A stretch of 64,000 nt of DNA. Origin: Glandiceps talaboti (lineage: Eukaryota; Hemichordata; Enteropneusta; Spengelidae). Under the pieces are notes generated by a model. The model had not been told where the DNA came from and did no database searches. It saw only the letters and a program-made list of their open reading frames with translations. Location: assembly GCF_964340395.1 (NCBI RefSeq), contig NC_135553.1:25326449-25390448 (forward strand). Direction: 5' to 3'. Both the position numbers and the translations under genes were made by a program. Below are positions 1 through 64,000 of the stretch, one piece after another (position 1 is the stretch's first letter; every line of letters starts with the position of its first letter).

Positions 1-2581
1 CATAATGACAGTATGGATGATGCTGAGGAAATGAGAAACACTGATGTAAGCGTCATTCTCTGGGTTTGGACGTAGTCTCGTACCATAGTTTTTGTGATAT
101 TTTTCTTGTTGCCTGCTTGAGAATGGCGCTTACTTAGCCTGGCTAACTCTTTTTAAAATTTGTTCCATTTTATAGACTGCTTTAGATGTGTTGGGATTCT
201 CCAATGATGAGAAACATGGAATGTACAAAATCTGTGGGTCTATCATGCACTTCGGTAATGTCCAATGGAAGCAGAGACCACGTGAGGAACAGGCAGAAAT
301 TGAAAATACACATGGTATGTCATCTTTGAACAATCCTAATAAGGGACTCTTGATGAATTGCAATGTACCAATAGTTGACACTTTTTTTAAGCATTGAGTT
401 TTTGATCTTTCCTGGTTGACATTCCTCATACAACAGTGACAGATTCTATAGTTACAGCTGATGTCAATGCTTGATGTCAGTTCCTATGTTGAAGGCAGTT
501 TGCAAAATGCAGAGGAAAACTGTTAGTGATTGTTCTTGTCTTGTTGAAGCAATAAATGCATGTGGATTTCTAGTCATCAGCAAAGTAGTTATTTCAAGTC
601 AATGCTTATAAACTACCCGAAAGTAATTCTCATTTTTTTGTCTAATTTGCAGATATTGACAAAGTATCTTTCCTGTTGGGTGTAAACTCAGCTGATCTTC
701 AGAAGGCATTGTTGCGTCCACGTATTAAAGTTGGTAATGAATGGGTCAACCAAGGTAGAAATAAGTCACAGGTAAACATTGTAGTCTATCATATCATATG
801 TAGCTCTGTGTAATGCAAATTTCCATATGTACTGTATAAAATGAGAGATGGGAAATGTTTCACACTGAAGGGACTAAAGCACTCAGGAGTCATGAATATT
901 CATTGTTCAACCATGAATATATTATTTCTGCTGACTCCCATATTGCAATGGACCACAGCAAAGATACCCTATAAAGGCACACGATCAACTTGATTTTTCT
1001 CTTGAAATCACAAGTAATACTGTAGGTGATGTAAAATCATGAAATGACTCTCCAGAACCAATAGTTTGTGAAAATGTCTCTATTTCCTGGAGTGTTGGTC
1101 CCCTTTAACTCAAAATACAAGATTAATATTTGTCGTCACAAGTTTAAGACAGTATCTGCCTCAGAAAGAAAATCTTTCAACTTTTGTTGTTACTTTGTTC
1201 AAGAAAACACATCCATTCTCAGTTCAAATCAAGAAAAAATAAATCAGTGGTTACCATGCAAAATTTTGAAATAGAGCTCAAAATGATATCAAAATTACGT
1301 CATTTTAGAATCCAATATGGCCACTGAATACTGCGTTAACTCTTTGGGAAAATAAAATAAAGTTAATTTCCTTGAAAACAAGATTGCCAACACCCCAAAG
1401 TTTTAATTTTTCAAAAAGATTTGGAAAAAAGTTTTCATATGGCAAAGTTTGGAGAGATTTTTGAAGATCTTTAGTATTCACTGAAATTGATGCCCCATGT
1501 ATAGATTTTCCAACTTATGTTCATTAATGTATGAAATTATGGCTTTCCCTATAATTTTCATAATCTGCCAAATATGTAGAAGTGACTTATCACATTATTT
1601 CTCTGAAATAGTAAACAAATGAAAGAAAAGTGTAAACTAATGTCAGATGTCTGATTTCTATTATGTATGTTTTCTCTTTATAGGTGCAATACTCTGTTGG
1701 TGCTATGTGCAAGGCTGTGTATGATCGTATGTTCTCCTGGCTAGTCAAACGTGTCAACAGGACTCTGGAAACCAAAGCAAAGAAACAGTTCTTCATTGGT
1801 GTACTGGATATTGCTGGCTTTGAGATCTTTGAGTACAACAGCTTTGAACAGTTGTGTATCAATCTTACCAATGAGAAACTGCAGCAATTTTTCAACCATC
1901 ACATGTTTGTTTTGGAGCAGGAGGAATACAGAAGAGAAGGCATCAACTGGGAATTCATTGATTTTGGTCTTGATCTGCAGGCTTGCATTGATCTCATTGA
2001 GAGGGTTGGTTTATTTCACCTTTTGTCTGTCAAAAGAAAAAGAAAGTATAAACACATATTACAACTTATTCATCTTTACCTTCAAACCAAAAGTTTCAAA
2101 TCATTTAAATTGTGACGTGAGCTGTTGTATGACAGCCACTTTTTTTAGAGCTTTATATTCCTTTGCAATGGTGAATACTACAGATACATAGTAATATGTT
2201 TTTATGGTTGGGTGAACTAGTCTATTTGATTGCTGTTGTGTGTATTAAGACATGTAGACTCAATACTAGAAATAACTCCATGTATTAATTGTGTGTGTGT
2301 GTGTGTGTGTGAAAAGAGAGAAACAAAGATCAACATTTGGTAGCATTTACATGTATAGAGACTTACTTCTGAACTTATGTTTTTCTTACCAGCCAATGGG
2401 TGTCTTCCCCATCCTTGAGGAAGAGTGCATGTTCCCCAAAGCCACAGATAAAACATTCTTGGATAAACTGTGCACCCAACACAAAGGCAAATCTAAAAAC
2501 TTTGGGGTACCTTCCCTTGGTGGAAAGAAGAAGGAACTTGTACGTGAGGAACATTTCTTGGTCCATCATTATGCTGGCTCT
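1..2581 (+). CDS. Mhc: Myosin motor: upper/lower 50K, switch II and relay (exons 1-45, 176-314, 653-771, 1684-2004, 2393-2581)
   Basis: Five exons code for the central motor domain. Exon 1684-2004 carries switch II (DIAGFE), the following [20 protein letters not shown] helix and the relay ([20 protein letters not shown]). The split codon GAT (G at 314, AT at 653-654) restores NTHDIDKV. The relay exon ends AGG at 2004 before a weak GTTGGT donor, giving ERPMGVF with the next exon. Exon 2393-2581 continues [16 protein letters not shown] and [11 protein letters not shown]. No alternative relay exon was seen in the neighbouring introns, unlike the Drosophila Mhc gene, which has one. Confidence 0.95.
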
Positions 2582-5500
2582 GTGAGTATAATTGTCTCTG
2601 TTTATAGCAACCATCTTGTCATCTCCTGGTGCCATGCCACATCTTGTTTGATGTTGTCATGTCATTTCATGATGTCTACAGGTTATAACACACAAGTAGT
2701 TCAGAGTTGTTTAGGATTATGCTTTCAATCTGTCTTGGTTGACGATCCGAATTTATATAATACATTTGTAGAAGATATAATACATTTGTAGAAGACAGAC
2801 AGATTGGAAGCTGAATACTAAATATGTTTGAAGTACTTGTGTGTTATAACCTGTGTATTAGTCATTGGCTCTACCAAGTAGATGAACAGTTTTGGTCTTG
2901 TCATTTTATTTTGTGTCTCTTAACGTATAAAACAGTGTACAGATTTTAAACTATTATTTTAAATCTTACATAATGGAAAAAAAAGGCAGAATTTACAAAT
3001 TATCTTACCTCCTCACATTTTGCTGATTATGTTACTAGTATCTGATTATGTTACTAGTATCTGATTATGTTACTAGTATCTGAGTATGTTACTAGTATCT
3101 GATCTTCAGGCCTAAACACCTTTGTCTGGCCAACAGTAAGACTACATAGATGTATCACTGGCTGATGATAAGACATTCTTGAGTTGGTAAAACAACAGTA
3201 GTCAGTGATATACAAGAAAAATCACAATTGCCTAAAGTTAGAGTTGCTATGGATCTAATGTTTGGAAAGGGACACTGTCACAGTATAATGTGTAGCATAG
3301 CAGTATGGTTTGAAACTTTCACAATGTCATGCAGCTAGATAGATTTACAGTGTCATGCAGCTAGATAGATTTACAGTGTCATGCAGCTAGATAGATTTGC
3401 ACTGCTATGCAGATAGATTTACAGTGTCATGCAGATAGATAGATTTACAATGTCATGCAGATAGATAGAATTACAATGTCATGCAGATAGATAGATTTAC
3501 AATGTCATGCAGATAGATAGATTTACAATGCCATGCAGCTAGATAGATTTGCACTGCTATGCAGATAGATTTACAATGTCTTGGAGCTAGATAGATTTAC
3601 AATGTCATGCAGATAGATAGATTTACAGTGTCATGCAGCTAGATAGATTTACAGTCATGCAGCTAGATAGATTTACAATGTTATGCAGATAGATAGATTT
3701 ACAATGTCATGCAGATAGATAGATTTACAGTGTCATGCAGCTAGATATATTTACAGTGTCATGCAGCTAGATAGATTTACAATGTTATGCAGATAGATAG
3801 ATTTACAATGTCATGCAGATAGATAGATTTACAATGTTATGCAGATAGATAGAATTACAATGTCATGCAGATAGATAGATTTACAATGTCATGCAGCTAG
3901 ATAGATTTACAATGTCATTCAGATAGATTTAATTGTATGCATTGTGCTGTACCACAGGTTGGCTACAACGTTGACGGTTGGCTAGAGAAGAACAAAGATC
4001 CCCTCAATGAGAACGTTGTTGATCACTTCAAGAAATCCACAAACGCCATGGTCCAAACTCTGTGGGAAGACTACGGCACTGCAGCCAGTAAATACATTTT
4101 CCTTTTTCTGTTTTTCCTTCAAACTGATGTATTATGTGAACCCCCTCAAAAAAAACATTTACTGCTATAAACAAGTAAAAAAAATGGCTAGTAACCTCCA
4201 CAAGATGTATGTAGTTGTACAATGTGTAAATCTGATTGGGTAATTATAGTACTTGTTTATTGTACACAAATGTTGATGTTTACATATGATATATACTAAT
4301 GTATACTAAGGATCTGGAATATATATTATTCCCTGTTTGTATATCATTCATGATAATTTTGAAAAGTTTGCCAAAGGACATGAACTAGACAAGTTTGAAT
4401 TTAGCAATGAACTACAGACCATGTGCCATTGCATGGTTTGTATATAAATGTCAAAATATACCGTATTTGTATCTTACAAATGAAACAGTAGCACTATTGT
4501 TTTTAGCAAGTTGAAAATTTGAAAAATTCGGACTATATAAAGTTTAATTTATAAAATGACACCAAATTGTTATTAGGCTGAAACTGATCAATCTCTAGTT
4601 TTGTATTAAAGTCCAGTTTGTGTCTGTCCATCAAAGTTATAGATATTGTCAGATCTATGTTACAAATATGTGTATGTTTCCATGTAACATTGTTTGGTGC
4701 CGGTTACCCAACCCTACCTAGTTTTTCACTGCCGACCTTAAATATTTTTTTTTACATATTCGAGAAAAAATAAAATAAAATTGCAAAAATTGTGACGTGT
4801 CAAAAAGTGGATGCGGAAAATGACATCAACTTAAAAAGACCAATATAAAACTATTCTTCCAATCTGTAACGGTTGTATAGCTGATAGGAAGAAATCGATA
4901 ACACAGAGACCATTTGGAAAACAATGGAAAACCTGGACTAGACACTCACACATGAAAAATAAAATAAAATAAAAAATCTACCCACCCCCACCTATTCTAA
5001 AATTTGGCGTAATCGGACCACGCAATATTTTTTATCATGCTTTTTTTATTTCTTTTCTTTATGAATTCTCTAACTTTGTGCAGAAGTTTTGTTTGGTTGA
5101 CTGTTTTTCTATATTTTTTAAAATCTTGTATGAAATTAACACTTGTCATTGATACTACTGAGTATGTTTCTGTTAATATCAGTGTAACCATTTTTCTCTT
5201 TGTCAACATGCAGATAATGTTGCATGTTATTAATTAACTATGATTAGGTGTCTCATGTTCTCGAAAATCTAATATGGTACTTGCCAAGGAAAGGTTCAGT
5301 CCCTTGTAAAGTGACAAACAAATAGGAACAAATTTGAATGATGTAGTATTCAAATATTTAAAGGCTAACGATTCAATCCCAGCATCAGTGTCTCATTCAT
5401 ATCTCTTACAGTGGAGCCATGGGGATTAAGATATGACCATTGTCTTGATCACTGCCAACTTTTTCTATAACTCTGCCAGACAACTGTTTTTCTCTCATTT

Positions 5501-8500
5501 AAAAATTAAAAAAAAAAGAATACTTTCCGAATTCAACATGATGACGGGTCTTAAATTTTTACAAAGGGCAAGTTTCCTGGTCAAATCATAATCTTCACAA
5601 ATGCAAAATTACAAATTGTACTAGCACTAAGTTAAATCAAAGTTATTTTCAGTACATTTTGTTGCTGCTCTCTCAAAAGTCTTCTAGAAATAGTCTATTT
5701 CGTACTTTATGTCAGTGATAGATCAGGAGTCTGCAGTGTGTGACTTATAAAGAAATCTACTGAATCAGGAAATGTATTGAGCCAGTGAGTACCTTGTTGG
5801 TGGGAAATTGAACTGAAAACCAATGTATTGAGTTAGGGAAAACTGACTGCTTCTGTAGTTGTGATATCAGACAGCAGCATTTGCTGAGGCAAAATTAATT
5901 TAGTATAATCACAGTGTAGAATAGGTATGTTTACGAATCACATGATCCCATTTATGGTAATTTATGATAATTTATGGTAATTAGACCTAGGGTTGTATTC
6001 CTGTGTGTATTGATCTGTAAGTATTTTAAATGTTGTCAAAGTTCAATTGATGTACTAAACCTAACCTATTGTGGAGTTCTTGTGTTATAACTTTCAATCT
6101 CACTAAAAATTAGGTGGTGGCCGCAAGAAGGGAAAAAGTGGATCCTTCCAGACCGTCTCTGGAATGCATCGGGTAGGCATATGTATTTCCTTTTATTTGG
6201 AAATGGGGAAATAGCGATGATTGTTCATGGAGGGTAATTTGTCGTGTTCATTGTCAATTTTCAGTTGGCGGAAAGAAACAGAAGAAGATCAAGACAATCA
6301 GTGGCGGTCATCTGGTTTGCATGTCATTCTTTCCATATCCGTGTGGCTTTGGGTGTGATCTTTTTTATGATTCCCCAGATAGTTGCATGCCTTAAGTTTT
6401 GATCAGTAAACTCTGCACATAGATATATGATCATTTTCTAATCTTACTCTGAGCCTAAGACTTTATTTGTAAGATTTCTGGTAACACTAACCATGTATAA
6501 AAGTTTCATTCTCTCTGGGACCTATTTCAAGCCATCTATACATGACATCCATACATATACACTGATTCTGGCCAGGTAGAATGATAATGATAAAAATGAT
6601 AATAATAATAATAATGTTTATTCACCAATATAATAAAAATTAACCTTAAAATAAATACATCTACAGAATACATGACAAAAGGGATCAAGAAATAGCAAAG
6701 CTAGTCAAGTTTGTATCCCTTAGTGACTAACAAACATACTTGAAAGATATGGCACTTCCTGGGAGTTTAAGAGTAATATATGTAATGTACAGACATGGTA
6801 AAACATAATATTCTTATTTCACACAAGCCCACAGTACCTTACATATAAACAACATACATGTGTAACAAACTCTTCATTCTTCAGTCATACATGTACTACC
6901 CCTCTTTCACAATACTACAGTAACATACAATAATTTTTCTATTTGCCCATTGCAAAAAACAAGAAAGTTGTTTCAATAATCTTTGATGCAGTCTTTAATA
7001 CTTAATTGGTCATCTTCTCTTTGACCCACCAAACCTATAACTGTAATATTGGTTGGTTTCAGAACCCAAACCCAAACCCACCACACCCCCCCCCCCCCCA
7101 CACAAGTATGCCACTGTATTAAAATCTTATCATGCAGACATCGTCCAAAGTAGTCATTCCTCAGACTATTCATCCAGCTATCATTATTCTGTTTCTATTT
7201 GCATTATCAGTTTTTGTCAAACCTCATGTTGTTGTTTTTAACTTTTAGTTTACAGTTGCTGACTAAGAATCACAAGTTATTGCTTATTCTTTCACCACTT
7301 CGTTTCTTGATTTTTTTTCTTCTTATCTAATGAAATGGTTTCATCCATTCATTCACTTACTCATCCTTGCATGTGATGTATCCAGTACAACCCATCAATG
7401 CATTGCACCTCCCTACAGTTGTTCATTTCAGCTCTTGTAAACTTCATTGCAGGCTTAGAACCTTTACATTCCCATCACAGCATGTTGCTATCCACTCCTC
7501 ATCTATCCAATCAAATACAATTGCATGTCCACATTGTCTGTCATACCTTTGTTTGATAACACCCTATGTACACATTTTCCAGTCACTCCACTTCATCCAA
7601 CCATGAAGATCCCATCGGCTTCTATTTCCAAGTCCAAACATGACGGATCACTTCCTTCAAAATATAACGTTCATCTTCATCAAAAGTTAACTTTCACTTT
7701 CATCTTATCTTCATATATATATATATCTTCATTATCCTAGTAATTTCTACTTTCTCTCACTATATCCATTATCGTAAAAGTCAAATTAAAAAGGGTCTTC
7801 ATGACGCAACTACCATACCCAAAGCTTTGAACATATTCATAGACTTTAAGTCTCTGCTGCTGTCGCTTCTCATTTACTATCAAGAGTCAATGTGATATGG
7901 GTATTTCACAATGAACACAATGTGATTGCTGTCCAGTGGATAGGCTGGTATGAAAAGACTTAGAACCTGGCAAATCCATACCTCTATTGTTGTTTTACTC
8001 TTTATCTCTCTACCCACTATTCCATCGGTATCTCAAGTTTTCTGATAGTTCTTCGATGTTGCATGAGCTTCTGGTACTGCTACAATAGCATGTTATCTTC
8101 AACAAGTCTATTTTGGTATGGTATAAGCTATTAAGGGAAGAAAGACTTGCTCCTCTACTGTAGGGGATGATAGATTGCTGCCTGTAAAAGGTTGGGAGTG
8201 CATGTGTATCTATGGCTTATGTCTTACTCAGTTTCCATCCAATATGAGGTGTTAGATTTGCCAGCCATATTTAGTATTGTACACTGACTGTACACCAGCC
8301 TATCGTATGGTCCATCAATGACATTGGTTCATTATAGATTTGCTATCACTTTTTAAGTGTCAACTACTGCACTCGGCACTCACTATTCCTTTAAAGCTGT
8401 AATTAGCTTTAGTTTAACAGCAGTCTATATATCTAGTTGGTAGAAGCCCTCATCTAGTTGACGTGTGTATCACTAGTCTAGCATGTAATATGCATGAAAT

Positions 8501-11500
8501 ATGTGGGCAGTGGAAGACCTGCATGCATGATGTGGTTTGATGATAAATTGGTTTAAGTGAAATCTGTCTAAGCACTTTGATTCTGCTGATAGGAAATACC
8601 CATATCATCTTGACGTTTACTTAGTATGATAATTCTGTTATGTATATGCTGCTTTATCACAAAATATACTTTACTACCCGTACCATATTTGATCATCACA
8701 AAATTACCAATCAGGATTGTTTTCTTGAAGAACTACAAAGTCTAAAAATTGGATAGCATTTGTTTCGTTTCATAGATAACAGCTGTGTTTGTAAAATGCA
8801 CCTTGCTGTTCATTTTGTGACATGATCAGAATATGGTTATATTGGGGTAGAGATATTTACACGTTTTCATAAAGAAATGCAAGCACACTGCTGCAAGTGG
8901 TGCCTGAACCACAACAAAATAGCCAACCCATAAAATCATGATGTGAAAATTCATAACATCCCTGCAAAAGCCTGCCAATATGAATACAAAGTTGCAGCCT
9001 ATACATGCAATGTATGTATGTGATCTTTGTTATTACCTCGCAATATCATAACCATTAGCTCATTCGTAGTTAACTTTTATCTGGTTCAACCTCACAGGAA
9101 CAATTGAACAAACTGATGGCAAACTTGAACTCCACCCAGCCTCACTTTGTCCGTTGCATTATTCCCAATGAACAAAAGAAGGCAGGCGTGATTGACGCTC
9201 GCCTTGTACTTCACCAACTGGCTTGCAATGGTGTGCTTGAAGGAATCCGTATTTGCCGTAAAGGATTCCCCAACAGGATGTTGTTTGCTGACTTCAAGCA
9301 AAGGTTTGTTTGAAGCTGCACTAGCTGTAACTGGAATAGTGTTTTTTTCGATCAGACAACCAACGATATATTCACTGAAAATTGTAATAATACAAATAAT
9401 TAGACATTGTACATGTTCAGTAGGGCCCAATTCTATCCAGGAGTAGTACAGCAACAGTTTGAAAGTATTTTGGCCAACAATTTTTTGTGCGGACCCAAAA
9501 ATAAATTGGTTTGGATTTGTAGTACCATGCTGTGCATACAGCCACACCAAATGATTTACCCACATAAGATTGAATACTGTAGAGTACAATGAGTTAGTCA
9601 ATAATATCCAACAAAACAGTTTCAACAATTACTACAGTTGGAGCTAGTCTCTGATTGTAGATACTTTTGTGTTTGCATAAAATCGTGACTTGTAGTTTCA
9701 ATTTTTTCTTGTAATACTTTTTAAACTATACTGCTCCTTCTATTGGCATACTTCTCTCATGTTATATTATAATCTTGTTTGGCAAACAATGACACAACTT
9801 TACATATAACCCATATTTTAGATACCAGATCTTGGCACCCAGTGCTGTACCTCAGGGCTTCTTAGACAATCGTAAAGCTGCAGAGCTGTTGCTTGATGAG
9901 ATCCAATTGGAACCAGCTGAGTTCCGTTTGGGCCACACCAAGGTACGTAACAATGACTGTACTTGTACTGTTGTTTGCCATCATGCCTATCCAAATTCAC
10001 ATCCAAGTGACCAAACGCCACAGGAGTTTAAGGATCATACAATTACACAACTTTATGTAGTGATAACATTAGATTGCAACAAGTGTATGGTAAAGAAGCC
10101 TTCATACTGTGATAATGATTCTGATTGATTTCTGGATGTGGATGTTTCAGCTATGCAAAGAATAAACAATTCCATACATATTATATGTCAATCATTCAGC
10201 TATGTCCTTAGTTATCATGAGTTTTAGAAAATGATAAATCTATTATTTTACTATTGCATCTTGTCAGAGTATGAAACTGCTGTATCTGTATAAGTTTTGG
10301 ATCAGTTTAAGAAAAAGCTCCTTTAAGTTGCATACGATCATGGTGTTGGTTATTAATTTGAAGTGACATTCTGTTTACAGATTTTCTTCAAAGCTGGTGT
10401 GTTGGGTACCCTAGAAGACATGAGAGATGAGCGTCTTTCCAAGATTATCGGTATGTTGCAGGGCCACTGCAGAGGATTCTTGATGCGTAAAGTTTACAAG
10501 AAAATGTTGGAACAGAGGTATGACTATTTCTATTTTCTTTAACAATGTTTGAACACTTGTACAAATCAAATTTTCTCTCTCTATTTGTTGTAGATACATT
10601 AGAAAGTTTTGTTACTCTGTCATTGATAAATAAGATGCAGTTCATTTTGTCATCATATAGAATCATAGTTACAGGAAATTCTTTAAGAATGCTTAGCAAT
10701 ATGACAAAATTAATACTTCTATACTTTTTTTTAAAATTGTTTTTCTGTACAGAATTGGTATTGCTGTTATCCAACGTAATGTACGTAAATACTTGATTTT
10801 ACGTAACTGGCAATGGTGGAGACTATACACCAAGGTAGGTTTTTACTTGCCAAGGTTTACTTTCCCAATCCTTTCATTTCTTTGCCAAAGTTTTCTCCTC
10901 ATACTTCTGTAAGTTCTGTACTACTCAGACTGTGTACTTCACTGTAAGTAATATTCAGTAAATGCTGACTTTCAAAAAGGAAAAAAAATGTATTTCTATT
11001 TGATGATATAAGAAACAATATATTTAGATATTTAGAGGTAAAAAATCAAGAAGTGAAGATATTTGTTGCCTGTGATCCCAATTTGATTGTGGATATGCCA
11101 TTAGTAATTAGATTAACATGTGTACAGGTAAACCCTCTGTGGAACTTTACCCTCTGACCTTAATTTGAATATGTGACTGATGGAAAGATTTGATGTGTAT
11201 GTACACAGGTCAAGCCTCTGTTGAACGTTGCCCGTGCTGAAGATGAGATGAAGATCAAAGATGAAGAATTGAAGAAGTTCAAGGACAAGGCTGAGTCTGC
11301 TGAGAAGGAACGTAAAACATTGGAATCACAGAATGCTTCATTGACAGAAGAGAAGAATAAACTCTTCACCGAGCTGGCAGCTGTAAGTTGGACTACATTC
11401 GTAATATCAACAAGTTGTACTTTTTTTAGGTGTACAGGATGACTACTTTGAAGTTAACATGTAGCAGTTTAACAGAATATTATGAATCTAGTAAATTATA

Positions 11501-14434
11501 CAACTTTGTAAAATAGTACAAAGTATGTATAGTTACCTGAATTAGCTAGAAGGTAGAAGTAAGATAATCTCTGAATGTTGACAGAAAGTTATCTCTTAGT
11601 TCAAATAAATTGTTTTCTTAACATAGTATATGCCTCTGAAATTAAATTCTTAATTAAGAAAACTTTAACTCATTCTCAGTATAAATTAAGATGGTGGATT
11701 CTTGGACGTCTTTTATTATTTTAAAAGTGTCAGGATCAAATTTCAAATAGCAATGTTTTGATGGATTTTAATATTTTGGATTTTCAGGAAAATTGGCTGC
11801 TTAGGTATATTACACCATAACAATATAAAGATGCTTTCTAGTGTGCCTTTTTTCAGTCTGTCAATGAAAGATGTTGTGATAATTTGTCCACTTGTGTTGT
11901 GATTTTACAGGAACAAGAAAATGCAGCTGACTTGGATGACAGGTGTACTAAACTTGAAAGTTTCAAGAATGACTTGGAAGCCCAGTTGAAGGTAATTCTC
12001 CATTGTACTTAGATTAGTTTGATTTTCACATTTAGTAGGTTTCTCATGGTACCTAAAAAAAAGTAATGCATCCCACAGTCACTTCAAAAATAAGTGAAAC
12101 TGATAAAAAAAAAAGTAAGTGTGATGCTTTGAATTCAGTGTCATACTTTTGATAGTCTGATGTGACAGAAATGACACTTAAAGTCAGAGGGGTGTTAAGA
12201 GCTATCTTTTTTCTCTTTGAAATTCCTTTAAATTTCAGCTCAAAACCCAGATGCATGCTTGTGATGTTACCATCATATGTACCATTAATGGTGGTGTGAT
12301 TGTTTCCGATTTGCCCAGAAAGGGCATCATTTTTTGTATATTTTGATCTGATTTCTTGAATATATAAGAAACTCAGAAATAAAAGAACCAGCCAGATATG
12401 AATGCCATTATTCCAGGTTATCAAGCGATATTAGTCCACATTATGCGAATGAGATATCACATGTTTCTTTGATATGTCCACATTCCTGTTTCATACAGTC
12501 TTCTCTGACTTCAACATGTTGTTTGTTTGTTTGTTTGTTTGTTTGTTTACTCAGACATTGGATAGTTGAATGCTCAAAGAGACCTTGTAAGATGAGATTT
12601 GACATGCAACTTTTGTTGTTTGCTTTGTTTACTCCAGGAATTGAAGGACCGTCTGGATGATGAGGAGGATGCTAATGCTGATGTTAGCAGTGCTAAACAG
12701 AAACTGGAACAGGAATCTCAAGAGCTGAGACACGACATTGAGGACTTGGAAATTACTCTGACTAAGGTACTACAGCAATAATTGCCCAGAATAGAAACAA
12801 CCCAACCAACATCACATACACTTCACTCGCAACTTCTATCACCACTACCACCACAAGATCCAAGCACTCAATCTCAACCTCATTTCTTACACTATGTCCA
12901 TCATATACACACTTTCATTTGCATATACATCATTTGCATATACATCATTTACATGCAAGTAATTTGCATAAACATACTTTGCATAGACATCACAATACAT
13001 ATTCAGAATATTATACACTCTATACCACCACCGTAATTTCTTGCACTTCTTTAGTCCTTGTGGTAAATTTTCATGCTCTTCTATAGTCTCAATAAGTTAA
13101 TTTTCTATTTTCCAATCTGTGTCACTATATCTATCTTTTCTCAGTCTATTCTTCGCCTTTATAGTATGTTCATGTAAAGGTGTTTCTGTAAGCTTATGTA
13201 AATAATTGCATAATCATGACCTAATTTGCATAATCTATACTGTGCATACTAATCTGCATGATTTGCATACTTTTTACAACTTGTGTAATATCAACTTTTA
13301 TTTTCTATGCATGCTTTCTCTTACATTTTCACACTCCATGACTTGAAGCCATGTATGTTGGGATGCAGCTAAACTGGAAGTAGTTATTATTGTAGTGCAA
13401 CAGTCAGCACTTTTCCAAGGACAACTTTTTGTTTTGTTTTGATAATCCGATTAACATAATGAGACTAGCAGCATGTTGTTGATTATACTATCAGATTCTA
13501 TACATGCGCTGTGTACATTGACTTGCTGTACTTGAACTAGATAACAAGTTCAAGGCCAGAACTATCAAGAATGACATTAATTTCAAAACTATTTATTTAG
13601 AGGACTTTATCAAGTGATAAAACTTAAATTACAACTTGCAAAGATGCAACTGTTCCATAAATAGTTGATAAAGTGAATTTACCATAAATAAGTATAAATT
13701 CAAATTATCATGTTCATGGACATGAATGTTTTTGTTCATTGCAATAATTTTTTCCACGGAATGGAAATATTAGGAATATAATATTAAAAGTTACAATTTA
13801 TACTGATATTCTGTTATGTGATATTTCCTGGCCTCCAGGGATATGTTTAGTCCAGAAACTTGAAGGTTCAAGGAGCAATAATCACTGTACACCATTGTAT
13901 TCTGAAAGTGAAATAGTCTGATAGTGTAATTAATGTGAAGCTGAGACTTGTTATGATTTAAAAGCTAGTTTTCTGTGAGACTGATGAAATCAAAGAGTGG
14001 ACTGCCTTCCTTGCAAGTCTAGTCTAACAACATTGATTTACTGATGTAGTATATAGTTCATTGCCATACTGATAGGTGTGTGTGCAGTTGCATTTTACAT
14101 GCTGACTGACTTGTATGTGGTTGCCTGTTACATTTTCAGTTGTAAGTATGTCTGGCATGCACAGAAGAAGAGCAGATATTAACAAACTGATAAGAGATTT
14201 GTTTCACGGTTTTCAGAAAACAGTGAAATCTTCTTTAGCAATTGTAGGCAGTATGGCAACTGATGTGTAGATATTCAGATACTGGTGTTTTGAGTATGGG
14301 TGTATGTATGTTGTCTGTCTGTCTGTCTATGTATATATTTTTGTCTGTCTGCGTGCTACACTATCCATTTATCAGTATCTGCATATCTATATGTATGTGT
14401 ATGTACAGCAGTGTGTGTGTATGTGTGTGTGTGT

Positions 14435-14503
<69 letters not shown>

Positions 14504-17075
14504 GGTGAGTGTATGTGTGGGAAAGTGTCTGCTCTGTGTATGAATGAGTGTGGATAGTCAACCAAAACCCATCCCTGTCAACAGGTCGAGGATGAGAAGA
14601 AACAGAAGGAAGAACAAATCAAACAGATATCAGAGAGCCTTGCCAAGCAGGAGGAAGCCCATGCCAAACTTAGCAAAGAGAAGAAAGCCCTAGAAGAAGA
14701 ACACTCCGTAAGTTGTATTACAATTCATCCTTTCAGATGTATTTACTAAATAATAGTGTATGCTGTCTGTCAACAAGATGGAATACTAGAATGAACAGCT
14801 TCCAAAGTCACTTCTACAGATATAATGTTTAGACTGCAACCTCCAAAATATGCCTATTTTGACTAAATTTTTAGAAAGAAATTAGGTTTCTGATACTATA
14901 TTTATGTTTTACTAGGCAAAATTTGACTAAATATGACTTATTAAAAGTGTATCCTTTTGTCGATATACAAAAACAGATATTTTTTGTATAATTTGTTGTA
15001 GAAAAGACACCAAGTGTAAGTGTGGTCACATCCATTCAAATCTGTAGTGTTTGATTAACTGAAACAATCCAAATCAATAAAGCTCATTCACCAGAAAATT
15101 GAACTTTGGTTTGATTTTTCTACCAACAGAGAACACAGGATGCCCTACAAGCTGAAGAAGACAAAGTCAACCACTTGAACAAAGTCAAGGCCAAGTTGGA
15201 GAGCACCTTAGATGAGGTCAGTATTGAGTACAAAGTTCAAAGTTCAAATTAGCTGATATTTTGGAATGATATGGGGTGCAATATTTCAAGCATGAACAGA
15301 GACTACAATTTGATCAATTTATCTCTGTATGTAATAGCCCAGATATTACAGCTTCCTTCATTTTGTGTAATTCCAAAGATGTTATTTGTGATAAAAAAAA
15401 AATGTATGTATTCAACTCAGTTACATGTAATACATTTCATGTCAGCTGATGTACGGTACCTATATGTAGTGAAAACCACTCTGTCTTCAACTGTGACAAT
15501 ACTTTGTATCCATTTGGGTGCCACCTAGTCTAAAAAATTCAGTCGTTGGTCCATTTATGTAACCACTCACTATCACATGGGTTGGAGCATACTACATATG
15601 CGGAAACAACAGCTAATCTTTCAGGCTAGGTGCCACCTATTTGGTGTATAGATCATACATAGTGAATGACCAAGTTTTTGTACCATTCTCATGGTTTGAC
15701 CTGTTGCATCATTGCTGGCAAAATATATTTCAAAAACCAATCTATGAGTTGTGGAATATCTTTTTGTCATATTTTGGAGGGAAAAGCAGATGTGAAATTT
15801 TTGGATGCATCTTTGCTCACAAACAGACCACTTTATCTTATAGACTGAAGATATGTTGGAGCGTGAGAAGAAGGCACGTGCTGATCTTGAGAAGAACAAA
15901 CGCAAACTTGAAGGGGATTTGAAGATGTCCCAAGAAGCTCTAGAAGAAACAGAGATTGCTAAACGTGGTCTTGAAGATCTAGTCAAGAAGTAAGTAGTAT
16001 AAGATTACACTGAAGTTATAAATACTAGGAATACCTCATAAAAGAAACTACCTTTATGTAGCAAATTCTGTCCCCCTGGTACACTTAATCTCGCTTTGTA
16101 CCTGTTTTCATGTCTGTTATGTGAGAGCAATGCAGAAAACTATCTGTTAGTCCAAAACTTGTTGCTGATGCTGATGCTGATGCTGTTGACTGAAAAGGGA
16201 GAGAGCAATTGAACTTTGACACCCTCTCTATAAAGTATCACTAGAGGGCACTGTTTTTCCAAAGTTCTCCTTGAGTCTCTGGGCCAATCAGAAACATGCT
16301 TTATATTAAGGTTTTGATAAGCACACAGTGCCAGGAGTCAAATTGACTGTGTGTTACCCATGTGAGACAGGTTGTCAAACTGAATACAACTTTACATAGT
16401 TTGAATAAAAGTTCATTACGTCTACCAGATTTTGACCAATCAGAACACAAAGACTAAGCATTATTTGTCATCTCTTGTGGTTTACAGGAAGGATGGTGAA
16501 CTAAGTTCCTTAAACAGCCGCTTGGAAGATGAACAGAGCCTGGTGAGTCAATTACAGAAGAAGATCAAGGAATTACAGGTAAGTCTTCATTATTATGGAC
16601 AGAATTCTATATGACTTTCCACTGCCAAAATTGTGAACACAAAATTCCATTTTCTTTTGACTGTTTTTGGCATACCTCAACTTCTCTGAAGAAAAAAAGA
16701 AAGAATGTATTCAAATTATCCCATGGCATAAATTGATTTCAAATGTGGTACAAAATTGATCAAATTGAGAAACTTTACCATGAACATAATTCTACCTATG
16801 TCAGACATGTCACAAATATTTTCAAATTTACGGTGGCATGGAGAGATTATTTTACCACATGTGCCTTGGAGCAATGGGTGGAATTTGAGAGAAAACATGC
16901 ATAGTGATTTAAATAACATTTGAACTCAACTTAAGTTGCTCAAATTGTGAATGTTTTCATATTTGGAGATAGCAAATACATTGCATCAGACATATGCTCC
17001 GAAGTCTTGTACTTGATGTCAAATGTTGATTGGCTTAACAGCCTTAGATTGTGTATGTGTGTGTGTGTGTGTGTG

Positions 17076-17147
<72 letters not shown>

Positions 17148-20100
17148 CCTGTGTTACACGTGTGTGTTGGGGAAACAAGTTGAAAATCTGTGTTTAGTCT
17201 AGTTCAGATTGCATCATCTTTGAATCAACTTTGTCAGATATCTTGGTCAAATTGAAAAAAAAAGTGTAATTGTGGATGCCAGCTCTGCTATAAAAAAAAA
17301 TGTATCTGTCTGTATGGTATGTGAGTCTGTAAATCAGTACTGAGTGTGATGACATAGACGTGACTTTGGTAGAATGGAATTGTGATTCATGGCAAAGAAT
17401 TCATGAATGCAATTCATCCTACCATAGTGTGTAACAGGGCTATGCTAATCTTGGACAGACACAGGCTGTATAGTACTTACTCAGGTACCTGGTACTAGTA
17501 CCATCACTTTTGGTCAAGTTTGGTCATCTCTAAATTTGATTTGCACATGGAAATAGAATGAGCCACAATTGAAACAACAGATCATCAGGTGTTATTCTCC
17601 CACTTGATTGGCCAAGCACAATAAAATATGATGTCTGATAACCTGAGTTTAGTTCCGCCCACTTCCAAAATACACCATTTTCAAGTGATGCATATGGTAA
17701 AGTTGTTGAAAGGAGCTGTCAGTGAAGTATGTGGTGTTTTATGGAAGGTGACCTGCACCTCTAGAATAGAAGTCTGTGTAGATTACACCACCATAATGAT
17801 GACATGGCTACTGCTTGGTTCAGCCTTTAATGTTGTGATGGGGATGAGTGCTTTAGTGTGGAATGTGTTTATAAAAATCAAATCTTGCACAGCTGTTTTT
17901 CCTGTACTATTATCATCTCCAGAGACTACGTCATTCATTTTAAAGAGTCTATTTTTGCACTCTGCATCAGTTGATTCAGTCCCATGGCACAGCAGGACCA
18001 GTCTCTTAGACTCTTTGTCAGACGTGATGGAACTGAATACAAAATACATCAGATTTTTCATTCAATGTCTGCCAAAATTTAAGGAGTATTGTTTGACTGA
18101 TTGGAAATGATATCTAGAGTTCATATTACATTCCCAGACGAAATTTCCAAAATTCAATAACCATTTATGTATTGAATAACTGTCATAAGAGGTTATTACA
18201 AACCACACACATATTAGTCATCAACTTTAATGATGTCTTCAAATTTCTCAATCATGCTGTGCTGTCTAATCTGTACATTTTCAAAATTATCTTGACAAAA
18301 TTCTTGCTCTTAAAAAAACTTTTTTGCATATATCAAAGTTATTTTGATCTGGAATTCTAGAAAAAAAATCCTTGTGAAAAAGGAGATGTCAAAGTGTTAA
18401 ATGAAAATTATTTCAGTTTTTACCAATTTTATTATAGTTTCAACATTTTTCAAACTGACCAAGCAAGCAAACATGGCTGTCTGCTCCTCAAAAATTTACC
18501 ATGGCTTACCTGCTTGTTTGTGGGAATATAGAAGTGGGGGCAAAGTTCAGCAAACAAACTTTATATCAAGGGTAGTTGCAAAGGAATGAGAAGTATGTGA
18601 TTGGTTTTAAGTAAAGCAGACAGACAAAGACAAAAACCAACAACCAAAATAAGCATCAAGTTGTTAGGTCATAACAAGGCAGCAAATACCTGAGTGATGA
18701 GAAATAGTGTGCCCCAAAAATGCACACACATTAATGTGATTTGACATCCAAATGTGGATGATTCATTATACAAAATGTAACCTTTAGCATAGGTATGTGG
18801 CAAGGCTACCTAGGTGACTGATCTTTGTGACCCTGACAGGCATTAACATGTGAACTAGTGAGGTGAAGAATGCAGTTGCTATAGAAACCCACACTGATAA
18901 GTGATATTTACAATAGACTAGGGGCTTTTTATTGGCTCGTTGATGACAGTGTGGCAACAATTTATTTTCATTACTTGAAATACGATGCCTTCAATATTCA
19001 AAAAAGGGGATAAGATGTAGTGATAGGTTACTGTGATTGGCTATGCTGTGTTTACCTGCAGATCAAAATGACAGCTGGGACATGGTAATCTTTCGATCAT
19101 TAGGCGGTTCCACCTTTTGAGTTTATTATGAATTTAAATCTTAGATTACAACCATGTGTAGAAATATGCAATAGAACCCTCGTATAGCCTAGTGGGGAGG
19201 CTGGGTCAGCTGGATACATTTACTAGCAGTTTTGCATACATGGGCATGAATAAGTTATCATAGGAAATGACATACCGTTGGCAATATAAATCCCACTAAA
19301 CATAGAGTTTGGCTACCAGCGTGTGTCTGTGTTCTCGTCTGTCAGTCTATTTGTTACTCTGTCACTGACACGATGTCTGTTTCGGCGCAGATTCTCATTA
19401 ACGTGAGTATAGTCGTTCTTTTCTATGATTCCATCATTGAACTTTCTAGTCTTTTCCGATGTTGTTGCATATACCAACGCTGTGTCAGTTAGGGTGAAAA
19501 GATGTATGATGGCCGCCAGTGTTTTAACCATAATCTGAAAGACTTCCTGAAACTCCCAGATATGCTATACCAATGAATCGTTACTTTTTTTGTGCAGTCT
19601 TTAACAACTTGTTTTCATTTCCATTACAAAAACATTCTCGAGTAGGAGTTATTCTTATCACCTGCCCAGTGCCCTCAAACCTTAGCAGCTGTAGACAGTG
19701 TTACTACAGTTGTTGTGAGTTATGGAATGGTTTGGTAATCGCTTGTGTGAGTTATGGACTAGTAATAGATAGGGTGGAGATTTCTTCATGGGAGTATCCC
19801 CATAGACAACTTCAAACTGTTTACCCAGTTGTCTGCAGCTGTCTTCTGTCTCATTAAAAGTGTTTACCTAAAGACAAAACTATTTCCTTCAATTCTATTT
19901 TGAAATTCATTTTAGATGAGGCATCAGAAGAAATCTTTTTGCCTTTTTACCAAAAAATGTCAATCAAATCAATTGCTCAAAATTTATTCAAAGTTTTTCA
20001 GGCCTAGAACCACTAGTGCTGCAGTGTGAGAAAATAGTCCATCCTAGTCTATTTTGAAATTCATTTCAACTTGGACAGCAGTACAAATTTCAGAAGATTT

Positions 20101-23100
20101 CACTAAAAAATTTCAATCAAATGTTTAAAATTTATCCAAATCTTCCAGACAGTTTATATTGTGAAGAGATTATATTATTTTCTGTTGAGATTTGAAGTAG
20201 GCACAGCAGGCTGCCTACAGAGGATAGTTTTCTTGTTTATTCAAAGAGTTTACTCAGGATGGAAAAATCTTTACTATGCATACATTTATTTTATTGAATG
20301 TCATCATGTGGGTTGAAAGTATCACGGTTTCGATAGTTTGAAGCAGTTTTGGCATTTTTGAAATTCCACTGTTGCATAAAGTTGTCCTCTTCTAATGTAA
20401 TTGGGCAGAGAGAATGCAACCTGTGACCAATGGCATTGAAGATTACCGGAGGTAATTTCCTTGAACTCAAATGTCATGTCACTTGATAGGATGTTGAAGC
20501 TATCTATTTTTCTTGGGTTAATGAAAGTGCTTCCTGCTGTTATTGTTTCTGGTATTGTTATTTTAAAAAAGAAGAAGAAAAAATTATCAACCGTTGAAAG
20601 CTGTTTGTCAGATTTCTGAGTCTAGTGACCTCTTGGGAATTTTTTGTTCAGTGAGAGAAATGGCTGTGTCAGCTCATCCAATTAAATGGAGTGGAAAGAT
20701 ATGTTGCATGGCAACAATTTGTTGACTAGTTGCCATAGCAACATTGCCAGACATGAGTTGAATGATAAAGATCCTTACAAGTGTTTTAACATGGTCATCT
20801 TGTGACGTTAATTGTGAAACTATGCATGGATTATCGAGTACATGAACAACTTTGGTGAGAATATGGATGTTATTACAGCAATGTAGTCTAAATCTGACCT
20901 ATAGAAAGAGTCAGTAAATGTGAGATTTAATGAAGACACTGGACATTCCTTGACTTCATTTGGCAAGTCGATCTGTACACTCAGACATATGTGATGTTCT
21001 GAATGTGGACTATTCTGTGTCTGAGCATGGGATGGAATTTAAGTGAACTAATTTTAGTGCATGAAATCCCATCTCTTTGCACTGAGCATCAGGTCTTCTT
21101 GTGTTACATATTATCATATATGATGAGCTCGGTGAAAGTCCTGCTTGCCCTATTAGAGAAAGTGGAATTTCAGCTGAGCTATGCATGCCACTTCCATTTA
21201 TGGCAGCATTCCATGCCAGCCATCTGACCATGTGATACATCAGGGCTGCTTATCTCTATAGGTCTCTCATTGGCTGCAAGGCTACACTGTCATAGTTGAC
21301 CAGTACTTGTATGTCAAATGATTTGCATTCAGAGGCAGTAGTAAGTAACCGTGTTGGTAGCACACAGTTGGCATTCAGGCTCTTCAGGGCATGCCTACAG
21401 ATTGGGAGATTTTTGAAGATTCAGCTTGTCTCAGGGAATTACTTGTAAGCTGTTAACCGGTACAACTCTACTCAACTACTACTACCCCTGCTGCTCAGCC
21501 CTTGTCTGTTCCTGTTCTGTGTTAAAGGATTGCTATTGGGGATATCTGCCAAGATGTCGATGACTTCATTAGTAGAATACAGCTACAGTGCTAGTGGAAC
21601 GGGAATTCCATCAACATCCCATTCCCATACTGTATCAAAGAGTTCTTCCTATGAATCCAAAATGACCGAGAGGGGATCATTTCAAAACTTGAGCAAGAAG
21701 TCAAGGAAGATTCTCCGACAGAGTTATGAAATGGGTGACAGTGCTGTTGGTCTGAGACATCTATTTGAAGTAGGGAGCTTATTTTTATCAACTGCTTGTA
21801 CAACCATAATATTGTTGCTTTAAAGTATAAGGTTCATTGGAAGTCTGCTTCATTTCTCAGCTTTGTCTGTTATGTCTGTGCTCAAGATTGTAAACAGTTA
21901 AGTAGCAGCTTTGGCTCATTAGTGATAAGTGAAGTATTTGTATTGCTTCAATGGTCAAAGTAATCAATATAATTACATGGACTTTGCAATGTTTTGTTTA
22001 TGAGCAGTACTGCACTGCTAGTCAGATAGCAATGGCCCAGTACAGTGGTATCGTCAACAAGTCTTTACTGTAATGCACAGTACTGTATTGACAAAAGCTC
22101 CCCAGAGTGTTTCGCCACATTTATCAAAAGGTTCCTTTCTAAGGCAGTTATAAAGTTATGGATCGGAATGTAGTGTCGATTGTGTGAGCAGTAGTCATGT
22201 CATCCTTGGAACATATATTTTCATTGGGGTACCGTAAGCAAGTATTGTGCAGACAATACAACCATTGTTAACAATTATTTCCACCTGAGCCTGTCTTTTC
22301 ATGCGAGTGCTTCTGTTTATCGACAGGCCCGCATTGAAGAACTGGAAGAAGAATTAGAAGCAGAAAGACAGGCTCGTGCTAAGGTAAGTGCAAAATATTA
22401 ATAACTTCTGTAGAGTGATTTTGTCTCCTTTTATGGCAGAAGTTATCTGCAATGGCAGAATCACAATGTTGTGAGACAATGTTTAAGAAACATAGAATAC
22501 ATTCTTTAGTGTCAAATTACAATCTGTGCAATGTCTGTTCGTTAGTCAGGAGTTCATGTCCATCCATCCATATCCACCGTCGGTGTACATCGAGTGGAAA
22601 GGTCATAAAACGACAACAAAATACCGCAACATGTCATTATAGGTCTTTTAAAGACAGCATAAATTCCAGAGTGAGTTGACCTCTGTTGTACTCAGACATT
22701 TAAATGTGAGATTTACTGTTTGCTTCACTGCTATGTAAACTCTCAGCTGGATACAAGTAGACTGTGCTACACAGACATACATAAATTGTGTACGACACTC
22801 AGGAATTTTCCACAATTTTTCTTTTAATGAAAATTTTCATAGATAGCTAACCGGAAGAGATCATAACACTGACATAGCATTGGCTAGTGTCCCATCGTGT
22901 ATGCAAGTGATATATTCATTAGCGCTGTTGAAAATTTCATTTCTCACTTTTTTCGATCTTAATGAAGAATTTAGTGCACAGTAAAATCAAAGTGACCCTA
23001 GTATAGAATGCTCCATCCAGATCAGAATTGTGACAGTGATATTTATGTTACATACTTGACATAGTCCTAATGCATAGTCCTAAAGTAGACAGTCGGACAT

Positions 23101-26100
23101 TCTAGGTCAAGGAATCAGGACATAGTCTACACAGGGATAGATGAGGGGTGTGTGTGAACTCAACTGAGTTCTTAGTCTCCAGATATTAATATAACATTTT
23201 ATGAATGGAAGGTGTTAGCCTGTTAGGATTTATATTTACCCAAAGTACTTAGTGAAGACGCCTTTTGAATGAACGAGGAAAATGCTTTGTTGTTGTCACA
23301 TAAAATTTCAATAGCCTACTGTAGTGTCGGGGGACCTCACCTGAAGACTGACATCAAAACACCACAAATCACAACGACCCTAATATATAGCAACAGAAAA
23401 CACTTCACTTCTGTTTTAGTAGAGAAACTAAAACATATTAGATCTCCTTACAGAAAAAAAAATCATATGCACTTGTTTACTATGAAGTTAACACCCATCA
23501 ATCATAATTAGTCAGTGTTACATAGCCAAGACTCTGCTTTAACACATAGCCTAGCCTATCGATGTCCTGAAAGGAGACATCAACTAGGTGTCTGAAAGGT
23601 TATCAACCTTGAAGCGATAAACTATGCCAGTTTCATTCAGCTAAAATGTTTACTGTTGAGATAGCCAGACCACTTGTGAAAAACAAACAACTGTGTGAAG
23701 CAGTTTGTCATATGTCAATAACTTGCCAAGGTCCTCAACCCTTGAGGCTTTGGTATACATAACTCACACCAAATCAGAAAAGATATACACATCATCTGCT
23801 CCTGAATTCGCATGGAATTTCAGCAAGAAGTATTAGATATTTAGATTGATACGTCTGCTGTCACTTCTATTTATAGACAGTTATTTAGAGTTCCTAGGGA
23901 TGTTTTTGGATACCTGATATCATTTGATTGACCCCATAAATACTTCCAAGGTCAAACCAATTGATTAACTAGCAAGGATGATGCTAGACCTTGGGTGACT
24001 AGGTGAGACTTTGTAGCTCCCAGGTTTTTAAACAAAAAAAAAACCAGTTAAATATCTACTACCGTAAAAGGCTTGGAATGTGATAGAGGAATACATTTGT
24101 ATTTGTATTGCCTAGATTCTAGTAAGCAATGGTATGTCACTTGTTTTATGGGAGTGATTTAATACTATAGAAGAACCTTTCAAGAGTTGGAAATAGTTGA
24201 ATTAGATTAAATCATTTATCTCATTTAATGTGGGTCAGTTGAAAACTTGATGTCTGAGACAGACAGAGCTGACTTGTTAAGTATTACCCAAATTAGAATT
24301 TGTTTTAATCTTGATTAAAGAATAATGAGTTCATACACAAGGCAATGATTTATATTCATATATAGAATGCTAGGAATAAATATTTTGACCCAAACTGAAA
24401 CTCTTGCACATATGTAAACTTTTTTGAAAATGAAATTAGGCGCAAGTATTTTTAGTTTGAATTTTGATTAACATGTTATTGTTATTAGTCATGAATTTTA
24501 AGTTTGTGAACTTCTAAGTCAGCAAATCATTCTATCTTCTCTCTGTAAATACAGGTCGAAAAGCAGCGGGTAGAATTGTCTCGTGAGCTAGAGGACCTCA
24601 GCGACCGTCTTGAGGAACAAGGTGGTGCTACTGCTGCTCAGATCGAACTCAACAAGAAGAGAGAATCTGACCTTGCTAAAGTTAAACGTGAATTGGAAGA
24701 AGCCACACTACAACATGAAACTATTTCTGCCCAACTTCGTAAGAAACATCAAGATGCCGTGGCTGAACTCAGTGAGAGTCTTGATCTTCTACAGAGAGCC
24801 AAGGGCAAGTAAGTAGAAATCATGGGTTTTGTAACCATTTTGAAATACCTTCAAATCTGAATACGAATTTGAATCTGAATCTTGTTCACATGTCTTGTTT
24901 TACTTAAATGGTAAAAAAATCCCTCTGCAAATCATTCAATGAAAAGTTAACTTCAGGTGAAATTTTTAAAGAGATGTTTTTCCCAATTTCAACATTGTTG
25001 AATATAGAAAGAAATGTATTCAATTCATACATAAAAGACTAAATCATAGAATAAAGTGACATTTATCCATCCGATGGACCTCATGGCTTGCTTTTTTTGA
25101 CCAAACTATACTTTGTATCTGATTGGAGTTTTCTTTATTTACTTATTACAGGGTTGAAAAGGAAAAGAACTCATTGAAGGCTGAAGTCGATGACTTGTCA
25201 ACTAACATTGAAATGCTCCAGAAAGCCAAGGTAAAAATGGTCATCATTCTGTCTGTTTGTTTTAAACCTTTAAATGAAAATGACCAAAAAAAAAAGACCA
25301 GAATATACTGATACGTACTTTATAGGCAACTGTTTAAACCATTCCAAACTTTTACAAAATTGAATTTTCCATCATTACAAAATATAGACTCTTGTTGATG
25401 TTATTCTTATTGAGATTTGAGTCTGTTGTCATGGATACTTATGCTTAGTGACCAAACTTTGACTTTGATATGGAACGAATAGGCAGTTCAGCTAATGATA
25501 TTGCATGTACAATAATCACATTTAGTTAGTTAGAGAACTGAATTTATTGTGTTGTTTTTAAACTTTGTCTCACTTTTTGTCTTCAGATGCAATCAGATAA
25601 GACTAACCAACAAATCAACAACCAATTATCTGATGCCAACATGAGAATCGATGAAAATGTCCGCATCATCAACGAATTGAACTCTCAGAAATCTCGCCTT
25701 TCACAAGAGAATGCTGACCTTATGCGCCAACTGGAGGAAAGCGAAAGCCAAGCTGGTCAACTCAGCAAACAGAGAGCACAACTCAATGCCCAACTAGAGG
25801 AAGCCAAACGTGCCCTGGAAGATGAAGCCAGATCCAAAGCCAGTGTACAAGGACAACTGAGACAAGCCCTAGCTGATAATGATGCACTCCGTGAACAACT
25901 AGAAGATGAAGCGGATTCAAAGAGCGATATGCAGAGACAACTCTCCAAGATGAACTCAGAACTCCAGGCAATGAGAGCTAAGTTTGATGGTGAAGCCGTT
26001 CAACGTGCTGAGGAACTGGAAGAACACAAGTAAGTGAACATATAAAGCTCCTGTAGAATTCATCAACATTTTGAAGATTTTTGTCACACTTTGAACTCAA

Positions 26101-29100
26101 AAAATATAATTGAAGTTAAACAAACTATTTTATTTGAATCAACAGGAAGAAGTTGATTCTCAAAGTACAGCAGATTGAAGAAGAACTTGACACATTCAAG
26201 AGTAAGTGCAGCAGTCTTGAAAAAACCAAACATCGTCTGACTGGAGAACTTGAAGATTTACAGATTGACGTTGACAGGGTAAGCTTTTACAAATTATTGT
26301 TTCATTCAAAACATATAAACTTTTAGTATTGTAACACTTCCCTTATAAATATTCTGTCATCTACTTTGATACAAACTGTACTTCCAAAACAACGCCCTCT
26401 AGTGGCAAAGTATTGATTGGAATATTGACTTCACAGGAAAGGGACTTTACTATGTATTCGTACAAAATCAAGAGCATGAATATAGAAACACCATGACCTA
26501 AACCTTCACCATACCCAGATAAAAACACATCTCACCATTGCGTATAATATATTTGTATTACAGGCAAACAGCTATTCTTCATCCCTGGAAAAGAAACAGA
26601 AGAACTTTGACAAACAGATCATGGAATGGAAGATGAAGTGTGATGAACTTTCTGCCGAACTTGATGCCTCTCAGAGGGAAGCCCGTGGATTCTCAGCTGA
26701 AGTCTTCAAACTGAAGAGTCAATATGAAGATACCATGGAAACTATTGAAATCATGCGCAGAGACAACAAGAACCTCAATGGTAAGTGGCAAACATTGAAA
26801 TGATTTGTAACAGATTTCTATGCTCACAGCAGTAAACTTAGTCAAAGACAACAGGAACTTGATTACTAAGCTGACAGCAAACTTGAATTATTTCCAACCT
26901 TCTGTAAATTTTAGATGAAATTTCTGACCTGACCGACCAACTTGGTGAGGGTGGAAAGAACGTCCATGAACTTGAGAAAGCTAGAAGAAAGTTGGAGATG
27001 GAGAAGGAAGAACTACAAGCTGCCCTGGAAGAGTGTGAAGGTCAACTGGAACAAGAAGAAAGCAAATACTTGCGTATCCAACTTGAACTCACACAAGTCC
27101 GCCAAGAAGTTGACCGCCGTCTGCAAGAAAAAGAGGAAGATTTTGAGGCCACTCGGTGGGCTTTCTACATAGTTATAAGTTCTTATAAGTTTCCGGCATG
27201 GAAATACGCAGTCCTGGCAGATCCTGATGGACATTTAAAAACAAAATCTGATCATATTCCTATGCTTTGCCGCTATTACTTTTCCTCTGAAAATATCTAT
27301 CACCATTCTCAATCTATCTGTCCATCTGTACACACATCAATCATTTTTTCAGTTCACTCTTCAAAAAATATCACCATCCTTTCAAACTGTCCTCTCTACC
27401 ACAAATTTCTATCTCAGTATCTGCCACTGCATTTCTTAACATGCATGCTACATAATTCCACCATTATGTGTTTTTTTGACCTCTGAGTGAAAGTTGAACT
27501 AACCAGTCATGGGACCATTGTAACCATACTATAGTTAGTAGCTGTTCTGTCTCATTTTAAAAAAATTGACAAATCGGGTTGAACCTAAAGATTTGCAAAG
27601 TTGCTAAAGTAGCAAGAATTTGAGAACACCACTGGATGACTGCATACTAGTGATGAAGGCAGTGTGTTCTCAGTACAGTGGCTTTATGAGAAGGAGTAAG
27701 ACAAATGTATGCAAAGACAGATATTAAGTAACTGGTTAATTTTAGTATGGTGTCTTGGTCCAGTGTCTGGAACAGTTTAGACAGGCATGCATAACTTCAA
27801 GTACCCATAATCTGACAGTCATAAGTATTTTATACTTGTGTGTAATTTTATATTTGTGTGGTTTTGTGTGTGTGTGTGTACTTGTACTTGATAGTAACAA
27901 CATATCCACCAAGAGTGACGTAAAGTTTAGTATCCAAACTATAAATAATCCTGAAGTCCTCATACGTAAAACATTGCAGTAAATTTCAAAGTAAATAAGA
28001 ATTCAAATTTCGATAAAGAACTTGCTGAAGTTTAATTCCTACATACAGTTTGACAATTTATTTGAACTATATAGCATTATCACCATTAGCTGTACAGTTT
28101 GCTAACTTCTGAACATGAAATTTCTCCTACTTCAGAGAATAATAAGATGGCCATAAGTTAAGATTCTACCCATCTTCTGAATAGTTTGTCTCTCCAGAAT
28201 TGTCCCAAGTGTGTCTGGATGACTGATATGATGTTTTGCACGATCAAAATGAAACTGGAAAAACTATGGGATGATGTGGACATCGTAATCTTTACCCTAT
28301 ACTTGTCCGTGATAACCAGTCTAGCTGTGGACCTTCACACGTTCATTTACCTATAGCATCTCCTTTCCTTTCTGATTGTGCAAAAGATCAATAACTTCAT
28401 CATATACATGCCATCTCTATTCCTTCGCTTCTCTTATCTTGTCGCCATGAGATTGAAACGTCTCAGACTAAATCTGGCATGACTGCATCATTTTCATCGT
28501 GCCTATAAGAAGTGTAACTAAGTAGAGTGTTCATCTAGCGTCCCTTAATCTTTATGTTTAAAAAAAAAAGCCAGTGCGGTTTGTACTTATAGCGACCCCC
28601 CACCCCTCCCCCTGACTCTCTACTCTCCCCTTAGACCTCGGTTTGTATATGTAGAAATCCTAACTTGACCCTTTTCCCTCAAAATGTGGTTTGTATTGGT
28701 ATCAACCTGTAATATTTCCCTCTGTCACCTTTTAGTTGTAGTTTCTGCAAATGTTATATAACCTAACACTAACTCTACCACATCTATAGTTAAAATCACC
28801 AGCTATGATTGAAATCCCACATTTGACATAAGCTGTCATTGTCACAGTTGTTAATAAACTTGTCAGCCATTCCACATACTATATCAGATTCATAATATGA
28901 CTTTCTTTGTCATTTGATGTGTTTGCATCAAAACGGGGAAAAAAATTATGAGAAAGTATGTAAATTTTTAAAATCCAAGTATTTACAATATATTGAAAGA
29001 TGTCAATCTATTTATGTGGTAAAGTTTGCAGAAATTTTGATCTGATATAGATGTGTACCAAACCTTGTAATTACCTATTAATATCAAACTTTGTAATATT

Positions 29101-32100
29101 TAGTTAACTTAATGCACCATACTGCAATGCATGACAATACTAAATATTAACTCAAATGTCTTCTACCTTCAGATGATTATATATGTTTGTACAACATTAA
29201 AACAACAACTTTTCCTTTATAAATAAACATATATACTCATAAAGTTTAACATAAAACTCTGATAAGTTTCCCCTATACTCTATAAGAAATTTGCATGCAG
29301 AAGTGTTTACATAGAAGTAACTTTGTGATGGTAGATTATCACCTTCAAAGGTAAAGACAACTAGAATACTAAAACATCTTATCCCAAGTTTGAAACACAG
29401 GATATTTACTGGGTTTCTATTAACTATTATCCTTGTAATTATCCAAACAGCAAGAACCACCTGAAAGCAATGGAATCAATGCAGGCCAGTCTTGATGCTG
29501 AAACTAAATCTAAGACTGACCAGATCAGACTGAAGAAGAAACTTGAAACTGAAGTCAACGAATTGGAAGTGTCTCTAGACCACACAAACAAAGCCCATGC
29601 TGAAGCCCAGAAGAACATCAAGAAACTGCAACAACAAATGAAGGTATAGAGGCGATATACAAACAGTGTCTAGACTTTGAGAAATCTAACAATTTTTGTT
29701 TATGTTAACAACTTACAAGTAACTGTTGTGATACAGGAGAAGTGACATTGTTTTATATGAATGCTGTGTATAAACTTGAATTTTGGCATCCACACGGATC
29801 ATTTCTGTAATACCACTTGTACCAGTGTACGACAGAGATGGGAGAGATGCCGAAATTTGGTGACATATTACACTAACTGCATGAAGACATTGTTATCACC
29901 ATGCATTGATTTGGTACAATGGGGACCCATACATAATTGATATAATTTACCATTGCTCACTAGAAGGTGAAAGCCCAATTCATTCCAGTGTACTCTGCAT
30001 GTTTATAAGAGTATTGTTGCTATGACAACTGGGACTGAAGTCATTTCTGCCAAGACTTCTGCATTTCTTTCTCTAATAGTGTGTGTTTGAGTGATCTCAA
30101 TTAACCTGTCTTATTTTTCTTGTACTAAGCTTTCTTTACGGATGATGATTCCAGGTAGGAAGTCCTTGCCTCCATTTCTATTTTTCCACTCTTTTTTCCC
30201 TGCTATCTTGGTGTGTGTCGTTCAGTGTCTTCATTGTCGTTGATGCCATGGTGTACTTTTGTTGATCACAGGACATGCAGAGCATGCTAGAGGAAGAATC
30301 ACGTGCCCGTGAGGAGATCCGTGAACAGTACCAGGCTTCTGAGAGACGTAACAACACCATGCAAGGTGAACTTGAAGATCTTAGAGCTGCCTTTGAACAG
30401 GTATGTGTGCAATATTCTACCGACTATTACCATCATCTATAGAGTTGAACATGACTGCTAAGTTTTGTTCTTGATCAAAAGTATGAAAATAAAGTTGTAT
30501 TTTTTGTTCAGGAGGTGATTCGTTAGATCTTTCAGTATTGTCGTTTGAAACATGTTAAAGTGTTAAAATACAAAAATAGTGCATTATGAGAGAAGAAAAC
30601 AAATTATTCTGAACTACATGGCAAAAGAGAGCCAAACCATGTGTCCAAGGAGAGTGCCAAAACTGTTTGCCTGGAAAATGAAAATGGCAAGATGATCAAT
30701 ACACCACTGTACACAGACTGGGTACATTAATTGAACTTTCATTTTTTTTTCAACAGTCCGACAGAGCCCGCCGCAGTGCCGAAAATGAACTGATTGATGC
30801 TTCTGACCGTGTGAACGAAATGTCAACCCAAATCAGCACTCTTAATTCCATCAAGAGGAAATTGGAGGCTGAAGTTGGTGGCCTACACACAGAATTGGAT
30901 GAAGCATTCAATGAAGCAAGGAACAATGAAGAAAGAGCCAAGAAAGCCATAACTGACGTCAGTACTACATCATGTCTCTTACACCAGATTCATTCTTCTG
31001 TTAAAAAATTTGCAACCATTGTTGATAGTTGTTTAGTTCTGCCTTTCAAAATTATACACTTACATATTTAGATCTCCTGATTGGAGTTGACAAAAATAAC
31101 CATTGATGAATAATTCCAAAGTGTGAAATTAATGGAAATTTCAGGACAATTTTGTACTCATATGATTTTTGACATTTTTGCCTTTGAAAACAAAAATGGT
31201 GTATTAAACCAAAGTTTAATGAATGTGGTTTGTCTTTTCCATTGTAGTGTGTCCGCATTGCTGAAGAACTACGTGCTGAACAAGACCACGCAATGCACAT
31301 TGACAAACTTCGCAAACAACTAGATATGCAAGTTAAGGAACTTACTGTAAGAATTGAAGAAACTGAAATGATTGCTGCTAAGGAAATCAAGAAACAACTT
31401 ATTAAATCAGAAACCAGAGTAAGTATGAAGTGTTTAATGTATTCGGCATTTAAAAAAAGCTTGTGGAATACACTTGATTACCTAAAAAAAATTGTTAAGG
31501 TTGTAATTTTCAGTACTGATTGATTTACAAGTTGGTCTTATGTAAGACCATCACATTCACACTTGTGAAAACAATTCTCAAATTGTCGTCCCTTATCAAA
31601 TAGTCATTTGTGTGAATAACATGTAAGGGCCTTTTTTGATAGCCCCTCTGTGCCTTCAGTGTGTGCCCAGTCTTGTAATAGATGCGGTGATGTGCAACCA
31701 TGAAAATTTACATTGACAATGGTTTATTTGCAGATCCGTGAACTAGAAGTCATTGTAGATGAAGAGCGCCGCCATCGCTCAGAGAGCGAGAAGATAATGC
31801 GCAAATCAGAACGCCGTGTCAGAGAACTGATGGTTGCCCAGGAGGAAGACCAAAGGAATGCTGAACGTCTACAAGAACAAATTGAGAAACTGAATGGCAA
31901 GATCAAAACATTCAAACGGCAAATTGAAGAAGCCGTAAGTGTTTTCAAATTTTTAAAATATGATTTTCTGATATGAATATTTCATTATTTTTAAATTTTT
32001 TGTACTCTGTGAAATTGAGCGAATATGAATATTTGTTGGTTCTTTTTTAAATCAACAGGAAGAACAGGCCAGCATCAATTTGGGCAAATACCGTAAAGTT

Positions 32101-34851
32101 CAGCATGAGCTGGATGAGGCTGAAGAACGTGCTGATATGGCTGAAGCCTCACTAGCCAAAATGCGTGCTAAACACCGAAGCCAAGGTGCCACATCTCGTG
32201 TCAGCACTGTAAGTATGACTGTAGTGGTTGCCACTATGTGAGACAAAATTCACTAATGAGTAAGTCTGTTATTTGAAAAAAAAAAAAGATGAAGAATATT
32301 CTGTATAAAAATATGTATGATTGGATTTGGTTGTGGTGAAAATATTTCAAAGTGTGTTGTATGTTTTGAGCAACGAAGATGATGTGTGTCAGTATGAAAG
32401 AGAATTGATTTCAATCATATTTGTGTGGAGATGAGATGATTGACATGTGGTCAAATTTGATTCCTTTTTGAAAGTACTCTGACTCAACACTGCAAAATCA
32501 GAGACAAATCCAAGGAATGGCATATTACACAATTTATAAAAAAATAGTCATTATGAAAAGACAGAGTTTTGGAATAATAACAAAATATCAAATTATGAAA
32601 ATGAATCTGTCAGAGATGTCCAGATTGCTTGAAATTATATACATTTTAATAATTAGTCAATTTTCAACATTGTAGTCTGAGGTATATTCTAAACCACTAA
32701 GTCTTAAATTTGATCATAAAAGATTGGTTCCCTCAAAATGAGTGACTTTGATGCAACCAAACCAAAATTATTCTAAGTTGATGTGGAAAACCCTATGTGA
32801 GTGAAAGTACATGATAATATGCCGTTTGATGGAATCAAATCTGACAGGAAAACAATGCTGAGTCTATTTCTCTAAAAGTCTATTGTGTCCATCTTGTGTG
32901 TTTGTTGTTCTTTTCTTTTTTCTCACTTTTTCTGCTCTTCACTTTTGCTGGATATTTGCTGATAAAGAAGTCTACAACAAGTCTAACAACAGCTCATTAA
33001 AATGAAGCTGGTGAATCAAAAATCTAAGTTCAAAAATCCCAGTAAGTTGTCTGTCCAACTCTACTACTCGGCGATGCATCCCATAGTGTACATTCCAACT
33101 GCTTGTATTGTCTCCCAGTATTCTAGCACAAACTCCTCACTATCCAGTTTTATGAATGTGCAAACCTATGGTGTCTTATTAGCAAGTTTGTTATGTCTTA
33201 TGTCTAAACAGAGCTCCTTCAGTGGTCCCGGTGGAATGACAACTATCGTTAAAAAGACCACTAGAACCCTGACCACAGAGGAGTCGTGAACATCTCCTAG
33301 TTCAAACAAAAAATAATGGTAATTGGTAGCCACGCATGCCGTGATTCCAACTATGTAGACATATTTGCATGCTGACTTTTTCCTGCCTGTTTGTCTGTCT
33401 TCTTCTTATTTCACTTGTGTGTGTGGCATGTTTGCATATCATGATTGACATTTTTTTATCTTTATTGGACTATTATATTTTGTTTTCATTTCTAGGGATA
33501 TTTTTCGCAATCATTATCTCTCTTTCACTGTATTTGATTTGACATCTTTTTAACTTTGTTCTCAATAAATAAAAAGTGAAGAAAGTAGAAATGGCTAAAA
33601 CACAGCAAGATATTACCCTATATTTTTTTAACGAGTCACCATTATTTCAAAATCAGTTCAATCTGATTTCTTTCTGTCATATCACTTAATTTGCATATCT
33701 GAAACGAAGTAATGAAAAAAGAGAATTATTGTTAACAGTGAAAGAGATATAGATGTCTTCAAAGATAGGTAGTGTGAAAACAAGGAACTGAACAAACTTT
33801 TAACGTTCATTGCAACAAATAACAACATCAACAAATATAACCATCATTCACATTGCCCAAGAATTGTAGATGTTGTTTTGCAACAAGTAACATCAAGAAA
33901 TAACACTCATGCATTTTCAAACAGTTTTGTGGTTGAGAATTTGTCATGTAGATGCTTATACAGCAGTGACCTGTACTAAAAAGTGCAATGTTGACAGTTT
34001 TGTTACCTAGGAAACTTGTACCCTTCATCTCTTCATTAAAGACAAATGAAGTGTCCATTTTGAATTGAAAGTATCGCTCTATCCAAAACTATAACTTCAC
34101 CATTTGCAATGTTGCCAAATTAGTGTTCAAATAAGTTGAGTTGAAGTTATTCGGTGCAACTTCCCAATTTTGAGTTTTGAGTTGTCTACTATGTACACTA
34201 AAAGTGTGATAAATTACCATATTTCTATAGGTAAAAGCATGAGTTTTAGGCAAAACAGGCTGCATTTTGGTCAAATTTGGTTAAAGTGTGTCCCTAGTAT
34301 GTCAAATTATATATAATCTGGCTTCTTAGTAGATACATGTATTAATTTGTCGATCTATCACCAGGGATACATTTTGTTTTAGTTGTATTTCATGAGTCAA
34401 AATAGACCTTTACATAAACTGCGCCCTCTAGTGATGGCTTAGAGCTTTCAATGAGATATACTATGATTTTGAGGAACTGGTGAGATCTTATAGTTGTTAT
34501 CACTTGAAGGCTGGCTTTATGTTAAATGTTTATTCTGCTGTAACCTTCAAAGAAGGGCATGATATAACCCAATACCAATATAACAATCTAGCATCTATAC
34601 CAGTGCCAATGCCTGTAGAAAACTATGATCCCATTCTGACGATGTGGATCATTCCATTCTACTAGGTGTAGGTAAACAGGTATTCATATTGACAATCCTC
34701 ACCTTTTATTCATTTTGTGCTTTTTTCTTTCTCTTCACAGGGTGGCTACAGCTCAAGTACAAGAATGTATACATCGCGAAGTAGTGATCGTTATAGCGAT
34801 CGTGGTAGTGTAGGATCAGCAGCCAATGGGGGGGATGAGGAAGAGGAATAA
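1..34851 (+). CDS. Mhc: Striated-type muscle myosin II heavy chain, 5'-truncated by the window edge, alternatively spliced
   Basis: This is the ATP-driven actin motor of the sarcomeric thick filament. The first complete codon is at base 1, and about 300 N-terminal residues including the P-loop are upstream. Shared exons: 1-45, 176-314, 653-771, 1684-2004, 2393-2581, 3958-4087, then 6114-6172 or 6265-6314, then 9098-9303, 9822-9942, 10381-10517, 10753-10834, 11209-11382, 11911-11991, 12638-12766, 14585-14707, 15130-15216, 15844-15989, 16488-16578, 22327-22383, 24555-24808, 25152-25230, 25587-26029, 26146-26278, 26564-26780, 26915-27155, 29451-29643, 30272-30400, 30757-30957, 31248-31418, 31734-31934, 32059-32208, then 33212-33289 or 34741-34851. 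All junctions are GT-AG and phases agree throughout. With the first choice at each site the window encodes 1641 residues: 516 of motor plus neck, 1100 of coiled-coil rod and a short tail. The striated class is shown by [18 protein letters not shown] and the rod pattern. Exon limits are read by eye from splice motifs and family similarity. Confidence 0.96.
2291..2310. repeat. (GT)n microsatellite in myosin intron
   Basis: About ten uninterrupted GT units in the intron before exon 2393. Confidence 0.9.
2681..2851. mobile_element. Small foldback (MITE-like) element in myosin intron
   Basis: GGTTATAACACACAAGTAGT (2681-2700) is matched in reverse complement by ACTTGTGTGTTATAACC up to 2851 with one mismatch over 23 bases. 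Inner arms also pair (GCTTTCAATCTGTCTT near 2720 with AGACAGATTGGAAGC near 2797). The loop contains a directly repeated ATAATACATTTGTAGAAGA. No coding capacity. I call it a non-autonomous inverted-repeat element; the family is unknown. Confidence 0.6.
3023..3103. repeat. 19-bp tandem repeat, about 4 copies
   Basis: The unit CTGATTATGTTACTAGTAT is repeated head to tail with one variant (GAGTATG). Confidence 0.9.
3321..3932. repeat. 26-bp minisatellite abutting a myosin exon
   Basis: About 23 copies of a unit like TTTACAATGTCATGCAGATA followed by GATAGA, with AGCTAGATAGAT variants and some 22-bp units. The array stops 25 bases before the exon at 3958. Confidence 0.93.
3958..4087 (+). CDS. Mhc: Myosin exon before loop 2
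   Basis: Encodes [20 protein letters not shown] onward and ends WEDYGTAA plus one base (phase 1). Its acceptor at 3956-3957 follows a 26-bp minisatellite almost directly, so the polypyrimidine tract is poor. Because it ends in phase 1, only an exon starting with two completing bases keeps the frame. Both loop-2 exons meet this: AGT (Ser) with the first, ATT (Ile) with the second. Confidence 0.95.
4088..6113 (+). other. 2.0-kb myosin intron, no recognised feature
   Basis: AT-rich intron upstream of the loop-2 exons. I found no further loop-2-like exon, RNA gene or recognisable transposon in it. Confidence 0.6.
6114..6172 (+). CDS. Mhc: Loop-2 alternative exon A of myosin
   Basis: A 59-nt exon between TTAG and GTAGGC. 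With the preceding base it encodes 20 residues: a Gly/Lys-rich segment GGRKKGKSG followed by [10 protein letters not shown], which matches the conserved C-terminal side of muscle-myosin loop 2. Loop 2 is the flexible actin-binding loop that tunes actin affinity and ATPase rate. It enters in phase 1 and leaves in phase 0, joining EQLNKLM at 9098. Confidence 0.92.
6265..6314 (+). CDS. Mhc: Loop-2 alternative exon B of myosin
   Basis: A 50-nt exon between TTTTCAG and GTTTGC, 92 nt downstream of exon A. With the preceding base it encodes 17 residues: [17 protein letters not shown]. It has the same phases as exon A (1 in, 0 out), a similar Gly-Gly start, a lysine cluster and a TxSG motif, but is three residues shorter. 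The pattern fits a duplicated, diverged, mutually exclusive exon. Its donor is weaker than that of A. Expression is not shown by the DNA alone. Confidence 0.85.
6579..6617. repeat. (AAT)n-type microsatellite
   Basis: AATGATAATGATAAAAATGATAATAATAATAATAATG in the intron after loop-2 exon B. Confidence 0.8.
7084..7099. repeat. Poly-C tract
   Basis: A run of C preceded by CCCAAACCCAAACCCACCACA, which reads as G-runs on the minus strand. It lies in the 2.8-kb intron 6315-9097, otherwise without recognised genes. Confidence 0.85.
7886..8614. repeat. Imperfect inverted repeat in myosin intron
   Basis: GTCAATGTGATATGGGTATTTC (7886-7907) pairs with GAAATACCCATATCATCTTGAC (8593-8614), 20 of 22 matching. 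Inner segments ATAGGCTGGT (7940) and ACCAGCCTAT (8293) also pair. The arms are irregularly spaced, so this may be a decayed or nested element. Confidence 0.4.
9098..9942 (+). CDS. Mhc: Myosin actin-binding strut, SH helices and converter (exons 9098-9303, 9822-9942)
   Basis: The first exon encodes [20 protein letters not shown] and [10 protein letters not shown], then the reactive-thiol helix with both cysteines ([18 protein letters not shown]). The second, joined through a split AGA codon, encodes the converter ([14 protein letters not shown] and [11 protein letters not shown]) and ends HTK. The 9098 acceptor is the one that must serve both loop-2 exons. If A and B were both included, or both skipped, reading through this exon reaches a stop. 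Confidence 0.95.
10381..10834 (+). CDS. Mhc: Myosin lever arm with two IQ motifs (exons 10381-10517, 10753-10834)
   Basis: [19 protein letters not shown] leads into IQ1 ([18 protein letters not shown]), the essential light-chain site. The next exon holds IQ2 ([17 protein letters not shown]), the regulatory light-chain site, followed by the WQWWRLYTK hook. The junction splits an AGA codon (AG at 10516-10517, A at 10753). There are two IQ motifs, as expected for a conventional class II myosin. Confidence 0.95.
11209..16578 (+). CDS. Mhc: Myosin proximal rod (S2): exons 11209-11382, 11911-11991, 12638-12766, 14585-14707, 15130-15216, 15844-15989, 16488-16578
   Basis: The rod opens with [15 protein letters not shown], the conserved head-rod junction, and runs on as heptad coiled coil rich in Glu, Lys and Leu with no proline after the start. 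831 nt encode 277 residues. Landmarks: [48 protein letters not shown] and [19 protein letters not shown]. Most exons are phase 0 at both ends. The exception is 15844-15989 with 16488-16578, which share a split AAG codon. Confidence 0.94.
12518..12549. repeat. (GTTT)n microsatellite
   Basis: About seven TTTG units shortly upstream of exon 12638. Confidence 0.85.
12917..13268. promoter_or_regulatory. Cluster of five octamer motifs (ATTTGCAT) in a myosin intron
   Basis: Exact ATTTGCAT occurs at 12917, 12932, 12962, 13224 and 13261, all on the plus strand, with further near matches. Octamers bind POU-domain factors. The first copies lie in a loose tandem repeat, so the cluster may partly reflect repeat expansion; a regulatory role is inference. 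Confidence 0.35.
14410..14500. repeat. Long (GT)n microsatellite
   Basis: About 90 bases of GT repeat, nearly pure, 85 bases upstream of exon 14585. It generates spurious Cys/Val open frames. Confidence 0.95.
16579..22326 (+). other. 5.7-kb myosin intron
   Basis: The longest intron in the window. Apart from the compound microsatellite I see no exon, nested gene or clear transposon. The 160-codon open frame at 17628-18110 has no recognisable domain. The length could accommodate enhancers, but nothing specific was read. Confidence 0.6.
17053..17146. repeat. Compound (GT)n(CTGT)n microsatellite
   Basis: A GT run followed by about 17 CTGT units, in the largest myosin intron. Confidence 0.95.
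22327..32208 (+). CDS. Mhc: Myosin distal rod and light meromyosin: exons 22327-22383 to 32059-32208
   Basis: Thirteen exons (22327-22383, 24555-24808, 25152-25230, 25587-26029, 26146-26278, 26564-26780, 26915-27155, 29451-29643, 30272-30400, 30757-30957, 31248-31418, 31734-31934, 32059-32208) encode 823 residues of filament-forming coiled coil. Landmarks: [66 protein letters not shown]-like [16 protein letters not shown] and the assembly-competence region near [18 protein letters not shown]. The 57-nt exon 22327-22383 sits between introns of 5.7 and 2.2 kb. It is frame-neutral but 19 residues long, so skipping it would shift the heptads; I take it as constitutive. The donor after 27155 (GTGGGC) is weak. 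The rod ends [14 protein letters not shown] in phase 0. Confidence 0.94.
22384..24554 (+). other. 2.2-kb myosin intron, no recognised feature
   Basis: Unique-looking AT-rich sequence between the 57-nt exon and exon 24555. No open frame with family resemblance was seen. Confidence 0.6.
27156..29450 (+). other. 2.3-kb myosin intron
   Basis: It contains a short (GT)n near 27865-27880, an A-run at 28558-28570 and a C-rich stretch at about 28597-28615. The open reading continuing past 27155 is intron read-through, because the next exon restores the conserved rod sequence. Confidence 0.6.
32968..33000 (+). CDS. Possible third, very short C-terminal myosin exon
   Basis: A long pyrimidine-rich tract (about 32895-32945) is followed by GATAAAG and then 33 in-phase bases encoding [10 protein letters not shown] and TAA. 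The Thr/Ser composition resembles the tail at 33212. The AAG acceptor and its distance from the tract are not ideal, and ten residues can be open by chance. Confidence 0.2.
   Translation, partial: KSTTSLTTAH
33212..33289 (+). CDS. Mhc: Alternative C-terminal myosin exon 1 (Thr-rich tailpiece)
   Basis: Follows a TCTAAACAG acceptor in phase 0, compatible with the end of exon 32059-32208. Encodes a 25-residue non-helical tail beginning [11 protein letters not shown], continuing [14 protein letters not shown], then TGA. The tail is Thr/Ser-rich and basic in the middle. A canonical AATAAA lies about 275 bases downstream (33564), so a short transcript ending here is plausible. Tailpieces of this kind in invertebrate myosins are known isoform markers and phosphorylation targets; the role here is inference. 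Confidence 0.85.
   Translation, partial: SSFSGPGGMTTIVKKTTRTLTTEES
33564..33569 (+). terminator. Poly(A) signal AATAAA for the short-tail myosin mRNA
   Basis: The string CTCAATAAATAAAAAG holds canonical AATAAA 275 bases after the first tail exon's stop and before the second tail exon. It could end the transcript that uses exon 33212-33289. Confidence 0.6.
34741..34851 (+). CDS. Mhc: Alternative C-terminal myosin exon 2 (Ser/Arg/Tyr tail with acidic end)
   Basis: Follows a strong TTTCTTTCTCTTCACAG acceptor in phase 0, like the other tail exon. Encodes 36 residues beginning [20 protein letters not shown], then [11 protein letters not shown] and the acidic end DEEEE before TAA. It has several Arg-x-x-Ser and Ser-x-Arg contexts that could be phosphorylated (inference). 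Joining to exon 32059-32208 skips exon 33212-33289, giving a longer tail isoform. Confidence 0.87.
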   Translation, partial: GGYSSSTRMYTSRSSDRYSDRGSVGSAANGGDEEEE

Positions 34852-35742
34852 TGGAATTATAGTGCAAATTACAAAAAAAACTTTGTAAAGAACATTCATT
34901 TTGAAGCCTCACAATATGCAATGATACAATCCACGTTATATCCATCAATACTTTGCATATGCAACTATAGAGAACTCTTATTGCAAGGAGTCAATATAGC
35001 AATTTTTAGTACAGCATTGATATTTAAAGGAATGGGAGAAGTTTTTTAAAATGAAAGACAAAAAAAATCTACTTCAACATTTGAAGGCAGCAAGGACAAA
35101 TGTAAAACTCTTTTTTTTTTAGCATTTCTCAGTAGTCCTTTATTCTTTGGTTCTCTTCTAGGAGTTAAGTTCCAATCTGAGACTTATGTATTTGGTAGAA
35201 ACTTTCCTTCTCTGTGTTTGACTTGTGAAAAGGATAGAGTGAATGCGTGGATGGATGCAACATGCCTCGCATCGTAATCATTTTGTTTTGTTGCTTCTCA
35301 AATGATTGATGTAGGCAGGCAGACAGCGGTCTGGTGGCCACTTTTTGTAGACATACTCTATAACAAAAAAATATTAGGGAAAAAATCCCAGATTAAACTT
35401 AACTCTGACAATTCTCTCTCATAGATCTTTTTGTATTCGCTACTTTTTTCTTGAAGATGAAAAAACTGCAAAAGTGATTATTATTTATTACCATAGCTGA
35501 AATACTTGCAGAGAACCTCCATTGTTCCCCCATATGGCCTGGTCCTTATCAATCCCCTTATTACATCACCTATGTAGCCATCCTATCTTTCTTTCTTTTC
35601 TCTCTTTTTTGTAGACTTTCTTATTTTATGATCTTGTGTGGGTTGTGAATAGGATTTTTAGCAGCAGTTTAGTTGTTCTTTTTCGTGGGAAGTCATCAGT
35701 CAACCAGCCTGCAACTAATGTCATTTCCTTTTTACCAGTGCT

Positions 35743-35748
35743 AATAAA
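35743..35748 (+). terminator. Poly(A) signal AATAAA for the long-tail myosin mRNA
   Basis: GCTAATAAAAAAC lies 892 bases after the TAA at 34851. It is the first canonical signal I see downstream of the second tail exon. A further AATAAA occurs at 37252. Confidence 0.5.
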
Positions 35749-35775
35749 AAACAATCAGTTGGAAAAAGACAAATG

Positions 35776-35850
35776 ATTGGAGTTGATGTGATTCTGTGTT
35801 GTGATTGGAGTTGATGTGATTCTGTGTTGTGATAGGAGTTGATGTGATTT
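35776..35850. repeat. 28-bp tandem repeat, 2 to 3 copies
   Basis: Unit TGATTGGAGTTGATGTGATT plus CTGTGTTG, twice near-perfect and a third diverged copy, close to the second myosin poly(A) signal. Confidence 0.85.
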
Positions 35851-36595
35851 TATGGAGAGAGAAAATGATTGTTTTTCCAGTATAATTTTGATAATGGTAT
35901 GGACGATACTGCAGTGCATTGATCTTTGGAGTCCAGTCTAAGGGTTTCAACAAATCATACAATTGTAACAAATTTTACAAGTTAGATTTGACCCATACAA
36001 CAGGTTAACATTTACACTTGAAGTATTTTGCTATTATTTAGTAAGACTCACTTTTGAGTTGAATTTCAAAAAATGTCTTGGTCTTGATTTAATGCACTGC
36101 AGCTATTCGTCTTCTCCTTCATAGTTTGCTATGTCACTCACTTCATGGTGGTGGTATTTGAGGAAGACTCACTCCCCTTCCCCCGACATCTAATCCCCAC
36201 CCCATGGCCTCACCTCACCCTATCTCATCTTTGTTCCTGCTGGAAGAAGACCATACCCTGATGACTCCTCAGTGAATATTAGTTCAATTAATATTTGAAG
36301 CTCACATGATCTCCAACCTTTAACTTGTTATTCCTACTGAAGAAAATGACTTACACAATACATAAATAACTGTTCCAAGAAGGCTACCCGTGTCTGCACC
36401 TAGAAAGAGATGAAGACTTCACAGATCACTTCAAGACTGACAACTGTACCCAACTATTACACCTTGGTACACCCACCAACAAATACTAACCCAGGCTCGA
36501 TGGTCATGGTTTCTGTCATTCTGGTATACTGAGAACTCTTATATTTTCAGTCAATTCTGTTTCTCCTAGTTGTGATAACTTGGCCTATATAATTA

Positions 36596-37071
36596 AACAC
36601 TCCTAACAGCAGTACCCAATCATAGCTCTAAATTATGAGACCCCTAACTTCTGTGACCTTGTCACTCAAAACCCCTTATTAAACAACAACACTTCAGTTC
36701 ATTCCACACAATCACTTCTCTCATGTTCTCAGAGTCCCTAACTTATTGATCTTATCATTCAAACCCCCTAGCACAGTACCTCAGTTCATTCCACACTATA
36801 TCGTGATAGAAGGTCTGGGTCAATCCAGGCTCAAGCTCTAAGATGTCTAAAATTCTATGATCTTGTCATTCAAACCCTAGCAACAGTACTTTATCTCAAT
36901 CATAGTCATCATGCTCTAAGACCCTCTAATTAACTCCTGTGATTTTGTCACCCCCTCTCAGCAATAGTACCTCAGTTCAACCATAGCCCTCAATCTTGGA
37001 GCCACCTAACTTCTGTGATTGTGTCATTCAAGGCCCTCTAGCAATGATTCCTCAGCTCAATCATAGCCAAT
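36596..37071. repeat. Degenerate tandem array, roughly 70-100 bp units
   Basis: At least five diverged copies containing CTAACTTCTGTGA, then TTGTCATTCAAACCCCCTAG, then CAGTACCTCAGTTCA and ATCATAGC. Copies begin near 36644, 36738, 36850, 36917 and 37007. Confidence 0.7.
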
Positions 37072-38531
37072 CCCACAAGGCATACCTTAGAATACTGGAT
37101 AAGCTTTATTTTGGTGTGTATGAAATCAACCCCCCACCTCTCCCCTTACCCTAAACAAAGGTTTAGAAGTGGTACATAAATGCATCATACAAAGTTTAAT
37201 ACTATAGCTATTGATTCTGTTAGGTGTTCCTATGCTCAAAGGTCAAAGGTCAATAAAATAAGTACACACAACCTTCTTCTTTCAAAACCTGGGCTGCACA
37301 CTACGAGTGTGGACGTCACAAATCTATTTACATTTTAGCACAGTGTACTCTAGGTCTGGTGACTATATTTGCATACATTCATAGTGCCTGGGGTCTGCAC
37401 TACACAGTGAAGTGTCCATATAATAATTTCAGCTCTAAATGGACAATTTCCAACAAATCTTTGCTATTTCTAGCTTTACATTCTATAGCTCCTTCAAATG
37501 TTGGCTATCCTAGTGGTTTTAAATGAGACTAGTAGAATTGCCTGTTCACACAACACAGCACGTTTGGCATCTGTCAACACTTGTTGTTCATCGATCATGC
37601 TAGGCCTGGTTGTGTTACACACACTAATATGGTCAGAGAACACCATAGTCCTGCTTGAAGACGGTGTATGGGACTAGCTTACTGAAAAGGAAGGGACAAT
37701 TGCCACAATCAAGTCCCAAATTACTGCGCCTGCAAGCAGAACTAAGAATATGTTGCTTCAGCCCTATAAAACTTAAATGTACTCACATTGGCATCTACTA
37801 AAGTCATTTATTTATTTCAGTGACAAGGCATAGATATGTAGTTGCCAATCAATGTCCACACATCACATGCATCAGATACACATGGTTAAACGTGTTGTAA
37901 GTAGGTTGTTGATTGGTCGAATTGTCATGATGTCATTGCGCATGAATATATATTACAAAATACTAAACAGTACAACGGAAGATGCCAGAGTTAATTATTT
38001 CTGCTGATGCAACTCCTACATCCACGATCACTTGACATTCCAATCTTACCATTCTAAACACTCCAATAATCCCTGACAACATTCTAATAAGCTATGGCTC
38101 TCATACATTTGTATGTACAACTTCTGTAATGTTGTAACACCAGGTCATCGAACATAGCAACACACACAATCGTAACAATTACTGGATCATATTTGTAAAC
38201 TTTTATTAAAGTCCATAATAAAATACAATGAACAGTATTAAGGAGCAACTACATTCAATCTCTACTAAATGTAAAGGTATGTCAGTTGAGAAACTATTAT
38301 CAAACTTTGGGCAATTTTGGCATATTTAATTACCAAATTCTTTTTATATTTTCAATGAAAAACTCAACTCTGAGTATTCATGCAGGTTTGGATTTTTACC
38401 CTATGACATTGTATTTGCTTTTGTCTCTACAATTATACTAAATTTGAGTTTTAGCCTAATGCAGCTAGGACTGACATGTTGTTATAGCAACACTATTGAG
38501 GAAATACCACCCCACATTTATATAGAGGAGC

Positions 38532-38537
38532 TTTATT
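38532..38537 (-). terminator. Candidate VPS26C poly(A) signal
   Basis: TTTATT on the plus strand reads AATAAA on the minus strand, about 725 bases past the VPS26C stop. It is the nearest canonical signal I found; a second lies at 38202. Confidence 0.4.
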
Positions 38538-39261
38538 CTATAAGCCATCTATTCAATTTTTGTCACATTATATCACTTATGAGTAAAGTAACACCACAGT
38601 GTCATATCTTCATTTGTATGATTTCTTACTGTTGTGTGTTGTTGACATTTGATCTTATACAAAGCTATATCCTGCAAGAAACTATGAGAAGAAACTGAAA
38701 CTCTGAAACCCTTTTCATAACACTTCCACATGTGTTATACCAAAATGAAACTGTTTGTTACAGTAACTGTTTCTTCAGCATCACAAGACTTGCCATTATA
38801 CACATCAAACATGTTGTTTCAGTCTGTATTTCCATTTTTGTATGCCCATCTTTCTCTTCAGTCTACATTTTCCACTTTTAAAAGTCCATGACTTCATTCA
38901 GGTTCTCACATTCATGTAATCTTATCAATGGACCCATTGGGATTTAATACAATCAGTTTTGGCCAACATTTTCTACAACTCTGCCAGACAACTACTTGTC
39001 TCCTCCAGATCCTAATCCTAATCTGACTTGGGTTTTGAACTAAACTGTACAACAACCATCCGTTTCACAATAACTAAATAAACATAATATAAATGTCATA
39101 TCTTTGCATCCATACAAACAAGTATAGCTATACCACAATACTTTGATGTCATTAAAGTGTTGTAGACTAACTATACAAAATATAGTTGATGGGTATAATC
39201 ACACTAACATGCTGTGGTCCATGGTTGTGTCAGTCAAAATAATTTGTAGGATTCATTGTTT

Positions 39262-41786
39262 TCAAAACCTGTACAATTTGATTGGGAAATTTTCTGTTAT
39301 CAGATGATCATCTTGAAGAACTATGACCACATTGACTTCAAACTCTGTAAGAAAACAGATAGATTCTTGAATTAGAACTGTACACATATATTGAGATGAT
39401 AACCTACGAATAAATTAAATATGGCACTGTGACTGGAATGAATGTCATGTGACCTAAAGGTGGACTTTCCATCCTGGGTACGGAACACTTTGAATTTTTT
39501 AATCCATCCATATGTAAATCTATACAACAAACTTCCCTGTCACTATGAGGAGACTTGATTGAAACTAGCATGGTCTTGACATACTGGATCACTTTGTAGG
39601 TTTTGGAACTGTCTGGTTCAATGTATCAGTGCGGTATTGCAAGAAAATGACACTGTTAACAGACAGATGCAACTTTGTCAATCTTTATACATATGGACGG
39701 ATATAACATATGATAGATTGTAAACTTCTGAACTGATCACTTTTCAAAAGACTAGAAGTTGTATCATGGTAGTTATAATTTTACTGACAGTACTTACCAA
39801 CTTTAAAATTACTGGTAGCCAATGTTGGACATGTAAAAAGTCGGGGAAATATCATGAAAACAGGAATTGTGATACCCCGACACACATCACCATCTGCTAT
39901 CTGAATATTCTGGATTTCTGTTGCTATAGGAACAAAATATGACAACGACTGCTGTAAAATACTGTTTACTATTCAAGTACATGTACATTGATAAATCTCA
40001 TGATAAGGCAGCATTTTGAAATATTTTGTATTTCTCAAGATTATGCTAGCAGTGAAAAATACATACAACTTCGTTGCATTCACAGAAATAAAACTCATGA
40101 ACATTTTTCCATTTCTGTACAAGAACTGAGACATGTAATTTTTGTAGTTTTCCTAATTTGTGGATGATGGTGGCTACAAGCTCACCTATATTTCACAACT
40201 GTGAAATTTATTACTTGAGAAATTATATGAAACTTTTTTCCCTGAACAAATATCAAGCATTGAAATAGACTTACCATCTTTAGCATAACCTTCGGCACAT
40301 CCACAAGTCTCAACACGTACTAACTGTAGTTCTATTGACTTGATAGGAGCAGCACAGTGTTCCACTATAATTTCACCAGTTAAAGGTTTTGTTACACAGC
40401 AGTTGACAGAATCCATCTTGCCTCGTACTAAAAACTTGGGTAAATTCCTCTGTTAAGAAAAATGATGGCAATATTAATGAAAACTTATAAGAGTGATTTA
40501 CTTACTGGAGAATTTTAAAGTTGACATTTCAACACTTGCTAAATATAAATATAACATGACAGAGTCGCAAGTTTGCATTTTTCTTATCAGCAAACAACTT
40601 CAACCAATCCAAGTAATACTGCCCTCTATCACATCATTTCTTGTCTCATGCAGGGCCACCAAGTTATACACAACATATTTCTTTCCCAACTTTCTAATAT
40701 TTGATAATCATATTAATTTGCAACTTCTGGTTACAAACTTTTGTCACAAATTCATATTAAAGGCGACCATCTTTAATTTCATAGTTATTCACCAACAAGA
40801 ACACTGGGTTCTTTCCATCTTGTACAAAACTAACAAAAATATCCCTGGATATTTCAAATGTATTTTTGATTTTGTTTTGGTCTGGCCAGTTGACCACAGT
40901 ACTTTGTCAGCAGTAACTACTTCTAAAGTCTAGCTAGCCATATTTTATCTGTCAATGGTTGCTTACTCTTACATTGTATAGCAAACTTACCTCTCTCACA
41001 TTCTGTAGTGAATCCGGTGTGATTGTGAATGGAACTGCTTTGAGGGCACATTTTTCTGACTGGTTTCTATATTCCACTATAAATTCACATGACTTACTCA
41101 AATCTTTACTCAGTACTGACCTCTTGACCTCAACTTTAACTGTATACTGTAAACAAAGTCAAAAATTGCGGTTACCTAAATGTCGTATGCTGGTTTAAAA
41201 TATATTGTACAAATATTTAAGGTACTCATCACTTGTATATATAATTACATGTACTACAAATTTTAATGCAAAATTAGCCCTAGAATTTTAACTAATTTTT
41301 CAAATTTTTCAATTCTTGTACACTTTAGTGGGAAAAATTGAAACATGATTCACAGTGGAAAAGAATGATGACATGCACATGAAGATGTTTTATTCAAAAT
41401 TACACTGATATCAAATTCAAATTCTCAATTGATTTGCTACATTCACTAACAAATCACAATAACTGCTGATACTATCAAATACAGCCTGTACTATGGATGA
41501 GTTTAACTTTACTGTGTGACAAAAAATTACAAATTTTGAGTACAGCAGTTGATAAAACCTTAACTATGTAAATGATTCCCAGGACAATGTGGTTTATTTT
41601 CATTTCTATATTCTGTACTACATCAACATACTTTGGGATAAATTTTAGACAAGAGATGTGCCACCCACATTCTAAATATTTATCTTACATTCTGAAACAC
41701 AAATACTGTTATGATAGCTGCAGACACTGGTGAACATTCAGGTAACGTCAACACACAGGTTATATTTTGTGGCTGTACATACACAC

Positions 41787-41863
<77 letters not shown>

Positions 41864-41886
41864 CAACTGACAAAGTCAACTTACCT

Positions 41887-41924
<38 letters not shown>

Positions 41925-41979
41925 ACACATCAACTGACAAAGTCAACTTACCTGTACACACACAGACAGACACTGACAG

Positions 41980-42067
<88 letters not shown>

Positions 42068-44785
42068 CAATTGACAAAAGTCAACTTACCTGTACATTAA
42101 CAAACACACCATGGTAAGTCTCAAATAAAGTTTTATTGCCTTTTGGTTTTAATGGTAATTCAAATGGCATCTCTGTCTTGCCTGCAGGCAATCTACCTGG
42201 TTTGGATACTTCCACTGAGTAGTGCAGTAACTGTATAGGCTAGATATAAAAAATACAAATTTTGAGTACAGCAGTTGATAAAACCTTAACTATGTAAATG
42301 ATTCCCAGGACAATGTGGTTTATTTTCATTTCTATATTCTGTACTGCATCAACATACTTTGGAATAAATTTTAGACAAGAGATGTGCCACCCACATTCTA
42401 AATATTTATCTATTGGCAAACAAAAGGACCCATGTCTATTCAGGTACAAATAGACAAGGCACACACGAATAAGGATATTTCAACCGTTGGGGGCGCTATA
42501 CATACCATTACTCAGATTACTTAGAGATTAGACCATGCCAAGTTTCTGGGCTAGATAAATCAAAAGTACATATGGACACATCTCTGTATTTATTCAAATT
42601 TGCACCAATTCCATACTCCTTATTCCCCAACTTATATGAGTTAGTTCTACCTCAAAGATTGCATGGTGAAAGATTACTAATCTTTGAAAGAACCTAAACT
42701 TTTGAAGACGTACCTTTATTGAGTTATAAAATGCTTCAAAGAGTCCAACACTTTTAGCACTGAGTTGAAGATTGACAGAGCCCTCCATTGTTAATGTGAT
42801 TCCTTGATGTTGGAAATCACTTCTACTGTGCAGTAATATAACACCTTGAACCAGTTCCTGCAAAACAAGAAACATACAATAAAATTATGGGCTGTCACAT
42901 TCCTACCATTTCGAAATAAAATATGTCTATTCAACTAGCTGCCACACAAAAATAGTAAAGATACATACAGTAATTATGAACATATTGTGTGTGTGGGGGG
43001 GGGGGGGTATGTGTGGCTGCATGGGTGTGGGTGCATGCATGCATTTGTGTTTGTATGTTGGAGCACATGTGGTTGTGGGTGTGTGTGTGTGGGGGGGGGG
43101 TATATGTGCGTGCATGCATGCATGCATGTATGTACAAGGTATACATCATCATAATATGAGAAATTATTGTCATGAAATTATCATATTACAACTTTTATGT
43201 GCCTTAAACGATATTTACAAAGAATTTTTTCTAATAAAGTTACTATACAAAATGATAACAACAAAATTGATATATTCTGTATTTTTTACTGATAATTAGA
43301 ACTTCTGAGTTTATTTGATTAGTCGATGTAATATACTAGTAACCCTGTATAAATATATAACAACCATTTTTTCCAGGTAGAACTATAGAGACTAGTTAAT
43401 TCCTGGCTGCTATAATTGTAACTGGGGTATGCAGATCCAGGAATGATAAACACTGAGCTCAAGATAATAATAATGCTACAATTATTGTAAAGGTTACACC
43501 GAAAAATAAAAACACATCAAATAAAGAAGTAACAATACTATTGGTGTTATTAATATATCATTCATAATTCCTTGTACCCATCAGGTAAATCATACCGTTA
43601 AGTGCTGGAGGGGAGGTAGTCTATCAGCTAGCCCTCGGATGTTCTTCCGATAAAATACGACACACAGCCGAACAACGGTATCGAGGATGGAACATCCGAG
43701 GTCTAGCGAATGTCATCAGGATATAAATAACTGCCAATCAGAGAACCGTATAAGTGACAAGCACAAACAGAGGACAATAGCTAAATTTTCATGCATATTC
43801 ATCTTAAGGAGGGGCTTGTAAAAATAACCACCAATGCGTTAACTAAAATGTGTGAATGACAACGTCTATCTACACACTCATCAAACAAAATTACCATAAA
43901 CTGATAAGACATAGTAATGACATAAATGTGTTTGTCAACACCTGCATGCAGAGATTGAATATATTAAAGTATATATATGCATATATGGCCCAACCCACCG
44001 CTTATCGTAATCTCAATGGAATGTCCGGTCTGAAAATGACATTCGCTAGACTGTTCGGGCAAGCCCTCACATGCGAACTTCGTTATAGCATCGAAAGAAA
44101 CCCCGAACGTCTAGCAGCAAGACTAGAGGGGAGGGTGGTAGCACGGGAGGACGGGACAGGAGGGAATCAAGTCTATTGTATCACGTACTGTGATGTTGGT
44201 TGACAAGTTTAGAATTCAGCTGATATGATACCATCTATAACCATAGATGATGTGCACTCAGATCAATGTTGCCACATTGATTTGGTGGTCTGAGATGTTC
44301 ATATAAATTATATTCATAATTGTTCCACACCAGTATAAACTTGTATGTGAACTTGTACATTATGAAATCCCATGTGATGTATCTGGGGATGCTCACATTG
44401 GCTCGATCATAGATCCAAAATCTATGGTTCGATAGACCCCAGGTTAGTCCTGCTTGCAGATGGTGTACGGAACGCGATAAGGGAAGGAGAGAGAATCGAC
44501 TACCCGGGCCACCAGGCTAGTTTATTAAATGCTGCAGGCCTGTACACTGTGCAACGCCTTCATGCCAGTTTATTATGCTGTAGCCTGTACACTGTGCAAC
44601 GCCTCCATGCCAAGAATAAAAGTTACAAATAAACACAATATTTCACAAAAGCAGTGGGATGTATAAAAGGTTGGCATTGATTGCCATCCATAACAACTAC
44701 TACAATGTAAATAGAATTTGTTACATACCCCTTCATGATATATTTTATTCACTTTCTTCAGTTTGATATCGAGCACAGTCGCCAT
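39262..44785 (-). CDS. VPS26C: VPS26C (DSCR3), retriever complex arrestin-fold subunit, complete
   Basis: VPS26C pairs with VPS35L and VPS29 in the retriever complex, which with the CCC complex and WASH recycles integrins and other cargo from endosomes. Exons in transcript order (minus strand): 44785-44729, 42857-42714, 42239-42090, 41146-40991, 40449-40275, 39923-39798, 39344-39262. They total 891 nt, 296 aa plus TGA, close to the 297 aa of human VPS26C. All introns are GT-AG and phases close. Landmarks: MATVLDIKLKKVNKIYHEG; LTMEGSVNLQLSAKSVG; FETYHGVFVNVQYTVK; CEFIVEYRNQSEKCA; LQLVRVETCGCAEGYAKD; FMIFPRLFTCPTLATSNFKV; and LITENFPIKLYRF at the C-terminus. The start at 44785 has a good context (A at -3, G at +4). 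An in-frame ATG 12 codons upstream (44821) is not conserved and may be untranscribed. It is transcribed away from F8A and towards the myosin gene. Confidence 0.95.
41528..41685. repeat. 158-bp direct repeat, copy 1 (VPS26C intron 3)
   Basis: Identical to 42254-42411 except for two substitutions and no indels over 158 bases. The two copies bracket VPS26C exon 42239-42090. Confidence 0.95.
41786..42095. repeat. (AC)n arrays with repeated VPS26C exon-3 donor
   Basis: Three (AC)n tracts alternate with copies of CATCAACTGACAAAGTCAAC plus TTACCTGTAC at about 41862, 41928 and 42065. The last is the true 3' end of exon 42239-42090; the other two are copies carrying the same CAG/GTAAGTTGA donor on the minus strand. 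Confidence 0.85.
42254..42411. repeat. 158-bp direct repeat, copy 2 (VPS26C intron 2)
   Basis: Second copy of the repeat at 41528-41685, in the same orientation, beginning 15 bases before the acceptor end of exon 42239. Confidence 0.95.
42984..43100. repeat. G-run and GT-rich tract in VPS26C intron 1
   Basis: A run of 13 G at about 42995-43007 and a run of 10 G at 43091-43100, with (GT)n and (GCAT)n around them. The plus strand could form G-quadruplexes. Confidence 0.85.
43633..44051. mobile_element. Putative foldback element in VPS26C intron 1
   Basis: CCTCGGATGTTC (43633-43644) and GAACATCCGAGG (43690-43701) form an exact 12-bp hairpin. GTCTAGCGAATGTCAT (43701-43716) is the exact reverse complement of ATGACATTCGCTAGAC (44036-44051). 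The segment is unusually CpG-rich for this intron. No open frame of known family. Confidence 0.45.
44539..44612. repeat. 45-bp direct repeat, 2 copies
   Basis: CCTGTACACTGTGCAACGCC followed by T/C CATGCCA occurs at 44539 and 44584. Confidence 0.9.
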
Positions 44786-44958
44786 TTTTCTTCCGGGTTT
44801 GGAGACAATGTCACATGACAAGCACGTGATATCACAAACAGGCCAGTCAGAAAGCTTGTTACATCTCAGTCAATCACTTCCGGAAGCAGAAGGTCTCGGA
44901 TCGGCGTCAAAGAATTCAGAGACGTATTTCAGTGCAGTGTGTCAGTCAATTTAGTACC
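44786..44958. promoter_or_regulatory. Bidirectional promoter between VPS26C and F8A
   Basis: Only 173 bases separate the two divergent start codons, so promoter and 5'UTRs of both genes must lie in or near this interval. Visible elements: ETS-type CTTCCGG at 44790-44796; palindromic ACTTCCGGAAG at 44876-44886; E-boxes CACATG at 44812-44817 and CACGTG at 44823-44828; and a GCCAT (YY1-like) core at the VPS26C start. No TATA box is evident. Local CpG density is higher than in the flanking introns. Confidence 0.75.
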
Positions 44959-47900
44959 ATGGAGAGAGACGTGGATTTCCTCGGCAAGTACAGGGCTGTT
45001 TCTAGTAAACTAAAAAAGTAAGTGAACATTTTTTGCCTAAATGATGACAATATAACCAGTGATTTCGTCTGTGATGACCAGTGTTGCAAAATGTGGAGAT
45101 TATTTTTTTTGTAAATATTGAGGTGTACTAAGTTACATGTACTAGATGTAGCTTCAACTGTCACAATTTCCTGTATGTTTTACTCCACCTGGAGTGTTAT
45201 GCAGTATTTATCCAGATAAGACCTCATTTACATTTGTAAAACTTTTGTTATTTCACTTCACAGAAGTATTTGAAATCATTTACATTCTAAAACCATAATT
45301 TATTCTGCAATCCACTCCATTTGATTTTGAATAATTTTACTTCTTACAGTGATTTGTTGTCAAGAAACTTTGTATGACTGAAGATTCATGTAATATGAAG
45401 AATATGATAAAATTGTGTCATCCTATTGTAGTGCATGAACTATATTGTGTGTGTGTATATACATTATATTTATACATAATTCAAATAGCTTCCTTACTTT
45501 TAGTGTTTGTTAGAAACATGGAATACTAATGGTGATAAACCAGGCACCCCCTCCTTTTTTTTTTGGGGGGGGGGGTGGTGGTGGGGGTGCTTTTAATGTA
45601 GATTGGAAATCAAGCATAACTCATTCATTTCATAAACTGCACAACTAGAATATATGGATTCCAGGTATGCCACAGTGATAGACTCATCTAGTGACTCATG
45701 ATAACTTTTGTATTTAGTGTATCTTGAAGTTCCATAGATGTTTAACATCATTCTCAGTAACCTTGAGCTACATCTGCTGAAGTTCTTATCCCAATGAATT
45801 ACTCTCAGCATGAGAATGCATCAATATTTACAATTGTAACAATATGTTCAAATCCTTTTGTATTGTAGGAGATTCCTTCGTAAACCAAATGTTGCAGAAG
45901 CAAGTGAACAATTCGGTAAGTTGTGTAATCTGACTTATTACATTGACACTTCATCAACATTCTTTGGTTGAACTAACATTAAAAACAAAATTTCATCATG
46001 ACAAAGTGGGTTGTCAATGGCCGAGCGGTTAGCTTGTACACCTCTTACTTCTGCAGTCTGGGTTTGAACCCGCCAGTTATAGGCTGGGTTTGATTAAAAA
46101 TTTAACCAGGTCTGAGTTTGACCCCAGCCACACAACACAGCTTTTCCCTGGGTACTCCGGTTTCCCCCTGCTTCTTCAACACTAGGGCACTAGGGTGGTG
46201 CTCTTGTGACGACCATTCAGCAAATTTCCGAATTTATTTGGACGAATAAAGTTTATTAAATCAAACAATACACTGTCATTTCCTTGCACTTATATCTCAA
46301 AGTTAGATTTACTTTGCCTTCAATAGTGAGTACCATTGACGGTAGATACGATGAATTACATGATTCAATCTGACTTGTTTTTTCATCTCTGTCTGGTGAA
46401 CATCCACAATAAAACTTAAACACTCCCCACACCTGTAGATATTACCACTGACAACTTATATTACATGTACCTCATTTATAGTCAACTCAAACCTTGCCTT
46501 GTAACAAGACCTTGGATCTCTGCTTGGAAGGTTAACGAACAAAGGCCGAGGATGACAGTGCCTGTGGTGTACACCTTAGATGCAATATGACCTTTGGTCC
46601 CCAAATAACAAAAGAAAGCCTGATGGTCTAGTTGCTAGACTAAGTCAAACCTATTTAGATGACCAAACTAGTAGAATTACAAATGTGTTTCATTTCTTAG
46701 TACAAAAGATGCTATCTTGGATGTCAAATGTATAGGTGTGTGTTTTCACTGTCTATTCTGTTGGAGTTCACACAGTGGCAGTGGAGAGACAATAGTCAGA
46801 GTAGAATCCAGTCATACTTTATTCGCACACAAGCTACATTTTTGTACCTTGATGAAAACTTTGCAATGATGACGATAACAACATTGTAACATAATCAGAC
46901 CCCGTAAGCTTGTAAATGTACTATCTCAACAGGCATTAACCAAATAATCAACTTGAAGTGGGTGTTGACTGTATTCAATTACACAGACTCTCTGGTTATT
47001 ATTTGACATGGTGTTGATACTTTTTTCATCACAGGTACATTATCAAGGACTTTAGAAAATCAAGAAAGTGCTCAATATGCTGGTCTTTGCTGTTTAGCCC
47101 AAGCAAGGTTTGATGAAACTTGTATACTATTACTTATTTCATTTAGAATTAATATATTGTACAAATTTAGCCCAGTTTGCAATGATGTACATGTGCATGT
47201 GTGTTTGAGTGAAAGAAACGTGATATAAGAAAAAAGAAACTGATATTCAGTCTGGAAACTATCTTACAATGAATATGTATGTTATGGATAGTCAGAACTA
47301 CTCAGAGTGTTGTATGAGAAACAGATAGATTGATTAGTTGTTGAAGAAAGGAATGCAAACCTGTGCAATGCTGGCATAAGACATAAGATCCAAGATACAG
47401 GATAAGTTTTTTACACAATTTTACAAATTAAAGATTCATCATTGTGGACAGTCGCTTGATTGCTTTCTGTGTAGAGAACAGGATGGGTCCCTTCATTTCC
47501 TTAATTGCTTCCCTTGCACCAAACCAGGGAATGTCTTTCAGTCTACACTCATCACTTTTTGTTTTAACTTTTAATCCTCCCCTCTCTAGGGGATGGGGTG
47601 GGGTGTGGGGGTATTTGTTTGTACACAAAAACCACAAGTTGGGCAAAACATGATTAAACTGAAAAATTATATTCTTTTCCCTTTTTTTGTGGCTGTAATT
47701 TTCAGATGTGAACAGACACTAGCTAATTATCCTGGGGAGGCACATGCCTTGACAGAAGCAGCAAGACTGTTTGTACAAGCATCAGAAGCAGATAGATCAT
47801 TGGATTGTCCTCACTTTGATGAACACCTGACTGCTGCCATCAATTGTTACAATCATACTATCCGAGTAAGTATAACAACTTCCAACTCAAGATACTGTTT

Positions 47901-50900
47901 TAGAACTTCAATCCCAGGTTCTCACAGTAGAGTTATTTTAACAGTGGAACCATTAGATGGGAGTACTTAGGACCATTCTGTTGTTCAGGACCAACATTTT
48001 CAATAGATTTGCCCGACAACTGACATGACAATGAAAAGTTGACTTTTGGCAAATTTCAAGTATTCAATCCTAATTTCAAGTTGTGTGTGTTCATGTCTAT
48101 GTAAATTTATAATAGATTTCCATGTCTTGTCATTGTGGTGAGACACTGCAGTTAAATGAAATGCATTCAGGTTAATTTTTATGTACTTACTGCTGTTGGT
48201 GTATCTTTCCTTCTTTATTTTTGCATACCAATACAGATTCTTACAGAACAGAAGCAGCCAGCATTAGCAGCCATGCTAAGTTTACAGTTAGGAAATTATC
48301 TAAGGGTAAGATATATGTAATCATTGCATATCAGCCATGCTAAGTTTACAATTAGGAAATTATCTACGGGTAAGATATGTGTAATCATTGCATATCAGCC
48401 ATGCTAAGTTTACAATTAGGAAATTATCTAAGGGTAAGATATATGTAATAATTGCATATCAGCCATGCTAAGTTTACAATTAGGAAATTATCTAAGGGTA
48501 AGATATATGTAATAATTGCATATCAGCCATGCTAAGTTTACAATTAGGAAATTATCTAAGGGTAAGATATATGTAATCATTGCATATCAGCCGTGCTAAG
48601 TTTACAATTAGGAAATTATCTAAGGGTAAGATATATGTAATCATTGCATATCATGAATTCAGCAGATATCTGAGGGTTTCTGACTGAGGGTTGCAGAAAC
48701 CTACAGGTAAACCTCAAATTTAAATTGAACTTTGACCCCAATTCACCTGAACCAATGCTGTTGTGGATTGTAATTTACTTTCAAAGTGGCATTTTAAAAA
48801 AATTTTAATTGAAATCAGTGCTTGTCATGTGTCAGCAGTTTTATAGCATCAGGGGACCAGGTATATATTTCAATTATTGAAGGGAGAATTAGGTATAGTG
48901 AAAACTTGCAAATATTTCCATAGTTTGTACCATAACTGTTGTTGGGAATCCTGGTAAAATGTATGGGGAACCCAGGTAGATTTTACATGCTTATCTCCCA
49001 TAACAAAACACTGAATTAGTAGACATTTCCTAAATATGTAGGAACTTCATTTGTACTTCATTTTATTTTTACTATATTTTATGGCTTTCAGTTTGAAAAT
49101 AATCTCAACTGATGAGGTCTTGTAAGATAGTATCACTTGTTTCCAAATCTTGTAATGTTACACATAGTTGTATCCACTAAACAAACAAAAATGCATATCT
49201 GGATGAAGGAAAATATTTTGGTATAATGTGATCTAATGTTCAGTCATGTCATGTCCAATAATCCAGCATATACTAGTAATTACTAGACACTCTGTGACTC
49301 TCAGTATCAATGCCTTCAATCTGTTATAGGAAATAGGCAAGGCAGGAGAAGCTATAGGTCATTACCAAAGAGCAGCTGAACTACAGTTCCAGGTATGGAA
49401 TAACTTTTTTTATATATCGTGAAATCATTGGTCACCTTTAGTTGTTAGCAAATGTATGACATGCTGTAATGCAATTTTAGTATAGTTGTGGAAAGGGGGG
49501 ATTCTTGTTACAATAGTTTACTTTATTTTCACTGTCAGACATGAATGTTGAGAGTAAATTGTAAGGGATCAGGTAGACAAAAACACAGATAGATTTCTCC
49601 ATAGTATGATCCATACATAGATCATTATACTTTTCACGGGAGGTAGAAAAAAATGAAATGTTCAGTTTGTTCTTCTACTCCATGAAGTTAGCTTTCTTCC
49701 CTGTAGTCATAAAATGACATTTTGATTGTTTTCTAGAATCCATTGGATTGTCTAACATCACTTGGCTGTGTGTCGTCCTGTAAAATAGAAACACGTAAGT
49801 CAGTGAAAACTACAGTTGTACTAATATTGTGGAGTAAATTTTTTCTGTTTTATTTTTTCATTATCATATAATGAAGTTTGCTGATGTTACAATGTTAGTT
49901 ATGACAATATCTAAATATCTAATATCTGTTCAATACCTGAAAGATTTGTAAAATTTGTAATCACATGTCATTGTGAATTCCATGTAGTCGGTCATTAGTA
50001 GCAGTTTATAATGATAGATGATAAATTAGATGTTATTCCATAATATTTGTCTTCATTCAGCCAAGGAAAATATGAGTGACCTAAGGGGCCTTTGTCACTA
50101 CAAGTCACTAGACGGGTAGTGACAACCCCTTAGGTCATGAGTATTTTCCAGTTGAATGAAGACAAATATTGGAGAATAACATAATTATACCAGTGCCAGT
50201 AATATCAAAGAAAAATCAGGGAAAGTGATGGCAATTTTGAACGTTTTGACTCTATTTTTCGAACACAGCAAAAAAAGTGACGTAAACATGTGTTGTTGTG
50301 ACATAGACATGCATTGCCAGAACAACCAGAGTGTATATTCTATATTTTATGCATGGTATAATTCTTGTTACTCAACCTTATGATTCTTATTTCTTATGAT
50401 TAACATTTTGCCAGTTCAGGTCGACAAGAGTTTTGTCAAACTGTGTGTTTGCTGTCTTTACCGCTAAGCATAGCTGTCTATGTATTGGATCACTTTGTTA
50501 AATTTACAGAGTTCTAACCGTGTTACAGTTATAGTACTTTTACATCTATCTTCATCTATATTATACCAGCTAATCTCCTTACAGATATCACACTATATGT
50601 ACTTGGAAGAGAAGGGTAACTTTTAATTATACTTTGATATTTGATGTTACATTATTGTAGGTGATTATGAAGGAGCATTAACAGTGTTGACAGAGATGGA
50701 ATATTTGGCCAAAGAGAGGGGTATCTGTCCTCACAGTGAACGTTTGATGGGTGCATTCTCTGACATCATAGCTAATTGTGAAACCACTAGAGTTCTGTTA
50801 CTAATGTTACTACAGGTAGGAAACTCATATAATTATGTCATTTGATCAAGCTAATAAGATAACTTTTCTTTTTGAAAAAATATTACCATAGTATTAAACC

Positions 50901-53669
50901 AAACCAACATTTGAAGTCTATCAAAGGTTGAGTGAAACTAATCTTTGTAATTTTAATGTAAGACTTTATGACAAATCTTATTATATCATCAGTATAGTGT
51001 GAACAATATTTATAAGGTATTCAATCTAACTTTACTCTCAAACTTTTTTGCTATCAAAAATATTAAACTATCAATGGAAAATTCCAGTTTAGGATTATTT
51101 CTGCCTTTAGTACAAGTGTATTGATAACTGCTATCAACTTACATACATGATTTTCTTGACAAATCCAAAGCATTTCAAGACAAATAGATTATGCCATCAC
51201 CACAGGTTTTCCCACAAACCCTTACAGGATATCCCCCAAATAGCTAAATACATGAAAATACAGTAGAGCTTCTTTACAAGATTTCAAACTTGAGTCAGTT
51301 ACCAAGGTGCTGTTTTATCACCCAAAGTCATACATAAGTTGATAGCAATAATCAATATAAGTGTACTAAAGGTAGAAATAAGTCTGACTGGACTTTTCTT
51401 TTAAGTTGATATCAGTAATCAATACAAGTGTACTAAAGACAGAAATAAGTCTGACTGGACTTTTCCTAAATGATGCATGTGATACATAAACCATTTTAAC
51501 TTTCCCTTTCAGCCAACTCCCCAAAGAATCCGACCGGAGCATGCCCAAACCTTAGAGAGATATGCCTGGGAATCCACTGAGGAAAATGATACTGGTCAGT
51601 AGAGTATTGTATACTAAACATTGTTTTGAAATCATGTTTGTAGTAGACCTTCAGTTTTCAAGCTTTAGTCAGATGTGTTCATTTTCAAACTTTGTTGATA
51701 TTTAGTGTGAATCTTAATCCTCTGAGAAAGTCACTCAGGTCTAATCATTGATGGTGATATCTTTGATTGAAAAGTATATATGTAGTAGATTAACAAAAGA
51801 ATTACATTACTTTGAGGAAGAAATAACTCAAAAGATGTAGACAATAGTAATTCTAACCATATCAATATGTATTTTTGTGGAATTAATGGTACACGCATAC
51901 AATTGATATTATGTGGACTATGCCAGCTTTTTATTTAAGGTATTTTCTATTAAAAGTGTACAATTTAAAGTTTGAATTTCAATATCAACAAAACTTTGAT
52001 AAAATCCTTAAAGTAAGAGCCAATCCAATTGTGTGGGGCTGAATATGCCATGAAAAAGTGAACTTTGAATAAGTGAAATGATTTCTTTCATATTATGTAT
52101 CTCTTTCAGCAATGAATTGTCTAAGTGAAGAGATGGTTCTTTTGCTACAGTCCTTAGTGGTAAGTTGTCATTTGTATTTTACCCTAAAGAAGAATAACTT
52201 GTATAACACTCGGTAATATACCATATTCCGATTATCAGAGAGATAAAAGTTGTCATGGTTTGGCAACCAGGAGCACTGTTTGCAAGCCAATTTGGGGCAA
52301 GAAGTGAGGGCCAGAATCATTGAATATTGTAGTATAAAGCCAGTAGACATGAACTCATTTTCCAAGTTGTTCATGCTTTACTGTTTTGACAGTGATCACC
52401 AGTAATCTAACATGCCAAACCACTACAACTATAATTTTCTTTTAAGAGTTCTTTTTCACATATTTTGTTCATGGCTTTGTGCATTTCCAATACAATCAGA
52501 GGCCACAACCAAATATTAGCCTTCACTTTACTAAATCTGGGACTTCTTCAGATCCATATGTGTGTGAAATGGCCACAACTTCAGTATCTGGAATGTGGAA
52601 TATGATCATGTAATTCAGTGACAAGATTACCAAAGTTTTTTTTATGTGTACATTGTACAGTTGATTATTTTAATCAAAATGATAGGAAGGTATGTTTGAG
52701 GTATTCATAAGAACTAATATTTATAGCTCAAGACAGTTCAAATGCAACCTTACTTGTAAAATTATTTATTGCATTTCCACATCCACATTATCGATATTTT
52801 GCTCATTACAGTTTCTTGTTTCTGTATTATAATTTTTTTCAGATGGCTTGTCAGTCCAAGGACATAGAATCTTTGAAAGCACTGCAAATAGATTTATGGT
52901 CAGTCACCTACTCAGTGTCAATGTTTTCTTAATTTATCATTTGTTGTGTCTAGTTTATGTCATAAAAGCTCTGCATTCAGTCCACATCACTACAAACTAT
53001 GGAAATTGATATTCTACTAGTAAAATGGAGCATGTGTCAGTTTGATAGTCATGAAATTATAGCAAATGTGTACAAAATGTGATATTTTCAGTGTATCAGC
53101 TATGACCTCTGTCTATGCATAGGGGCCAATGTTGGATTAGGATTATTGAAGTGGGAAACAGCTGTCTGATAGAGCTGTATTAGAAGTAGTGCTATAGCAA
53201 ACGTTTGGCCAACAACACAATTACAATACTATCTAATCCTTAATAGTGATATACATTAATTGAAATGTTGAAAATAGGGAAATAAAACACCTGCCTTTAA
53301 AGGCCTCAGTCTGAAGCTCAATGTTTATGAGTACACATTACATAGTAAAATAGTGAGTGCAATGGTTCATAGCTTCAGTGACTGACTACACTTCAATTGT
53401 ACTGTCTTGTACAAAAATAGTCTGTAAGATACAATGTGTTGTGCCGCTATTGTCAGTGGTTGCTGATAGGGCTGCACCAAGTGTTGGTCAATGGGGCAGT
53501 ACAACATTTCCTATCTGACAGATTAGTTTATAAATCATTGCTTCTATTGTTACTAACTGGAACTTTAATCTTTAACCTCTTCTCTAGGCCACAGTTGTCA
53601 GCAGAACAAAATCATCTACTTCATTTAGCCATCAAAGAGATTACCCACCCATCTGGTGAAGGTGTATGA
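44959..53669 (+). CDS. F8A1: F8A / HAP40, 40-kDa huntingtin-associated protein, complete
   Basis: HAP40 is an alpha-solenoid (TPR-like) protein that binds and stabilises huntingtin and has been described as a Rab5 effector on early endosomes. Exons: 44959-45017, 45869-45915, 47035-47107, 47706-47865, 48237-48305, 49330-49392, 49737-49794, 50661-50815, 51513-51594, 52110-52159, 52843-52898, 53588-53669. They total 954 nt, 317 aa plus TGA. Phases close at every GT-AG junction. Landmarks: MERDVDFLGKYRAVSSKLKK; SEQFGTLSRTLENQESAQYA; LCCLAQARCEQTLANYPGEA; ALTEAARLFVQASEADRSLD; AIGHYQRAAELQFQNPLD; YEGALTVLTEMEYLAKERG; ERYAWESTEEND. The human protein is 371 aa and has a proline-rich insert absent here. 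The start ATG has A at -3 and G at +4. Exon 48237-48305 carries an expanded tandem repeat over its donor site. Confidence 0.95.
45553..45590. repeat. Poly-T/poly-G tract in F8A intron 1
   Basis: A T run followed directly by a G run and GGT repeats. Confidence 0.85.
46009..46268 (+). mobile_element. tRNA-derived SINE in F8A intron 2
   Basis: The head has an A-box-like TGGCCGAGCGGTTAG (46018-46032) and a B-box-like GGTTTGAACCC (46061-46071), the internal Pol III promoter of a tRNA-derived SINE. The body contains CTGGGTACTCCGGTTTCCCC, a motif I associate with conserved central domains of widespread animal SINEs (from memory, not verified). The tail ends GAATAAAGTTTATTAAATC. Not a functional tRNA: the cloverleaf stems do not close. 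Confidence 0.75.
48268..48651 (+). repeat. 64-bp tandem repeat, 6 copies, spanning an F8A exon-intron boundary
   Basis: Units start at 48268, 48332, 48396, 48460, 48524 and 48588. Each contains CAGCCATGCTAAGTTTACA, the last coding bases of exon 48237-48305, and the donor GGTAAGATAT, followed by ATGTAATCATTGCATAT. Copies differ at only a few positions. Confidence 0.97.
50042..50170. mobile_element. MITE-like foldback element in F8A intron
   Basis: AATATTTGTCTTCATTCAGC at the left pairs with GAATGAAGACAAATATT at the right. Inner GTGACCTAAGGGG pairs with CCCCTTAGGTCA. About 130 bp in total with no coding capacity. Confidence 0.65.
51336..51470. repeat. 67-bp tandem duplication in F8A intron
   Basis: AAGTTGATAGCAATAATCAA and the following bases to GACTGGACTTTTC occur twice, at 51336 and 51403, with about seven differences. 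It ends shortly before the acceptor of exon 51513. Confidence 0.85.
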
Positions 53670-53774
53670 ACGTGATGGTACCAAAGATATCTGTACAAGA
53701 TATAATGTATGTATTATGGGATGTGCAATATTCATACCGACATGTATCATTCATAGATATGGACAACCATGGAG

Positions 53775-53780
53775 ATTAAA
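53775..53780 (+). terminator. Possible F8A poly(A) signal (ATTAAA)
   Basis: The common variant ATTAAA occurs 106 bases after the F8A stop. No canonical AATAAA was seen in the first few hundred bases, so this is only a candidate. Confidence 0.3.
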
Positions 53781-54852
53781 CAGCTGCATCCCTTTGTTGT
53801 GTTGCCAATGAAACATTAATTCAACAACTACTAGATAGAACACTAACAAATATTTATTCTATTGTAATTGTTTAAAAAAGTAATTACACACAGTTGCCAT
53901 CTTTCATGTGGGTTGGGTCATGTCAGGTTAGGTCAATTCCTGAGTTTCTTAATTACATAGGGATGAGAGTGAGTGCAAGTACCCTGTGTTACAGACATCA
54001 TGTCATATACTCAAGAATTGGGGTAATTAAGTGTGTTACAAGGATCCCCAGGGAGCATAAGCAAACACATCACAGAATTTTTATGAAAATGTTCTCTTCA
54101 AAGACATAATTTCCTTTGCATGCTAATATGACTTATAGAACACTTGTCATTTCCATATGATCATATTGCATGCAAGTAGGCTTTCTTTCTACATGAGTAT
54201 GCAGTGAATAGTGGAGGAAAGACTTCATCATCACCACCAACAATTGTTCACCTTCAGTTATTTTACAGTGAGGAAACCTGTTCAATTGATGATGCACTCC
54301 TTGTAAATGTTCCTCAACTACATAAATACATTACTCAGTCACTCTCCAGATGTATTGAAATTACATACCTCTAAGATTTGTTTACAATATGGCAGTTTTC
54401 AAAGGTATCGATTGCACTAAATACAGGAACTGTGCCACTGGCATTCACAAAGTGTTGTTTGAAAGTTATACAATGTTAGCAATGACTAGTCAATAAGTTA
54501 TAATATACATGTAAATCATCCTACTGGCAACATATCATTGCCACAGTTGTTCTTGCAGACTATAGACAAAGCAGTTTTACTGTCTGTAAACAGTGAAAGT
54601 ATACTTGATAGCAGAGTCTCAGTATGTTGGGGCAGGAGGCCATTTATGAAACAATGTACAATATACCAGATACAATGTATAGATGTTTCATTACGAGAAA
54701 GGGGTTTGAGAAAAATTGCCCAACTATTTCATATACCCAGTTTACACTTAATGTCTTTGATTGAAATATCAATTTATTTGTAGACACTAACAAACAATAT
54801 GGTCATATAAATTTACCAGCTCTAGTGAACAAGTTACAAAGTCATCTGCCTC

Positions 54853-54894
<42 letters not shown>

Positions 54895-56154
54895 TGCTGT
54901 TGAAGGTGTGGAAGACAGTCATGATAGCAGAAGACATACAGTAGTACGGCACATACCTTCTCTGAAGGATTTGACAGCCATGCTGGATTCTAAAAAGCTA
55001 CGTTTTACAATATGCACTTTATTTTCAGGATGCATTCGATGTGCTTTTATATTAAGATATACTATAGTTGTTCCCACTTATCACAACCCTGCCTGTGAGC
55101 TCCCACAACGTACCTTTCTCGTATAAATCATTTCCTATCGCTATTTCTCGAACGGTCGTCATCTGTATTTCTTACTTTTATTAATGATATGCAATCCAGT
55201 TCACGAAGTGACGGTTATTACTGCTCCGTGAACGTCGGCGTCACACTACGCTAATATTATGAAGTCACTTCCTCTGGACCGAACCAAACTATAACCTATT
55301 ATATGGCTATTATTATTATTTCCCACATTGGATATAATTTCTGAGCGAACATCAATTGCCTAACGATATTGTCTGGGAATGCAAAAAAACAATTCAGTAA
55401 AATGTGATGGTTTACTTGAGATCTGGCGAAGTCATGGATTATTTATTGTCGTTGTTTTCAGTCAAGAAGTTGGCAGTACCAAGTATATGGAATTTACAAA
55501 ACAGTAGTAACGGGTTATCTATAGATTTCTATCAAAATATTAACAGCAATGAAGGGCTGAAATTAAAATTGTTCACACGAATATGTTTTCGCACTTATGT
55601 TTTCGATAACAATATTTTTGTCATCTATTAACGATCTGATAATACTGAAAGAAGTGAATCTATTCAATAGAAAAATGGTGAACATGATATAAACTTACAC
55701 CCAGACTTTATTTTCGTGTTCAACGATCAAGAAAAATTTTCGCTCTCGCACACACTAAAAATCCCCACACGTACACACACCAAGAAATTCAGTTTTCCTT
55801 TATATTATTTCTTTGTCATGCGATGTTACAAATGTCACTGCCATTAAATCTCCAGTATGAAGTCTGTGACGCACGCCGAACAAAATGTTTCTTCTTCCTG
55901 AAATCTTCGAAGTTTTCGACTGTATATGGGACAGCTGTCAAAATGAAGCCTAGAATTGAGACTGGACGTTGGAGGCGCCATACGCGCACTTCGTTGTTTT
56001 TAGCAAAGTGCTCGATCGATCAAGCGGTTTGACGTGCAGTTTGTATTTTTTTTGCCGAGCACTTTACCGCTTTTGCTACCTTTAGATACCTGATGCGTTG
56101 CTACATTTGCACTTCTTGGGTCTTGAAGGCTCTGTGTTAGGAAATGTCCGATAT

Positions 56155-56355
56155 TTTGCCAGGTAAGGCGTAATTTAGCAGAAAAATCCGCCCAACTTTG
56201 CGATTCAGATCTGAATCGGTTCCGTTTATTTTCGTTGTTTGCGTTTTAGAGGAATTTTGTAGCGTTTGATTCGGGTATAAACGTCGGAACGAAAAAAGGC
56301 ACAAAAACAGACGAAAAAGTCCTCAAAATCACATCAAACGCTACAATTATTGCAG
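56155..56355 (+). repeat. About 200-bp repeat, left copy flanking COX6B exon 1
   Basis: Holds AGGCGTAATTTAGCAGAAAA, GATTCAGATCTGAATCGG and AAAATCACATCAAACGCTAC, then AATTATTGCAG. It matches 58668-58882 in inverted orientation along nearly its whole length. Confidence 0.8.
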
Positions 56356-56748
56356 CTATAGTGGAATACACAGTTCCTCTGCTAATACTTTAAAAGACAT
56401 CGGGTACATCGAGTCTGAGCCAGGTGACTTGTCTTGTCTTGTTTTCACTTTAAAAGTGCTTTTCTCACCAGTTCTATCTTGTTATACTCAGTTCTGCCAT
56501 TGCGGGATATGTTATTGTTATTTGGTATTGGCAATATAAATTTTATGCGGCTATGTGCAGGACTCCTTTGCATGGACATAGGGGCTTGTAGTATTTCTTA
56601 GATTGTTGTTTTCCTGGTCTACAGGCTAAATATAACAACCTTTTGACTATATATTCCTACCTGTATAGAGAATGATACACTTGTAGCTTGTAACAGTAGG
56701 ATTCGTATGATATTTTCTCAAGAAAAGGGCAATCTAAGCAATAATACG

Positions 56749-56762
56749 TGCCCCCCCCCCCC
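56749..56762. repeat. Poly-C tract upstream of COX6B
   Basis: About 14 C, followed by a loose repeat of CCTGTGA/CGTCCTGT-like words to 56860. Confidence 0.85.
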
Positions 56763-56944
56763 ATGCGTCCTGTGCACGTCCTGTCACGACGTCCTCATGT
56801 GCATGCATCCTATGACCACATCCTGTGATCCTGTGACCAATGTCCTGTGATGTGACGCTGTCTTGTCACAGCGCCCTCTGTAGAGGCAAGTCCTGCGGCC
56901 GCGGAGGGTCTTAGCGCATTGGTATTGTCGCTACCCCTCTAGGA

Positions 56945-57008
56945 GAACGTCGCCATCTTGGTTGCCGGTGCATTTGTTCACGAAGCAGACAGCGGTTTAG
57001 AAACAACA
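56945..57008 (+). promoter_or_regulatory. COX6B promoter-proximal region and non-coding first exon
   Basis: CGCCATCTTG at 56951-56960 matches the reverse of the YY1 motif CAAGATGGCG, which often sits at or just after start sites of ribosomal and mitochondrial genes. A clean donor follows (AACAACA, then GTAAGT at 57009). It pairs with the acceptor ACTTTAG ending at 57664, seven bases before the COX6B ATG. I infer a 5'UTR exon ending at 57008; its 5' end is not determined. Confidence 0.6.
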
Positions 57009-57671
57009 GTAAGTATGAATTTCACTAGCTCCTCTGTATATGTAAGTTATAGAAAACCATGGAATACAGGTCACCCTTCGTGTAACATTACGAGAATTTC
57101 AATGAGTTACATACAAGCGAAACTGTAGTACGTGCTCACGATCGCCGTTGTAATGGAGTCCTAGGTCCTGATTCGTCGTCGATGTCCGTACGCGCATACA
57201 TTTGTAAATGGCACATAAGTGTAATATCCCTGCGTGCTGTAAAAGTTACTGACAGTTCTACGTTTTTGTTGTGCGTCATGAAGCATTTGACAAGGGATTG
57301 ATTCTCTGTACGATAATTGCAAAACATCGAAGAGGTCATGTATTAATCGTTGACCTTCGAATTTGAAGCTTGCACTTTCCTTTCTCAAATTTTCTGTGTT
57401 CGCCATACGCAATTTCTGATATTCATCGGTATCATGGTGACAGAAGTTACTGATATTGCTTTGTTGAGTAAAATTGTCGAAATCTATCGTATAAAGATAT
57501 AAATGTATCTCGAAAGAATATATTTTATCCAGAGATCACGGTATACCTAGTGGTCAAGTACAAGTGTATACCGTAACTTTGTTTACACATATAGTCATAC
57601 ATACGTCTGAATAATTTCCAATATACATTTATTTATGTATTTATTTATATATTTATTACTTTAGGTCAAAC

Positions 57672-60600
57672 ATGACAGATACATACAAGACGGCACCATT
57701 CGATGCCAGGTTTCCAAACCAGAACCAAACAAAGAACTGCTGGCAGAACTACATGGACTATCAGAGGTGCCAAAAGATCAAAGGAGAAGACTATGAACCA
57801 TGTGATTACTTCAGAAAAGTGTACAAATCACTGTGTCCACTTAGATGGGTAAGTTGTCTTGAGGAGATGATAATATTTTGTCATTATGACTCGGTTAATC
57901 CTACTGAGGGCCCAATATTCTTCACAGTAAGAGTAATTACCAGTAGACTACTACTAGTGCTAGCAGTGTTATGAGCAATCAAAATAGAGTATTGGCATTG
58001 TACATGTATCTCCAATCTGATTGGAATCTGATGTATTGTACACTTGCGGTTTCTTTTTGGCTGTTACGTTTACTGTCTTTTGTTCTTTTGTGAGTGCTCG
58101 TACGTACATCTGAAAACAACACCATAGACATTCCCGTACCAAGTATCATATTTACAAGTAGCCAATCAGAGTCTGTCTTACAATATATACACTCAACATT
58201 CAAAATTGAAAGAAAGAGAACCACCAAACAACAGTAACATCGCTGTCTGCGCTCTGTGCTCTATCTCTTTTCGAACAGAGTGCTCTGAAGTACTGTACCC
58301 ATATGTTTTGTCACATAACATGTTCTCATTCATTGAGTGTATTCACTCGGCACTTAGATTTGGTATGGGAATGCCAATGGGGTTGTGTCAGATGTATGTA
58401 ACGAGTGCTCACAAAAGAACAAACAACAGTAAATGTAACAGCCAAAAAGGAAATCGTGAAGTGTACACTACATCGGATTTTAATCAGATTGATCTCAGAC
58501 CACTAAATAGACAGACTAGAAAAGCGGCTTTTCCCTTGATGTCATGATGTCACTTACATGTATTTGCTGTAGCGATAATTAATCCTAATTAGGGGCCGTT
58601 GTTTATGTATGAAGTTGCTATGTTACGTTTCATCACGTAAAGTTACGCGATATTTGGGCCTGAGTAACTGCAATAATTGTAGCGTTTGATGTGATTTTGA
58701 AGACTTTTCGTTCTGTTTGTACTTTTTTTTTGTTCCAGTGTTTGACTAAATCCTGCATTAAACGTAAATAGACGGAAGCCATTCAGATCTGAATCACAAA
58801 TTGGGTGATAGCGGGATCCGAGACTGTAGTTGGATGGATTATTCTACTAAGTTACGCCTTTTCTGCCAAAAAATCAGACATGTTGAAATTTGAATTTTTC
58901 CTAAAAAAAACACACGCTAAAAATCTGATCGGAAAATAGTCAGATCGTGCGTAATCTACCCACCATTGGCCAGTATAAATTGAACTTGTATGAGTATTAT
59001 TCATTATTGAACATTACCACAAAGAAATATGAACAAATTAATTCTTTACATCGATAAAAATTGGTCCCAAGACGATAGTATGGGCGCAGACTACGGGTCA
59101 ACAAGTTACGCATTTTGCCGACTTTCACTATGACACCCGTAAATTCCCCGTTGGGAGATAACACGAACTTAGCGGTACTTCTGATGCTTATACTGTTCCC
59201 ACGACCAACTACATGTATTCAACGATGTATTTCTGGTAAAGTTCAGTGGAAATTTCTTTGGACGGTTGACAAATTGACATCGTAAGAGATGTTATGAGAG
59301 CCGTTGGTTACTTCCGCCATGTTGAAATTCGATTTTGTCAGCGAAAAACGCACACAAAAATTACGATCGCTCGTCATTTCGGTCCTATTTCTAAACCGTT
59401 CACTTCCATGTGTTCAAAATGGCAGACAAGCACAGTGATTGGGAAGTCAACGCGCCCCGCACGATAGTCGCATTTAATTGAAAATTGGCACTTCTTGGTG
59501 CCCACAAAGGCGCATTGTGTCTAACAGTGAAATTTAGACACTTCAGTGCTGGAGTGCCGATTCGGTAGAGGCGAAGTACGGAAGTACATTGTAAACCCAA
59601 CTCACGTCAGCTGTGTGAAATGATGCCCCCACACGTCGTCTTTTGCAAAGCAAATCTGAATACTTATACTGTTTCATGTCCCTCTATCCATGTTTGACTA
59701 TTTGAATACACGATACACGCGTGACCATCCCTGGGTATAGTGAAACAAATCAAACCAATACGATTCAAGGTATTCAAATTAGTATGCCCTTTGATGACCT
59801 CGCCTGACCGTCACTGCGTTCATCATGCATGAGAAAAGACGTCAACTCCTTGAATGAATGTTACGATCAGTGATTATGATCACCGATGTTTTAGAATAAA
59901 TACTGGAAGCATAAATTTATCAACACAATTACTAATCTTGTAGGTAACAACTCAAATCGCTACCACAGAAAACTACCGTCACGATGTCCACTTTTCCGTG
60001 TCAGGCTTACAACGGTTGCATGGCTTCATACGGTACGGACTTACGGTTAACGACTTGAACATGCTTCCCTACTGTACAAACAATAACAAGCAGAAATATT
60101 ACTTTACTTATTTATGTATTTAATTTCCATGTGACTACATAAGAACACTTTTACTTTCGTACCCCTATGGGCCCTATCAGAAATAACGAATGTTGCCAAT
60201 TCTACCTCACCATTCATTCCGTAGTAACTCGTTACTATACTATAAAGTCTCATGAGAAACAGGCTCTCACCACTACATTGTGAGAGACTATTACGAGTTC
60301 GACTTGAGGGTAAAGGTCTCAACGACCACAACTTTGGGGAATCCGTAAGGAAATTTCATGACAAAAAGAGGCTAATAAAAACCTCTGTTAAATAGAGACT
60401 CATATATCCCTGTGCTCATCATTGTTTAGATTTTGTTATAATAGTTAACTGTTATGTAATGACCTGTGATTGAAAGATGCATCTTTCACATTTGAAACCT
60501 CCCTATGTGAGAGCTCATATTTTGTCAATAATAATGTAGAATTGATGGTTACTTCATTTTAACTATTTCGCTTTATTGTTGGATCATGAATGCTAACTTG

Positions 60601-61981
60601 GACCCATTAGCAATTCTGAATGGCCCATTGAAATTGAAAATGGCCCATTCATTTTTGCTGGAATGGGGCCATTGTCACATTGGTGTTTTGAGACTTCCCA
60701 ATCACTGCAAGCAAAACATAGCTAATACGCATGTGTGGAACTAGTTATGGCAGCAAGTTTTGCAGCAATAGCTGCCGTTAAACGGCATAACGGCGAGATA
60801 GGCGAATCATGGGTGAATGAACTTTGCCATCCCCATATATGGGGTACTGGTGGGCGCCTTAGCGCGTCCCCATATATGGGGTACTGGTGGTGAAAGGGTT
60901 AAAGGTATTGGGCATAAAGTGGGGTGAAAAAACTACATCAGCCTATTTGACAATATGAAATCAGAATACTGGCATTAACAGTGATGTTATTAATAACCCA
61001 TAGGCTATAAGTAGTGTGCAAATATCTGATTACCCATAGGCTATAAGTAGTGTGCAAATGTGTAACAGCCAGTGGGGTAGACAATGATAGTATTCAGAAT
61101 TTAGTGAGAAGTGAAATAAAATTACAGATCGCAATGTAGACAAGGTAATTAATTTGATGATAGAAAACAAATGTAGCGTGTGATAGACAGAATAACTTGA
61201 ATTCTCATGGTCAACATTGATCATTCATATAAGTCCCTTAAATGTTACAAATTGATGACATGTCAAAATTGCCTAAGCACAAGCCCAAACGGCCCATTAG
61301 CATGCAATGCAAGTGAGGAATCACAAATATATCATAAAATGAAGTCTGTGTGTGAATCAAAATAGAACAAATTTATGGATGTCACCTTGAACTTTGTGAT
61401 ATAATACGTATGATGAGTAGGTCACATTCTTTTAGTGGTCAGCATCTTGACTCACTTTAGACATATTTAGAGATGTAGAGATCAATATACACACCATGTC
61501 AGGCACCATGCACATCAACTTTGCAGTTTACTGTTTTGTAATTAGCCCCCAACACTTTGGGTTCCTTGATATTCATATGTCTCACATAGCATGTTACCTT
61601 TGTGCCAGGTTTGGTTGAAATCCGTCAATGCATGTCAGAGATATTTTGCGACCGAATCAAATATGGCAGCCATATTTGTTGTTTGTGAGTTTACCCTCAT
61701 AACTCTGGTGTACACCAACCAATTTCAACCAAACGTACCATAAAGGTAACATACTATGTGAGACATATGCTTCTTATAGAATTTATATAAGAAGCATTAT
61801 TACACATAATGTTGCTACAAATGAGTGTATTGTGTTCTCCCCTCCATATACACACATGATTGATGGGAGTCTAGTTATATTACAATTTTACTAACAAACA
61901 CATTTTGTGTTTGTTAATTTGCTACAGGTTGAAACTTGGGATGAACAAAGAGAAGAAGGTACCTTTGCTGGCAAGATATGA
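57672..61981 (+). CDS. COX6B1: Cytochrome c oxidase subunit 6B, complete
   Basis: COX6B is a nuclear-encoded intermembrane-space subunit that bridges the two monomers of respiratory complex IV. Coding exons are 57672-57848 and 61928-61981, giving 76 aa plus TGA (human COX6B1 is 86 aa, longer at the N-terminus). The protein begins [19 protein letters not shown] and ends [17 protein letters not shown]. The family's twin-cysteine pattern is intact: [11 protein letters not shown] is C-x9-C (residues 23 and 33) and [12 protein letters not shown] is C-x10-C (44 and 55). These form the two disulfides made by the MIA40 import pathway. The exon also holds seven 5'UTR bases from 57665. The single coding intron is 4.1 kb and rich in foldback repeats. 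Confidence 0.96.
58014..58491. mobile_element. 480-bp long-armed foldback element in COX6B intron
   Basis: Arms of about 127 bp (58014-58140 and 58362-58491) pair over their full length with scattered mismatches, e.g. TTTTTGGCTGTTACGTTTAC against GTAAATGTAACAGCCAAAAA. The loop is about 220 bases. The open frame at 58206-58547 crosses an arm and is not a gene. Confidence 0.75.
58668..58882 (-). repeat. About 200-bp repeat, right inverted copy in COX6B intron
   Basis: CTGCAATAATTGTAGCGTTT and GATGTGATTTTGAAGACTTT are the reverse complement of the right end of the copy at 56155, with one mismatch. GATTCAGATCTGAAT-type and TTACGCCTTTTCTGCC-type segments match the rest. Confidence 0.8.
60831..60890. 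repeat. Paired 23-bp repeat containing CArG boxes
   Basis: CCCCATATATGGGGTACTGG plus TGG occurs at 60831-60853 and 60868-60890. Each contains CCATATATGG (60833 and 60870), an exact CC(A/T)6GG serum-response-factor motif and a palindrome. Confidence 0.8.
60996..61059. repeat. 28-bp direct repeat, 2 copies
   Basis: ACCCATAGGCTATAAGTAGT then GTGCAAAT at 60996 and 61032, period 36. Confidence 0.9.
61574..61769. mobile_element. MITE-like inverted-repeat element in COX6B intron
   Basis: CATATGTCTCACATAGCATG then TTACCTT (61574-61600) pairs with 61743-61769 with one mismatch in 27. GGTTTGGTTGAAAT and ATTTCAACCAAAC extend the arms to about 50 bp. The centre contains ATATGGCAGCCATAT. Lies 158 bases before the last COX6B exon. 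Confidence 0.7.
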
Positions 61982-62223
61982 TTGGTACCGTGAAGAATTG
62001 ACAGAATTCTGTGTGTCTGCTGCAATTTGTCAACTATATTCAGGTTCCTGTTTGTTATGTAGCTGAATCAATATATATGTTTTGGGGTTGTAGAATTAGA
62101 TCTGAGAAACAAAATTATACGTCTACAGACAGACTTTTCCTGTGTTTGTTAATTACCTGGATATCCTCATTTTGTTTGAAATTATATCTAACACCATGTG
62201 CAGGAAAATTGTAAGTTGTATTG

Positions 62224-62229
62224 AATAAA
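62224..62229 (+). terminator. COX6B poly(A) signal AATAAA
   Basis: TTGAATAAAATTC lies 243 bases after the COX6B stop, a typical distance, and is the first canonical signal downstream. Confidence 0.65.
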
Positions 62230-64000
62230 ATTCATATTTAATTCACAAAATATATGCATCTGTGTTGTATCATCTCGTCCAAGGGTTCAGTGAGTTTTGC
62301 AGTGATTTTGTCATAGGTCCTTGGTGTAACATTTTGTCATACCGACTCACTGTTATCATTATTATTTCTTTAATTCAGGCCACCAAGATGTACCATAAAA
62401 ATATAAATACATACAAACACAAAGAAAAAGACAGATAAAAATAATATTAAACTAGCAACTATCTTGTACTATACATGACAATCCTATACTTTCTCCAAAA
62501 GTTTGAACGAAAATATGCATCAGAGTCAATGTAGATTCGAATTAAAGTATTGTGACTCAACAATTATGCTAACACATACATGTATAGTACACTAAAGGAG
62601 CTAATTGGTATCTGACACTGGTGTTTTTCAAATTTGTTGGTACCCAATGAATCATGCCATTTTCATATGTTGGAAGTCCATGGGTTCTCTTTGGAATGTG
62701 ATTCAGTACATTCCAGTTGTTGGAATTGTGTAAGGGATGATCTTAACGTCATACAAGCTCAATAAATGAACTTGGTTTAGGCCAATACCCCTTCCCCCTC
62801 CCCAATACAAGTATTCACAAGTGTGACGTTGACAGAATTAAACATGGTGTATGATCATGGTGAAAATTGTAGCCTTCAAACCACAATGTAATTTAAAAAC
62901 ATGGTAAATACATTAAAATACTAACCAGAAACCCTACACTAAGTGTCACATTAGATCAACTTATCAACATCTCTCTAGTACTACAACCTTTTATAATTGA
63001 AAGCGTGAAAGTTTCAAAATTTGGATAATGTGAGATAATGAAGTACAGCAATCAAGTTGATGCCCCCCAACAAACAAATAAAGTTTGTTTATTGAGCTCA
63101 TGTGACATTGTGCAATTGTCCCTAAGAATATATCAGTATGAAATGTACTATAAAAGACCAAGTTAAGACTGCTCAGCAGTTATTCGAAAATACTTCATGT
63201 CTCTATGTAACAGTAACACAGGACCAGTGCTCCCTCTAGGCCAATTTGATGCACACAACATTTAGTGAAACACCAAGATTTGGTTTTCTCCTATCTTTCA
63301 CTGTGGTGACTTGCAAAAAGTCCCAGTTTTCATTTTTATGACTTGCAACAACAACATTTGGCTATCACTAGAGGGCTCACTTCATGGGACGTCATACAGT
63401 CCAAGCTATAAGGATCCTGGGTAAGGATCTCGGCTGTATGTGTGAAATTCAGTGTAATATTTCTCATAACCTGGAGAGGGAATTAATGAATACTTTGATG
63501 TTATCACCAATATTTTTCATTTTATAAGATGAGTGAATTTTCTAATTCTCTACTGTGACAACTTTATAATTAGTTGCCCATCAGACTGGGGTCAAATGCC
63601 CTATGGTGATGTTCCGTAGCATACATTTAATCATACTATAGAATTGGGATAGGTTTAAAGAATCAATTAGGTATGGCAGCACAATGGTTTTTACATCCAC
63701 AACTTTTGTAGTAACTTGCATTTAAAAATAGACATGATAGTTCAGACAAAATATAAAACATTTCATCTTGTCTAATATGACTGGACATGTGGCAGGAATT
63801 ATTTCATAGCGAGATGGAATGTATCTAAATATCAGTCATTTCATCAATTTCACCATAGTTAATTATCCTGAAATAGATCTAAGTGTGTTAAATATTTTAC
63901 ATGAAAACTTGCTAGACTAGTACAAATCATAACAAATTGTTGAAGACAAAACCATCATTCTGCTTCCATTTATGCCAGAACACAGGTTACAAGTGCAACA
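62230..64000. other. Intergenic sequence downstream of COX6B
   Basis: 1.8 kb of AT-rich DNA in which I recognise no gene, RNA or clear repeat. CCACCAAGATGTACCATAAA near 62391 looks like a retroelement tail but I cannot assign it. Confidence 0.55.

Follow-up and report, generated by a model that had tools for sequence, protein, structure and literature searches.

The window, a 64,000-nt stretch of the Glandiceps talaboti genome (NC_135553.1, positions 25,326,449 to 25,390,448), covers a muscle myosin heavy chain gene on its plus strand, from the later motor region through neck and rod. The gene model has 32 exons, among them two alternative loop-2 exons, A and B; two alternative last coding exons at 33212-33289 and 34741-34851 come in addition to the 32. 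Its first exon is cut by the window edge, beyond which lies the beginning of the gene. The product with exon A (isoform A) matches the PDB entries 3i5f, 1qvi and 3jbh with 790.5, 788.5 and 787.5 bits, respectively, and the top non-muscle myosin with 601.4 bits (among the matches listed, the best 60 of 150). These three structures are of squid, scallop and tarantula myosin, respectively. Isoform B matches the Pfam myosin head (PF00063) with 568 bits. The cluster-8 exons discussed below belong to class-II muscle myosin heavy chains; in agreement with this, the gene has the PF00063 match and scores higher against muscle than against non-muscle myosins in the PDB. Furthermore, a tandem array at 3321-3928, with 23.8 copies of a 26-nt unit, is found in the intron directly upstream of the exon starting at 3958.

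The intron at 16579-22326 contains a serine-rich open exon at 21554-21769 (possible start 21528), which begins with ATG, ends in GLRHLFE and, being in phase 0 at its GT, could be spliced to the rod exon starting at 22327. Together with the rod it may encode a headless rod protein with a rod of 848 or 859 residues, for which a Pfam match is found in the rod part only. This exon has a weak codon score of -0.24, a value matched or exceeded by 115 of 1,630 overlapping windows outside exons, and a middling donor (5.1). Molluscan catchin/myorod combines 830 rod residues with its own 156-residue N-terminal domain, according to the available part of PMC12040844, and catchin exons are named for four molluscs in that of PMC3912159. 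The same intron holds a TATAAAT at 19285-19291, and 88 bases past its first base begins the stretch ATGTCTGTTTCGGCGCAGATTCTCATTAAC/gtgagt (19373-19402); the two could serve an internal transcript as its promoter and initial exon. Two further loci were recognized in the window. At 50645-50845 lies an exon of a homolog of the 40-kDa huntingtin-associated protein (F8A/HAP40), with an E value of 7e-9 to the solved HAP40 and no Pfam match, and at 57705-57860 a coding stretch for cytochrome oxidase subunit VIb (COX6B; Pfam, 61.7 bits).

Exons A and B are located on the plus strand between two shared exons. The upstream shared exon (3958-4087) has ag/gt borders and ends in LWEDYGTAA plus one nucleotide, so that the next exon is entered in phase 1. 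Exon A (6114-6172) has 59 nt and is of the canonical FQTVS type, with the borders ag/GTGG...TCGG/gtaggc; exon B (6265-6314) has 50 nt and the borders ag/TTGG...TCTG/gtttgc. Both are thus GT-AG exons. As the original prediction stated, each enters in phase 1 and leaves in phase 0, and the encoded pieces comprise 20 (A) and 17 (B) residues. The A-B intron spans 6173-6264, and the intron after B (6315-9097) leads to the downstream shared exon at 9098-9303.

The downstream shared exon contains the stops reached by both irregular splice products. Joining A to B gives a path ending in VIWNN and a stop (TGG AAC AAT TGA), at codon 354 of the visible coding fragment, while skipping both exons shifts the frame into a stop at codon 339; both outcomes had been predicted and were recovered. 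With A alone or B alone, the frame is open to the end of the gene with either last exon. The predicted lock to exactly one exon therefore holds insofar as the other combinations terminate early, but the frame itself does not cause the exclusion. An exon of phase 1/0 is always 2 mod 3 nt long, so any tandem copy of it is "locked" automatically, and the choice of exon must come from splicing. We accordingly rejected the idea that the lock is remarkable in itself, since any duplication of a phase 1/0 exon brings it about: the lock filters errors without selecting an exon. Frame compatibility is a premise of prediction software for mutually exclusive exons, as set out in the available part of PMC3228551. 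Of the features by which such pairs are recognized there, those found here are similar length (20 and 17 residues), compatible GT-AG sites in the same frame (phase 1 in, 0 out) and sequence similarity, which in this case is modest; as to exclusive use in transcripts, it is the consequence for the frame that is shown.

The similarity of A and B was assessed against all stop-free AG-to-GT stretches of 41-83 nt with phase 1 in and 0 out, taken from both strands of the whole window. This set contains 2,181 candidates (1,138 on the plus and 1,043 on the minus strand), including A, a truncation of A, and B. Excluding A and its truncation, the best score against A is that of B (30.0), followed by a minus-strand candidate with 21.5; reciprocally, A has the best score against B once B itself is excluded. 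Shuffled versions of B attain 30.0 in 62 of 20,000 cases. The similarity is short and modest, with an A/B score of 0.29 of the A self-score and identity at 28 of 51 codon-aligned bases. When 30 exons were scanned for copies in their neighboring introns (length within 18 nt), A/B reached the same 0.29 of self-score; none of the other 29 exons has a copy above 0.12 in these introns at this length range, and many have no candidate at all. No third loop-2-like exon was found among the 81 candidates in 4088-9097, where the next-best ones overlap A or B and the highest score of a candidate clear of both is 9.0. As each exon is the best match of the other among the candidates, A and B resemble tandem duplicates, and duplication of a single phase 1/0 exon is the most likely origin judging from the sequences. 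The codon score of B is 0.40 (outside the training set, and over 17 codons only) and that of A is 0.31 (in the training set), compared with 0.09-1.18 for the 23 exons of at least 100 nt, also in the training set; both small exons thus show coding-type codon use.

The alignment of isoform A with muscle myosins continues through loop 2, and B fits the same place with a lower score (best local match to solved myosins, 61.7 versus 79.8 bits for A). A search for relatives gave 46 pattern matches in bacterial and archaeal contigs and two in viral contigs, none of which was confirmed in either set. No structured RNA matched Rfam at the gathering threshold.

Comparison of these alignments with the description in the available part of Kollmar and Hatje (2014, PMC3912159) indicates that the exon covers the C-terminal part of loop 2 and the start of the next helix. 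This corresponds to cluster 8 of that work, which reports mutually exclusive loop-2 exons for an acorn worm as well as for sea urchins, ESTs that back them in two species (S. purpuratus and Saccoglossus), a cluster with likewise two exons in flatworms, and a pair inferred for the bilaterian ancestor. The likeness to the sea urchin and Saccoglossus Mhc genes is one of arrangement, and extends to the visible motor exons, which show no further cluster here. We therefore consider it very probable that A and B are the mutually exclusive exons of cluster 8 in a muscle Mhc of invertebrate type, with the reading frame as a fail-safe. The arrangement itself is a known and ancient way to get two motors from one gene. 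Scallop and Drosophila, originally proposed for comparison, proved less suitable. The catch and striated isoforms of scallop differ in clusters 2, 3 and 11, not in loop 2, according to the same source, and the available part of PMC2257972 names loop-2 alternates for Bombyx, Daphnia, Pediculus and Tribolium but not for Drosophila.

The pair had also been expected to yield motors of different actin affinity and speed, owing to loops of different length and lysine pattern. The difference in length (20 versus 17 residues) stands, but that in affinity and speed is conjectural: the loop encoded by exon A has three lysines and two arginines, that of exon B five lysines, and neither has Asp or Glu. 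A difference in net charge, with five Lys+Arg and no acid in each loop, was thus rejected, and the usual reading of "more lysine, tighter actin" is inapplicable. A further difference is how the following helix begins, with FQTVS in A and IKTIS in B; FQTVS or FQTIS is found in five PDB alignments, and Drosophila has FATVS. The arthropod loop-2 exons described in the available text of PMC2257972 are similar in that their variants are unequal in length and identical in Lys+Arg count, for which a very small effect on actin binding is expected there, and exon A is similar to the "a" pattern given for them, S[G/A]F[Q/M]TVS. They differ from the present pair in that the short arthropod variant is one residue shorter, whereas B is three residues shorter and lacks FQTVS.

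Two motors of different speed are therefore one of several possible readings. In Lethocerus, both loop-2 exons are expressed in one flight muscle, at a mean ratio of 4 ± 2 in three cDNA samples (PMC5660136, available part), so the two variants need not be divided between muscle types. The same part of that source places the MXE-8 region of the blocked head in contact with S2 in the interacting-heads model. Together with the equal charge of A and B, these observations would agree with a reading in which the same fibers produce both loops, and these adjust the folded off-state of myosin with its interacting heads instead of giving separate fast and slow motors. For G. talaboti, however, shared fibers are proposed by analogy, and loop-2 swaps in Dictyostelium point to participation of loop 2 in actin binding (as cited in the available part of PMC3912159); we regard this reading as possible but doubtful. 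For the cluster-8 interpretation itself, loops of equal positive charge that differ in length and at the next helix start suggest that their effect is probably modest, a fine adjustment of either the contact with actin or the folded off-state.

Splice-site strengths were scored with matrices built from the sites of the gene itself, leaving out one site at a time for the other sites. The acceptor of exon A (-3.7) is the lowest of all, below the 29 others compared, and its donor is middling, with 16 of 30 others as low or lower. Exon B has a lower-middle acceptor (7 of 29 others as low or lower) and a weak donor, gtttgc (2.7; 3 of 30). With a poor acceptor in A and a poor donor in B, neither exon would be the default, and we propose that the choice is made at these splice sites.

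Competing RNA pairing between introns (docking site and selectors) and an intron too short to splice are mechanisms that exist for other exclusive exons. The A-B intron is short, at 92 nt. Three branch-point-like sites occur in it, of which one lies 22 nt from the A donor, in line with a cramped intron; the other two, at 54 and 77 nt, may be distant enough for splicing. Pairing was evaluated for ten pairs of five stretches (up to 300 nt each) around the exons, and in these was no stronger than in dinucleotide shuffles, 5 of 60 of which equaled the strongest pairing. Exclusion by either mechanism thus appears improbable to us. That exon B is a decaying duplicate, seldom or never used, is more improbable still: its donor is weak and it lacks the FQT(V/I)S common to A and the five PDB alignments, but its frame and borders are intact, it encodes five lysines and has the codon score given above (0.40, outside the training set, for 17 codons), and both versions are EST-supported in S. 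purpuratus and Saccoglossus, provided that those exons are orthologs (PMC3912159, available part).

The intron after exon B carries nine sense-strand copies of TGCATG, an RBFOX-type motif. The first (6318-6323) starts at intron position +4 and overlaps the exon B donor, and the second (6384-6389) starts 70 nt past the end of the exon; the others start at 7368, 7522, 8060, 8199, 8491, 8520 and 8524, so that seven of the nine lie more than 1 kb from exon B. Dinucleotide shuffles of the intron contain 1.36 copies on average, and none of 1,000 reaches nine. The reverse complement occurs three times, which 218 of 1,000 shuffles attain, confining the enrichment to the sense strand. Relative to the rest of the window, TGCATG ranks third of 1,626 hexamers, behind CCCCCC and the overlapping GCATGT. 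The flanks of the sites are dissimilar, except for the two sites that overlap each other.

The enrichment extends to the immediate vicinity of the exon, as the first 100 nt after B hold two copies, a number reached by 6 of 2,000 shuffles. Among the 33 such post-exon stretches of the gene, one other has a single copy and 31 have none. That lone copy starts 77 nt past the first alternative last exon (33212-33289). In Drosophila, loss of Rbfox1 alters the use of the last Mhc exon, possibly indirectly (PMC8742874, available part). UGCAUG close downstream and enriched, as in RBFOX-dependent exons, is therefore found at exon B, for a motif picked after viewing the sequence. Since TGCATG was first picked out by visual inspection, and counts of six motif patterns preceded the shuffle test, the cluster is a lead and not a proof. 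On this basis, RBFOX as the selector between A and B is a tentative proposal, to which we give somewhat less than an even chance. The main text of PMC3912159 mentions neither RBFOX nor GCAUG; what is newly added here is a candidate selector, composed of the motif cluster and the two weak splice sites.

According to this proposal, an RBFOX-type protein bound to TGCATG at and after the exon B donor would favor B wherever it is present, and A, with the canonical loop, would be used where it is not. Transcripts containing both exons or neither would presumably be removed by nonsense-mediated decay, by which the frame would act as the fail-safe.

A related logic is known from MYH9, as described in the available part of PMC13158602. 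Its A2 exon is likewise an alternative loop-2 exon with a weak 5′ site and is included when RbFox is supplied, a response that for exon B is predicted only. In contrast to the pair described here, A2 is a 63-nt cassette of a vertebrate non-muscle myosin that is included or skipped, and not part of an exclusive pair. The same text reports that MBNL1 and NOVA1 likewise raise A2 inclusion, that RbFox3 pulls down the MYH9 transcript even with a mutated 5′ site, and that in MYH10 and MYH14 the 5′ sites of the loop-2 exons are good, all of which make the parallel imperfect; no statement on UGCAUG in A2 was found in it. The broader idea, that RBFOX acting at UGCAUG by the weak donor of the second exon works the ancient bilaterian loop-2 switch with a MYH9-like logic, is thus one that we consider unlikely at present. 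If it were true, the loop-2 diversity of distant class-II myosins would have a regulator in common.
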